Below the pieces are notes generated by a model. It did no database searches and was not told where the DNA came from. It saw only the letters and a list, made by a program, of their open reading frames with translations. Below are positions 1 through 64,000 of a DNA stretch of 64,000 bases, in pieces (the stretch's first letter is position 1; each line of letters begins with the position of its first letter). The stretch is from assembly GCA_038380435.1 (NCBI GenBank), contig JAWZYU010000025.1, positions 47,128,691 to 47,192,690 of the forward strand, written 5' to 3'. Source of the stretch: Ryuthela nishihirai (taxonomy: Eukaryota; Arthropoda; Arachnida; Araneae; Heptathelidae). Made by a program: the position numbers and the translations under genes.

Positions 1-380
1 TATACGAGCAATATTCGTCATAGAATGTATGGTCGGAACGCAAGCGGTGAGAAGTTAAAAGGTAGTTTTCCACTGTCACATTTAAAGAATGAACACAAGA
101 AGGAGAGGAGATACTCTGTGCCTCACTTGCATTCCCGTCCGCCGCACCGTACACAAAGTGCATATCCGCCATTTCGTGGTTAGTATAACCAGCCATCCTC
201 TCGGCAATCCACGGTAGAAATGCCGTTGGGTGCGAGGACCGATCCTTTTATACCATTTCCAACGCCACCTAGCGGCTCGCCCTTTGCGTTCCGACCATAC
301 ATTCTATGACGAATATTGCTCGTATAGCTGCGTTCTACCACCCCGTAAAGTTTTGCCCGCTTTTTCAGATTCACCCTGTA
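1..380. mobile_element. Right part of a DNA transposon with long terminal inverted repeats
   Basis: Bases 1-43 are repeated in inverted orientation at 284-326, essentially perfectly. The right arm continues to about 379, ending in CACCCTG next to TATATA, so the outer part of the left arm lies outside the window. The interior (44-283) shows no recognisable transposase; the 64-codon minus-strand frame is not convincing. Superfamily not determined. Confidence 0.6.
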
Positions 381-402
381 TATATACCACGTATGTGAAA
401 GC

Positions 403-930
403 TTGAGAATATCAGCGATAAAAATTCAAAAATTAAAATACGTACTAAACATGGAAACCTGTGTATTATTTTATAAAGCAATATGCGAATCTATTTTAAA
501 TCATGGAATAATTGTGCATGGAACAACTAACTTAACTAACATAATTAAAATAGAAAAATTGCAGTCTATAATAGCTAAAAATTCCGTTTCATTTGCAAAA
601 AAATTATAAAACTTCCACAGATAGATTAAAAATTTTAAACCTTTTATCCTACAGCAATTTATATAAATATAATTTAATAATTGAAAAATTTTTGACGAAA
701 CTTACAAACTAAAAATTCAACATAATAAAAATAAAAGACTTCAAAACCAAGGTTATTACAAACTGCCAAATTTTCGAAATAATTACGGGAAACATACCTC
801 CGAATATCAAGTACCACTTATATTTAATGCTATTCCAAAAGAATTACTATATATAGATTCTTTTAGAAGAGTTAAAATGGATTTAAAAATTATTTGGATT
901 TTCTATTTAGCTGATTATTATGTGTTGTGT
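403..930 (+). pseudogene. Non-LTR retrotransposon 3' relic (C-terminal ORF2 fragment)
   Basis: The frame at 403-609 reads like the thumb/C-terminal part of a Jockey/CR1-type ORF2 (FYKAICESILNHGIIVHG, then IIKIEKLQ). After frame loss at about 610, a second stretch (about 745-900) carries the terminal motif LPNFRNNYG ... PLIFNAIPKELL ... SFRR, the counterpart of the domain at 15450-15601 and 16060-16190. Truncated, frameshifted and dead. Clade not resolved. Confidence 0.6.
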
Positions 931-1031
931 TTTTTGGACTTCTTTAATGTACACCATTTTTGTGGCTGAATGACCTATATTGAATTTAATTTATTCATTT
1001 TTATGCAGATAAGCTATTTAGCTTTGCGGGT

Positions 1032-1423
1032 TGGATTGTGTTGGGTTGTTTTACCTCTGAGTAGCACTCTTTTGCACACCATGGGCTAAATGGCCAGGTC
1101 ACATGGAACCTGAAGGCTCAGAGAAGGTTGGGGGAGGGGACCCACTGGAACAGCTGTTGGGAGACAGATGGTAGCCTCCCGTCAAGGCCAACCAGCGTGT
1201 TCTTTAACGTGCACAGGGTATGGCTCTCCCGCACACGAGGCCACGGCTTAACGTCCCATCCGACGGACGGCGGCCTTTCCAAGCCCATTGGTGTCCCCTA
1301 CTGACCGTGGGCAGGGCAGGGAATTTTGCGGAGATAAATCTCAACGCTGACCCAGCTGGGACTCAAACCTGGGAACTACAGATTACGAGCCTGGCGCGCT
1401 ACCGACTGAGCCACCCCCGCCCC
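1032..1423 (-). mobile_element. SINE-A copy, full length
   Basis: Minus orientation: tRNA-like head at the right end, AACCC tail at the left. Perfect 14-bp TSD TTAGCTTTGCGGGT at 1018-1031 and 1424-1437. The copy inserted just 3' of the LINE relic. Confidence 0.95.
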
Positions 1424-1437
1424 TTAGCTTTGCGGGT

Positions 1438-1774
1438 CAAATGGTAAATAGTTTGTATTATTTACTCTTATGAATAAAAATTATATTCTTAAAAAATTTT
1501 CATTAAAGAAGTTTTCTCCATCAATAAAAGTGTCAAGCGATAGCTTTAGGAATTGTCCCTTCGCCAATGATACCAAAATAATATTCAGGTGATTTATTTG
1601 TATTTAGTCTTCAGATACATTTTCGTGTAGCTGTGATGCTTTACATTTTTAGCGGGTTGTTTCTTCTGTTATCTTGGAAAGTTTCCATGCGCTGTTTTTT
1701 TTGACTCTGTAAAGATTTCGTGGTTTGGTTTTTTGATGGGCTTTATAAAACTTTAGTCTCTTTCCCGCTGAATT
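1438..1774. other. Unannotated AT-rich spacer
   Basis: No coding, RNA or repeat signal recognised on either strand. Confidence 0.5.
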
Positions 1775-2213
1775 CCTTATGAAATTCAAACAAATTTGCG
1801 TTACCTTATGGAAATGCAAACAAGTTTGTTATCGCATAGAATTTGAACAACAACTTATTAATGTTTTAAAACAAGTTGTTTTACCTCATAAAAAGCTTTA
1901 AACAAGTTTGCTCTACCTAATAAAATTAAGACAAGTTTGTATCCACAAAAATTGGCAAGTTTGTTTTACCTAATAAAATTTAAACAAGTTTGTTCCCTCA
2001 AAAAAATTCTCAGCAAGTTTGTTTTGTCTTAATTATATAATATATGTATGTTTATCTTTAATTAAAGCACGTTTATTATTAATAATATTTGTCTTTATTT
2101 TAAGCACGTTTGTTTTGCTTTATGAAATTTTAACGAATTTGTTTTTATCTCATTAAATTTGAGCAAATTTGTTTTACCTTATGAAATTTGAACGAGTTTG
2201 TTTTTATAGTTTT
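1775..2213. repeat. Decayed minisatellite, about 30-40 bp unit
   Basis: A motif of the form AAACAAGTTTGTTTTACCT followed by TATGAAATTT recurs about a dozen times with many substitutions and indels. This looks like an old array that no longer homogenises. Confidence 0.6.
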
Positions 2214-2249
2214 ATAAATGATTTTTTGTAGATTTGTGAAGTATACCTC

Positions 2250-2345
2250 AAAGAACACGCTGCACAGCCTGGATGTGGAGGTTCCATCTCCAAACAGCTG
2301 TTCCCAGTGTATCTCTTTCCCCAACCTTCTCTGAAAACACCTAGA
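2250..2345 (+). mobile_element. SINE-A relic fragment
   Basis: Recognisable pieces of the SINE-A 3' body (AAAGAACACGCTG, CAGCTGTTCCCAGTG, CCCAACCTTCTCTGA) with heavy divergence. It abuts an oppositely oriented relic at 2387. Confidence 0.55.
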
Positions 2346-2386
2346 TTCCTTGTGCTTTGGTGATTTATTCTATTCTGTGCAGAGAA

Positions 2387-2692
2387 TTTGGATTGTTTTA
2401 CCTCTAGGCGGCAGTTCATTGCACACAACGGCCAAAATTTCCAGATCACAGAAACACTAAGAATTCAGAGAAACTTAGGGAAAATTTCTGGAGAAAGTTT
2501 TCAGATAAAAGGGAAAATTTTCAGAGAAAGTTTAGGGAAACCTATTGGACAGCAGTTAGGAGATTTATGGGATCCTGAAGGTTATCCAGCGTGTTGTTTA
2601 AGGTGCACAGGATCTGGCTCTCCTATACTAGGAGCCACGGCTTTACGTCCCATCCGACGGACGGCGGTCTTTTCAAGCCCATCGGTATCGTC
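2387..2692 (-). mobile_element. Decayed SINE-A copy
   Basis: The SINE-A body is recognisable in reverse (TTTTACCTCTAGGCGGCA at the tail end, CATCCGACGGACGGCGG near the head). It is interrupted by a local expansion of GGGAAAATTT/AGAGAAAGTTT blocks at about 2465-2545. The head is lost. It ends about 100 bp from the 2793-2909 exon. Confidence 0.7.
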
Positions 2693-2792
2693 TTTCTAAA
2701 CGAAGGCAAGTTGAGAGTTTAAAGGCACTATAGAAACGCTCCAAACTGGAGGGGGAGAGGAGGAAGGGTAAGGATCCTGATGCATCACTTAC

Positions 2793-2909
2793 CACAGTCA
2801 GTCTCATCGGAGTGATCCCCACAGTCATTGTCTCCATCGCACCACCACGACTTCAGGATACATCGCCCACTGGTGCAGGTGAATTGCTCTTTAGAGCACG
2901 CAGCTGTAT
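2793..2909 (-). CDS. LDL-receptor class A module exon (internal exon of an LDLR/LRP-like gene)
   Basis: Seen: on the minus strand an acceptor (pyrimidine tract then CAG at 2912-2910) opens a 117-bp exon that ends at 2793, followed by donor GTAAGT (2792-2787). The 38 complete codons hold one LDLa module with its six cysteines in order: [35 protein letters not shown]. The calcium-binding acidic cluster D-x-D-N-D and the SDE box are intact. Both flanking introns are phase 1, the classic shuffling unit of LDLR/LRP, perlecan and related proteins. Family knowledge: such modules bind ligands such as lipoproteins in extracellular receptor domains. Inference: this exon lies downstream of the one at 41472-41618 in the same minus-strand gene. 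The [11 protein letters not shown] wording is LRP-like, but the exact gene cannot be named from one module. No frameshift or stop; it appears functional. Confidence 0.86.
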
Positions 2910-3267
2910 CTGAGGGAGGAAAATTGAGAGAGTTTAATGGAAAGAAAACAAATGATGGGGAAGATTGAACAAATCAGTAGGAGCATTGCAATTAATGAAT
3001 TTATGAGTAAGGAAGGTTACAAATTGCCGACTCTTAGAATAATTTATTATCATCTTGGGAGTATCATCTTGGGAGTAAGGTAATTAAGGTGAAAAATGTA
3101 TTGCTTCACATATTAATATTTATCTTTAAATAATTAAAAGTATGAGCAAACCTCGCTTAGCGTACTGTTCCGATTTTTATATAACTGTACGCTAAATGAA
3201 AAGCCGCAGTCATTTCGCCATAACTTTGCAAATAAACTTTTTATGGGAATTAATGAATAAATATCCC
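2910..3267 (-). other. Intron sequence flanking the LDLa exon
   Basis: Pyrimidine tract and acceptor for the exon at 2793-2909, then AT-rich sequence with nothing further recognised. It contains a short direct repeat of TCATCTTGGGAGTA at about 3050-3080. Confidence 0.5.
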
Positions 3268-3390
3268 CTCAAGCAGCTACTTTCATGAGAGGAGCTTGTC
3301 CGTATATACGCCATGGTAAAAGGTCTGTGAGGATGACGTGACCTCAGCAGGAAAACAACACAATTATCCATGCCTTACCCGAAACTCTAA
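3268..3390 (-). mobile_element. SINE-B fragment
   Basis: Reverse-oriented SINE-B body: CTCAAGCAGCT, TATACGCCATGG, GACCTCAGCAG, CATGCCTTACCC. The tRNA head is cut off where the 40-bp minisatellite begins. Confidence 0.7.
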
Positions 3391-3911
3391 CCCAGGTAAA
3401 TAGGTTATTGGAACTAAATTAAAGGTATCATCCAAGTAAATAGGTTATTGGAACTAAATTAAAGGTATCATCCAAGTAAATAGGTTATTGGAACTAAATT
3501 AAAGGTATCATCCAAGTAAATAGGTTATTGGAACTAAATTAAAGGTATCATCCAAGTAAATAGGTTATTGGAACTAAATTAAAGGTATCATCCAAGTAAA
3601 TAGGTTATTGAAACTAAATTAAAGGTATCATCCAAGTAAATAGGTTATTGGAACTAAATTAAAGGTATCATCCAAGTAAATAGGTTATTGGAACTAAATT
3701 AAAGGTATCATCCAAGTAAATAGGTTATTGGAACTAAATTAAAGGTATCATCCAAGTAAATAGGTTATTGGAATTAAATTAAAGGTATCATCCAAGTAAA
3801 TAGGTTATTGGAACTAAATTAAAGGTATCATCCAAGTAAATAGGTTATTGGAACTAAATTAAAGGTATCATCCAAGTAAATAGGTTATTGGAACTAAATT
3901 AAAGGTATCAT
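3391..3911. repeat. 40-bp minisatellite, about 13 units
   Basis: The unit contains GGTATCATCCAAGTAAATAG and GTTATTGGAACTAAATTAAA. The copies are nearly identical: single substitutions in the units at about 3611 and 3773. High homogeneity means recent amplification. Confidence 0.97.
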
Positions 3912-4509
3912 TCAACAGTCTAAATCTATATTGCAAAAAAAGTTTCATATTTAAAGAATTACAGAAGCTGAAACATTTACCATCAGATGATGCTATTAAA
4001 AAATCAAGGATGAACCAAGGGGGTCCGCATCCCCCCCCCCGAAAATCCGGTCGTCTTATACGAAATCTCAAACTTTTCTACTTGTTTGAAATACAAAACA
4101 GGTGTATTTCTATAAATTTATTTTATCCCTATAGTATGTGTCCGACACTAAAAGCAGATTAAAAAAAAAACTATAAAATTTTATCCTACGTAGAACAGTT
4201 GTTTGCAAATGGTGTGTATTGCAGATAAAAGGAAATTTATGTATCATTTTTTGCTACTTTCTGCCAGATTCTACATTTAACTTTTTCCATTTAATCAAAA
4301 ACGTATCCTTATTACATCTTAATGTTAAAACCAAAATTAACACAAGCCATAGCATTTACGGAGTATGCACTTAACCTCAATACACGTCCCAACTTGAACA
4401 GAATTGCTCTGCGTTAATAAACGACTGCGCAGAAATGGGCATTATTGAAGGCAAACTGCGCATGAGCGAATCTCCCGTAGTGTTGCCAACTGAAATGTTT
4501 AATGTGCCG
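3912..4509. other. Unannotated intronic sequence
   Basis: AT-rich, with a C10 run at about 4031-4040. No gene or repeat family recognised. Confidence 0.45.
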
Positions 4510-4568
4510 CTAAGTATTCAGGCGAAAAATAGTGTGCCGTGAGCAAAAGAAGTTTGAGAATCACTGAT
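4510..4568 (-). mobile_element. hAT-like transposon terminus
   Basis: Read on the minus strand from 4568: CAGTGATTCTCAAACTTCTT, then TTGCTCACGGCACACT. This is the style of hAT/Charlie-type termini. The other end was not found. Confidence 0.4.
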
Positions 4569-4633
4569 ATAGAATATCATTTATACCTTTCCTGTCCGGT
4601 GGAATAATTTAGCAATTCGGAAACACTACCAAA

Positions 4634-4797
4634 GTCTTGTTCTCAGAACCCCCCCCCCTCCTCCCCTAAACTGAATTCTCGCCCCTCCAAAATAAATTCT
4701 CGGACACCATCCCTAACTAAATTTTACAATCTTCTCCGAAACTAAACAACTAACTAAACTAAATTCTTTTCCCTACTCAATGAAACTAAATCCTGGG
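4634..4797 (-). repeat. Unclassified repeat family U2, copy 1
   Basis: In reverse it shares blocks with 51716-51833: CCAGGATTTAGT, TTTATTTTGG, GAGAATTCAGTTT, a G-run, and TCTGAGAA-AAGACTT. MITE-P copy A is inserted at its end. Confidence 0.5.
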
Positions 4798-4799
4798 TA

Positions 4800-5220
4800 C
4801 AGTCGCTCAAAAAAGTATCCGAACACTATGATTGATTGCAAAATTAAGAAAAAATATCTGGCATTGATTTTTTTAGACATTAGTGATCTGGCAACCTTCG
4901 TGTCACGTGATTACAGAATTCAGGAAAAATATCTGGAGCGTGTAGAGCAACTGTACACGCTCCAGTTACCGTTCACAGCAAACTGGAGCGTGTGCAGTTA
5001 CTGCACACGCTCCAGTTTGCTGTGAACGGTAACTGCACACGCTCAATATTTCCGTGAGTGAGCCCACACGATCTAGTATCAAAATAATATGACCACCTAC
5101 AGTCGCTCAAAAAAGTATCCGAACACTATGGTTGATTGCAAAATTCAGAAAAAATATCTGGTATTGATTTTTTTAGAAATTAGTGATCTGGCAACCTTCG
5201 TGTCACGTGACACGAAGATT
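4800..5220. mobile_element. MITE-P copy A (long form, right end truncated)
   Basis: Starts CAGTCGCTCAAAAAAGTATC after TA (4798-4799). It holds the inner module with inverted GAGCGTGTGCAG/CTGCACACGCTC motifs and one satellite-like segment, then a second internal terminus at 5099 (TACAGTCGCTC). It breaks off just past the palindrome centre TGTCACGTGACA at about 5210. Confidence 0.88.
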
Positions 5221-5424
5221 GTCTCTATTTCCTTATAAACGTTAATACAAACAAATAATTTCTGTAAAGAGTCACTCTTTAAACAAATACGAGTCTACCC
5301 AAGCAGACTTTTGAGCTTTGTAGTAAGCTAGCAGAGCAGCTAAATTTAAAATGCTTGAATGCCCGGGGCTTTGCTAATCTCCCAATTACAAAAAGAGGAA
5401 ATTTGCGCGTACCTGCAGCATTAG

Positions 5425-5913
5425 TCATCCCTCGTTTGCTGAAAAATCTCCCCCATTATCGATTTTAGAATGAAGGATTAATGCTTCTTCTTTCAAGATT
5501 GGCCCACTGATTGGCGTTCCTTTTCGACGCTCTTGCATGAAACCATAACCAAAGTGCATCATTGATAATTTCATTTTTCGACTTTTTAAGATTGCACCGA
5601 GAAGAAAGCGTTTTTTCAGACTCGACTTGAGTGCAAAAAACTTGCGAAGATTTTCTATTCCTTCTCCAGTCATTTACCGTGCTTTTACCAACGCCTAGTT
5701 CATCACAAATATTATTTATTGGATCACCTTTGTCAATACGTTCTAACGCTTTTAATTTCATCTCCATCGTAACGACATTACGCTTACGTTTGCACTCACT
5801 CATTTTGTACCATACAATAATTAATAGATCACGACACACACTCCTGTATACGCACAGTACACTGTACCTTGTAATATTCACAAAGAGGAAACTGAAACAA
5901 ATATGCACTGTAC
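5425..5913 (-). pseudogene. pogo/Tigger-like transposase relic (CENP-B type HTH region)
   Basis: Minus strand from the methionine at about 5803: MSECKRKRNVVTMEMKLKAL, then ERIDKGDPINNICDELGVGKSTVNDWRR, a psq/CENP-B N-terminal helix-turn-helix. It continues in frame to about 5535 (ALWLWF). A frameshift there moves the rest, KGTPISGPILKEEALILHSKI and DFSANEG (the second CENP-B-type HTH), into another frame, ending at about 5425. The whole DDE catalytic domain is missing. In intact elements this family encodes a sequence-specific DNA-binding transposase; this copy is dead. Confidence 0.8.
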
Positions 5914-6024
5914 TATAAACAAAACACGTGGCGACTTGCTTCCGCTTCTTGGAACGACCGGTTAAAGCGGAGGCCGGTTGAGCTGAGACCGGATAAGAGA
6001 GAGTCTACACTAACCTTATTTTAA

Positions 6025-6419
6025 GGGGCGGGGGTGGCTCAGTCGGTAGCGCGCCAGGCTCGTAATCTGTAGTTCCCAGGTTCGAGTCCCAGCTGGGTCA
6101 GCGTTGAGATTTATCTCCGCAAAATTCCCCGCCCTGCCCACGGTCAGTCGGGGACATCGATGGGCTTGGAAAGGCCGCCGTCCGTCGGATGGGACGTTAA
6201 GCCGTGACACCGTGCGTGGGAGAGCCATACCCTGTGCACGTTAAAGAACACGCTGGATGGCCTTGACGGGAGGCTACCATCTGTCTCCCAACAGCTGTTC
6301 CAGTGGGTCCCCTCTCCCAACCTTCTCTGAGCCTTCGGGGTCCATGTGACCTGGCCATTTAGCCCATGGTGTGCAAAAAAGTGCCGCTCAGAGGTAAATC
6401 AATCCAAACCCAACCCAAC
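6025..6419 (+). mobile_element. SINE-A copy, full length
   Basis: Good reference copy. Pol III A box TGGCTCAGTCGG and B box GGTTCGAGTCC in a tRNA-like head with a CGT triplet at the anticodon position, then the body (GGATGGGACGTTAAGCCG, GCACGTTAAAGAACACGC) and tail CAACCCAACC. Perfect 11-bp TSD CCTTATTTTAA at 6014-6024 and 6420-6430. Confidence 0.96.
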
Positions 6420-6430
6420 CCTTATTTTAA

Positions 6431-7321
6431 AAAAATTCGTTAAGTTTCAAAGGCCCTTGTCACCTGGTCATCTAATCCACTGTATAAAAAACAAAACCCT
6501 TCTCCTCCTTGCCCTTAAGTTGTAAAGTAACTCTGGAGAGTCAGAGTTTGCCAATGTTTACTTCGATATTCCTCTCAGAAGAGGATCGTCTCCTCTGCGT
6601 TCATCTGGCTCTGACTGATACGTTGTTTCAAAAGACGACCAGTGGAAACAATCGGAGAATATAAAACCGACATTTCACAGTCCGCTTCTCATCGTCATCA
6701 GTTAAGTGAAGGATTCTGCTTCGAGATGCAAAGCTTTCAATAATCGGTTTATCAACCAGCTGGAAAAATCCGCTTTATACGTTCTCACGAATTCGAAGTC
6801 TCTCCTCTGTTCCTGTTGCGTTGTATCCCCTACAAAAGGTGGACCTCTGAGCGCCTGCTTCCCCCCCCCCCACCCCCAATGCAACGATTATTCCACGTGG
6901 CAAAACGCGCGTGATTGATTCTGATTGAAAAGTGACTCGTGGACAGGCGCAGAACATTCCTGCATAAACTCTATTTCCTTATAAACGAGGGCACTGAATT
7001 TTAATTGCTTTTGATTTTGTTTTCCATTGTGGAAGGTAATCTTCCTTTGGCTGAACTCGATCACTGCCGACATCCGGGCTCTGTTGATTTCAGCTGCTTC
7101 GTTCCTATTGCCTTTGATTTCACGCCCCAAAGCATTGCACAAGATCGAAGCATGATGTAATGATAAAAGGGTTCGAAGTCAACAGACATTTCACCTAGTC
7201 ACCGATTCGTATTTACGATCAGACAACTTTTAGAATCATAACAACAGCGGAGGGATTTCTTTGACTCCGAACTTTTCCTCCATATGGGCTGAAAAATTCA
7301 GTTATGTTTTACTTCTAATAA
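6431..7321. other. Unannotated, non-repetitive stretch
   Basis: Moderate GC, with a C-run followed by CACCCCC at about 6870-6888. No convincing exon; short frames on both strands only. Confidence 0.45.
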
Positions 7322-7492
7322 AGCTTGGCTATTGATCTAAGGGACCTGAGTTCGAGCCCCGGGTAAGGCATGGATGTATGTGTCGTTTTTCTGCTGAGGT
7401 CCTGCCATCCTCTCAGACCTTCTACTTTGGCATATAAACTGACAGGCTCCTGTCAGACCTCTGTGGCAAGCAGCTGCTTGAGGGGGTATTTA
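7322..7492 (+). mobile_element. SINE-B copy, 5' truncated
   Basis: Begins inside the tRNA head (GCTTGGCTATTGATCT, GAGTTCGAGCC B box) and runs to the tail TTGAGGGGGTATTTATTTTT. Directly followed by another SINE-B in the same orientation. Confidence 0.88.
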
Positions 7493-7497
7493 TTTTT

Positions 7498-7712
7498 TGC
7501 CGTCCCGTGGCCGAGTGGTTAGCGCGCTTGGCTACTGATCTACGGGACCTGGGTTCGAGGCCCGGGTAAGGCATGGATTATGTGTCGTTTTTCTGCTGAG
7601 GTCCTGCCATCCTCTCAGACCTTCTACTTTGGCATATAAACTGACAGGCTCCTGTCCAGACCTCTGTGGCAAGCAGCTGCTTGAGGAGGTATTTATTTAT
7701 TTTATTTTTTAT
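7498..7712 (+). mobile_element. SINE-B copy, full length (reference copy)
   Basis: Head GTCCCGTGGCCGAGTGGTTA with A-box-like and B-box (GGTTCGAGGCC) motifs. The body contains TTTTTCTGCTGAGGTCC, CATATAAACTGACAGGCTCC and GGCAAGCAGCTGCTTGAG; the tail is TATTTATTTATTTT. With 7322-7492 it forms a head-to-tail dimer. Confidence 0.9.
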
Positions 7713-7721
7713 TAAACTTTC

Positions 7722-8045
7722 GTTCACACAGTGGGCTAAATGACCTGGTCACAAGAACCTCAAAGGTTAATTAAACTGAGGAAAGGAATCCACTGTACTG
7801 CTTTTATGAGACAGATGGCACGCTCCCAATAAGTCCAGCATGTTCTTTAATGATAACAGCGTATGGCTCTCCTGAACACTGGCCACGGCTAAATGCCCGA
7901 TACGAAGGACGCGATCTTTCCAAACTCAACGGTGTCCCCTTTATCATCGTGGGCAGGTGGAGATCAGTGAAGAAAATTCTTAACAAAATCCCAGTTGGGA
8001 TTCGAACCTGAGACATTCTGATGATTACGAGACTGATGGACTAAT
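7722..8045 (-). mobile_element. Decayed SINE-A copy
   Basis: The SINE-A body is recognisable in reverse (GTGGGCTAAATGACCTGGTC, GTATGGCTCTCCTGAACAC, B-box complement GGATTCGAACCTG). Many substitutions, no clear TSD. Confidence 0.75.
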
Positions 8046-8427
8046 TGTTCAGACTAATAATTCAAAGACTAATGACATAGAAGGTGGAGAAGGGAGACTT
8101 ATCTGGTAGTTAAGGGAAGATGCGCTGCAAAGGTGGGAACCTAAGAGTTTGCTGATAGGTTGGGAAGTGTTTCTTTCCTCTCCACCTGATAGGTTGAGAA
8201 GATGCAAACCTCTTAATTAAATTATATCCATATATTATGATCTGACTGTCCAGATATTATGGGAAGATATTAACATCTTGATGGACTACAAAGATGAGAC
8301 TTATAGATTAATTTATGAGAACTTGATAGGATTGAGATGCGAGTGTGTCCCGATATGATGGGAGCTTCTTAATAGGTCGAGCAAATGGGATTGGGGAATG
8401 GGAGTCTGATGATGGAATGGGAAGGTT
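8046..8427. repeat. Decayed flank of the 32-bp minisatellite
   Basis: Degenerate units (CTGATAGGTTGAGAAGATGC followed by AAACCTCTT) precede the homogeneous array. The edge has drifted while the centre stayed uniform. Confidence 0.5.
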
Positions 8428-9737
8428 CACACCTCTTCATCGGATGGTATAGGAAGATTCAAACCTCTTCATCGGATGGTATAGGAAGATTCAAACCTCT
8501 TCATCGGATGGTATAGGAAGATTCAAACCTCTTCATCGGATGGTATAGGAAGATTCAAACCTCTTCATCGGATGGTATAGGAAGATTCAAACCTCTTCAT
8601 CGGATGGTATAGGAAGATTCAAATCTCTTTATCGGATGGTATAGGAAGATTTAAACCTCTTCATCGGATGGTATAGGAAGATTCAAACCTCTTCATCGGA
8701 TGGTATAGGAAGATTCAAACCTCTTCATCGGATTGTATAGGAAGATTCAAATCTCTTTATCCGATGGTATAGGAAGATTAAAACCTCTTCATCGGATGGT
8801 ATAGGAAGATTCAAACCTCTTCATCGGATGGTATAGGAAGATTCAAATCTCTTTATCGGATGGTATAGGAAGATTTAAACCTCTTCATCGGATGGTATAG
8901 GAAGATTTAAACCTCTTCATCGGATGGTATAGGAAGATTCAAACCTCTTCATCGGATGGTATAGGAAGATTCAAACCTCTTCATCGGATTGTATAGGAAG
9001 ATTCAAACCTCTTCATCGGATGGTATAGGAAGATTCAAACCTCTTCATCGGATGGTATAGGAAGATTCAAACCTCTTCATCGGATGGTATAGGAAGATTC
9101 AAATCTCTTTATCGGATGGTATAGGAAGATTCAAACCTCTTCATCGGATGGTATAGGAAGATTTAAACCTCTTCATCGGATGGTATAGGAAGATTCAAAC
9201 CTCTTCATCGGATGGTATAGGAAGATTCAAACCTCTTCATCGGATTGTATAGGAAGATTCAAACCTCTTCATCGGATGGTATAGGAAGATTCAAACCTCT
9301 TCATCGGATGGTATAGGAAGATTCAAACCTCTTCATCGGATGGTATAGGAAGATTCAAATCTCTTTATCGGATGGTATAGGAAGATTTAAACCTCTTCAT
9401 CGGATGGTATAGGAAGATTTAAACCTCTTCATCGGATGGTATAGGAAGATTCAAACCTCTTCATCGGATGGTATAGGAAGATTCAAACCTCTTCATCGGA
9501 TTGTATAGGAAGATTCAAACCTCTTCATCGGATGGTATAGGAAGATTCAAACCTCTTCATCGGATTGTATAGGAAGATTCAAATCTCTTTATCCGATGGT
9601 ATAGGAAGATTCAAACCTCTTCATCGGATGGTATAGGAAGATTCAAACCTCTTCATCGGATGGCATAGGAAGATTAAAACCTCTTCATCGGATGGTATAG
9701 GAAGATTAAAACCTCTTCATCGGATGGTATAGGAAGA
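8428..9737. repeat. 32-bp minisatellite, about 41 units
   Basis: The unit contains AAACCTCTTCATCGGATGGT plus ATAGGAAGATTC. Recurrent variants (ATCTCTTTATC, GATTGTATAGG, GATTTAAACC) reappear in blocks along the array, suggesting multi-unit duplications. Confidence 0.97.
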
Positions 9738-9898
9738 TGAGAGTCACTTGACAAGGTGAAAGGAGAGAATGGGAAGATGGGAACTTTCTGATGCAGGAGA
9801 CCATGGTAGACAAAATCCTACTCTGTGCTTTTAACGTGAACAAATGATAATTCTTCTCCACTGGGACACAATAGATAATGTTACTCAAACCTTTTCGC

Positions 9899-10172
9899 TC
9901 GCGACCCAAAATTCAATTCCGATTCCTCTCGTGACCCAAAATTCAATTCCGATTCCTCTCGTGACCCAAAATTCAATTCCGATTCCTCTCGTGACACAAA
10001 ATTCAATTCCGATTCCTCTCGTGACCCAAAATTCAATTCCGATTCCTCTCGTGACCCAAAATTCAATTCCGATTCCTCTCGTGACCCAAAATTCAATTCC
10101 GATTCCTCTCGTGACCCAAAATTCAATTTCCACTCGTCTCCTGACCCAAAATTTAATTCCTATTCGTCTCGT
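9899..10172. repeat. 30-bp minisatellite, about 9 units
   Basis: Unit GTGACCCAAAATTCAATTCC plus GATTCCTCTC. The last two units are diverged. Because 30 is divisible by 3, frames stay open on both strands; not a protein call. Confidence 0.97.
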
Positions 10173-10203
10173 CACTCAAAGTATAGCGATACATGCAAGC
10201 TAA

Positions 10204-10681
10204 TTGACTAGGTCAATTTTTTCAGGATGATGAAAGACAAAAGCCTTTTTCGATTGATCAGACGTTTCGGTCGTAACCATCGGTTTGGGGCACTAAAGTC
10301 TGGGTGTCTTAACCTCATACTGAAGTCGCTATTCTTCAGAACCACTCGGCCACTGAAAGGTCGCTTTTGCTAATAAAATTGTGCTTAAATATTTCTTTTT
10401 TTGGATTACATTTGCTTTATACCCAGAGACGAAATTTTCAGTGGATATTCCTTACGGCTTACATTTTGAGGGGGACACAAAACACAGTGATAAAAAAAAA
10501 GTTAAAAAGAAATCCATTTACCATTCGTTCGTAAATTGTGCAACATCTCGAGCGATTCTGTTACGTCACGTTACACGGATGAGACTCGGAGATGCCATTG
10601 CATAACGCTAAAATAATTCAATTTTATGATGACAAAATAACAGCCAATTTGTTATGTTCTTTCTTTTAATTAACTTTCCTG
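10204..10681. other. Unannotated spacer
   Basis: AT-rich sequence; no feature recognised. Confidence 0.4.
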
Positions 10682-10858
10682 GTCGTCCCGTGCTCAAGTG
10701 GTTAGAATGCTTCGATGCTGCTCAAAGGATCCCCCGGGTAAAGTCTTGTTTCTTCTGCTGAGGTCTGGCCTTCCTCGCAGACCTTCTACGAGGATGAACT
10801 GAAAGGCTCCTGACGGGCCTTTGTAGCAACCAGCTGCTTAAGGGCGTTATTATTTTTT
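10682..10858 (+). mobile_element. Diverged SINE-B copy
   Basis: Head GTCGTCCCGTGCTCAAGTGG with an eroded B box, body TTCTGCTGAGGTCTGGCC and GGCTCCTGACGGGCC, end CAGCTGCTTAAGGGCG. Confidence 0.8.
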
Positions 10859-10904
10859 TCATTTAAATACTACTATCGTAAGAATCACTTTCTATGCTTA
10901 TTAG

Positions 10905-11459
10905 GGGGCGGGGGTGGCTCAGTCGGTAGCGCGCCAGGCTCGTAATCTGTAGTTCCCAGGTTCGAGTCCCAGCTGGGTCAGCGTTGAGATTTATCTCCGC
11001 AAAATTCCCCGCCCTGCCCACGGTCAGTAAGGGACACTGATAGGCTTGGAAAGGCCGCCGTCCGTCGGATGGGACGTTAAGCCGTGGCCCCCTTGTGCGG
11101 GAGAGCCATACCCTGTGCACGTTAAAGAACACGCTGGATGGCCTTGACGGGGGGCTACCATCTGTCTCCCAACAGCTGTTCTAGTGGGTCCCCTCCCCCA
11201 ACCTTCTCTGAGCCTTCGGGGTCCATGTGATCTGGCCATTTAGCCCATGGTCTGCAAAATAGTGCCGCTCAGAGGTAAAACAACCCAACGTTAAAGAACA
11301 CGCTGGATGGCCTTGACGGGGGGCTACCATCTGTCTCCCAACAGCTGTTCTAGTGGGTCCCCTCCCCCAACCTTCTCTGAGCCTTCGGGGTCCATGTGAC
11401 CCGGCCATTTAGCCCATGGTGTGCAAAAAAGTGCCGCTCAGAGGTAAAACAACCCAACC
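10905..11459 (+). mobile_element. SINE-A copy with duplicated 3' half
   Basis: A full-length SINE-A is followed without a break by a second copy of its 3' part: CGTTAAAGAACACGCTGG occurs at 11120 and again at 11289 (169-bp offset). One 13-bp TSD, CTATGCTTATTAG (10892-10904 and 11460-11472), encloses the whole 1.5-unit structure. The duplication therefore was present in the inserting copy, arose during insertion, or formed later inside it. Confidence 0.93.
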
Positions 11460-11472
11460 CTATGCTTATTAG

Positions 11473-12388
11473 ACTGATCTGCAATGGTTTTAATTTCTAA
11501 AATGTTTGATCTCTTCTGTAGTAATTCTGATTCCGAAAATTTATTCCCATTTTTTCCATCGCTTACAGATCTTTCACAAAACGTCATGTTCACTGTTACA
11601 TAGGAGGCAAAAAAAAACACATCTTGGGGAATAAAAAACATTGATTTCACACAAAAATAAACAACCAAATTGGGTCAAACACGCATTCATTTCAGACCAA
11701 TATTACCTTTTTTCAACCTTCATTTGTACGTAAAAAAGCATAATAATAAAATTGTTTATCGTGTTAAATAATATCTTGTTTTTTTTTTCGTTACCGTTTC
11801 CTTTGTTCTCAATTTGCAACAATTTCTTAAGTAATACAAGAAAAAAAAACTATTTCGAAATCAGCAGAACTGAATTCTGGAAAAATCATTCATTAGAAAT
11901 AAAAACTTTTAGAAAATTGATATTCGTAAGCCTGTACTACCGAGAAAAAAGAAGACATCTTTTGAAAAAGGAAATTTTTAAGTAACGTGAAATGGAAGTT
12001 GGGTCTGCTCAAGTATGTGACGTTATGTAAATAAGGAGAAAGGGCGGGGGAAGGGGATAAAATTCGATAGGCAACGTTACGCGACTTGTTTACGACTCTT
12101 TATTAACAAATTGTTTATTTTTGATTTATATCGCTGAACAGATTTCTTTATGTCTAATCCATAATGAAAACTTCAACGTAATGAATGTTGAGATGATGGG
12201 AAGCAATATCATCCCACTTCCATTTAGAAGTGAGGGGATGACGTAGTACATCCGCTGACGCCATCTTCCTACTTTGTTTTTTTTCCCAACCACTGAACAT
12301 TTTTATAAAATTCAGAAGTTTTATTGTCTTTAGATCAGGAATAGTAAGTAGGCTTAATAGGCCCATTCTTTCGAGGCAGGAGTATGAA
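11473..12388. other. Unannotated AT-rich stretch
   Basis: No coding or repeat family recognised on either strand. Confidence 0.45.
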
Positions 12389-12602
12389 CAGTCGCTCAAA
12401 AAAGTAGCTGAACACTATGGTTGATTACAGAATTCAGAAAAAATATCTGGCATTGATTTTTTTAGAAATTAGTCATCTGGCATCCTTCGTGTCACGTGAC
12501 ACGAAGGTTGCCAGATGACTAATATCTAAAAAAATCAATGCCAGATATTTTTTCTGAATTTTACAATCAACCATAGTGTTCGGATACTTTTTTGAGCGAC
12601 TG
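12389..12602. mobile_element. MITE-P copy B (short palindromic form)
   Basis: A 214-bp near-perfect palindrome with no spacer: the arms meet at TTCGTGTCACGTGACACGAA (centre at about 12496-12497). The right end is GAGCGACTG then TA; the left flanking TA has mutated. Mismatches are confined to about 12408 and a few arm positions. Confidence 0.93.
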
Positions 12603-12604
12603 TA

Positions 12605-13565
12605 CAATCGTTTAACATTTCACTCATTTTCAGGGGATGGGCGGAAGAAAGTATGGGAGTTACTTTTTTATAGTCTATGACACTCCCTGATTTTACAAGC
12701 GTTCATTTGGCACATAAATCATTAAGTTTCTATATCGTGACCGAAAGATGTGGTGGAAATTGTTTTGAGAAACTCACTAACCGACACACTAGCAATCCGA
12801 CAAATGTCAAGATAGATTAAAAAAAAAACACAAAATACTGTATTTGATTTTTGAGAATGAGTTGCAACAGAAAATGATTGGGAATGAAAGGTGAATGTCA
12901 TTTATTTGAATGTCACGACTCATTTGAATGCACGCGCTCTCGGATGTTTAGCCCATCACTAATCCTTTCACACAAAGTCTCTATAAACCCTTTTGCAGAG
13001 GATGAAATTTCTGATCAATTGATGTTGGTGAAACACGACTGCATAAAATTCATTAGGACAAAGCGTGATTCAAATATCTCGAAATAAATAGGACTATTAC
13101 AAATCCATTCTGTATCTTGTTTATGAGATTTAAATATGTTCCGGCTTTAACGCTCAATGCCCGTTGAATGAACGGCTAATACCGTGTTGTGCTTCTTCGG
13201 ACTCGAAATAATGCTGAACCGGACTTGACATGGATATTACTAGGTTATCATAAACCTCTGAAGATATGTATCATCAAGCTCACTGTATCAATTCATCGCA
13301 GAGCAATTCATCGCAGTGTTAGACATATTATTTTATTGATTTTTCTACATCTTTGCACAAATAAATTCTTTAAAGAGAATAATTTGGACTTTGAAAGTTA
13401 AACATGCGTTAGAAGAATTTACCGTAGAAGTCAATTAATAAACTAAGCATTTTAAAACTTTGCGTAATGATTATTTCAATATCAGTCAATCATTAACGAT
13501 ATTTTTGAAATTTATCTATTATCAAATATATCATTAATTCAAAAATATATTTAAATTATATAATT
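12605..13565. other. Unannotated AT-rich stretch
   Basis: Nothing recognised. The 12878-13087 and 13189-13401 frames lack homology cues or splice context. Confidence 0.4.
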
Positions 13566-14152
13566 ATAGAATTATATAGTCATTAATAAATTATATTTGA
13601 AAAATAGAATTCAAAGAGTAAAAATGGTAAACTTGTTTAGTAAGGGAATTGAACTAAAATATGGAGTTCCACAGGGTTCTGTGTTGGGGCCAATATTATT
13701 TAACGTTTTTATAAACGATCTTTGCAATCTTGAACTTATAGGAAAAATAATAACTTTCGCTGATGATACAGCTTTGATATATGCGGCTGACAATGAGAAT
13801 ATTTTAATTGAAGAAATAAATGAAGACTTGGGTAATATTAGAAAATGGTTCTTAAAAAATAAATTGTTATTGAATATTAATAAAACGAAATATTTATATT
13901 TCAATTTAAAGCGTAATAAAGTCGATAATTTAAAAAATAAATTATTATATCATTCTTAAAATTGTTTAGGACATCAGTGTGCATGTGAAGCAATTGAAAG
14001 AGTAGAATATTATAAATATTTGGGCGTATATATAGACAGTCAGTTAAATTGGAATGAACATATTAAATATTTAATAAAAAATTAATGTAATAATTCCAAA
14101 ATTGTTTTATATTAGAAATTTTATGAATCTTACTTTTTTAAAGCTTATATAT

Positions 14153-15142
14153 GTTACCGCTAAAGCTCGAAAGCCGTTAATGTGCACATTACCTAGCTAA
14201 TCTGCAGATTAACTGATTTGCTCCGTTAAAGTGCGGAAACAAGAGTTTTCCGCATTTTACCTAGGTAATGTGCACATTAACGGCTTCCGTATCGTTAAAG
14301 TTCAAAAGTAAAAAAAAAGACTATTTCTAGTGTCCGAGAGTAGAGTCGAAACCAGGTCATCCCTCTGTCAACATGAATCAGTCGTCCGAATTATAAAAAA
14401 ACGCCCCCCAAATGAGCAGGCCAAGTGAGAACGAATCACTTTACTGATTCGTTCTCACTTGGCCTCCGCTCATCCAGGGCGTTTTTTATAATGCGGACGA
14501 CTTAATCACGTGACACGAAGATTCATATTCAAGAGATTCACCACTTTACGGATTCGTTCTTACTTGGCCTTCGCACATTAGGGCAATTCCAAATGCCATT
14601 TTAGTAATCCCTGTTCTAATAAATGATTTTATTGCGTCTATATAAATAACATTTTGTATGCTGTATAATTCAGTCAGATTGTTTATTTTACACTTTAATT
14701 GTCTATCATTAGTTATTTCATAGAATAACTAGTTAAAGTGTGGAATTATTAATTTACACGCTTTAACTAATTTGATCAGTTATTTCATGAAATAACTAGG
14801 TATTCTATGAAATAACTGAATTATACACTTTAACGGTAACATATCAACTAATTTGTTGATTGTTTGATTGTATAAACTTGATTCTTTAGATATCGAAAAA
14901 TAAATAAATAACATTATGTTAATTTAAGCGTACAGAAACGTTACTGTTGTTCCAGCAAAGATCTTATTTTCACTTTAACGAGTGTGTAGTAGGTAATGTG
15001 CAGATTATCTAGGTAATTTGCAGATTACCTAGGTAATTTGAGAAATGAAACAATTTTCCGCACTTTAACGGATCACCCTAGTTAATCTGCAGATTAGCTA
15101 GGTAATGTGCACATTAACTAATTTCTGCACTTTAGCGGTAAC
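14153..15142. mobile_element. 990-bp non-autonomous TIR element inserted in the LINE RT
   Basis: Ends GTTACCGCTAAAG and CTTTAGCGGTAAC in inverted orientation, flanked by ATATAT (14147-14152 and 15143-15148). The interior is made of short palindromes (ATCTGCAGAT, TGTGCACA, ACCTAGGT), repeats of TAACTAATTTG/ATGAAATAACT, and a foldback at 14379-14503. Another GGTAACATAT end lies inside at 14826, so it may be a nested or compound element. No transposase frame. Confidence 0.8.
14379..14503. repeat. Foldback (inverted repeat) inside the 990-bp element
   Basis: Arms contain GTCGTCCG...ATTATAAAAAA and GGCCAAGTGAGAACGAATCA, mirrored on the other side of a CTTTAC loop. A partial third arm with the MITE-P-like centre CACGTGACACGAAG follows at 14506-14575. 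Confidence 0.75.
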
Positions 15143-15989
15143 ATATATAATGCTTGGGTTAAGTCATATTTAAGTTATGGAATAATATCTTGGGGAGGAA
15201 TGTTTTATAGTAATATTAAATCCTTAGTTACTATTCAAAATAGAGTAATTAGATGTATATTAAGAAAAAGAAAATATGATAGTGTTAAATATTTTTATAA
15301 TGATCTTCAAATTTTACCACTACGAAAAATGTATGTTTGTAACGTGATCTTATATTTAAAAAAGCACTATAGAGAAAGTGACATTAAAAATGTAATGCAG
15401 AATACCAGAACAAGTGCACATATTAATTTCATTGTACTACTTCCGAAGAAAACTATTACGCAAACACATTACATATTTTTGGCGCCTAAAATATTTAACA
15501 GTTTACCTGAAACTATAAAGGATGAAATAAATTCTTTTACGTTTTCTCGAAAACTAAGAGATTGGATTTGTAATATAGATGATATAGAAAAATTTCTTTA
15601 GGTTGGAGGGTTTTTCCCCTATATTTCTGATTCTATTTGATTCTAAAATTTTCTTTTTATTTGTTTGCTCTTTGGAATGTTAAATTTTTGAATAAAAATT
15701 GGTGTATTTATATTTTATTATTGATTCTGTTACTATGTTGTTGATGTAACCATGACAGAAAATATGAATATGGTAATATACTTAAAATGTTGTTGCTAAT
15801 GTTTATATATGTTTTTCATTTTAACTTTATATACACCGCGTGCGAGTCTATGAACTCTTGTGGAGTTGTTAGTTGTTTACTTAAAGTAAAAAAAAAAAAG
15901 TTAAAGTTTTCTTGTTAGTTTAGTTGTTTACTCAAATTTACATTTTAAAAATTATTGAATATGTCCATTTCAATTTACATCTATTTCAG

Positions 15990-16405
15990 GTTCGACAGAC
16001 ATGTATACCACTTAGAGACTCATCATTTAAATTGCAAATACCACGCATATCAAAGCAAGCTACTAACCGTAATATAAACTATATTGGGCCTAAATTATAC
16101 AACAGTATTCCAGATACAATGAAGAAAATTACTTCTAAATATTTATTTAATAAATCTCTTTCTGAATGGATACTAAACAATGAATTGATAGCTGTATGTA
16201 AAACCAATTTTTTGACTTCTACATCATTGATTGTTTCAATTATCAATTGTTGCCTTGTTAATTTTTTTGTATTTATATTTTTGTCATAATTATACACCAG
16301 CGCTCAAGTATTCAGTTGCTTTAGCTGGGTATATTTCATAAATTTTTGTATTGATACATATCTATGTTGAATAAAAATTTAATTGAAATTGAATTGAATT
16401 GAATT
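15990..16405 (+). pseudogene. Second LINE 3' end fragment with AATTG tail
   Basis: In-frame C-terminal box NYIGPKLYNSIPDTMKK...SLSEWILNN (about 16068-16190), the same domain as at 15450-15601. The 3' UTR then ends in GAATAAAAATTTAATTG and an (AATTG)n tail, the real 3' terminus of the element. Only the last part of the element is present. Confidence 0.75.
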
Positions 16406-16479
16406 GTATATTTCCAAAATTTTTGTAAATACTTATATTGTATCAAAATTTAATATATATGGAAATAAAGGATACTACT

Positions 16480-17060
16480 TGTGATGTTGCTTCTTCGTTT
16501 GTTTGTCTATTGGGACCACTTAAGAATGTCCCCTCGGTTCGATCGCAATACGCGACGGGTGAAAGATTCTTTCGGAACAAAAATCAAAGATTTTACCACA
16601 ATTGCAGGGACTCAATACTGAGGCTCCTCCCCAATAAATTGGTTCAACTTCAGCCTTTACTTTAAAATAACAAATATTTATTTAACCTTCCAAACATGCT
16701 TGATGGACGAGGACATATGCTCAATTACATAGATTACAACAACACCAGCTTACTATGCCTGTTCAGCTGTGTTCACAGAGCCCAATGCCGCTATTCCCAG
16801 TCGGCATTTCCCAGCTTTACAATTTCTCGTCTGCACGCTTCCGAAACTCGACCGGCTCTGTCTCTCTCGCTGTTGCCAAACCCTTTCTTCCTTTCTCTCT
16901 CCGCTCCGGACCATCTGGGGCGTCCGCGAGCAGTGGGGTGACCTCCGTCCCTTCTGGGCACTGTTACTTCAATTAACTTTCCAGATGCTGGGACAGAGGG
17001 CCTCCCATGTAGCATATTGTTGGTGAAATCCAAAATAAATATACAAAGCCTGAGAAAAAA
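16480..17060 (-). mobile_element. Possible LTR-like or other unclassified element
   Basis: GC-richer than its surroundings. On the minus strand it carries TTAAATAAATATTTG (polyadenylation-like AATAAA) at about 16675-16690, after a purine-rich body. This arrangement would suit a solo LTR, but I found no TG..CA borders with TSD and no partner. No coding domain recognised in the short overlapping frames. Confidence 0.25.
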
Positions 17061-17286
17061 AAAATATCTCAAAAGGCCTCTAGCCTGACACTACTACTAC
17101 ATATTAGAGCTTCCGTTCCTCTTTAAATACTGAATGAATATTACTGAAAATTAAGATTTGAATAGATTTGATTATGATCTTTAATTTATCATAGCTTTTT
17201 TTCCCATTAAATGACTATTTTATAAGTTATTGAGCAACGAAGTTAGATTCCCATTGACATAACATGGGAATTCTCTGTTTTCATAG

Positions 17287-17668
17287 GGGCGGGGGTGGCT
17301 CAGTCGGTAGCACGCCAGGCTCGTAATCTGCAGTTCCCAGGTTCGAGTCCCAGCTGGGTCAGCGTTGACATTTATCTCCGCAAAACTCCCCGCCCTGCCC
17401 ACGGTCAGTAGGGGACACCGATGGGCTTGGAAAGGCTGCCGTCCGTCGGATGGGACGTTAAGCCGTGGCCCCGTGTGCGGGAGAGCCATACCCTGTGCAC
17501 GTTACAGAACACGCTAGATGGCCTTGACGGGAGGCTACCATCTGTCTCCCAACAGCTGTTCCAGTAGGTCTCCTCCCCCAATCTTCTCTAAGCCTTCGGG
17601 GTCCATGTGACCTGGCCATTTAGCCCATTGTGTGCAAAAAAGTGCCGCTCAGAGGTAAAACAACCCAA
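17287..17668 (+). mobile_element. SINE-A copy, full length
   Basis: Imperfect TSD (CTCTGTTTTCATAG on the left, CTCTGCTTTGATAG on the right) indicates a somewhat older insertion. Head, body and tail all present. Confidence 0.93.
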
Positions 17669-17768
17669 CTCTGCTTTGATAGGTCATGTCTTTATGTTTG
17701 GTAGGCAAACATTTTAGGGAAGGGTCGCACAAAAAAATTAAATGGAATGATGCGCCACCAAAGAAATA

Positions 17769-19372
17769 CACTGAAGTGCCATTGAATTAGGGATATGAGA
17801 CGTTATCCAAATTCAGTACCGTAAGTTCCGCATTTGCGCGCATGCGTGGCTGAAACTCTGGTCATATATAGCTGTCAGCTTTGGTTTCCCCAAGCATTCG
17901 TCGTGAGAAGCGTAATGAGAAAGGCACGGGATTTAGATGCATTTGACAGAGGGCAGATCGTAGGTGCCCGACGGATAGGACACTCGATCTTCGAATTTGT
18001 CAACGAACTTGGATTTTCTCGTAAAACAGTTTCAAGAGTGTTCCGGAAATATGAAAATTCCCGCAAAAAATCAAGCACCCGGACAAACTGCAAAGGATAG
18101 CCAGCCTTGAATGATCGTGGGCTTCGCCGTCTGACCCTCATCGTACGGAATGATAGGGGCCAGACATTATCTGAAATCACCTCTCATCTGAACATGGGTT
18201 CCAGCCGGAAAGTCAGTACATGGGCTGTGCAATGCTCACTTCATCATCTCAGCTTCGGGAACCGCCGACCTACGAGAATCCCACTTCGTATGGCATGATA
18301 CCGGGCTCAACGCCTAGTCTGGGCTAAAGAACACCGAAACTAGACCATCGAAAATTGGCAACGGATAGCCTGGAGTGATGAATCCCGATTTAAACTTCAT
18401 AACGCCGATGGGAGACTGAGAGTATGGCGCCAACTCCATGAAGCAATGGATCCTGCATGTCAAGTCGGAACAGTAAAAGTTGGTGGTGACTCAGTGATGG
18501 TCTGGGGTGTCTTCAGTTTGGCTCTGTGGGACCTTTGGTACAGTCGCTCAAAAAAATATCCGAACACTACGGTTGATTACAGCATTCAGAAAAAATATCT
18601 GGCATTGATTTTTTTTAGAAATTAGTGATCTGGCAACCTTCGTGTCACGTGACACGAAGGTTGCCAGATGAGTAATGGCCGTAGTGTTCGGATACTTTTT
18701 TGAGCGACTGTAGGTGGTCATATTATTTTGATACTACATCGTGTGGGCTCACTCACGGAAATATTGAGCGTGTGCAGTTGCTGTACACGCTCCAGATATT
18801 TTTCCTGAATTCTGTAATCACGTGACACGAAGGTTGCCAGATCACTAATTTCTAAAAAAAAATTCGTTGCCAGATATTTTTTCTGAATTCTGTAATCAAC
18901 CGTAGTGTCCGGATATTTTTTTGAGCGACTGTACATGTACCGACGACTCTCAGTGCATCCCGGTGTGTAGAACTCATGGATGATCATTTACACCCATTAC
19001 GGCCATCATGCATCCCAATGGAGATGGTGTCTACCAACATGACAACCGTTCATCTCACAAGTCCAGGTTGGCTACTGCATGGTTGCAGGAGCGTTCTGCT
19101 TGACTTTGAAATAATGAATTGGCTACCTAGAAGCCCAGATTAAAATCCCATCGAAATCCTTTGGGAGATTGTTGAGCAGAGTGTTCGTGCCTGTGTCCCA
19201 TCAGCGACGACCTTGAGAGAATTGTGGACAGCTCTGGAGGATGCATGAGTCGCCATATCTGTGGAACATTTGCGCAAGCTTGTGGAGTCCTTGCCTCGTC
19301 ATGTGGAGGCCGTTATCAGGGAGGTCCAACACGTTACTAGGTTGATATCCCTAATTCAGTGGCCCTTCAGTG
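17769..19372 (+). pseudogene. Tc1-like transposon with both TIRs, split by MITE-P copy C
   Basis: Ends CACTGAAGTGCCATTGAATT (left) and its inverted counterpart at 19341-19372, each flanked by TA (17767-17768, 19373-19374). The transposase starts at about 17915 (MRKARDLDAFDRGQIVGARR, HTH) and stops at 18098. The middle (about 18105-18535) keeps WQRIAWSDESRF with the first catalytic Asp, then VWR..HE..DP and VGGDSVMVWGVF. After the MITE, YQHDN (second Asp) and SPD-NPIEILWEI (catalytic Glu) follow. About 1.2 kb without the insert, the usual Tc1 size. Several stops; inactive. Confidence 0.92.
18541..18931. mobile_element. MITE-P copy C, inserted in the Tc1-like element
   Basis: Flanked by TA at 18539-18540 and 18932-18933. 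Composed of a complete short palindrome (18541-18710), then TAGGTGGTCATATTATTTTG and an inner module with GAGCGTGTGCAG, then a second outer arm. It interrupts the transposase between its first and second catalytic Asp. Confidence 0.92.
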
Positions 19373-19374
19373 TA

Positions 19375-19795
19375 TATAATCAAAAACGTATGCATAACCA
19401 ATGTAGAAAAAAAGAAACATAAACCATATAAATTTATTAAAATTAATTATTTTGATCACAATTTGGTTTGTCGAAGTTGGACTTCTTGTCCTATAGCGTT
19501 CTTTTTCTCTTTCGTAAAATTAATTCATTAATCATCAGTAATTCTTTGGCCATACAAAAGGAAATGCTTTGTTGTTCTAAGTGTTCGAAACGCAATGGAT
19601 GGTTTTTAGCCCTTACCATTAGGGGGGGAGGCAATTTATTTGTTTTAAGAGATAGTTGTTTGCTTTTAGAAATAAATTAAAAATCCTTTTTGGGATAGAT
19701 AGGTATTGATATAAACTGGTTTCGGTGAGAAAGGGAATTGAAGGGCGATGAATTGACGTGGAAATGTAATCAGCCCGCAGATGAATAGCAGTGGC
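19375..19795. other. Unannotated AT-rich stretch
   Basis: Nothing recognised. Confidence 0.4.
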
Positions 19796-20040
19796 CAATG
19801 GTTTATCAGCTTATCCGATGGTCCGTTTACAATAACTCATAAATGTTTGATGGGATTGATATCTGTGGAGTTCACTGGTCATAATATTCTTCAAACAGCT
19901 TTATCTAATACATAATGTATTTGTAAGGCAGCTGCCATACAATTTAGGAACAGCATCAACATCGAAGGATGTACTGTATCTACAACAATATTCACGTAGT
20001 CCGTGCCCTTCATAGGCTGTCGCCCTTTTATCAGGAGACC
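19796..20040 (-). pseudogene. Tc1-like transposase relic
   Basis: Minus-strand reading with several stops: GTDYVNIVVDTVHPSMLMLF (about 20010-19950), then PVNSTDINPIKHL (about 19880-19840), a decayed form of the SPDLNPIEHLW box. Strongly degraded, no TIRs seen. Confidence 0.5.
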
Positions 20041-20085
20041 CAAAGTATTTCAACATATCTAAGGCCATGAGGGACAGGGATTGGT

Positions 20086-20475
20086 GGGGCGGGGGTGGCT
20101 CAGTCGGTAGCGCGCCAGGCTCGTAATCTGTAGTTCCCAGGTTCGAGTCCCAGCTGGGTCAGCGTTGAGATTTATCTCCGCAAAAATTCCCCGCCCTGCC
20201 CACGGTCAGTAGGGGACACCGATGTGCTTGGAAAGGCCGCCGTCCGTCGGATGGGACGTTAAGCCGTGGCCCCGTGTGCGGGAGAGCCATACCCTGTGCA
20301 CGTTAAAGAACACGCTGGATGGCCTTGATGGGGGGCTACCATCTGTCTCCCAACAGTTGTTCCAGTGGGTCCCCTCCCCCAACCTTCTCTGAGCCTTCGG
20401 GGTCCTTGTGGCCTGGCCATTTAGCCCATGGTGTGCAAAAAAGTGCCGCTCAGAGGTAAAACAATCCAATCCAAA
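20086..20475 (+). mobile_element. SINE-A copy, full length
   Basis: Perfect 12-bp TSD ACAGGGATTGGT at 20074-20085 and 20476-20487. Inserted immediately upstream of an old SINE-A relic. Confidence 0.95.
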
Positions 20476-20487
20476 ACAGGGATTGGT

Positions 20488-20840
20488 TTAATACGCCAGG
20501 CTCGTAATCTTTAGTTCCAAGGTTCGAGTCTCATCCGTTCCGCGTTGTGATTTATCTCCGCTAACCCCTATTGTGCCCTTGGTCAGCAGGGGACACCGAT
20601 GGGCTTTGAAAGACTGTCGTCCATTGGGTGGGATGTAAAGCCGTGGACCCTGTGCAGGAAATACCTTTAAGAACACTGGATGCCTTTGCGTGAAACTACC
20701 ATCTGTCTCCTAACAGCTGGTCACTCATTTCCTCCCCTAACCTTATATGAGACTTTGGTGTCCTTGTGAACTGACCATTTAACCCATTGTGTGCAAAAAA
20801 GGGCCGCTCAGGAGAAAGCAACTCGGGAGGTAAAGCAATC
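20488..20840 (+). mobile_element. Old, diverged SINE-A copy
   Basis: Starts inside the head (ACGCCAGGCTCGTAATCT, B box GGTTCGAGTC). The body is much altered (GGGTGGGATGTAAAGCCG) and it ends around GGGCCGCTCAGGAG ... GAGGTAAAGCAA. Clearly older than the abutting copy. Confidence 0.82.
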
Positions 20841-21002
20841 GAAGCCAACTCAGACCATGAAACCGATATTACCGATCTACACGGTGCACGTGAGATCCAT
20901 TGCCCCCGCTGCTTTCGTCATTAGTGTGTGCCCGTCTGCATGCGCTGCAAAAGAAACTCGATTCATCGGACAGTCAATTATTTTTTTCTATCTCCCATGG
21001 TA

Positions 21003-21703
21003 CAGTACTGTGCGAATTAGTTGGGACAGCGAAGCCTGGAGAACCACTTCGATCCGGCCACATCCAGCAATCCCCCAAATACCCACCCAAGGTCATGTTT
21101 TGGGGATGTTTCACAGCTTCCGGGCCACAGACGCTTCACCCCATTGAAGGAATGATGGACAGCAAAAAGTACATAGGCGTTCTGGAGGCGAAAATGGTCC
21201 CAACACTGCAGAAGCTGTTTCCTAACGGCGATGGGGTATTTCAACAGGATCTGGCTCCATGCCACAATTCTAAGCTTGCTAAGAGCTTCTTTACCCAGCA
21301 ACATTTGAAGGTATTGGAGTGGCCAGGAAATTCACCCGATCTAAACCCCATTGAAAATTTGTGGGCCATTATCAAAGCGCGCATATAAGATGGATTGCAC
21401 GACGAAACCACTAGATTCCACTAAGATATAGATTGCACGACGAAACCACTGGATTCCACTAAGATGGATTGCACGACGAAAACCAAAATGATAGAAAGTG
21501 TCATGAAAGTGTGGTACCACGACCCTGAAGTGAAGGAGATGTGTGGAAAGCTAGTGGCATCAATGGTTGAGAGGGTGGAAGAAGTAATTAAAGTTAAGGG
21601 GGGATCACATTCACTATTAACTACATTATTAAACAAATAAATATTTTAGTTGTGTATTTGTTACTACATTTTCCTATTGTCCCAACTAATTTGCACAGTA
21701 CTG
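21003..21703 (+). pseudogene. Internally deleted Tc1-like transposon with intact TIRs
   Basis: TIRs CAGTACTGTGCGAATTAGTT (left) and AACTAATTTGCACAGTACTG (right), flanked by TA (21001-21002, 21704-21705). Only the C-terminal half of the transposase remains, starting next to the left TIR: KVMFWGCFTASGP, NGDGVFQQDLAPCHNS (second catalytic Asp), EWPGNSPDLNPIENLW (Glu). There are 34 residues between them, the DD34E spacing of Tc1. A stop at 21386 is followed by a small repeat (21387-21485). The C-terminus (MIESVMKVWYHD onward) continues to 21637. The N-terminal HTH and first Asp are deleted, so it could only move in trans. Confidence 0.9.
21387..21485 (+). repeat. Short tandem triplication inside the Tc1-like relic
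   Basis: ATTGCACGACGAAACCACT / GGATTCCACTAAGAT repeats about 2.5 times, disrupting the transposase frame. Confidence 0.85.
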
Positions 21704-21748
21704 TACGTGCTTCATGTTTCCGGTATCGTAAAAATATTAATATAGCAT

Positions 21749-21800
21749 CTCAAGCAGCTGCTTGTCACCGAGATCTGACAGGAATATGTCATACAAGTCA
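21749..21800 (-). mobile_element. SINE-B 3' fragment
   Basis: TCAAGCAGCTGCTTGTCAC, then GATCTGACAGGA, reverse of the SINE-B end. Body and head missing. Confidence 0.6.
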
Positions 21801-22044
21801 TAATTTTCGATGTTGCAGGGTTAGAAGCGGATGTCGTTGCAGTCACCTACTCTGATATCCCAAACGATGACGGGAATCTGTTACTAGTGTCCAGCATTGC
21901 ATTCGCAGACGACTCTCTTAATTGTCTGTTGACATGCAAATGGCGATAGACTCATCTGTTCCCTCGCTCACTCAGCTTGAATTTTTTCCTGCCACAGTTC
22001 TTGTGTTGATTAGTTGTTTTTCCTTCAGTGTTCCATTATTTCCC

Positions 22045-22430
22045 TAGGGGCGGGGGTGGCTTAGTCGGTAGCGCGCCAGGCTCGTAATCTGTAGTTCCCA
22101 GGTTCGAGTCCCAGCTGGGTCAGCGTTGTGATTTATCTCCGCAAAATTCCCCGCCCTGCCCACGGTCAGTAGGGGACACCGATGGGCTTGGAAAGGGCGC
22201 CGTCCGTCGGATGGGACGTTAAGCCGTGGCACCGTGTGCGGGAGAGCCATACCCTGTGCACGTTAAAGAACACGCTGGATGGCCTTGACGGGAGGCAACC
22301 ATCTGTCACCCAACAGCTATTCCAGTGGATCCCCTCCCCCAACCTTCTCTGAGCCTTCGGGGTCCTTGTGACCTGGCCATTTAGCCCATGGTGTGCAAAA
22401 AAGTGCCGCTCAGAGGTAAAACAACCCAAC
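22045..22430 (+). mobile_element. SINE-A copy, full length
   Basis: 12-bp TSD CCATTATTTCCC at 22033-22044 and 22431-22442. One A-box change (GGCTTAGTCGG). Confidence 0.95.
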
Positions 22431-22442
22431 CCATTATTTCCC

Positions 22443-22904
22443 ATATACTTTAAAAACAGCTGTTCTGGAACAACCAACGAGACGCGATGTTCCAGAGGTA
22501 GAAGCATCTGCATCTAACTGGCATCAACAATCATGACTTACCAATTCTAATGAATTCCCCCATTTTGGCTATTTATTATTCATATCCTGATTCACACTGC
22601 TCACTAACTTTACCATGAAACCGAAAGCTTCCACTGTTAGTACTGAGCTGCATTCATTTTAACCGTTCATTCTGCAGCATACGATAAGAGAGTCATAAAT
22701 CGATTTCAACGCTTTACGTTTGTTGCATTAATGGAAATTAAATCAATTCCGTCCAATCAATTGCCATGTTGCTGGAGCGCTGCTGAATTTCATTACACGG
22801 AGTTCTTCGTGAGGTAGATTATTCACTTCCTTATTTTCATGCAATCAGTTCCAATCAATGCTGTGCATCCCAATCGTCTTAGGGACATGTCGCTCTAAAT
22901 CTCC
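22443..22904. other. Unannotated stretch
   Basis: No feature recognised. Confidence 0.4.
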
Positions 22905-23560
22905 CTCGTTCTGACCTTGGGACAGGGCAGAAAGGGGTCATCGATGGGTTTGGAAAGGCAGCCTTCCTTTGGATGAGGGATTAAACCACGTTTCATGTGT
23001 AGGAGAGTTGGGTTGGGTTGTTTTACCTCTGAGCGGCACTTTTTTGCACACCATGGGCTAAATGGCCAGGCCACAAGGACCCCGAAGCCTCAGAGAAGGT
23101 TGGGGGAGGAGACCCACTGGAACAGCTGTTTGGAGACAGATGGTAGCCTCCCGTCAAGGCCATCCAGCGTGTTCTTTAACGTGCACAGGGTATGGCTCTC
23201 CCGCACACGGGGCCACGGCTTAACGTCCCATCCGACGGACGGCGGCCTTTCCAAGCCCATCGGTGTCCCCTACTGACCGTGGGCAGGGCGGAGAATTTTG
23301 CGGAGATAAATCTCAACGCTGACCCAGCTGGGACTCGAACCTGGGAACTACAGATTGCGAGCCTGGCGCGCTACCGACTGAGCCACCCCAGCCCCTGTGT
23401 AGGAGAGGTATATCATCGGTGCGTTAAAGATCAGGCTAGCTGTTGTGCTAAGAGTTTGCCAATAATATCTTTTCTCTACCTAGCTCAAAACACTTGGGGA
23501 TTATTGTGAGTTTTTCATTTATAGCCTCTCTTTAGTGCAAAACAACCCAAAATATTTTAT
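22905..23560 (+). mobile_element. Old SINE-A relic split by a younger SINE-A
   Basis: The left half (GACAGGGCAG, CATCGATGGGTTTGGAAAGG, GGATGAGGGATTAAACCACG) reaches 23007. The right half resumes at 23408 (GCGTTAAAGATCAGGCTAGC) and ends near 23540 with CTTTAGTGCAAAACAACCC. The insert at 23008-23395 is in the opposite orientation. Confidence 0.75.
23008..23395 (-). mobile_element. SINE-A copy, full length, nested in an older SINE-A
   Basis: 12-bp TSD TGTGTAGGAGAG at 22996-23007 and 23396-23407, lying inside the older copy's body. Confidence 0.95.
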
Positions 23561-24734
23561 TCGTTAAAGGGAAGTAAGTACTCCCCTATTATTCAATGGA
23601 TTGAGATAACTAGAAGCTCTATTACGATTCTTACATCATACAAACACATACACAAGTATGCACGAGCGGTGGTTTACAGTCAGGTGCGTTAATCATAAGA
23701 CCAAGTAGGGTCTTGTTGTGTATAGTCAATAGCCCAACTTTGCATTAGACATCGCTTTTCAACTGTAGCTGGAAACTACAAAATATATTTTTGCAACTGT
23801 AATTATTCTCTATTATTCTCTAAGTTTAATTACCACATTTAGCAGAAAAAATTATTTAGGGCTAGAATTTGCCGATATTTCTACATGTGTCACTAGCTTC
23901 TAAGACCCTTATTCTAGTTCCTAGAATAGAACGCATTTGTTAGACCGTGATTCAAATTCGTTGAACTAACAACAGCGCCAGACTTCAGCGCAGTTTTTGT
24001 GTACCTATATGAAGATGTTAAGCTTCATTTATTTGTATTACATTGAAAAGAATTTAAAGTATAAACAACTTTTGGTTTAAGTCGCTGCAGCATTGCCAAT
24101 CCATTTCCAACTTTAGAGTTAATAAGCGCTTTCAGCAGCAGGAAGAATGAAATGCCATCTGATCATAATTCCGTTCTGTTCTACATTTTTATCAAGGATC
24201 TGGATTCTTTCATTGCAATCCAATTATTAGAAGATCCCACCTGCTACAAGCAAACAAGCTGCTTTCCACTTAATCCTCTTTCTTACAATCTATTTTCTAT
24301 GTTTTATTTCAAAACATTTTGTCAGACTTTAGTAATACCGAGTTGTACTTCTTAAAATTTTATCGCTACTTTTCTACGAGAAAATAATTTTTTCTTCTTT
24401 TTTTTTACACAAAGATGTTTGCTTTCTAATGAACAAATACTTTATCTGTTGTTTGCAGTTGCATCTTTCACGTCAATGTGAAGCTGTGGAGGAGGAATAA
24501 GAATTTCGGAACAGAGGAATTCACATGATTTGATCTGATATTCACTCTGTAGCTTATCATTAGACCATATCGGAAACCATGAACCGTGTGTTCCATTCAC
24601 GCTATTTTGTCTTTCATGGTCACTTCTTAAAAAAAACTTCTTTATAATGTTTTGTTCTGAATGCTCTATCTTTTATAATCATTTTTCAGCATAATATTCA
24701 ACTAGATAGCAAAACTTAAGGATTTGTTGTAGGT
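23561..24734. other. Unannotated AT-rich stretch of about 1.2 kb
   Basis: No coding or repeat family recognised on either strand. Confidence 0.45.
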
Positions 24735-25340
24735 GGGATGTCTGATTGCCACTTTTCGTTTTGTCGAGTGCTTCGCTACAGAGAACTGGATTCGAGCCAT
24801 GGACAAGGCACGTGTTTTATTTCCTTACGGGTGACCTGCTGCTGAGATTTCGCTATCCACACATACATATCTCTTTCATGAGTAGGGACGGGGGTGCTCA
24901 GTCGGTAGCGCGCCAGCCTCGTAATCTGTAGTTCCCAGGTTCGAGTCCCAGCTGGGTCAGCGTTGAGATTTATCTCCGCAAAAATTCCCCGCCCTGCCCA
25001 CGGTCAGTAGGGGACACCGATGGGCTTGGAAAGGCCGCCGTCCGTCGGATGGGACGTTAAGCCGTGGCCCCGTGTGCGGGAGAGCCATACCCTGTGCACG
25101 TTAAAGAACACGCTGGATGGCCTTGACGGGGGGGCTACCATCTGTCTCCCAACAGTTGTTCCGGTGGGTCCCCTCCCCCAACCTTCTCTGAGCCTTCGGG
25201 GTCCATGTGACCTGGCCATTTAGCCCATAGTGTGCAAAAAAGTACCGCTCAGAGGTAAAACAACCCAACCTTTCATGAGTATGGATTTGAAAGACTCCTC
25301 TTAGCCCCTGTGGAAGCTTGAGGAATAATTAAAATTTTAT
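24735..25340 (+). mobile_element. Diverged SINE-B split by SINE-A
   Basis: The left part keeps the SINE-B B-box/body (GATTCGAGCCATGGACAAGG, GCTGCTGAGATTTCGC). The right part (25282-25340) keeps the GACTCCTCTTAGCCCCTGTGG and GCTTGAGG end. Confidence 0.65.
24885..25269 (+). mobile_element. SINE-A copy nested in SINE-B
   Basis: 12-bp TSD CTTTCATGAGTA at 24873-24884 and 25270-25281. One base lost in the head (GGGGGTGCTCAG). Confidence 0.95.
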
Positions 25341-25411
25341 TGGAGTGGAAACGAAATTGAGAAATATTTGCTTCTACTGGAATGTCTTGCCTTTGACAGA
25401 CATTTTTTCAT

Positions 25412-28400
25412 ATTACTGTTGGAATAGAAATAAAGCGAAAGGATTTCTTCTAATTGGGATATTTTGCCTTGAGATCCCCTTTTCATCTTACTGTTGGAAT
25501 AGAAATAAAGCGGAAGGATTTCTTCTAATTGGGATATTTTGCCTTGATATCCCCTTTTCATCTTACTGTTGGAATAGAAATAAAGCGGAAGGAATTCTTC
25601 TAATTGGGATATTTTGCCTTGAGATCCACTTTTCAACTTACTGTTGGAATAGAAATAAAGCGGAAGGAGTTCTTCTAATTGGGATATTTCGCCTTGAGAT
25701 CCCCTTTTCATCTTACTGTTGGAATAGAAATAAAGCGGAAGGATTTCTTCTAATTGGGATATTTTGCCTTGAGATCCACTTTTCATCTTACTGTTGGAAT
25801 AGAAATAAAGCGGAAGGAATTCTTCTAATTGGGATATTTTGCCTTGAGATCCACTTTTCAACTTACTGTTGGAATAGAAATAAAGCGGAAGGAGTTCTTC
25901 AAATTGGGATATTTTGCCTTGAGATCCCCTTTTCATCTTACTGTTGGAATAGAAATAAAGCGGAAGGATTTCTTCTAATTGGGATATTTTGCCTTGAGAT
26001 CCACTTTTCATCTTACTGTTGGAATAGAAAAAAAGCGGAAGGAGTTCTTCTAATTGGGATATTTTGCCTTGAGATCCACTTTTCATCTTACTGTTGGAAT
26101 AGAAATAAAGCGGAAGGAGTTCTTCTAATTGGGATATTTTGCCTTGAGATCCCCTTTTCATCTTACTGTTGGAATAGAAATAAAGCGGAAGGATTTCTTC
26201 TAAATGGGATATTTTGCCTTGAGATCCCCTTTTCATCTTACTGTTGGAATAGAAATAAAGGGAAGGATTTCTTCTAATTGGGATATTTTGCCTTGAGATC
26301 CACTTTTCATCTTACTGTTGGAATAGAAATAAAGCGGAAGGAGTTCTTCTAATTGGGATATTTTGCCTTGAGATCCACTTTTCATCTTACTGTTGGAATA
26401 GAAATAAAGCGGAAGGATTTCTTCTAAATGGGATATTTTGCCTTGAGATCCCCTTTTCATCTTACTGTTGGAATAGAAATAAAGCGGAAGGATTTCTTCT
26501 ATTTGGGATATTTTGCCTTGAGATCCACTTTTCATCTTACTGTTGGAATAGAAATAAAGCGCAAGGATTTCTTCTAATTGGGATATTTTGCCTTGAGATC
26601 CACTTTTCATCTTACTGTTGGAATAGAAATAAAGCGGAAGGATTTCTTCTAATTGGGATATTTTGCCTTGAGATCCCCTTTTCATCTTACTGTTGGAATA
26701 GAAATAAAGCGGAAGGATTTCTTCTAATTTTGATATTTTGCCTTGAGATCCACTTTTCATCTTACTGTTGGAATAGAAATAAAGCGGAAGGAATTCTTCT
26801 AATTGGGATATTTTGCCTTGAGATCCACTTTTCAACTTACTGTTGGAATAGAAATAAAGCGGAAGGATTTCTTCTAATTGGGATATTTTGCCTTGAGATC
26901 CCCTTTTCATCTTACTGTTGGAATAGAAATAAAGCGGAAGGAGTTCTTCAAATTGGGATATTTTGCCTTGAGATCCCCTTTTCATCTTATTGTTGGAATA
27001 GAAATAAAGCGGAAGGATTTCTTCTAATTGGGATATTTTGCCTTGAGATCCCCTTTTCAACTTACTGTTGGAATAGAAATAAAGCGGAAGGAGTTCTTCT
27101 AATTGGGATATTTTGCCTTGAGATCCCCTTTTCATCTTACTGTTGGAATAGAAATAAAGCGGAAGGATTTCTTCTAATTGGGATATTTTGCCTTGAGATC
27201 CACTTTTCATCTTACTGTTGGAATAGAAATAAAGCGGAAGGAGTTCTTCAAATTGGGATATTTTGCCTTGAGATCCCCTTTTCATCTTACTGTTGGAATA
27301 GAAATAAAGTGGAAGGATTTCTTCTAATTGGGATATTTTGCCTTGAGATCCACTTTTCATCTTACTGTTGGAATAGAAATAAAGTGGAAGGATTTCTTCT
27401 AATTGGGATATTTTGCCTTGAGATCCCCTTTTCATCTTACTGTTGGAATAGAAATAAAGCGGAAGGAGTTCTTCAAATTGGGATATTTTGCCTTGAGATC
27501 CACTTTTCATCTTACTGTTGGAATAGAAATAAAGCGGAAGGAATTCTTCTAATTGGGATATTTTGCCTTGAGATCCACTTTTCAACTTACTGTTGGAATA
27601 GAAATAAAGCGGAAGGAGTTCTTCTAATTGGGATATTTTGCCTTGAGATCCACTTTTCAACTTACTGTTGGAATAGAAATAAAGTGGAAGGAGTTCTTCT
27701 AATTGGGATATTTTGCCTTGAGATCCCCTTTTCATCTTACTGTTGGAATAGAAATAAAGCGGAAGGATTTCTTCTAATTGGGATATTTTGCCTTGAGATC
27801 CACTTTTCAACTTACTGTTGGAATAGAAATAAAGCGGAAGGAGTTCTTCTAATTGGGATATTTTGCCTTGAGATCCACTTTTCAACTTACTGTTGGAATA
27901 GAAATAAAGCGGAAGGAGTTCTTCAAATTGGGATATTTTGCCTTGAGATCCCCTTTTCCTCTTACTGTTGGAATAGAAATAAAGCGGAAGGAATTCTTCT
28001 AATTGGGATGTTTTGCCTTGAGATCCACTTTTCATCTTACTGTTGGAATAGAAATAAAGCGGAAGGAGTTCTTCTAATTGGGATATTTTGCCTTGAGATC
28101 CACTTTTCATCTTACTGTTGGGATAGAAATAAAGCGGAAGGAGTTCTTCTAATTTTGATATTTTGCCTTGAGATCCACTTTTCATCTTACTGTTGGAATA
28201 GAAATAAAGCGGAAGGATTTCTTCTAATTGGGATATTTTGCCTTGAGATCCACTTTTCATCTTACTGTTGGAATAGAAATAAAGTGGAAGGATTTCTTCT
28301 AATTGGGATATTTTGCCTTGAGATCCCCTTTTCATCTTACTGTTGGAATAGAAATAAAGCGGAAGGAGTTCTTCAAATTGGGATATTTTGCCTTGAGATC

Positions 28401-29394
28401 CACTTTTCATCTTACTGTTGGAATAGAAATAAAGCGGAAGGAATTCTTCTAATTGGGATATTTTGCCTTGAGATCCACTTTTCAACTTACTGTTGGAATA
28501 GAAATAAAGCGGAAGGAGTTCTTCTAATTGGGATATTTTGCCTTGAGATCCACTTTTCAACTTACTGTTGGAATAGAAATAAAGCGGAAGGAGTTCTTCT
28601 AATTGGGATATTTTGCCTTGAGATCCCCTTTTCATCTTACTGTTGGAATAGAAATAAAGCGGAAGGATTTCTTCTAATTGGGATATTTTGCCTTGAGATC
28701 CACTTTTCAACTTACTGTTGGAATAGAAATAAAGCGGAAGGAGTTCTTCTAATTGGGATATTTTGCCTTGAGATCCACTTTTCAACTTACTGTTGGAATA
28801 GAAATAAAGCGGAAGGAGTTCTTCAAATTGGGATATTTTGCCTTGAGATCCCCTTTTCCTCTTACTGTTGGAATAGAAATAAAGCGGAAGGAATTCTTCT
28901 AATTGGGATGTTTTGCCTTGAGATCCACTTTTCATCTTACTGTTGGAATAGAAATAAAGCGGAAGGAGTTCTTCTAATTGGGATATTTTGCCTTGAGATC
29001 CACTTTTCATCTTACTGTTGGGATAGAAATAAAGCGGAAGGAGTTCTTCTAATTTTGATATTTTGCCTTGAGATCCACTTTTCATCTTACTGTTGGAATA
29101 GAAATAAAGCAGAAGGATTTCTTCTAATTGGGATATTTTGCCTTGAGATCCAGTTTTCATCTTACTGTTGGAATAGAAATAAAGCGGAAGGAGTTCTTCT
29201 AATTGGGATATTTTGCCTTGAGATCCCCTTTTGATCTTACTGTTGGAATAGAAATAAAGCGGAAGGAGTTCTTCCAATTGGGATATTTTGCCTTGAGATC
29301 CACTTTTCATCTTACTGTTGGAATAGAAATAAAGCGGAAGGAATTCTTCTAATTGGGATATTTTGCCTTGAGATCCACTTTTCAACTTACTGTT
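25412..29394. repeat. 75-bp satellite array, about 53 units
   Basis: The unit contains CTTACTGTTGGAATAGAAAT, AAAGCGGAAGGATTTCTTCT and AATTGGGATATTTTGCCTTG, then AGATCCCCTTTTCAT. Units differ at a few recurrent positions (GATTTC/GAGTTC/GAATTC; CCCC/CCAC; TCAT/TCAA). A 900-bp (12-unit) block at about 27301-28200 is repeated almost perfectly at 28201-29100. As 75 is a multiple of 3 and the unit has no stop in one frame of each strand, frames of up to 1050 codons (minus) and 834 codons (plus) exist. A 1-bp deletion at about 26261 breaks both. I regard them as by-products. Confidence 0.97.
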
Positions 29395-29950
29395 AGAGTA
29401 GAAACAGAACTGGGGATGAATAATTGGAATTGCGATGTTTTATTAACATTAATATTCATTCTTTAGCTTGTTGTTGGAGTGAAAAAGAAATTATTTTATT
29501 TGAATGTTTTAACCCTGTTGTTTAACAAAGTGGATACCACTGATATTTATATCGTTGGAGTAGAAAGAAAACTGCAGATTATTTGTTTGGATTGGTGTGA
29601 TTTATTGTTCGTTATTTTTGCATTGATTTAGCTCTTGATTTTTAGCTTACTATTTTATTATTGAACTATTAGATTTGAATGAAAATGAGAATTGATTTTT
29701 GAATTCGCATGTTTTGGCTTTGACAGAGCTCTTTCCATCAAACTTTTGCCGAGTGGCCATTAATAATTGTCCATTAAAGTTGAAACCAAATTAGGAATAA
29801 ATTATTTTGGATTCGGAAATTTTACTCCTGATGTTCGCTAATTGGAAATTAGACTTGTATTGGGATGTTTAATTCCTAATTACCTCTCTTAAGCTTACTT
29901 TAGCAATTGAATATATTTGTGCCGAGTGGGAAGTTTTATAGATAGATTCA
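29395..29950. repeat. Decayed right flank of the 75-bp satellite
   Basis: Degenerate units with TTGGAGT-AGAAA-AAACTG and TTTTAACCCT/TTTATTC spacing continue about seven times; a related left-flank unit lies at 25337-25411 and an isolated one at 31403-31460. The array edge has drifted. Confidence 0.6.
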
Positions 29951-29963
29951 TTCTCAGAATCTG

Positions 29964-30351
29964 TTGTTGGGTTGTTTTACCTCTGAGCGGCACTTTTTTT
30001 GCACACCATGGGCTAAATGGCCAGGTCACATGGACCCCGTAGGCTCAGAGAAGGTTGGGGGAGGGGATCCACTGGAATAGCTGTTGGGAGACAGATGGTA
30101 GCTTCCTGTCAAGGCCATCCAGCGTGTTCTTTAACGTGCACAGGGTATGGCTCTCCCGCACACGGGGCCACGGCTTAACGTCCCATCCGACGGACGGCGG
30201 CCTTTCCAAGCCCATCGGTGTCCCCTACTGACCGCGGGCAGGGCGGGGAATTTTTGCGGAGATAAATCTCAACGCTGACCCAGCTGGGACTCGAACCTGG
30301 GAACTTCAGATTACGAGCCTGGCGCGCTACCGACTGAGCCACCCCCGCCCC
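29964..30351 (-). mobile_element. SINE-A copy, full length
   Basis: 12-bp TSD TCTCAGAATCTG at 29952-29963 and 30352-30363. Confidence 0.95.
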
Positions 30352-30363
30352 TCTCAGAATCTG

Positions 30364-30990
30364 CAGTAGTAACATTACATTTACGTTTACATAATTTTAT
30401 TTTGCAATTAGGATTACAATGGAATATATTATACACTCTTGCATATCCTATGCACACAATTTTGAAACATTACATTTTTTTTTATTGTATATATATATAT
30501 TCTTCTTTATATCGTTTCTTTAGTAAAAATCATATTTCCATTCAGATTAATATATATAAATATTTGATATTATATTCCATTAATATTAAACGTACATTTA
30601 CTAATATTGTATTCCATTATAATTTACGTACATTTTTCGGTAGAAATCTGAGAAAAAACGAGAGTAAAAACTCGCTTGTCGAAGAAAATTAATAGCTATA
30701 TTTTAATGAAAAGGCGATCAGCTTCCGCTCCACAATTTGTCATATTATCCTAGCTATAGTATAAAAACCATAAAGTAAATATTCATCAATTTAAAAGTTC
30801 GAAAACTACCGTTAAGAATACATAAAAAGAAAAACTTTACTTAGTAGAAAACAAAAATGAAAACAAATAGCACCTTAAAGCAACTTTGCGTCTAATGAAT
30901 TTATATTACATTTCATTCTCTTCTTTAAATTATTGTTGATAACTATATGTTTTGTAGAATATATCAAACTTACTTTAATTAAAAAAAGAA
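30364..30990. other. Unannotated, very AT-rich stretch
   Basis: TA microsatellite-like run at about 30488-30500. No gene recognised. Confidence 0.45.
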
Positions 30991-31003
30991 TGCATAAAAT
31001 TTA

Positions 31004-31390
31004 ATGGGGGCGAGGGTGGCTCAGTCGGTAGCGCGCCATGCTCGTAATCTGTAGTTACCAGGTTCGAGACCCAGCTGGGTCAGAGTTGAGATTTATCTCC
31101 GCAAAATTCCCCCGCCCTGCCCACGGTCAATAGGGGACACCGATGGGCTTGGAAAGGCCGTCGTCCGTCAGATGGGACGTTAAGCCGTGGTCCCGTCTAC
31201 GGGAGAACCATACCCTGTGTACGTTAAAACACACGCTGGATGGCCTTGACGGGAGGCTACCATCTGTCTCCCAACAGCTGTTCCAGTGGGTCCCCTCCCG
31301 AACCTTCTCTGAGCCTTCGGGGTCCATGTGACCTGGCCATTTAGCCCATGGTGTGCAAAAAAGTGCCGCTCAGAGGTAAAACAACCCAAC
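31004..31390 (+). mobile_element. SINE-A copy, full length
   Basis: 12-bp TSD GCATAAAATTTA at 30992-31003 and 31391-31402. Slightly diverged head (GGGGCGAGGGTGG). Confidence 0.94.
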
Positions 31391-31616
31391 GCATAAAATT
31401 TACTGTTATAGTTGGAATTGAGAAAGAATTAGTTGAATTGAGATGTTTTATCCCTGATAATCCTGATAACCCTGATAATCCCTGATAATCCTGATAGTGG
31501 ATGAAATGACCTGGTCGAAAGCCACCAATCGAGAACTCAATGTGGCCGGCTAAGAGGTAAAAAGCTTCGATGGGCGAAGTAATTTTACTATCTCACGAAA
31601 TATCTGTCTGCAGAAT

Positions 31617-32590
31617 TGGTTTGTCTCACCTTTTTTCGCACAATGGGCTAAATGGACAGGTCACAAGAAATTTAAGGATCAGAGAACATTAGAGGAGCTG
31701 CTGATAGAGATAGAAGTCTCCCTTCAAAGCCAAAGCCATCCAGCGAGTACATATACGTGCACAGAATATGGTTCTCCTGCGCACAGGCTCTTAGGATTTG
31801 AGACTTTAAGTCCCATCCGACGGACGGCAGCCTTTCTGAGCCCGTCGGTGTACAGTCGCTCAAAAAAGTATCCGAACACTATGGTTGATTGCAAAATTCA
31901 GAAAAGATATCTGGAATTGATTTTTCTAGAAATTAGTGATCTGGCAACCTTCGTGTCACGTGATTACAGAATTCAGGAAAAATATCTGGAGCTGTGTACA
32001 GCAACTGTACACGCTCCAGTTACCGTTCACAGCAAACTGGAGCGTGTGCAGTTATTGCACACGCTCCAGTTTGCTGTGGACGGTAACTGCACACGCTCAA
32101 TATTTCCGTGAGTAAGCCCACACGATCTAGGTCTTTGTGAGCTCACACAATCCAATGTGCTGTGAACATTAACCGCAACCGCTCCAGTTTGCTGTGAACG
32201 GTAACTGCACACGCTCCATATTCATTGCATTATATATTCATACGCATTATATATATATATTAAAAAATATTCAAACACTATGGTTGATTGCAAAATTCAG
32301 AAAAAATATCTGGCATTGATTTTTTTAGAAATTAGTGATCTGGCAACCTTCGTGTCACGTGACACGAAGGTTGCCAGATGACTAATTTCTAAAAAACAAT
32401 GCCTGATATTTTTTCTAAATTTTGCAATCAACTATAGTGTTCGGATACTTTTTTGAGCGATTGTACCCTTTCTGAACCGAGAGCAAATAGAGAGTTTATC
32501 AGAGAGAAATTTCAGTGCTGGCCCAGCTGGGACTTGGGAACTGCAGATAACGAGTCTGACGCGCTACCCACCGGGCAACCCCGCCCTCCC
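31617..32590 (-). mobile_element. Old SINE-A copy split by MITE-P copy D
   Basis: The left part (31625-31850) has CAATGGGCTAAATGGACAGG and CCCATCCGACGGACGGCAGC. The right part (32466-32588) has GGCCCAGCTGGGACTTGGGA and the head complement AACGAGTCTGACGCGCTACC. Together they form one diverged minus-strand SINE-A. Confidence 0.85.
31853..32463. mobile_element. MITE-P copy D (long form)
   Basis: Flanked by TA at 31851-31852 and 32464-32465. A left arm, an inner module with about 1.5 satellite units (31995-32220, including CACACGATCTAGGTCTTTGTG), a TATATAT stretch, then a complete short palindrome as right end. Confidence 0.92.
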
Positions 32591-32684
32591 AGAATTCGCA
32601 ATAGTGTGTTTATTGTAATATAGGTCAGTAGCATACGAAATTCAAAAATCACCGTTTGGTAGAATGTATATAGACGTTATGTCC

Positions 32685-32735
32685 AGTGGCATAACTACAA
32701 CTAATGGAGAGAACCCCCGGGCACAAAACTGAATT
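32685..32735 (+). mobile_element. Possible DNA-transposon terminus
   Basis: CAGTGGCATAACTACAACTA followed by ACCCCCGGGCAC resembles the CAGTGGC-type ends of hAT-like non-autonomous elements. No second end found. Confidence 0.3.
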
Positions 32736-32949
32736 TTTATTTTATTTTGTAATTTATAAGTATTATTATTATTGTGATTTTTATTTTTATTGAAAGGCCA
32801 TTCTGAGTTCAATGAAACTGTTCCTTTTCAGCTTACTGGAGAGTAGTTACTGACCAAAAACCTCTTTCTTCTAACTTCCGTTTCGGTGAACACACCATGG
32901 AAGTTTTTTTTCTCCAACCCTCCTTTTTCCTCGTGTTTACTTAGTAGAA

Positions 32950-33282
32950 GGGGCGGGGGTGGCTCAGTCGGTAGCGCGCCAGGCTCGTAATCTGGATCGT
33001 AACTGCCCACGGTCAGTAGGGGACACCGATGGGCTTGAAAAAGCCGCCGTCCGTCGGATGGGACGTTAAGCCGTGGCCCCGTGTGCGGGAGAGCCATACC
33101 CTGTGCACGTTAAAGAACACGCTGGATGGCTTTGACGGGAGGCTACCATCTGTCTCCCAACAGCTGTTCCAGTGGGTCACCTCCCCCAACCTTCTCTGAG
33201 CCTTCGGGGTCCTTGTGACCTGGCCATTTAGCCCATGGCGTGCAAAAAAAAGTGCCGCTCAGAGGTAAAACAACCCAACCCA
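32950..33282 (+). mobile_element. SINE-A copy with internal deletion in the tRNA head
   Basis: 11-bp TSD ACTTAGTAGAA at 32939-32949 and 33283-33293. The sequence jumps from TCGTAATCTG to CTGCCCACGGTCAG through ATCGTAA, so the B box is lost; the copy cannot have a functional internal promoter. Confidence 0.94.
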
Positions 33283-33293
33283 ACTTAGTAGAA

Positions 33294-33834
33294 CACTTAA
33301 AACACTCAGAAGTTGACCCATTGTGCTCCTTGGGTCAGTTTTTTTATGAGTTTTAGCCTTAAGAATTCTTAAAAATAATAATTTGCAATTAATTATATAA
33401 TCGTAAAATATTAATTTGCAAAACATAATCCTTAGCAACTGTCATGGATGTGGTAAGAAAAGTATCAGCTTTAATCACACCTGGGAAACTGGACGAAATT
33501 CAGCATTTTCAATAACAAACAGATTTGCATCTTCTATCACTGTGGTCAATTTTGCAATTTACCCCAAGTGTACTTTTATCTATAATTTAGCAATTGACCC
33601 CAGTGTTTTTTACGACATAGGGTTGTCCCTCAATTTATGGAAACCAGTGTATATACTTGGGTGTCTCAGATATGGAGGATTTTCTCATGGCTCTCCTCTA
33701 AGCTGAGGCTCTAGGGACGTCCACGGGCAATCCGTACTACTTTTATCGCAATATTGCAAGCATTTTCTGTCGATTTCTAAAGAATCTACCAAATAATCTA
33801 AGTATTTTGTTAATGTCCCAAAAATGTGACTGGT
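33294..33834. other. Unannotated stretch
   Basis: The frame at 33416-33706 has no splice or homology support. Confidence 0.4.
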
Positions 33835-34440
33835 GATGTGCCGCATGAGATTAAGAGATGAATATGGATTGCTGCCGGGACTTATAAGAATCTATGGAGA
33901 GTGTGGAGAAATAGGCGTATACACCTAAAGACTAAAATTAGACTGTATAATAGTTTGGTTCTTTCTAGGGTTAGTTATGGTAGTGAAACTTGGACACTTT
34001 GTAAACAAGATAACAGAAAACTAGATACTTTTGATTCCAGATGCTTACGCAGTATCTTGGGCATTAGGTGGTTTGATTTTGTAAGTAATGATGAGGTTAG
34101 AAGAAGGAATCATCAACCTCCTTTGAGCAGCATATTGTGCAGAGAGAGACTCCGTTGGTTTTGCCAACAAAGTCTCTCTCTGCACCGTGTGTTGCTCGTA
34201 TGGATAATTATAGATTAGCAAATAGGGTTATGAACATTGTGTCTAAAGGCCTCAGAAAGAGGGGGAGACCTAGGATGCGATGGGCAGACAATGTCAAACA
34301 GGACCTTGTTAGAATTAGGCAGTGGCCAAATGCAGCAGCTGTAGCTCACAACAGATATGTTTGTTGTATGTTGGACCTCCGTAGTCCACGGATGCTTGAT
34401 GATGATGATGATGAAGGTTACAAATACGTTTATCATACAA
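33835..34440 (+). pseudogene. Non-LTR retrotransposon ORF2 C-terminal fragment with GAT tail
   Basis: From about 33840: WRNRRIHLKTKIRLYNSLVL, then SRVSYGSETWTL and CLRSILGIRWFD. A frame change follows near 34137-34180, then NIVSKGLRKRGRPRMRWADN and VKQDLVRIRQWP. It ends in a (GAT)n tail at about 34395-34415. The GSETW and GRPRxRW motifs mark the RT C-terminus of one of the endonuclease-LINE clades. It is distinct from the family at 13566-15601; clade not assigned. 5' truncated, frameshifted. Confidence 0.82.
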
Positions 34441-34456
34441 TGCAAATTAAATGACA

Positions 34457-34807
34457 CAAAATATTAACGATTTAAATATAATGATAGAAAATACTAACTT
34501 TTAGATTTCGCCACTATAGGAGGAAAAATAAAAATGATATAAATTTTAAATAAAATATTTCAATTAAGCAGAAAATTTTACATGCGACTTTAGCGCATCA
34601 CTGGCGCCGCCGTCCTTATCAGAATGAAGTGATTTTCATTGAGTGAGAGAAGAAAATAGCTCTCTTAAGAGAAATATTAAACCGAACCGTAACTAAATTT
34701 TAAAATATAGAGAAATGTTTTAAGAAAATCAGTTGACAGATGATAAATTTGTAAGGCATTTTTTTATGATACAACATAGTGTTTTGTAATGTGTAATCGG
34801 GTACTTT
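34457..34807. other. Unannotated AT-rich stretch
   Basis: Nothing recognised. Confidence 0.4.
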
Positions 34808-35392
34808 GAGCCGTCCCGTGATCGAATGGTTGGCTACTGATCTAGGTTCGAGCCTTATTTAAGGCATGGATGTTTAGGTCGTTTTTCTGCTGAGGTCCCG
34901 CCATCTTCAGAGACCTACTGGGGGGCGGGGGTGGCTCAGTCGGTAGCGCGCCAGACTCGTAATCTGTAGTTCCCAGGTTCGAGTCCCAGCTGGGTCAGCG
35001 TTGAGATTTATCTCCGCAAAATTACCCGCCCTGCCCACGGTCAGTAGGGGACACCGATGGGCTTGGAAAGGTCGCCGTCCGTCGGATGGGACGTTAAGCC
35101 GTGGCTCCGTGTGCGGGAGAGCCATACCCTGTGCACGTTAAAGAACACGCTGGATGGCCTTGACGGGAGGCTACCATCTGTCTCCCAACAGCTGTTCCAG
35201 TGGGTCCCCTCCCCCAACCTTCTCTGAGCCTTCGGGGTCCATGTGACCTGGCCATTTAGCCCATAGTGTGCAAAAAAAGTGCCGCTCAGAGGTAAAACAA
35301 CCCAACCCAGACCTACTGTGTCGTGTAAACTGACAGGCTCCTGTCAGACCTCTCTGGGAAGCTGCTGCTTGAGATGATATTTATTTTTTTTA
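34808..35392 (+). mobile_element. SINE-B split by SINE-A
   Basis: Left part: GAGCCGTCCCGTGATCGAAT, B-box-like GGTTCGAGCC, TTTTTCTGCTGAGGTCCC. Right part: AAACTGACAGGCTCCTGTCA and GCTGCTGCTTGAGATG with a TATTTATTTTTTT tail. Confidence 0.9.
34921..35308 (+). mobile_element. SINE-A copy nested in SINE-B
   Basis: 10-bp TSD AGACCTACTG at 34911-34920 and 35309-35318. Confidence 0.95.
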
Positions 35393-35539
35393 ATCGGTTA
35401 TTTAATGAGATCTTTATATCTTATGGGCACACAATTGAAGTACTAATTATAGCAACATAACCGACGTCTCGCCACCAATGGCACATCCATAAATATGTAT
35501 AGAATTGCTAGAGCTACTGTTTCCAAGTCTCTACACTAG

Positions 35540-35618
35540 CCATAGACATGGATTTCTTTTCCCTCTTCAGTGACATGCCAAAAACATCCCCTCGCGTGCT
35601 ACAAGTTCGCCACCCCTG
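35540..35618 (-). mobile_element. hAT-like transposon terminus
   Basis: Minus strand from about 35618: CAGGGGTGGCGAACTTGTAG, then CACGCGAGGGGATG, a typical hAT-type terminal motif. SINE-A is inserted right beside it. Confidence 0.45.
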
Positions 35619-35629
35619 GTGCATGATGA

Positions 35630-36022
35630 GTTGGGTTGTTGGGTTGTTTTACCTCTGAGCGGCACTTTTTTGCACACCATGGGCTAAATGGCCAGGTCAC
35701 ATGGACCCCGAAGGCTCAGAGAAGGTTGGGGGAGGGGACCCACTGGAATAGCTGTTGGGAGAACAGATGGTAGCCTCCCGTCAAGGTCATCCAGCGTGTT
35801 CTTTAACGTGCACAGGGTATGGCTCTCCCGCACACGGGGCCACGGCTTAACGTCCCATCTGACGGACGGTGGCCTTTCCAAGCCCATCGGTGTCCCCTAC
35901 TGACCGTGGCTAGGGCGGGGAATTTTGCGGAGATAAATCTCAACGCTGACCCAGCTGGGACTCGAACCTGGGAACTACAGATTACGAACCTGGCGCGCTA
36001 CCGACTGAGCCACCCCCGCCCC
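35630..36022 (-). mobile_element. SINE-A copy, full length
   Basis: 13-bp TSD with one mismatch (TGGTGCATGATGA at 35617-35629, TGGTGCATGAAGA at 36023-36035). Confidence 0.94.
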
Positions 36023-36035
36023 TGGTGCATGAAGA

Positions 36036-36888
36036 ACTTGTGTCACTAGCATACTATAATAAGTCAGTTGACAGAATCATAGGAAACGTTCGCAATGAAC
36101 AGAAAACTAGACAATGTTTCGCTTCTGTTTTCATCAAAAATAATATTTCAGCAAAGACTACGCTTCAGTCAATAGAATTTTTAAAAAATACACTTAGAAT
36201 TCGAATATCTTGCAGACTGCAATTGCTAGAGTATCAATTATTTTTGTTTCCGAATCAGGCAACCTTTATCGCAGTTTTCAAAAGGAAGCGTTTGTTTACG
36301 TCGTGCAAGGGAAATCCTTTTCCAATTAGTAAACGTAGACATGAAGAGATAAGGCTGGAAGAGAAGCAAATTGGAATCTTTTGTTGCATGGGACTTTTTA
36401 TAATGTGCATCGCTTTCACTTTCAAAACAACAGGACAAAATTATTTATCTTTATATGCATCCTTTATATTTTCCGTTTGAATTAAAAATTGTTTTACACA
36501 TTAAATTGAAAATACATTTAACTTTGCTGAATTTTTAAAGCTGAAGGTTTTTTGTAACTGATGATTATATTCTACTGAGAGCTTTTATTAAGAAAACTTT
36601 CAAATAAGAAACTGAAATCTTAACTCACGAATTGCCTATTTTTCGTTTTAGTTTTCCATCTGGCTTCATATTTTTGCTTGTTTTTTTTATTAAACTGACA
36701 TCAGACAGTGATGTGATGAAGCGAAATGTTGCTGTTTCAGCTCAAAAAGCGATTTTAATCGTGAAAGATATCTCAATAACTTTTCCTTTAATATTATCAG
36801 TCTCATACTGTTACAGAGCACGGTTTCTTATTCTACAGATCTCTGAAAAAATGACATGAAACAAAAGCATTTACTCCACAAAATGATA
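36036..36888. other. Unannotated AT-rich stretch
   Basis: An open frame to 36480 begins inside the SINE's flank and carries no recognisable domain; not called as a gene. Confidence 0.4.
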
Positions 36889-37176
36889 TTCCCCGCCCTG
36901 CCGACGGTCAGTAGGGGACACCGATGGGCTTGAAAAGGCCGCCGTCCGTCATATGGGACGTTAAGCCGTGGCCCCGTGTGCGGGAGAGCCATACTCTGTG
37001 CACGTTAAAGAACACGCTGGATGGCCTTGACGGGAGGCTACCATCTGTTTCCCAACAGCTGTTCCAGTGGGTCACCTCCCCCAACCTTCTCTGAGCCTTC
37101 GGGGTCCTTGTGGCCTGGCCATTTAGCCCACGGTGTGCAAAAAAGTGCCGCTCAGAGGTAAAACAATCCAATCTAA
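36889..37176 (+). mobile_element. SINE-A copy, 5' truncated
   Basis: Starts at CCCCGCCCTGCC, lacking the whole tRNA head; tail AAAACAATCCAATC. No TSD seen. Confidence 0.92.
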
Positions 37177-37781
37177 GTCTTTTAGTTCTTAAATTTAAAA
37201 AGCTGCTTTTCTCCCACTCCTCTGAAAATAGTGGGCAGATCATTGCTGTCAGTGGAATTTCTACCATAACAGAACTCTACATGCCGAAATTTTACCATAA
37301 ACAGATCATTTGAAACATTCATTAAAAGTTTTGCCGTTTGGATATTTAGTGATCTCTAATGATATAAATTAAAACTACCTTTGAAAATGCGAATTATATT
37401 TCATTAGTACCAGCTAAAAAAAGAGACTTCTAATTTTCTCTTAAAACCGTTCTGTTCCCTATCTACCATGGGCGTAGCAGTCATTATCGTTAATGGAATC
37501 TTCAAAAGTGTCGCATTCCACGACCATAATTTCAAATTTCTAGCGTAACTACATCGTTTGCAAGATTAGTCTTAAATTTTGGGATTTTTCGATTATTTTT
37601 TACCCCGTTGGAGGACTCAATTATAGCTTTTGGGATATTCGGAAAATGCAAATTGTAATATTTCATCAATACCTGTCCAATCCAAAAAGAATTTTTAATT
37701 TATCTCTAAAAACATACAATTATCTGTTAAAACAAAAAGATTGTATCCTCTCTGGGTCTAAAGGGTCAAATGATTGCTGCT
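37177..37781. other. Unannotated stretch
   Basis: Nothing recognised. Confidence 0.4.
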
Positions 37782-38142
37782 GGGTTGGGTTGTTTTACCT
37801 CTGAGCGGCACTTTTTTGCACACCATGGGCTAAATGGCCAGGTCACATGGACCCCGAAGGCTCAGAGAAGGTTGGGGGAGGGGACCCACTGGAACAGCTG
37901 TTGGGAGACAGATGGTAGCCCCCCCCCGTCAAGGCCATCCAGCGTGTTCTTTAACGTGCACAGGGTATGGCTCTCCCGCACACTGGGCCACGGCTTAACG
38001 TCCCATCCGACGGACGGCGGCCTTTCCAAGCCCATCGGTGTCCCCTACTGACCGTGGGTAGGGCGGGGAATTTTGCGGAGATAAATCTCAACGCTGACCC
38101 AGCTGGGACTCGAACCTGGGAACTACAGATTACGAGCCTGGC
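37782..38142 (-). mobile_element. SINE-A copy, truncated within the head
   Basis: The minus-strand copy ends at GAGCCTGGCG, just after the anticodon-stem region, so the A box is gone. A C-run (CCCCCCC) expands the body at 37920. Confidence 0.92.
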
Positions 38143-38412
38143 GTTAATTCTCATTCCCAACGAATATCGCCTGAAAAATAATATAAATAGAGATTGAATT
38201 AATATAAAACCGTCGAATTTTAATAAATTAAATTTAATTAAAACATGTATAACTATCATTTTTTTCTGCTTTTTTTATCGATGCATTTTAGCACCAGAAT
38301 TTCTAATTTCTATCATAAATATATCGTTAGCAATATTACTTCAATATTACTCCCTAAAGAGGTGCATGTGGCAAACAATGTTATAATTAGTGTCACTCTG
38401 AAACAGATGTCC

Positions 38413-38858
38413 TTCCATGAGCGTAGGGAAGTGATCAGAAGTGATCAGCAGACATAGACTTCCATGAGCGTAGGGAAGTGATCAGAAGTGATCAGCAGAC
38501 ACAGACTTCCATGAGCGTAGGGAAGTGATCAGAAGTGATCAGCAGCACAGGCTTCCATGAGCGTAGGGAAGTGATCAGAAGTGATCAGCAGACACAGACT
38601 TCCATGAGTGTAGGGAAGTGATCAGAAGTGATCAGCAGACACAGACTTCCATGAGCGTAGGGAAGTGATCAGAAGTGATCAGCAGACACAGACTTCCATG
38701 AGTGTAGGGAAGTGATCAGCAGACACAGACTTCCATGAGTGTAGGGAAGTGATCAGAAGTGATCAGCAGACACAGACTTCCATGAGTGTAGGGAAGTGAT
38801 CAGAAGTGATCAGCAGACACAGACTTCCATGAGTGTAGGGAAGTGAGTGTAGGGATTT
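38413..38858. repeat. 47-bp minisatellite, about 10 units
   Basis: Unit TTCCATGAGCGTAGGGAAGT, then GATCAGAAGTGATCAGCAGA and CACAGAC. One unit lacks an internal AGAAGTGATCAG. The sub-repeat AGTGATCAG occurs twice per unit. It abuts a Tc1-like relic. Confidence 0.95.
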
Positions 38859-38859
38859 T

Positions 38860-39121
38860 GCATGGCCGGCGAAATCGCCCGACCTCAATCCCATAGAGCA
38901 CTTGTGGGACCATTTCGATCGACAGGTTCGGCGTACAAACCCACAACACGTCATTTCCGTAACCTTTGTTCTCTGCTGAAGTCCGAATAGGCACGTGTGC
39001 CTCTGGCAAACTTCCAGTGCCTCATTGCGTCCATGCCACACCGTCTCGCCGCTGACATCCGGGCCAAGGGTGGTTATTCCCATTATTAGGTAGGTGGTCA
39101 TATCATTCTGATACGACTGTG
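38860..39121 (+). pseudogene. Tc1-like transposase C-terminus with right TIR
   Basis: Reads FAWPAKSPDLNPIEHLWDHF (catalytic Glu region), then VRRTNPQH. After a frameshift it reads VPLANFQCLIASMPHRLAAD and IRAKGGYSHY, with its stop at 39087-39089, the usual C-terminus for this family. The TIR follows at once: on the minus strand CAGTCGTATCAGAATGATAT, then GACCACCTACC. MITE-P copy E starts 4 bp beyond. Confidence 0.88.
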
Positions 39122-39123
39122 TA

Positions 39124-39339
39124 CGGTCGTTCAAAAAAGTATCCGAACACTATGGTTGATCACAGAATTCAGAAAAAAATATCTGGCAACAATTTTTTTA
39201 GAAATTAGTGATCTGGCAACTTCGTGTCACGTGACACGAAATTGCCAGATCACTAATTTCTAAAAAAAAATTGTTGCCAGATATTTTTTTCTGAATTCTG
39301 TGATCAACCATAGTGTTCGGATACTTTTTTGAACGACTG
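39124..39339. mobile_element. MITE-P copy E (short palindromic form)
   Basis: A 216-bp palindrome flanked by TA (39122-39123, 39340-39341), centre TGTCACGTGACA. Confidence 0.93.
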
Positions 39340-39341
39340 TA

Positions 39342-39700
39342 CATACACGAATTTTTAAGAAATGAAGACCACCAAAACGGAGGAGAAAATTGCATACTGG
39401 AACGATGTTCTTGTTCGATCCAGTCAAATAAGTGTAATACGATCCAAGTGGATCGCATTCCACTTATTTTTTGTCCTGTATCGGATCCTTCTCATACATA
39501 TTTTCATGCACTACTCCACCCCATATGTGCCCCCGTTTGTATTGGGACTATTCTCTGAGTTGCGAGTGGCGAGGAAACTTTTTAAATATTGTTTTTAGGA
39601 ACAATGTCACAAGAGATAAAGATCTCATCCAAATCTCGAAATCTGAATTTTCAACGATATTTGTTTCGTTACTTAAGAGTTATTGAGACAGATGTCATTA
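39342..39700. other. Unannotated stretch
   Basis: Short overlapping frames only; no domain recognised. Confidence 0.4.
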
Positions 39701-39703
39701 TCA

Positions 39704-40136
39704 GGGGCGGGGGTGGCTCAGTCGGTAGCGCGCCAGGCTCGTAATCTGTAGTTCCCAGGTTCGAGTCCCAGCTGGGTCAGCGTTGAGATTTATCTCCGCA
39801 AAATTCCCCGCCCTGCCCACGGTCAGTAGGGGACACAGATGGGCTTGGAAAGGCCGCCGTCCGTCGGATGGGACGTTAAGCTGTGGCCCCGTGTGCGGGA
39901 GAGTCATACCCTGTGCACGTTAAAGAACACGCTGGATTAAAGAACACGCTGGAAATGAAAATGCAATACGTATACAGATAGAAAATTATATGACGGGAGG
40001 CTACCATCTGTCTCCCAACAGCTGTTCCAGTGGGTCCCCTCCCCCAACCTTCTCTGAGCCTTCGGGGTCCATGTGGCCTGGCCATTTAGCCCATGGTGTG
40101 CAAAAAAGTGCCGCTCAGAGGTAAAACAATCCAATC
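39704..40136 (+). mobile_element. SINE-A copy with a templated internal insertion
   Basis: At 39937 the body is interrupted. The 16 bp TAAAGAACACGCTGGA are duplicated (39921-39936, 39938-39953), then 34 bp (39955-39988) follow that match 40700-40733 with one mismatch. The SINE sequence resumes at TGACGGGAGG with about 5 bp lost. Confidence 0.94.
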
Positions 40137-41471
40137 CCATCTAAGCGTTTAAGACTACGATATATGTCATAATGAAATCATTTCTGTGAGCTTGAAAAAT
40201 GTTGCAGTAGTCTCAAAGCCCCATGGCCTCTTGCAATTCGATAATGACTGAAATTTTTTATAAAACTGCCCCTGCATTGATCTGTTTGGATGTGGCCGCA
40301 TGCATTTCAATCTCCCAAACTCTGCAAGAAAGTAATTTATTTTCATATTGTTTCCAGATCGATATGGAGCAAAAAGCAGCAATGACTGATAATGGGAAAC
40401 TTCATTGGAAGTGAGTTTGCTGTTGAAAGGACTTTGCAACTGGAGCAGTCTTAAAGGAGAAGAATATTAATGCTCATACGCGAAAAGAATGATGAAAAAA
40501 AGCTGAGAATTATTGGACATAAAAAAAAATCGATGGTCTCACTCTTGGTGAAGATTCTGAAGTTAATTTAAGAGAACTGGGTGTATTATTAAAAGGAGAC
40601 TGGAGGGTTAATTAGAAAAAGAGTCTTGGGCAAAATCGTATAATTGTATTAATTTTAAGGTTGTACTAAATGAAAGAAAAATTTGCGTGTTTCCACCAAA
40701 TGAAAAAGCAATACGTATACAGATAGAAAATTAACTGCAGAAGGTAAAAAAAAAAAATTCCAATTAAGATATTTCAATAAAAAAAATGCCAAAGTGAGTA
40801 GGCGAATAAAATATTTAAAAAACAAACTGTGAATATAAAATTGTTAGAAAATATTTTAAAACGGAGATTACTTCTTCCTATGGTTGCGGATTTCAGCTAT
40901 CCCTTTATACGTGTTTTTGCCGGAAAGATGTTCGCTGCAATGGATAAAATGTTTCTCCAGGGAGTTGGATGTTTTAGCGCATTTGAAAGTGCTTTGTGGA
41001 GTAATAGAATGCCAATGGACGAAATAAAACACTCAGCAATTAGCAGCCGTACGTCTCTGGCATTTCCTTTCGGATTCTGTCTAGATAATTCTGCTGAGCG
41101 AGGCGTGAATTACAAAGGGGAAAGTGAAATCAATTAGTGTGGATGAAAACGTTAACGCAAAGCAGAAACACAGGAAGAAATTAAATGCAAAGTAAGAGAT
41201 TAATCTGTTCCAGAGAAATAGGAAGATTATTCGCTTTTTAGGAACGGAAGACACGATTACGAAACGGTCGTTTTCTTGTTGGTTTTTTTTCTTCATTTTG
41301 TTCCACCAGCTGCAAATTCGTAGTTAAAAAGATAAAATTATGTTTATGAATACAGATGGAGGGGGATAAAAAACAGCTTATTAATTAACTTAACTCCATC
41401 TATCTCTCATAAGAGTACTTTTTTTAATGAGTTTTTTTGGTGTGTGTTTTAGAGGCTAAGTCTCGACTCAC
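40137..41471. other. Unannotated stretch downstream of the LDLa exon (minus sense)
   Basis: Probably intron. Holds the source sequence of the templated insertion at 40700-40733. The frame at 40829-41137 has no recognised domain. Confidence 0.45.
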
Positions 41472-41618
41472 CACATTCCTCTTCGTCACTTCCGTCTCCA
41501 CAGTCATCATCCGAGTCGCAGCGCCACCTGACGGGAATGCATGTGCAGTTTCCGTATTGTGTTGTGGTGCAGGCGAAGTGGTTCTGGCTGCAACTGCACG
41601 AAGCGCTGCGGGACACAG
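41472..41618 (-). CDS. LDL-receptor class A module exon (second exon of the same putative gene)
   Basis: Seen: after a pyrimidine-rich acceptor ending GTTGCAG (41625-41619) a 147-bp exon runs to 41472 and is followed by donor GTGAGT (41471-41466). It has 48 complete codons plus split phase-1 codons at both ends, matching the phase of the 2.8-kb exon. The module reads [34 protein letters not shown], with the calcium-binding acidic residues and the SDE box. It has eight cysteines rather than six: an extra CxC at the N-side and a CTC in the middle, which may be an additional disulfide or a degenerate N-terminal linker. Other AGs exist inside the exon, but only this acceptor keeps phase 1 and the full module. 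Inference: upstream neighbour of the 2793-2909 exon in an LDLR/LRP-type gene, with about 38.6 kb of repeat-filled intron between. Confidence 0.82.
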
Positions 41619-41754
41619 CTGCAACGAAGAGGCAACAGAGAACACTTAGAAACCGTACTTTATTAACTGCAAACTTGGAGACGATTACACTTGTTTTACA
41701 TACAATACAAAAGAACAGGTTCTGATCTAAGAAAAAACAAGAGGTTGGGATTGT

Positions 41755-42357
41755 CAAGTGATACAATTGAGAGGGGGAAAAAGTAAAAGTGGCGGTAAGA
41801 GATTGGATTTCCATTGTAGTATACCATTTTTCTCCACCGTTTCAGAAGTCTTTAATGGGGCGGGGGTGGCTCAGTCGGTAGCGCGCCAGGCTCGTAATCT
41901 ATAGTTCCCAGGTTCGAGTCCCAGCTGGGTCAGCGTTGAGATTTATCTCCGCAAAAATTCTCCGCCCTGCCCACGGTCAGTAGGGGACACAGATTGGGCT
42001 TGGAAAGGCCGCCGTCCGTCGGATGGGACGTTAAGCCGTGGCCCCGTGTGCGGGAGAGCCATACACTGTGCACGTTAAAGAACACGCTGGATGGCCTTGA
42101 CGGGAGGCTACCCAACAGCTGTTCCAGTGGGTCCCCTCCCCCAACCTTCTCTGAGTCTTCGGGGTCCATGTGACCTGGCCATTTAGCCCATGGTGTGCAA
42201 AGAATTGCCGCTCCGAGGTAAAAAAAAACCAACCCAGAAGTCTGAACAATTTATTGAAAACTGCGTGCAATATTTGCAAATTTAATAGTTTTTTGCACCA
42301 ATAACCTTATTAGCATTCTGAAGAGTATGGGGGGGGAGACCCCTCCCTGATACGACC
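41755..42357. mobile_element. hAT-like non-autonomous element, copy 1, split by SINE-A
   Basis: Shares TGGATTTCCATTGTAGTATA, TTTTGCACCAATAACCTTAT and GCATTCTGAAGAG with the element at 44286-44566 and ends GATACGACCCTG. The left end is not clear. Confidence 0.55.
41852..42235 (+). mobile_element. SINE-A copy
   Basis: 8-bp TSD AGAAGTCT at 41844-41851 and 42236-42243. Lacks CATCTGTCTC in the body (gap after GGAGGCTACC). Inserted in a hAT-like element 226 bp from the LDLa exon. Confidence 0.93.
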
Positions 42358-42702
42358 CTGAAAAATAACAATTTACTGAAAAATAAAATTTTTGTAGTTA
42401 ATGGCTGTAGTATGCATCCCTATTGATATCCGTAAGGAAATAAATTACTATACCATAATTTGTTAAAAAAAAAAACGTGTTTTGTCCTGAGTGGGATTCC
42501 GACACACGTCTGCCAGGTATCATAATCACTATACCATCAGAGACTAACTGTTTTTTCTCAACAATGTGACATATAAGCATTCCCACATATTTGTTGATTC
42601 ACCACTGGCGCCATCTATATCCGGAATCGGGCAACCAAATATTGCCATTCACGCTCACAACGTTATATAAATAATTCGGTAATAAAGTGCCACAGGAGAT
42701 GT
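42358..42702. other. Unannotated AT-rich stretch
   Basis: Nothing recognised. Confidence 0.4.
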
Positions 42703-42724
42703 CCTGTTGACAAAAAAAAGAGAA

Positions 42725-43115
42725 ATGGGGCAGGGGTGGCTCAGTCTGTAGCGCGCCAGGCTCGTATTCTGTAGTTCCCAGGTTCGAGTCCCAGCTGGGT
42801 CAGCGTTAAGATTTATCTCCGCAAAAATCCCCGCCCTGCCCACGGTCAGTAGGGGACACCGATGGGCTTGGAAAGGCCGCCGTCTGTCGGATGGGACGTT
42901 AAGCCGTGGCCCCGTGTGTGGGAGAGACATACCCTGTGCACGTTAAAGAACACGCTGGATGGCCTTGATGGGAGGCTACCATCTGTCTCCCAACAGCTGT
43001 TCCAGTGGGCCCCCTCCCCCAACCTTCTCTGAGCCTACGGGGTCCATGTGACCTGGCCATTTAGCCCATGGTGTGCAAAAAAGTGCCGCTCAGAGGTAAA
43101 ACAACCCAACCCAAC
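42725..43115 (+). mobile_element. SINE-A copy, full length
   Basis: TSD CCTGTTGACAAAAAAAA at 42703-42719 and from 43116. Confidence 0.93.
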
Positions 43116-43351
43116 CCTGTTGACAAAAAAAAAAACTCTTTGAATAATTTCCTAAAATATTTTTTTAGTGTTTCATGTTAACAGGATCCTCCATTTTAAT
43201 CTCCTGTGATATTTTATTACTGAATTACTGTATCATAAATTATATTTGAGGAAAAATTATTTCGATTTTAATGTAATCAAGTTTCTTTATTAAATAAAAA
43301 TGTGACGCGAAAAAAAAAGTGCAGTTAAATAACTTATTTAATAGAAAAAAA

Positions 43352-43500
43352 ATGTTTACGTCCCCCAAGGATGTTGCAAAGGGTCCGATTCCCAGATTTG
43401 AGTCTCCCACTGTGCTCGTGGTGAGACTCTCTTCTGAAATGCTCTCTGCCTAGTTGAGAAACGGGACACCGATGGGCTTGGAAAGACTGCCACTCCCAAA
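43352..43500 (+). mobile_element. SINE-A-related relic
   Basis: GATTCCCAGATTTGAGTCTC resembles the B-box region and GGGACACCGATGGGCTTGGA the body; the parts between are diverged. Only a fragment. Confidence 0.55.
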
Positions 43501-43677
43501 ACATTGCGAAACGATAATGCACGTAAATATTGTCCAACTATCCTGAAGTTTCAAACAGTAATTACTATTGTGAGAGAAAATGTGCGACATATTGAAAAAT
43601 GGTGGAATTATATTGGATATTTGGCAAATAATTATGAACTTCGAGCGCTTAAATTATTGAAAGAAAATTTTGAAGAG

Positions 43678-44059
43678 TTGGGTTGTTTTACCTCTGAGCG
43701 GCACTTTTTTGCACACCATGGGCTAAATGGCCAGGTCATATGGACCCCGAAGGCTCAGGGAAGGTTGGGGGAGGGGACCCACTGGAACAGCTGTTGGGAG
43801 ACAGATGGTAGCCTCTCGTCAAGGCCATCCAGCGTGTTCTTTAACGTGCACAGGGTATGGCTCTCCCACACACGGGGCCACGGCTTAACGCCCCATCCGA
43901 CGGACGGCGGCCTTTCCAAGCCCATAGGTGTCCCTTACTGACCGTGGGCAGGGCGGTGAATTTTGCTGAGATAAATCTTAACGCTGACCTAGCTGGGACT
44001 CGAACCTGGGAACTACAGATTACGAGCCTGGCGCGCTACCGACTGAGCCACCCCGCCCC
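43678..44059 (-). mobile_element. SINE-A copy, full length
   Basis: 13-bp TSD AAATTTTGAAGAG at 43665-43677 and 44060-44072. Confidence 0.95.
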
Positions 44060-44285
44060 AAATTTTGAAGAGAAACTTTATAAATGAAATGATTAAAATA
44101 GAGAAAATCCGAATATCTTGAAATTTGGAACAATTGTTAGTGTCTGTAATGTGTTTGAGAAGGGGGGTGGGGAAATGCCAGATATTTCCCAAATAATTAT
44201 CGTAAGAACCTCAAACGTTAATACTACTGAATGGAAAAAATTTGGAGGAGAATCTCTCTAAACAGAATAACAAAAATATTATAAT

Positions 44286-44566
44286 CAGGCGCGGAAGTAG
44301 AAAAAAATTAAGGAGAGAGGGGGGGGAGGGGTAAGAAACTCAATCGAGCTGGAAAAAGAAGAGGGGGGGGGGGTAAGAAACTGAATTTCCATTGCAGTAT
44401 AACATGTCCTCCTCCATTTTAGAGACCTTTAAAACTTTTCTGAGAAATGCATGAAATACAGTAAGTTTCCAGATTTTTAGCTTCAAAGTGCCCTTACTCG
44501 CATTCTGCTGAAGGGGTTGGGGAGGGAATGGCTCCCCCCTTTACCCTCCCTATAGATCCGGCCCTG
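44286..44566. mobile_element. hAT-like non-autonomous element, copy 2
   Basis: Ends CAGGCGCGGAAGTAG and the complement of CAGGGCCGGATCTATAG, with an 8-bp TSD (ATTATAAT at 44278-44285, ATTCTAAT at 44567-44574). The 8-bp TSD and CAGGG end fit hAT. G-runs inside. Confidence 0.7.
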
Positions 44567-44608
44567 ATTCTAATTAATTTGGGATTCTGAACGGTAATTG
44601 CTGTTGTA

Positions 44609-45605
44609 CAGTCGCCCAAAAAAGTATCCGAACACTATGGTTGATTACAGAATTCAGAAAAAATATCTGGCAAAGATTTTTTTAGAAAATAGTGATCTGG
44701 CAACCTTCGTGTCACGTGATTACAGAATTCAGGAAAAATATCTGGAGTGTGTACAGCAATTGCACACGCTCAATATTTCCGTGAGTGAGCCCACACGATC
44801 TAGGTCTTTGTGAGCTCACACGATCCAATGTGCTGTGAACATTAACCGCAACCGCTCCAGTTTGCTGTGAACGGTAACTGCACACGCTCAATATTTCCGT
44901 GAGTGAGCCCACGCGATGTAGGTCTTTGTGAGCTCACGCGATCCAATGTGCTGTGAACATTAACCGCAACCGCTCCAGTTTGCTGTGAACGGTAACTGCA
45001 CACGCTCAATATTTCCGTGAGTGAGCCCACACGATCTAGGTCTTTGTGAGCTCACACGATCCAATGTGCTGTGAACATTAACCGCAACCGCTCCAGTTTG
45101 CTGTGAACGGTAACTGCACACGCTCAATATTTCCGTGAGTGAGCCCACGCGATGTAGGTCTTTGTGAGCTCACGCGATCCAATGTGCTGTGAACATTAAC
45201 CGCAACCGCTCCAGTTTGCTGTGAACGGTAACTGCACACGCTCAATATTTCCGTGAGTGAGCCCACACGATCTAAGTCTTTGTGAGCTCACACGATCCAA
45301 TGTGCTGTGAACATTAACCGCAACCGCTCCAGTTTGCTGTGAACGGTAACTGCACACGCTCAATATTCACTGCATTATATATGCATCGCATTATATATAT
45401 TAAAAAATATCCGAACACTATGGTTGATTACAGAATTCAGAAAAAATATCTGGCATGGATTTTTTTAGACATTAGTCATCTGGCAACCTTCGTGTCACGT
45501 GACACGAAGGTTGCCAGATGACTGATTTCTAAAAATATCAATGCCAGATATTTTTTCTGAATTTTGCAATCAACCATAATGTTCGGATACTTTTTTGAAC
45601 GACTG
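44609..45605. mobile_element. MITE-P copy F carrying about five 118-bp satellite units
   Basis: TA at 44607-44608 and 45606-45607. Left arm, inner stem, tandem units at 44765-45365, TATATAT spacer, then a complete short palindrome (45408-45605). Alternate units carry CACACGATCTAGG and CACGCGATGTAGG, so the array is a dimer-of-118 (236-bp) higher-order repeat. Confidence 0.92.
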
Positions 45606-45607
45606 TA

Positions 45608-45926
45608 TCATCTTGTTAGCAACAATTTCAAAGCAAATTTTATGGGATTTTTTTTTCAATAACCGACAGATAATAAGTTCCATACTTTGTTATCGGTGAT
45701 TGAAGTTCAAATTTTGGACCAATCTATAAAATTCATAAATATGTTTCCTCAGTTTAACAAGATACGCTCCTCCGACAGTTATCATTAAGGAACTAAAAAT
45801 AAATTTACGAAAACCAAAGTTACGGAAGAAATCAAGAAATCCACATTATATACCAAAAATAAAAAAGAAAAATAATAAGAGTCACAATAAATTACGAAAA
45901 GATTCACTGGTAGCTGAACCCTGGTG
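45608..45926. other. Spacer between the two satellite-bearing MITEs
   Basis: Non-repetitive AT-rich sequence. Shows that copies F and G are separate insertions rather than one element. Confidence 0.6.
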
Positions 45927-45928
45927 TA

Positions 45929-48900
45929 TAGTCGCTGAAAAAAGTATCCGAACACTATGGTTGATTGCAAAATTCAGAAAAAATATTTGGCAACGATTTT
46001 TTTTAGAAATCAGTGATCTGGCAACCTTTGTGTCACGTGATTACAGAATTCAGGAAAAATATCTGGAGTGTGTACAGTGAATTGCACACGCTCAATATTT
46101 CCGTGAGTGAGCCCACACGATCTAGGTCTTTGTGAGCTCACACGATCCAATGTGCTGTGAACATTAACCGCAACCGCTCCAGTTTGCTGTGAACGGTAAC
46201 TGCACACGCTCAATATTTCCGTGAGTGAGCCCACACGATCTAGGTCTTTGTGAGCTCACACGATCCAATGTGCTGTGAACATTAACCGCAACCACTCCAG
46301 TTTGCTGTGAACGATAACTGCACACGCTCAATATTTCCGTGAGTGAGCCCACACGATCTAGGTCTTTGTGAGCTCACACGATCCAATGTGCTGTGAACAT
46401 TAACCGCAACCGCTCCAGTTTGCTGTGAACGGTAACTGCACACGCTCAATATTTCCGTGAGTGAGCCCATACGATCTAGGTTTTTGTGAGCTCACACGAT
46501 CCAATGTGCTGTGAACATTAACCGCAACCGCTCCAGTTTGCTGTGAACGATAACTGCACACGCTCAATATTTCCGTGAGTGAGCCCACACGATCTAGGTC
46601 TTTGTGAGCTCACACGATCCAATGTGCTGTGAACATTAACCGCAACCGCTCCAGTTTGCTGTGAACGGTAACTGCACACGCTCAATATTTCCGTGAGTGA
46701 GCCCACACGATCTAGGTTTTTGTGAGCTCACACGATCCAATGTGCTGTGAACATTAACCGCAACCGCTCCAGTTTGCTGTGAACGGTAACTGCACACGCT
46801 CAATATTTCCTTGAGTGAGCCCACACGATCTAGGTCTTTGTGAGCTCACACGATCCAATGTACTGTGAACATTAACCGCAACCACTCCAGTTTGCTGTGA
46901 ACGGTAACTGCACACGCTCAATATTTCCGTGAGTGAGCCCACACGATCTAGGTCTTTGTGAGCTCACACGATCCAATGTGCTGTGAACATTAACCGCAAC
47001 CGCTCCAGTTTGCTGTGAACGGTAACTGCACACGCTCAATATTTCCGTGAGTGAGCCCATACGATCTAGGTTTTTGTGAGCTCACACGATCCAATGTGCT
47101 GTGAACATTAACCGCAACCGCTCCAGTTTGCTGTGAACGATAACTGCACACGCTCAATATTTCCGTGAGTGAGCCCACACGATCTAGGTCTTTGTGAGCT
47201 CACACGATCCAATGTGCTGTGAACATTAACCGCAACCGCTCCAGTTTGCTGTGAACGGTAACTGCACACGCTCAATATTTCCGTGAGTGAGCCCACACGA
47301 TCTAGGTCTTTGTGAGCTCACACGATCCAATGTGCTGTGAACATTAACCGCAACCGCTCCAGTTTGCTGTGAACGGTAACTGCACACGCTCAATATTTCC
47401 TTGAGTGAGCCCACACGATCTAGGTCTTTGTGAGCTCACACGATCCAATGTACTGTGAACATTAACCGCAACCACTCCAGTTTGCTGTGAACGGTAACTG
47501 CACACGCTCAATATTTCCGTGAGTGAGCCCACACGATCCAATGTGCTGTGAACATTAACCGCAACCGCTCCAGTTTGCTGTTAACGGTAACTGCACACGC
47601 TCAATATTTCCTTGAGTGAGCCCACACGATCTAGGTCTTTGTGAGCTCACACGATCCAATGTGCTGTGAACATTAACCGCAACCACTCCAGTTTGCTGTG
47701 AACGGTAACTGCACACGCTCAATATTTCCGTGAGTGAGCCCACACGATCTAGGTCTTTGTGAGCTCACACGATCCAATGTGCTGTGAACATTAACCGCAA
47801 CCGCTCCAGTTTGCTGTGAACGGTAACTGCACACGCTCAATATTTCCTTGAGTGAACCCACACGATCAAGGTCTTTGTGAGCTCACACGATCCAATGTGC
47901 TGTGAACATTAACCGCAACCGCTCCAGTTTGCTGTGAACGGTAACTGCACACGCTCAATATTTCCTGGAGTGAGCCCACACGATCAAGGTCTTTGTGAGC
48001 TCACACGATCCAATGTGCTGTGAACATTAACCGCAACCACTCCAGTTTGCTGTGAACGGTAACTGCACACGCTAAATATTTCCGTGAGTGAGCCCACACG
48101 ATCTAGGTCTTTGTGAGCTCACACGATCCAATGTACTGTGAACATTAACCGCAACCACTCCAGTTTGCTGTGAACGGTAACTGCACACGCTCAATATTTC
48201 CGTGAGTGAGCCCACACGATCTAGGTCTTTGTGAGCTCACACGATCCAATGTGCTGTGAACATTAACCGCAACCGCTCCAGTTTGCTGTGAACGGTAACT
48301 GCACACGCTCAATATTTCCGTGAGTGAGCCCATACGATCTAGGTTTTTGTGAGCTCACACGATCCAATGTGCTGTGAACATTAACCGCAACCGCTCCAGT
48401 TTGCTGTGAACGATAACTGCACACGCTCAATATTTCCGTGAGTGAGCCCACACGATCTAGGTCTTTGTGAGCTCACACGATCCAATGTGCTGTGAACATT
48501 AACCGCAACCGCTCCAGTTTGCTGTGAACGGTAACTGCACACGCTCAATATTTCCGTGAGTGAGCCCACACGATCTAGGTCTTTGTGAGCTCACACGATC
48601 CAATGTGCTGTGAACATTAACCGCAACCGCTCCAGTTTGCTGTGAACGGTAACTGCACACGCTCAATATTTCCTTGAGTGAGCCCACACGATCTAGGTCT
48701 TTGTGAGCTCACACGATCCAATGTACTGTGAACATTAACCGCAACCACTCCAGTTTGCTGTGAACGGTAACTGCACACGCTCAATATTTCCGTGAGTGAG
48801 CCCACACGATCCAATGTGCTGTGAACATTAACCGCAACCGCTCCAGTTTGCTGTGAACGGTAACTGCACACGCTCAATATTTCCTTGAGTGAGCTCACAC

Positions 48901-49088
48901 GATCCAATGTGCTGTGAACATTAACCGCAACCGCTCTAGTTTGCTCTGAACGGTAACTGGAGCGTGTACACTGTACACGCTCCAGAGATTTTTCCTGAAT
49001 TCTGTAATCACGTGACACGAAGGTTGCCAGATAGTTTTCCTCAATTCTGTAATCAACCATAGTGTTCGGATACTTTTTTGAGCGACTG
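45929..49088. mobile_element. MITE-P copy G, 3.16 kb, expanded by a satellite
   Basis: TA at 45927-45928 and 49089-49090. Left arm TAGTCGCTGAAAAAAGTATC (first base mutated); right arm ends GAGCGACTG. The arms and inner stem are as in the other long copies, but almost all of the length is the 118-bp array at about 46085-48950. Confidence 0.92.
46085..48950. repeat. 118-bp satellite array, about 24 units
   Basis: The unit contains GCACACGCTCAATATTTCCG, GAGTGAGCCCACACGATCTA, GTCTTTGTGAGCTCACACGA, TCCAATGTGCTGTGAACATT and AACCGCAACCGCTCCAGTTT. Variant units (CATACGATCTAGGTTTTTG; TTCCTTGAG; a short unit lacking about 25 bp) recur at fixed offsets of 590 bp and 1273 bp. The roughly 62-codon frames per unit are not genes. 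Confidence 0.97.
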
Positions 49089-49090
49089 TA

Positions 49091-50048
49091 CAGAGAACTC
49101 CCTCAAGTGCATTGTCGAAATGCTCTGACGGTGTAAGATGGCCGACATTCACCCCCATGAGTCGAAATGCATTTATCGAAACCGCAAACTATTCCCTCAA
49201 CTCACGTTCTCCGGTGAGAGTCTTACGACTCCAATTTGCGCCCCTCATCAGCGAGAGTGACAAGTAATGCAAGTCGGGATCGGATGCGGAGATCGATACC
49301 TCCGAAAAAGAAAGCCCGATGACGTCACTAGCACTGTGACATCCGGGCCATTCGGAACGACACTCTTCATTGGAGCCCGGCAAAGCAGGCGATGAGAGCA
49401 AAGGATGTTTTGCTTGTTGCCACCGTAGATTCGGTTTCTGAGGCCAACGAGTAGTCCAAGTGCTCGTGATGTGGTCTCCTGCTATGTTCATCGATCCTTG
49501 TTTCCTCCCACTCTCCGACTGGGAGGAGGAGAAGGAGGAGAACACAATTACACTCGGAGGACACACGTGACTCTCCTCCTCCTTGCGAGGCGCCCTAGGA
49601 CTTCGTCGGATGCTGGAATTTGATGCCTGGAGGATCTTTGCAGAAGTCGAAATGCCGAAGCTATGCGGCGAGCCCACGCAAGCAAATGCACAGCGATATT
49701 CGTTATGCGAAGCGAGTCTCTCTCGGCGCAGTTATCAGAAGAGTGATTTATGCGGCTCTTTCTGTTTGTCTCTCCGCCTTCATATATATTCTTCCTCTCA
49801 CGCGAAGGTCGCAGAAGTTTTCCCTTCAAAACTGGAATTAATTTTAGCTTATTTATATAAGTCACGGTGTCGACATCGCGAGACGCTCTCTGCGTGTTTG
49901 CCAGCGATCTCGAATATGTAGCAAAGGGACGTCGATTAAACTAGAGAAAAGGTCATTTGGGATTGAGAAATGCAATTCATCCCCATTCATTTCCGCGTGA
50001 AATTGAAATATAATTTCAAATGAGGATTAAAGGCGCTGGAACTTTTCC
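49091..50048. other. Non-repetitive GC-richer island, possible regulatory or exon region
   Basis: The only kilobase here that is both GC-richer and free of known repeats. Contains TGACGTCA (49320-49327), open frames on both strands (for example 49189-49677 minus, 162 codons) and, on the minus strand, a TATATAAAT box (49860-49852). No protein family recognised. Confidence 0.35.
49852..49860 (-). promoter_or_regulatory. Candidate TATA box
   Basis: TATATAAAT on the minus strand at the edge of the GC-richer island. It points towards the LDLa exon at 41.6 kb. Motif alone; no initiator proven. Confidence 0.2.
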
Positions 50049-50347
50049 GGTGGGTTGCGTTGTTTTACCTCTGAGCGGCACTTTTTTGCCCACCATGGGC
50101 TAAATGGCCAGGTCACATGGACCCCGAAGGCTCAGAGAAGGTTGGGGGAGGGGACCCACTGGAACAGCTGTTGGGAGACAGATGGTAGCCTCCCGTCAAG
50201 GCCATCCAGCGTGTTCTTTAACGTGCACAGGGTATTGCTCTCCCGTAGTTAGTGCCAAGGCTTAACGTCCCATCCGACGGACGGCGGCCTTTCCAAGCCC
50301 ATCGGTGTCCCCTACTGACCGTGGGCAGGGCGGGGAATTCTGCGGAG
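50049..50347 (-). mobile_element. SINE-A copy, 5' truncated
   Basis: Tail at left (GGGTTGCGTTGTTTTACC), body through GGGGAATTCTGCGGAG; the tRNA head is absent. Confidence 0.92.
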
Positions 50348-50600
50348 CATAGGGATCAGAATAGTAGTATTAAGTTGGTTTCAGATTCTCTGAGTAATTA
50401 TTAAACTCTTCATTTTCAAGTTGAAATTAGCTTCCTGTAAAGTTGATCTCTCTTTAGAGGAGGCTAATTTCAAATCGGATCACAATGCTTGCCCCACCAA
50501 AATCAGATTCCAACAGCTTCGGGCCCGTAACCGTGGCGCCCACCTGACCAACCAAGAGGCAGAGATATCTAGTCATCCGGAAAACCCTGACGGGCACGGG
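50348..50600. other. Unannotated spacer
   Basis: Nothing recognised. Confidence 0.4.
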
Positions 50601-50604
50601 ACCG

Positions 50605-50985
50605 TGTTGGGTTGTTTTACCTCTAAGCGGCACTCTTTTGTACACAATGAGCTAAATGGCCAAGTCACAAGGACCCCGTAGGTCAGAGAAAGTTGGGGGG
50701 AGGGGACCCACTCTACTGCTGTTAGGAGACAGATGATAGCCTACCCTCAAGGCTATCCAGCGTGTTCTTTAAGGCAGCTGTCCGTCGGATGGCAAGGTTA
50801 AGATGTGTCCCCGCTCACGAGGCCACATCTTAACTTTGCCATCCGACGGACAGCTGCCTTTACAAGGACAGCGGTATCCCCTACTGACCGAGGGCAGGGC
50901 AGGGAGTTTTGAGGAGATAAATATCATCACTGGCCCAGCTGAGACTCAAATCTGGGAACTTCACATTACCCCCCCCCCCCATCCC
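50605..50985 (-). mobile_element. Diverged SINE-A copy with an internal inverted duplication
   Basis: Body in reverse from GTTGGGTTGTTTTACCTC to the head region, where it dissolves into a C-run. At 50771-50807 and 50824-50860 the same 37 bp occur in opposite orientation (one mismatch) around a 16-bp loop. The right arm is the native SINE-A position; the left arm replaces the normal GTGCACAGGGTATGGCTCTC segment. Confidence 0.85.
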
Positions 50986-51286
50986 CACCCCCACGGGACC
51001 GTATTGGGCGGATAATCTTACCGCTAGACACAATAATATTTTCATACTTAAGGAGCTGGAGCCACTCTGCATAGAGAGACGATATATAATAAGACGCCAA
51101 GGAGTCCGAAGTCAGCATTCAGTCTTGATTCAATGATTATGATTAGCATTGAACACTTCGTTTGTGCTCTGCGGCTGCTGTCGAGCATTTGCCTCTAATG
51201 TTGAAGAGTTAAGCTATGCCTATATGAAAGTTTAGTCTTATATCGTTTTCATTAGTAATAAAGTTATGATCGGTATATAAAACCTG

Positions 51287-51675
51287 GGGGCGGGGGTGGT
51301 ACAGTCGGCAGCGCGCCAGGCTCGTAATCTGTAGTTCCCAGGTTCGAGTCCCAGCTGGGTCAGCATTGAGATTTATCTCCGCAAAAATTTCCGCCCTGCC
51401 CACGGTCAGTAGGAGACACCGATGGGTTTGAAAAGGCCGCCGTCCGTCGGATGGGACGTTAAGCCGTGGCCCCGTGTGCGGGAGAGCCATACCCTGTGCA
51501 CGTTAAAGAACACGCTGGATGGCCTTGACGGGAGTCTACCATCTGTCTCCCAACAGCTGTTCCAGTGGGTCCCCTCCCCCAACCTTCTCTGAGCCTTCGG
51601 GGTCCATGTGACCTGGCCATTTAGCCCATGGTGTGCAAAAAAAGTGCCGCTCAGAGGTAAAACAACCCAACCCAA
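51287..51675 (+). mobile_element. SINE-A copy, full length
   Basis: 12-bp TSD ATATAAAACCTG at 51275-51286 and 51676-51687. Confidence 0.95.
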
Positions 51676-51715
51676 ATATAAAACCTGCATCTACATTTAA
51701 TTCAATCATGGGCAT

Positions 51716-51833
51716 CAGACACGTATCCAGGATTTAGTCTCGGAGGTGGGGGAAGAAGTTTATTTTGGGAAGAGATTGGAGAATTCAGTTTTTTTTGGGG
51801 GGGAGGGGGGCAATCTGAGAATAAGACTTGAGT
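51716..51833 (+). repeat. Unclassified repeat family U2, copy 2
   Basis: ATCCAGGATTTAGTCTCGGA, AAGTTTATTTTGGGA, GAGAATTCAGTTTTTTTTGG; matches the reverse of 4634-4797. Confidence 0.5.
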
Positions 51834-51837
51834 AAAG

Positions 51838-51915
51838 TTGGCATATAAACTGACAGGCTCCTGTCAGACCATTGTGGCAAGCAGCTGCTTGAGGGGGTAT
51901 TTATTTTTTTATTAT
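51838..51915 (+). mobile_element. SINE-B 3' fragment
   Basis: GGCATATAAACTGACAGGCT to the tail GAGGGGGTATTTATTTTTTT; 5' part missing. Confidence 0.85.
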
Positions 51916-52248
51916 AAAGTTTCCCAATTACTAAAGTATTACACCGAACAGGAAAGGCTAAAATAATAATTTTTTATGTGGAATGAAATTTTATAGTTTT
52001 TTTTTTTATTTTTAGTGTTCGGGGCTAAAATAAATTATAAAAAGACAACTATTTTGTATTTCGAAGCAGATAGATAAGTTTGAAAGTGGGGGGGGGGGGT
52101 CTCTGATTACCACGAGTAAGAACATTTCATTTGAGCAGTTCATGAGGTTGGCATTCGGATGATTCGAACCAGACACAAAACAGAGAAGTATCCGCAAACG
52201 TTTCTAATTAGTAACGATACTTATATCATTCTATTTGCATAACGTGGT

Positions 52249-52640
52249 AAGCGGTTGGCCATTTGAACCAGTGAAATTTCATTGTGTTGTCATTTGCGCA
52301 GATGAAGATTTAGAGGCTCACAATTTACATCAATGAAATGTCAGAGGGTTGCTACTTTCAAACATGAAGCTTTAGCGAGTTGCCATTTGCCCTTAATGTA
52401 GCTTCAGGGGATCTCCATTTACACTAATGAAGCTTCATTGTTCGCAATTTGCACCAATTAAGCATCAGTAAGTTGCCGTTTGTGTAGATTAAGTTTTGGT
52501 GTCCTCAATTTGTAGAGCGAAACGTGAATGGGTTCTCATTGGTAGGTTGAAGCTTCAGTAGGTTGACATTTACACCAGTTAAACTTGCTGAGTCATCTTC
52601 TGCACGAATAAAGCTTTAACAAGTCGTCATTTTCAGAGAA
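52249..52640. repeat. Decayed tandem repeat, about 40-45 bp unit
   Basis: A pattern of GTTGCCATTTG/GTTGACATTTACACCA followed by ATGAAGCTTCAG recurs about nine times with heavy divergence; an ancient array. Confidence 0.6.
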
Positions 52641-52758
52641 AATCACTTTCTAGACAGAAAACAAACATCGAAATGCCATTCCAGCCGTCAAAGCTTTGAT
52701 TAATTTGCATCATTACAGTTATTGCTTCACACAGCAGCGACTGCACCCAAAGCATATT

Positions 52759-53146
52759 GGGGGCGGGAGTGGCTCAGTCGGTAGCGCACCTGACTCATAA
52801 TCCGCACGTTCGAGTCCCAGCTGGGTCAGCGTTGAGATTCATCTCCGCAAAATTCCCCGCCCTGCCCACGGTCAGTACCGATTGGCTTGGAAAGGCCGCC
52901 GTCCATCGGATGGGACGTTAAGCCGTGGCCCCGTGTGCGGGAGAGCCATACCCTGTGCACGTTAAAGAATCTGTGCACGTTAAAGAACACGCTGGATGGC
53001 CTTGACGGGAGGCTACCATCTGTCTCCCAACAGCTGTTCTAGTGGGTCCCCTCCCCCAACCTTCTCTGAGCCTTCGGGGTCCCTGTGACCTGGCCATTTA
53101 GCCCATGGTGTGCAAAAAAGTGCTGCTCAGAGGTAAAACAACCCAA
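52759..53146 (+). mobile_element. SINE-A copy with small head and body changes
   Basis: 13-bp TSD CCCAAAGCATATT at 52746-52758 and 53147-53159. CTGTGCACGTTAAAGAA is duplicated in tandem (52960-52995); a few bases are lost in the head (CATAATCCGCACGTTCGAG). Confidence 0.94.
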
Positions 53147-53159
53147 CCCAAAGCATATT

Positions 53160-54130
53160 AAAAGAGCAATGGCAAGCTAAAATAATCGGCAGAAACAGAA
53201 TGGTAATGGTTATTGAAACACAAAAGCAGCGTCAGCCGTTGTTTAGCGGCATTTTTCCCCAATCTGTTTTTCCTATATCAACTTTCTATGCGAGCAAACA
53301 AGGTGCTTTGCATTTTTCGTTACGCTTCCCATTCGCCCGTGGCTAACGAAACCGAGCTTGCCCACTGCAGAACGCTGCGAAGTCTCGTTTTCTCGATTCT
53401 CACGCATAGAGCGCAGATAATTGTTTGGTGGGGGGGAACTAGAGAAGAAAGATTGCGAGTAAAATTGGTTCTGACGCCGCGGCTATTGACAAAACGTTCA
53501 AAATGAAAAGAAGGAACTAATTCCATCTGTAACCAAATAAATCCTTCTCGCAGGAGAGCACCTCTTTCAGCTGTGAGCGTTGCATTGTGCCACTTCAAAT
53601 TCAATTTTCTGGGTGAACAAAAAAGCGAACCCTTTTTGACATCGGAACTGCAGTGCGTTTCTGCCGCGAAAACCTCCAAATCCTTCCACAGGACTTGCAA
53701 GAAACGGAGAACTTCTCGAAAATTAACTTCATAAGAATAAGAATAAACAAAATGCCACTTCGCATTTTGCTGACGTCATCTTTGTTGACATTTTCCCGAG
53801 GAGTTGAAAATGGCAGTAACGGTTGATTAAATATCAGAGCGTGGCGCAGACGAAAAGTAATTCCATAAAAGTATCAGTTTAATATTTTGCCACTTAAATA
53901 AACTGCTTGATAGAAACGCACACATTGCTGCCACAAAATAAACACACCAATTTATAATGTCCCATACAATTCGGGGGTAACGCATGCGCTATGTCATTCT
54001 GTACGTTATTTTTCAGTCGGTGTTCCTCAGCAAAATATTGCGTTTCATTTCTTCACCCTCAAAAAAAAAATCTTTATTTTCACGAATGATTGATGGAGCA
54101 ATAAAAGCTGCTTGAAACAACTTATAAATA
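53160..54130. other. Unannotated non-repetitive stretch
   Basis: Contains TGACGTCA at 53771-53778 and open frames on both strands (53213-53506 plus; 53320-53700 minus) without recognised domains or splice context. Confidence 0.4.
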
Positions 54131-54728
54131 GCCCTTCAAGCAGCTGCTTGTCACAGAGAGCTGAAGAAAACTGTCAGTTTATACGCCATAGTAGGTCTGT
54201 GAGGATGGCGGATCTCAGCAGAAAAACAACATAAACATTCATGCCCTACCCCGGGCTCGAAACCAGTTCCCTTTAATTTGCAGCCAAGCGCGCTAACCAC
54301 TTTGGCTAACCACTTTGGCCACATGGGGCGGGGGTGGCTCAGTCGGTAGCGCGCCAGGCTCGTAATCTGTAGTTCTCAGGTTCGAGTCCCAACTGGGTCA
54401 GTGTTGAGATTTATCTCCGCAAAAAATTCCCCGCCCTGCCCACGGTCAGTAGGGGACACCGATGGGCTTGGAAAGGCCGCCGTCCGTCGTATGGGACGTT
54501 AAGCCGAGGTCCCGTGTGCGGGAGAGCCATACCCTGTGTACGTTAAAGAACACGCTGGATTGCCTTGACGGGAGGCTACCATCTGTCTCCCAACAGCTGT
54601 TCCAGTGGGTCCCCTCCCCCAACCTTCTCTGAGCCTTCGGGGTCCATGTGACCTGGCCATTTAGCCCATGATGTGCAAAAAAGTGCCGCTCAGAGGTAAA
54701 ACAACCCAACCCACTTTGGCCACGGGGC
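54131..54728 (-). mobile_element. SINE-B split by SINE-A
   Basis: Left part CTTCAAGCAGCTGCTTGTCA to AACCACTTTGGC (with a small head duplication CTAACCACTTTGG); right remnant CCACGGGGC. Confidence 0.9.
54323..54710 (+). mobile_element. SINE-A copy nested in SINE-B
   Basis: 13-bp TSD CCACTTTGGCCAC at 54310-54322 and 54711-54723, inside the SINE-B tRNA head. Confidence 0.95.
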
Positions 54729-54886
54729 TTATATCCTTTAGAATACTGAAAAATCCACAGCTTTTTGCACAATATAATTACATATAATGTTTTGTTATAA
54801 CAGTGTATGTTATAACAGAATAGGTTAACCTCCCAAATTTTTGCTAATTTATTAATAATTCCATCTCTGAACAATAGTATTAAGTA

Positions 54887-55369
54887 CAGTCCCTGAAAAA
54901 AGTATCCGAACACTATGGTTGATTACAGAATTCAGAAAAAATATCTGGCAACGATTTTTTTTTTTGAAATTAGTGAAATTAGTAATAATTTTTTGAAATT
55001 AGTTTGGCAACCTTCGTGTCACGTGACACGAAGGTTGCCAAACTAATTTCTAAACTAATTACTAATTTCTAAAAAAATCGTCGCCAGATTTTTTTTCTGA
55101 ATTCTGTAATCGACTATAGTGTTCGGATACTATTTTGAGCGACTGTAGGTGGTCATATTATTTTGATACTAGATGTGTGGGCTCACTCACGGAAATATTG
55201 AGCGTGTGCAGTTACCGTTCACAGCAAACTGGAGCGTGTGCAGTAACTGCACAGGCTCCAGTTTGCTGTAAACGGTAACTGGAGCGTGTACAGTTGGTGT
55301 ACACGCTCCATATATTTTTTCTGAATTTTGCAATCAACCATAGTGTTCGGATACTCTTTTGAGCGACTG
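54887..55369. mobile_element. MITE-P copy H (long form)
   Basis: TA at 54885-54886 and 55370-55371. A complete palindrome (54887-55145) with a local duplication of TTTGAAATTAGT, then TAGGTGGTCATATTATTTTG, the inner module with one GAGCGTGTGCAG stem pair, then the outer arm. Confidence 0.92.
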
Positions 55370-55371
55370 TA

Positions 55372-56030
55372 CATTTCGAACCAGATTGGAAGAATTCCTT
55401 GGTTCTTATCATTCGATCCGAATTCTTCTGCTTTTAACGAAAAAGAAATTGGGTCCCGAGGATCAATGCTCGCCGAGTCGTTATCTCGTATCTTTAAGCC
55501 CCGACATAAGAAAAGGCAAACACTAAGAATAATTGGCTAATTTGAGTTCACTTTCTTATCGGGGATCTTGCAGTCTGCACTCGCTTAGTGAAATAAAAAA
55601 AGAAACACGTAAAAGCTGCAAACGAAGAAATGAACGTGAAGAAGGGAGAAAAGAACTTCTTTTTAGAGCGTCTTGGATCGGAGATGAAAAGAAAGGAGAA
55701 AAGAAGCAAATGGAAATGGGACCTTAGCTTAACATTAAGAAAAGATTTCTTGCGTTGTCTCGTAAAATTGTGAAGACGAATGGGAAAAAAGGAGGCTTGT
55801 AAGTGGGATTTATTTTGTGGCATGTAAAGCGATGTCAATAGAATCGAAAAGAAACTACTGATAGCAGTTGGAAAAAACAATAGTGCAGCATTTTCAGACG
55901 AAGATGTTGAAGCCCTTCCTTGTGCGAGGAACTGTTCATTGCTTGGAAGACGAGAACGAAAAATTATCACTTTTTAAGGATGCGGCCATAGAGAAAGCGA
56001 TTTGAGCAATCCAGCATTATCCTGGATACT
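55372..56030. other. Unannotated stretch
   Basis: A-rich in places; no gene recognised. Confidence 0.4.
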
Positions 56031-56034
56031 TAAA

Positions 56035-57190
56035 ATGTTTCTGTCTTCATAAAACCATTGTAGACCGAAAACTTTTCGAAGATTGTCGTGCCCCGCAAGC
56101 GAGGAGATAGATAAGAAATGTAAAACTCTTTTGACACGCTTCGTAGGGGACGATTAATTTGCCCCCTTAATTAATATTCACCATTATCGAAGGTGAAACC
56201 ACAGGCTTCTGGGTTTTCACCCCCGATTGTGCCTCAGACGTGCTGTGCTAAGCGTCGTGTAGGAGGATGAAACAAACTAATGCACAAGAGTAATGGATAG
56301 ACGACACGTTTATTTACATTCACAATATGTACAGTCGCTCAAAAAAGTATACGAACGCTATGGTTAATTGTAGAATTGAGAAAAAATATCTGGCAACGAT
56401 TTTTTTTTTAGAAATTAGTGATCTGGCAACCTTCGTGTCACGTGATTACAGAATTCAGGAAAAATATCTGGAGCGTGTACAGCAACTGTACACGCTCCAG
56501 TTACTGTTCACAGCAAACTGGAGCGTGTGCAGTTACTGCACACGCTCCAGTTTGCTGTGAACGGCAACTGCACACGCTCAATATTTCCGTGATTGAGCCC
56601 ACACGATCTAGTATCAAAATAATATGACCACCTACAGTCGTTCAAAAAAGTATCCGAACACTATGGTTGATTGCAAAATTCAGAAAAAATATCTGGCAAT
56701 GATTTTTTTTAGAAATTAGTGATCTGCCAACCTTCTTGTCACGTGACACGAAGGTTGCGAGATCACTAATTTCTAAAAATATCAATGCCAGATATTTTTT
56801 CTGAATTCTGTAATCAACCATGGTGTTCGGATAGTTTTTTGGGGCGACTGTACATATGGTAATGTCTCTGATTCCGTGGGCTTTAGCTGCGCTCAGAGCG
56901 TGAATGAAATGAATTTTCAGATGTTTTGGTAGACTTCCTCCAATTAGCTTAATTTAACCTCAATGGTGCTTCGCTACTGCAAGTATTCGGATGATAAGGG
57001 GAAATCTGTACTTTACAGAAATCTCTTTGCCGACCTCAAAACCGGGAGAGACGATATTTAATCCTTCCCTAAACCACCTAGTTCACATGGCACCGAATCC
57101 TGGTCCTTTAGGGTCTCTCTTGAGAAAGAGCTATCTCCTTTTTGGACGCGTTTCACAAACGCCTTTCCTGTTTGCCAGCAACGCTCAGTG
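56035..57190. repeat. Unclassified dispersed family U1, copy 1 (split by MITE-P copy I)
   Basis: Shares in order with 63010-63628: TTGTCGTG, AATTxGxCCCTTxATT, CGTTTATTTACATT vs GGTTTATTCACATT, GATTCCGTGGGCTTTAGCTG vs GATTCCGTAGGCCTTTGCTG, and GACGCGTTTCACAAACG vs GACGCGTGTTCAAACG. No coding domain; could be LTR-derived. Confidence 0.55.
56332..56850. mobile_element. MITE-P copy I (long form), inserted in family U1
   Basis: TA at 56330-56331 and 56851-56852. Outer arm, inner module with one unit of stem repeats (56475-56600), CTAGTATCAAAATAATATGA, then a complete short palindrome from 56635. Confidence 0.92.
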
Positions 57191-57286
57191 CGAAGTTGAT
57201 TGTTCACGAGCTCCTCACCGTCATCCGCACTAGAACCTTCGGCTAGTGACGTCAGAGTCGTAAAAGCGCCTTCGCTGTCCTTTTCA

Positions 57287-57432
57287 GCATGTGGAGGGCA
57301 GCCCCATTGGATTCAGCCAGCATGTGGAGGGTAGCCCCATTGGATTCAGCCAGCATGTGGAGGGCAGCCCCATTGGATTCAGCCAGCATGTGGAGGGCAG
57401 CCCCATTGGATTCAGCCAGCATATGGACTGGC
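57287..57432. repeat. 33-bp minisatellite, about 4.5 units
   Basis: Unit AGCATGTGGAGGGCAGCCCC plus ATTGGATTCAGCC. Confidence 0.95.
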
Positions 57433-57523
57433 CCCGATGACAGCTCATGAACCACATTCTCGTTTCGGACACTTCAAAAATACTTTTAACATAGATATGT
57501 ACAATAATAAAAACGAAATGATA

Positions 57524-57564
57524 AAATAAATTAGAGAGACATGAATTGTCTCTCTAATTTATTT
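57524..57564. repeat. Perfect 17-bp hairpin
   Basis: AAATAAATTAGAGAGAC and its exact complement around a 7-base ATGAATT loop. Confidence 0.85.
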
Positions 57565-58540
57565 TTGACGTTCCTGATATTAAAGACAATATATTCCTGA
57601 TATTAATGACAAAGACTGTCTTCATGAAACCATGATAAAACCATTTCTGTCTTCATAAAACCAATCAATGTTGTTTTTCGGCTGGAACGGCGTTCCGGTA
57701 CATTCTTTTAAATATTTTTTTATAAGAAAGAAACATTGTTATTATAGAAAATATGTTTAAAACATATCAGTCTAACACTTATTTATAAATTAAAGAAAAT
57801 ATTTAATTTGAATGAAAGACAGACACTCAGAAAATTTTGCGAATATCGCAAGAAAAAGACATTTTTTTTTTAATTAATGAAGGAAAAGCATTCCTTTCAC
57901 CAGCGATATTGGGAGCCATTCCGTGACTTTTGGAACGGAATTTTTTAGCAAACAGTAATCAACAAAGCATGTGCTCTCACATGTGATGCCACCTCCGGAT
58001 TTGGTTATGGTTTTGTATTTAGACGCCAGAAGGCGTGTTAATATTCATAACGCTGAAACTACTTTCAGTGTGGTTTCAGCGTTTTGCTTCGCAGAAAAAT
58101 TTTTAGAATCGTAGAAAAAATTTAGAAGCTTGGCTTCGTCAACGCTTCGCAGAAAAACAATATATCAACTATGAATGATAACCAATGAAAGAATCAACTG
58201 TGATTGACGATGCAAAATAAATTGATCTAGTACCCATAGTGCACTGGGTGTCATAGAGATTATTCTTATTGCACTCTTTCCATTTTTTTTTTGGTTTCTC
58301 CAGGGCTTACCCAGTTTATCTTTCAATAAGTCATTCTATCCTAGTGGTTTAGTTGTTTAGGAGAGTTTTATCGTGTTTGACCCTCTGAGTTTAGACAAAG
58401 ACACCCTGATATTTAACGTCACGACAGTGATTTCAGTGACGTCACGAATCGCCCATCCACCCCACTGGAAATTTTTCGGTACACCGCTGCACTTAGAAGT
58501 CTTTTGTTCATCTTCTGGAAGAACATTCACAGCAGAACAG
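57565..58540. other. Unannotated stretch with small hairpins
   Basis: An 11-bp stem AACGCTGAAAC at 58049-58059 pairs with 58073-58083. TGACGTCA at 58437-58444. No gene recognised. Confidence 0.4.
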
Positions 58541-58544
58541 CAAG

Positions 58545-60055
58545 GTAGACGAATTAGAAGAAACCGACATGGGCCGCTTGCAAGGTAGAAGAATTAGAAG
58601 AAGCAGACATGGGTCGCTTGCAAGGTGGAAGAATTAGAAGAAGCAGACATGGGTCGCTTGCAAGGTAGAAGAATTAGAAGAAGCAGACATGGGTCGCTTG
58701 CAAGGTAGAAGAATTAGAAGCAGACATGGGTCGCTTGCAAGGTAGAAGAATTAGAAGAAGCAGACATGGGTCGCTTGCAAGGTAGAAGAATTAGAAGAAG
58801 TCGACATGGGTCGCTTGCAAGGTAGAAGAATTAGAAGAAGTCGACATGGGTCGCTTGCAAGGTAGAAGAATTAGAAGAAACAGACATGGGTCGCTTGCAA
58901 GGTAGAAGAATTAGAAGAAGCCGACATAGGTCGCTTGCAAGGTAGAAGAAACAGAAGAAGCAGACATAAGCCGCTTGCAAGGTAGAAGAATTAGAAGAAG
59001 CAGACATGGGTCGCTTGCAAGGTAGAAGAATTAGAAGAAACAGACATGGGTCGCTTGCAAGGTAGAAGAAACAGAAGAAGCAGACATAAGCCGCTTGCAA
59101 GGTAGAAGAATTAGAAGAAGCCGACATAGGTCGCTTGCAAGGTAGAAGAAACAGAAGAAGCAGACATAAGCCGCTTGCAAGGTAGAAGAATTAGAAGAAG
59201 CAGACATGGGTCGCTTGCAAGGTAGAAGAATTAGAAGAAACAGACATGGGTCGCTTGCAAGGTAGAAGAAACAGAAGAAGCAGACATAAGCCGCTTGCAA
59301 GGTAGAAGAATTAGAAGAAGCAGACATGGGTCGCTTGCAAGGTAGAAGAAATAGAGTTGGGTTGGGTTGTTTTACCTCTGAGCGGCACTTTTTTGCACAC
59401 CATGGGCTAAATGGCCAGGTCACATGGACCCCGAAGGCTCAGAGAAGGTTGGGGGAGGGGACCCACTGGAACAGCTGTTGGGAGACAGATGGTAGCCTCC
59501 CGTCAAGGCCATCCAGCGTGTTCTTTAACGTGCACAGGGTATGGCTCTCCCGCACACGGGGCCACGGCTTAACGTCCCATCCGACGGACGGCGGCCTTTC
59601 CAAGCCCATCGGTGTCCCCTACTGACCGTGGGCAGGGCGGGGAATTTTGCGGAGATAAATCTCAACGCTGACCCAGCTGGGACTCGAACCTGGGAACTAC
59701 AGATTACGAGCCTGGCGCGCTACCGACTGAGCCACCCCCGCCCCAGAAGAAATAGAAGAAGCAGACATAAGTCGCTTGCAAGATAGAAGAATTAGAAGAA
59801 GCAGATATGGGTCGCTTGCAAGGTAGAAGAATTAGAAGAAGCCGACATGGGTCGCTTGCAAGGTAGAAGAATTAGAAGAAGCAGACATGGGTCGCTTGCA
59901 AGGTAGAAGAAATAGAAGAAGCAGACATAAGTCGCTTGCAAGATAGAAGAATTAGAAGAAGCAGACATGGGTCGCTTGCAAGGTAGAAGAATTAGAAGAA
60001 GCAGACATGGGTCGCTTGCAAGGTAGAAGAATTAGAAGAAACAGACATGGGCCGC
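58545..60055. repeat. 40-bp minisatellite, about 28 units, interrupted by SINE-A
   Basis: Unit GACATGGGTCGCTTGCAAGG plus TAGAAGAATTAGAAGAAGCA, with variants CATAAGCCGC and AACAGAAG recurring as pairs (multi-unit duplication). Units continue on both sides of the SINE at 59356-59744. Confidence 0.96.
59356..59744 (-). mobile_element. SINE-A copy inside the minisatellite
   Basis: 12-bp TSD AGAAGAAATAGA at 59344-59355 and 59745-59756, made of array sequence. Essentially consensus, so probably recent. Confidence 0.96.
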
Positions 60056-60425
60056 TTGGTTAAATTTTCCCTTTCCACTAAAACTGACCGTTATAGTTCT
60101 AGTTCTTCCTTTTCTATCTTCTTCGCCACCTTTTTAAACTGAACTTGTTGACTGAATGATTAGAAACTGTCAGACCAACCCGAAGTTTGATTTACAGAAA
60201 GGAAACATTTTGCGCTTCTTAAAATTGGATTTTCTTTATTCAATTCCATTTGATTTTCCATTTATCATTACTCAAAACACTCAAAATGTAATTAACGCCA
60301 AGTTCCCTGCTACGTAACTTCACTTTTCACCTTGTAACCCTCCCCTCCATAGCACCCTTCCTTCGGCTATATACTGATGTATATATCTGTAATAATAATA
60401 ATAATAAAAAATAAAAAAAATAAAA
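60056..60425. other. Unannotated spacer
   Basis: AATAAT microsatellite-like run at about 60388-60425. Nothing else recognised. Confidence 0.4.
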
Positions 60426-60429
60426 AAAT

Positions 60430-60522
60430 ACCCCCTCAAACAGCTGCTTGCCACAGAGGTCTGACAGGAGCCTGTCAGTTTATATGCCATAGTAGAAGGT
60501 CTGAGAGGATGGCAGGACCTCA
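60430..60522 (-). mobile_element. SINE-B fragment (left of satellite piece)
   Basis: CCCCTCAAACAGCTGCTTGC to GGCAGGACCTCAGG; the head is missing and the sequence continues directly into MITE-P inner sequence. Confidence 0.85.
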
Positions 60523-60526
60523 GGAA

Positions 60527-60692
60527 CGTGTACAGCAACTGTACACGCTCCAGTTACCGTTCACACTGGAGCGTGTGCAGTAACTGCACACGCTCCAGTT
60601 TGCTGTGAACGGTAACTGCACACGCTCAATATTTCTGTGAGTGGGCCCACACGATCCAGGTTTTTGTGAGCTCACACGATCCAATGTAAATA
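60527..60692. repeat. Stray MITE-P inner module / one 118-bp satellite unit
   Basis: GTGTACAGCAACTGTACACG, then CAGTTTGCTGTGAACGGTAA, CTCAATATTTCTGTGAGTGG and GAGCTCACACGATCCAATGT. No outer MITE-P arms. Confidence 0.88.
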
Positions 60693-60701
60693 AAATAAAT
60701 A

Positions 60702-60786
60702 CCCCCTCAAGCAGCTGCTTGCCACAGAGGTCTGACAGAGCCTGCCAGTTTATATGCCATAGTAGAAGGTCTGAGAGGATGACCGG
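60702..60786 (-). mobile_element. SINE-B fragment (right of satellite piece)
   Basis: ACCCCCTCAAGCAGCTGCTT to TCTGAGAGGATGACCGG, a second copy of the same SINE-B segment as at 60430. Confidence 0.85.
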
Positions 60787-61616
60787 TATAAAAATCAACC
60801 TACTCTTCTTACTTTTCAAACACTAATTATCAAAACATCATGAAAGATAATTAATTAATTGCATATGATGTAACATAATTTCAAATTTATTATTCCAAAA
60901 GGGTTTAAAGATTTTACAAAATAGAAAACTCCAAAAAGTAGAAACAAGATATAATATTTGGGCATCATCTCTTCTTGTAACTAAGGAAGTGAATAGAAGA
61001 AGATTAGAAGACGCAAAGAGTAATAGATTAATTTGTTTTGCTGAGAATTTCTCACTGAAAAACAAACTTGATGATGTTATTAATCTCTGGGAAGTTTGAG
61101 AGAAAAGAAAGCGAGACAGCTGCGATATGAAGGAAGCAGATCATTAAAGGGAAGATGAAACAAGTATGAGATGTCTTAATCGAAATTCTACGGCAAAATG
61201 TTATGGATGGTAAAAAAACAATGGTAAAAAAAAGTATGAAACTGTATTTAGTGGTATACTTTTTCTGTGAGATTTTCGCATCCTCCTATTTAATTAAAAT
61301 GCGATTTCCCCCATAAATCACAAAGCGCAATTGCATATTCTTTGCTGAAAATTAATTTATTTCCGAAGACTTTCAAAGTGAAATGAGGAGCATTCAGGGT
61401 GAGTTACACTTCCCTAAGTTGGTGAGTGGAAGCATTTGTCAGTTATGGGGGTGTGTCGCATTTATTTGATAGATATCTCCACCTGCTCTTTAAACTACGA
61501 TATCGAATTGTGGAAAATTAGGATTACGTTATTTGTCCAATTTCACAATTGCGGTGATGACTGCGTTATGTGGATCTTTGCTTACAGTGTTTAAATCAAG
61601 TATAATCAAGATCAAG
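60787..61616. other. Unannotated AT-rich stretch
   Basis: Nothing recognised. Confidence 0.4.
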
Positions 61617-61618
61617 TA

Positions 61619-62059
61619 CAGTCGCTCAAAAAAGTATCCGAACGCTATGGTTGGTTACAGAATTCAGAAAAAATATCTGGCAACGATTTTTTTTAGAAAT
61701 TAGTGATCTGGCAACCTTCGTGTCACGTGACACGAAAGCTGCCAGATCACTAATTTGTAAAAAAATCGTTGAAAGATATTTTTCCTGAATTCTGTAATCA
61801 ACTATAGTGTTCCGATACTTTTTTTAAGCGACTGTAGGTGGTCATATTATTTTGATACTAGATCGTGTGGGCTCACTCACGGAAATATTGAGCGTGTGCA
61901 GTTACCGTTCACAGCAAACTGGAGCGTGTGCAGTAACTGCACACGCTCCAGTTTGCTGTGAACGGTAACTGGAGCGTGTACAGTTGCTGTACACGCTCCA
62001 GATATTTTTTCTGAATTCTGTAATCAACCATAGCGTTCGGATACTTTTTTGAACGACTG
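61619..62059. mobile_element. MITE-P copy J (long form)
   Basis: TA at 61617-61618 and 62060-62061. Complete palindrome (61619-61834), TAGGTGGTCATATTATTTTG, inner module with paired GAGCGTGTGCAG/GAGCGTGTACAG stems, then the outer arm. Confidence 0.93.
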
Positions 62060-62138
62060 TATAATCAAGATTCAAAATCAAGTAGAGTTTTCTGTTTTTA
62101 GTTCTTTTAAAAAATAAAAACCGCGCTACAATAAACTC

Positions 62139-62296
62139 CCCTTCAAGCAGCTGCTGCCACCTAGGTCTGACAATGTTAGTCAGGTGAAACTTCAACAGAA
62201 AGACAACGCCAATAATGAACCATCCTTCCTTAGAGGGAACCCACGTCCCTTTGGTTTCGACACCACCGAAGTGCACTAACCACTCGGGCAATGGGG
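62139..62296 (-). mobile_element. Diverged SINE-B copy
   Basis: TTCAAGCAGCTGCTGCCACC, then GGTCTGACAATG, and head complement CACTAACCACTCGGGCAATG. Confidence 0.75.
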
Positions 62297-62514
62297 GAAG
62301 CTACGACAGAAGAATCTTCCAAATCGGGCTGTATTTACTACGTTACAATGCAGTATAAAATAATGTATGACAAAATGGTATTTTATCCTTTCTCGTGTGA
62401 TTAATATGCAATGTCTTCAGAATATAATTTATAAAGAGAAAAAAATACAACAACTATTATTTTATTTCTACTGTTCTCCTATTCCACGATTTGCAAAATA
62501 GTGATGATACCAGA

Positions 62515-62901
62515 GTTGGGTTGTTTTACCTCTGAGCGGCACTTTTTTTGCACACCATGGGCTAAATGGCCAGGCCACAAGGACCCCGAAGGTTCAGAGA
62601 AGGTTGGAGGAGGGGACCCACTGGAACAGCTGTTGGGAGACAGATGGTAGCCTCCCATCAAGGCCATCCAGCGTGTTCTTTAACGTGCACAGGGCATGGC
62701 TCTTCCGCACACGGGACACGGCTTAACGTCCCATCCGAAGGACGGCGGCCTTTCCAAGCCCATCGGTGTCCCCTACTGACCGTCGGCAGGGCGGGGGAAT
62801 TTTGCGGAGATAAATCTCAACGCTGACCCAGCTGGGACTCGAACCTGGGAACTACAGATTACGAGCCTGGCGCGCTACCGACTGAGCCACCCCCGCCCCT
62901 A
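62515..62901 (-). mobile_element. SINE-A copy, full length
   Basis: 11-bp TSD ATGATACCAGA at 62504-62514 and 62902-62912. Confidence 0.95.
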
Positions 62902-63009
62902 ATGATACCAGAATACCGCTGTGTAAATAATGACCAAGAATGAGCTAAAAAATATAAAGAATTAGGTTTCAAAAATATTTTATATATATTACATATGCAA
63001 TTGCATGTT

Positions 63010-63628
63010 ATTATAAAACATTTCTAAAGCTTTGTCGTGGCGCCTGTAATAGGGAGAACGACGACGGTTTCATATTTCGTCACGTGATATTAGATTTTCT
63101 TTGAACTGCGACGAATATGGTTGGGCCAGATGACAAAAGATTTTCCCACTCTACAGTAGAGGGCGATCAATTAGTCCCTTGATTGCCTTCATCCTCATTT
63201 CGGTGAAATGAAAAGTTCGCGTACCGACGTATGTCTCAAACTTGCAGCGCCAAGTGATGTACAAGTGATGCACGAGAGTTGTATAGGGTAGACATGGTTT
63301 ATTCACATTTATATGCAATCACGTGCTGAGGATGCTCTCGATTCCGTAGGCCTTTGCTGCTGCAAAAATTATTGTGCAATGAGGTGGAGAACTACACTTT
63401 GCATATTCTCGCTCTCCCCCCCCCCCCCCCACACACACACACTCGGCGAAAGGATATCCAACCTTTGCCTACAACGTGGTTGACTAAGAACTCACTTCAG
63501 TTCCACAGAACTGTATTTGATTCACCAAGAATCTTGATTCTCACATAGAATCGAACTCTCTCCTTACGGGTTATTCTTTGAGTAACAGCTGTGCCTCTTG
63601 ACGCGTGTTCAAACGTCCTTCCCGTTTG
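63010..63628. repeat. Unclassified dispersed family U1, copy 2
   Basis: Diverged partner of 56035-57190. Contains a C-run followed by (CA)n at 63417-63442 absent from copy 1. Confidence 0.55.
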
Positions 63629-64000
63629 GGGCCGGGGGTGGCTCAGTCGGTAGCGCGCTAGGCTCGTAATCTGTACTTCCCAGGTTCGAGTCCCAGCTGG
63701 GTCAGCGTTGAGATTTATCTCCGCAAAATTCCCCGTCCTGCCCACGGTCAGTAGGGGACACCGATGGGCTTGGAAAGGCCTCCGTCCGTCGGATGGGACG
63801 TTAAGCCGTGGCCTCGTGTGCGGGAGAGCCATACCCTGTGCACGTTAAAGAACACGCTGGATGGCCTTGACGGGAGGCTACCATCTGTCTCCCAACAGCT
63901 GTTCCAGTGGATCCCCTTCCCCAACCTTCTCTGAGCCTTCTGGGTCCATGTGACCTGGCCATTTAGCCCATGGTGTGCAAAAAAGTGCCGCTCAGAGGTA
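63629..64000 (+). mobile_element. SINE-A copy, running off the window
   Basis: Head GGGGCCGGGGGTGGCTCAG, body complete to GCTCAGAGGTA at the window edge; tail and right TSD outside. Confidence 0.94.

What the first reader, a model, noticed from the sequence alone, without database searches (positions are those of the whole stretch)
44609..49088. A palindromic Tc1-type MITE in the act of becoming a satellite
MITE-P exists here in graded forms: short palindromes of about 215 bp (copies B, E); long forms with an inner stem module of about 0.3-1.5 units (A, C, D, H, I, J); copy F with about 5 tandem units; and copy G with about 24. All the bounded copies end in the same TIR and all but B have TA on both sides, so the array grew inside a mobile element. 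The order short, module, array within one window is a natural series for satellite birth. The palindromic stems of the module may promote slippage or break-induced expansion.
Basis: partly seen in the sequence, partly recalled or inferred. Interest (0 to 1): 0.75.

Follow-up and report, generated by a model that had tools for sequence, protein, structure and literature searches.

The report
Tandem array inside Tc1-like MITE
Two neighbouring copies of a small DNA transposon carry a 118-base unit repeated 5 and 25 times, and the repeats appear to have multiplied in place inside the transposon, a route to satellite DNA already described in frogs and flies.

Summary
The window has ten copies (A-J) of a TA-flanked, palindromic Tc1-like MITE. 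F (44609-45605) holds 5 complete 118-bp units and G (45929-49088) holds 25 (22 x 118 bp, 3 x 93 bp). D holds one; the other seven hold none or 43 bp.

That the array grew inside the mobile element is supported locally. One-unit D and five-unit F share the array's right-end junction. F and G share no changed unit type. G contains exact 770-bp and 403-bp duplicated blocks although its arms carry private mutations.

The series "short, module, array" is not supported. A, C, H, I and J are composites: left arm, 43 bp of the unit, a 23-bp Tc1-like 3'-end fragment, then a short palindrome. G has two inverted left-type arms. F and G lack most of the strong module hairpins and the unit hardly folds better than shuffles, so stem-driven slippage is unsupported. 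Unequal exchange seeded by a ~43-bp direct repeat (present in D) fits better.

Seven other good arrays lie outside this MITE, so array growth is common here. The genome-wide test could not be run: the genome search did not complete. miDNA4 (Tc1/mariner MITE, Xenopus) and Tetris (Drosophila) are the same kind of case.

The parts
44609..45605 (+). copy F of the MITE: left arm, 5 complete 118-bp units, AT-rich junction, short palindrome that has lost its inner TIR
44761..45367 (+). array in F; unit types in the order 0-1-0-1-2; units 2 and 4 share three changes, one of which (C40G) is also in copy C
45929..49088 (+). copy G of the MITE: left arm, 25-unit array, inverted left-type arm
46083..48957 (+). 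array in G, 25 units (22 x 118 bp, 3 x 93 bp); exact 770-bp block repeated at lag 1273 and exact 403-bp block at lags 590 and 1863
45929..46082 (+). left arm of G (TIR, half palindrome, inner direct repeat, shortened module stem)
48958..49088 (-). right arm of G, an inverted left-type arm with an internal deletion, keeping the outer module hairpin
31853..32463 (+). copy D: one complete unit (32088-32205) with two copies of a ~43-bp direct repeat (2 mismatches) 118 bp apart; same kind of right junction as F
4800..5221 (+). copy A: composite long form, right palindrome cut just past its centre
12389..12602 (+). copy B: short palindrome (one flank AA instead of TA)
18541..18931 (-). copy C: composite long form with shortened module and a deletion in its palindrome
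39124..39339 (+). copy E: short palindrome, beside the end of a Tc1-type transposase fragment
54887..55369 (-). copy H: composite long form; left arm shortened between direct repeats
56332..56850 (+). copy I: composite long form
61619..62059 (-). copy J: composite long form; same left-arm shortening as H
38851..39113 (+). 3' end of a broken Tc1-type transposase gene and the sequence after its stop; the latter matches the tail in composites A, C, H, I, J at 21 of 23 bases
60523..60688 (+). module fragment (hairpins plus about 0.6 unit) without TIRs, inside another dispersed repeat

Best explanation
F and G are non-autonomous Tc1-like elements whose internal 118-bp sequence, itself made of degenerate 25-32-bp subrepeats, was amplified into tandem arrays after the element had formed, mainly by unequal exchange or replication slippage between direct repeats. 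A one-unit element such as D already carries a ~43-bp direct repeat spaced 118 bp apart, which is enough to start the process; later exchanges duplicated blocks of several units in place. Shown: boundaries, unit counts, different unit variants in F and G, block duplications, 25-bp losses between direct repeats. Inferred: the exchange mechanism, the order of events, and that most of G's growth came after its insertion.
For: Both arrays start and stop inside TIR- and TA-bounded copies. D (1 unit) and F (5 units) share the same array edge: ATATTCA, C or T, TGCATTATATAT. The commonest unit is identical in F and G, and no changed unit type occurs in both (5 units of F and 24 of G compared). G's unit types recur in order (longest repeated block 5 units, permutation p 0.0069 over 24 units) and contain exact repeats of 770 bp and 403 bp, against 5 private changes in 247 arm bases of G (Fisher p 0.0008). 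The possible breakpoints of the 25-bp loss differ between the first two 93-bp units and the third, which suggests at least two losses. Circular self-match of the unit at offsets 25 and 32 is 52 of 118; 0 of 2000 simple shuffles reach this at any offset from 15 to 59.
Against: The 770-bp block is the best over all lags, so the Fisher value is optimistic. Private arm changes may predate the insertion. Exact blocks in an array may also come from assembly. D could be a collapsed array rather than a seed. The differing breakpoint could also be one loss followed by a base change. No genome-wide count was possible, so capture of an older satellite is not excluded; only this window was examined.
Confidence: 0.65

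Rival explanations
1. The MITE captured a stretch of a pre-existing satellite (as proposed for miDNA4 in Xenopus according to the review PMC12628747), and the arrays in F and G are imported.
For: The unit is itself built of degenerate subrepeats. A TIR-less module fragment exists at 60523-60688. One unit change is shared by F and C. Capture is what was proposed for the nearest published analogue.
Against: No array of the unit lies outside the MITE in this window. F and G share no changed unit type, and D and F share an array edge. The TIR-less fragment also carries the MITE's hairpins, so it looks like a piece of the element.
Confidence: 0.17
2. Stem-driven expansion: palindromic stems of the module stall replication and cause slippage or break-induced expansion.
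For: Module hairpins are very stable in the two copies folded, A and I (z -16.1 and -14.8), and the short palindrome B too (z -28.8).
Against: F and the left side of G lack the large hairpin, and C lacks it without having an array; G keeps the outer hairpin on its right side. The unit folds only slightly better than shuffles (z -1.48 and -1.91). Copies that keep both hairpins (A, D, H, I, J) have at most one complete unit. Other arrays in the window grew without this element, and the four of them whose units I folded (three as dimers) do not fold unusually.
Confidence: 0.08
3. The arrays, or G's length, are partly an assembly product of the 118-bp repeat.
For: Exact 770-bp internal duplication; other long arrays in the same window.
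Against: Unit variants differ between F and G and change along G; the array is closed by arms and TA on both sides.
Confidence: 0.08

Closest known systems
miDNA4, Tc1/mariner MITE of Xenopus tropicalis (Scalvenzi and Pollet; seen only as described in reviews PMC12628747 and PMC9659126)
   Same: Tc1/mariner-type MITE with an internal repeat present as a single monomer or as an array of variable number; direct-repeat-mediated change of copy number proposed
   Different: Sequences were not compared. Capture of a tandem repeat is proposed there. Here the ends are long palindromes, and some copies are composites with a Tc1-like end fragment.
Tetris / TIR-220 of Drosophila virilis (PMC4079207; abstract, section on characterization of Tetris and part 1 of the discussion read)
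   Same: Non-autonomous foldback-like element whose internal tandem repeats vary in number and gave rise to satellite-like arrays; unequal crossing-over proposed
   Different: Tetris has 8-10 bp target-site duplications (its authors suggest the Mutator superfamily) and repeats within its TIRs; here the target site is TA and the array is central
Xstir tandem repeats and their MITE in Xenopus (described in PMC12628747)
   Same: MITE, tandem array and composite MITE-array forms
   Different: Stem-loop excision between neighbouring elements is the mechanism proposed there; not indicated here

Membership tests
Tc1/mariner-type MITE | TA target-site duplication | tested here: met
   8 of 9 two-ended copies have TA on both sides; empty site for D only, at 65-82% identity
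Tc1/mariner-type MITE | terminal inverted repeats shared with an autonomous Tc1/mariner element | tested here: inconclusive
   A Tc1-type transposase fragment (DDE_3) beside E is followed by ...CGACTG, matching only the outermost CAGTCG; the next bases differ
Tc1/mariner-type MITE | short and non-coding | tested here: inconclusive
   The eight two-ended copies other than G are 214-997 bp; G is 3160 bp. Coding was judged only by eye from the list of frames of 130 residues or more; frames that overlap copies read as arm or array sequence and were not scanned for domains.
MITE-borne satellite precursor (miDNA4 kind) | variable number of tandem units within TIR-bounded copies | tested here: met
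   0, 0.36, 1, 5 and 25 units
MITE-borne satellite precursor (miDNA4 kind) | arrays of the same unit elsewhere, free of TIRs | not tested
   The genome search unanswered at all 21 attempts; within this window none
Foldback element (Tetris kind) | tandem repeats within both long TIRs | tested here: not met
   tandem units lie between the arms, not within both TIRs

The most novel reading that the evidence does not exclude
A palindromic Tc1-like MITE forms composite elements by using the outer ends of two neighbouring copies, picking up a Tc1 transposon end on the way, and in a related lineage a 118-bp internal unit is now seeding a new satellite across the genome.
Probability: 0.15. Interest if true: 0.5.

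Novelty: new member of a known kind. Interest (0 to 1): 0.32.

Why it matters
It is a readable local example of an internal unit present once, 5 times and 25 times within one defined transposon family, with a possible seed repeat, shared boundaries and block duplications all visible, so the exchange model can be tested copy by copy across the genome. The principle itself is published.

Tried and rejected
Rejected: the 75-bp array (25405-29404) as a second TIR-bounded array. Its flanking 240-bp inverted pair (95% identity) is two opposed copies of a SINE-like repeat that matches all over the window.

Rejected: the Tc1-type fragment at 20894-21388 (DDE_3) as the autonomous partner, since the nearest MITE TIRs are about 2 kb and 10 kb away and belong to copies C and D. 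A protein search gave 1772 hits of 1800 candidates (best 120 listed); the few named ones include fish, a spider and a leafhopper. This does not identify the organism.

Led nowhere: TIR and tail patterns in viral contigs (0 matches each; the tool says records of the window's own genome may be left out). TIR letters in papers gave one unrelated paper (listing only); tail letters gave none.

Weak: palindrome arms within a copy are slightly more alike than left and right arms of different copies (0.096 against 0.114, permutation p 0.014; 7 of 9 palindromes used, A and C dropped because cut or deleted). This may mean arm-to-arm conversion.

Weak: F and G are the closest of 45 pairs of copies (chance 1/45), noted after the fact. 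Local exchange between them would explain it, but they share no changed unit type.

Considered and dropped: dating by arm divergence against module divergence, because old subfamily differences confound it.

Full report
Observation. The 26-bp end of the element occurs 22 times in the window, with none in 100 shuffles. Comparison of arms, short palindrome and unit gives ten copies. Nine have both ends, and 8 of these 9 have TA on both sides (the I row is off by one base through my coordinate). Copy D interrupts an old SINE relative: 27 BLAST rows elsewhere in the window span the joined flanks, at about 65-82% identity; the other eight copies gave none. F has 5 complete 118-bp units and G has 25, of which three are 93 bp. 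D has one. A, C, H, I and J have 43 bp of the unit (42 in H), and B and E none.

Anatomy. Copies B and E are palindromes (B folds at -106 kcal/mol, z -28.8; E was not folded). The other copies carry a left arm: the same half palindrome followed by a direct repeat of its inner part; in H and J this arm is shortened. In A, D, H, I and J two module hairpins follow. The right ends are of three kinds. In A, C, H, I and J the unit is cut after 43 bp and joined to TATCAAAATAATATGACCACC, then TA and a short palindrome (cut past its centre in A, with a deletion in C). In D and F an AT-rich junction leads into a palindrome that has lost its inner TIR. In G the right end is an inverted left-type arm. The ten copies are therefore a set of rearrangements and not a ladder from short to long.

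The tail of the composites (23 bp with the TA) occurs exactly in five copies and, with 2 mismatches, once more beside copy E. There it begins one base after the stop codon of a broken Tc1-type transposase end. The 42-residue piece 38851-38976 matches DDE_3 (E 1.1e-6, 29.0 bits against a cut-off of 28.6); the last piece, 38991-39086, in another frame, matched no Pfam family, and I take it for the Tc1 C-terminus from recall of such proteins. The remnant seems to end in CGACTG, the outermost bases of the MITE's TIR. The simplest reading, which is inference, is that a short palindrome inserted at a TA near such a Tc1 end and that the composite was then mobilised by the outer ends of two elements.

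Array growth. The unit consists of degenerate subrepeats (self-match 52 of 118 at offsets 25 and 32; 0 of 2000 simple shuffles; period-32 rows). D's single unit comes with two copies of a direct repeat of about 43 bp (2 mismatches) spaced 118 bp, the geometry needed for misalignment (printed). D and F share the right edge of the array. F's units follow the order 0-1-0-1-2, a duplicated dimer. G's 24 anchored units show 11 types with the block 0-4-0-0-6 repeated (p 0.0069), and the longest exact repeats are 770 bp (lag 1273) and 403 bp (lags 590 and 1863). No changed unit type is shared between F and G (G's 25th unit was not in that comparison). Against a strict 'private variants' reading, one of the changes in F (C40G) also occurs in copy C's 43-bp module. 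The three 93-bp units suggest at least two deletions. G's arms carry 5 private changes in 247 bases, against none in the chosen 770-bp duplicate (p 0.0008, optimistic because the block was chosen as the longest). Together these favour amplification and turnover in place.

Stems. The module hairpins are real in the two copies folded, but F and the left side of G lack the large one, as does array-less C; G keeps the outer hairpin on its right. Copies with both hairpins have at most one complete unit. The unit folds little better than its shuffles (16 and 8 of 200). Stem-promoted expansion is thus not supported here, though the numbers are small.

Base rate. Seven other arrays with seven or more copies lie in the window outside the MITE (starts 3392, 8411, 9898, 25405, 38412, 58540, 59745); an eighth, at 1869, has 5.5 poor copies. 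Of 13 arrays checked for inverted repeats within 800 bp, only F and G gave element arms; the 25405 array gave a pair of opposed SINEs, and the 21386 array a 29-bp inverted match that I did not follow. Array growth is therefore not special to this element.

What could not be done. The decisive genome-wide scan did not complete (21 attempts). Whether the unit forms a genuine satellite elsewhere is open.

Comparison. Reviews (PMC12628747: passages and section 6 part 1; PMC9659126: passages) describe miDNA4, a Tc1/mariner MITE with an internal satellite motif as monomer or array, and Xstir. Tetris (PMC4079207: abstract, one results section, part 1 of the discussion) gives a foldback parallel. The first papers on miDNA4 and Xstir were not read. 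The case is a new member of that known kind. The organism was not identified; that it is an animal is inference from the Tc1 relatives.

Noticed in passing
38851-39113: Broken 3' end of a Tc1-type transposase gene directly beside copy E; the sequence after its stop recurs as the tail in five composite MITE copies.
   Followed up: yes
24951-25269 and many other places: A SINE-like family of about 320-356 bp with over 20 long copies in the window, most of them 92-98% like the query copy; a tRNA-Ala prediction at 23320-23393 and a tRNA match at 43985-44057 overlap its copies.
   Followed up: partly
3392-3915, 8411-9738, 9898-10180, 25405-29404, 38412-38846, 58540-59355, 59745-60058: Seven further tandem arrays with seven or more copies (periods 30-75 bp) outside the MITE; it looks like many for one window, but no comparison window was examined.
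   Followed up: partly
60523-60688: Module fragment without MITE ends, between two direct copies of another dispersed repeat also seen near 7394-7714.
   Followed up: partly
39124-39339 and 54887-55145: Matching changes on both arms of the palindromes E and H (H has related insertions on both arms), suggesting arm-to-arm conversion or re-copying of one arm.
   Followed up: partly
55306-55369 and 61996-62059: H and J share a left-arm shortening between direct repeats of the inner TIR part, so they may be one sublineage.
   Followed up: no
44879-44996, 45115-45232 and 18734-18776: The change C40G of F's second unit type is also in copy C's partial unit, hinting at a shared history of F and C; C also has the same shortened left junction as F.
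   Followed up: partly
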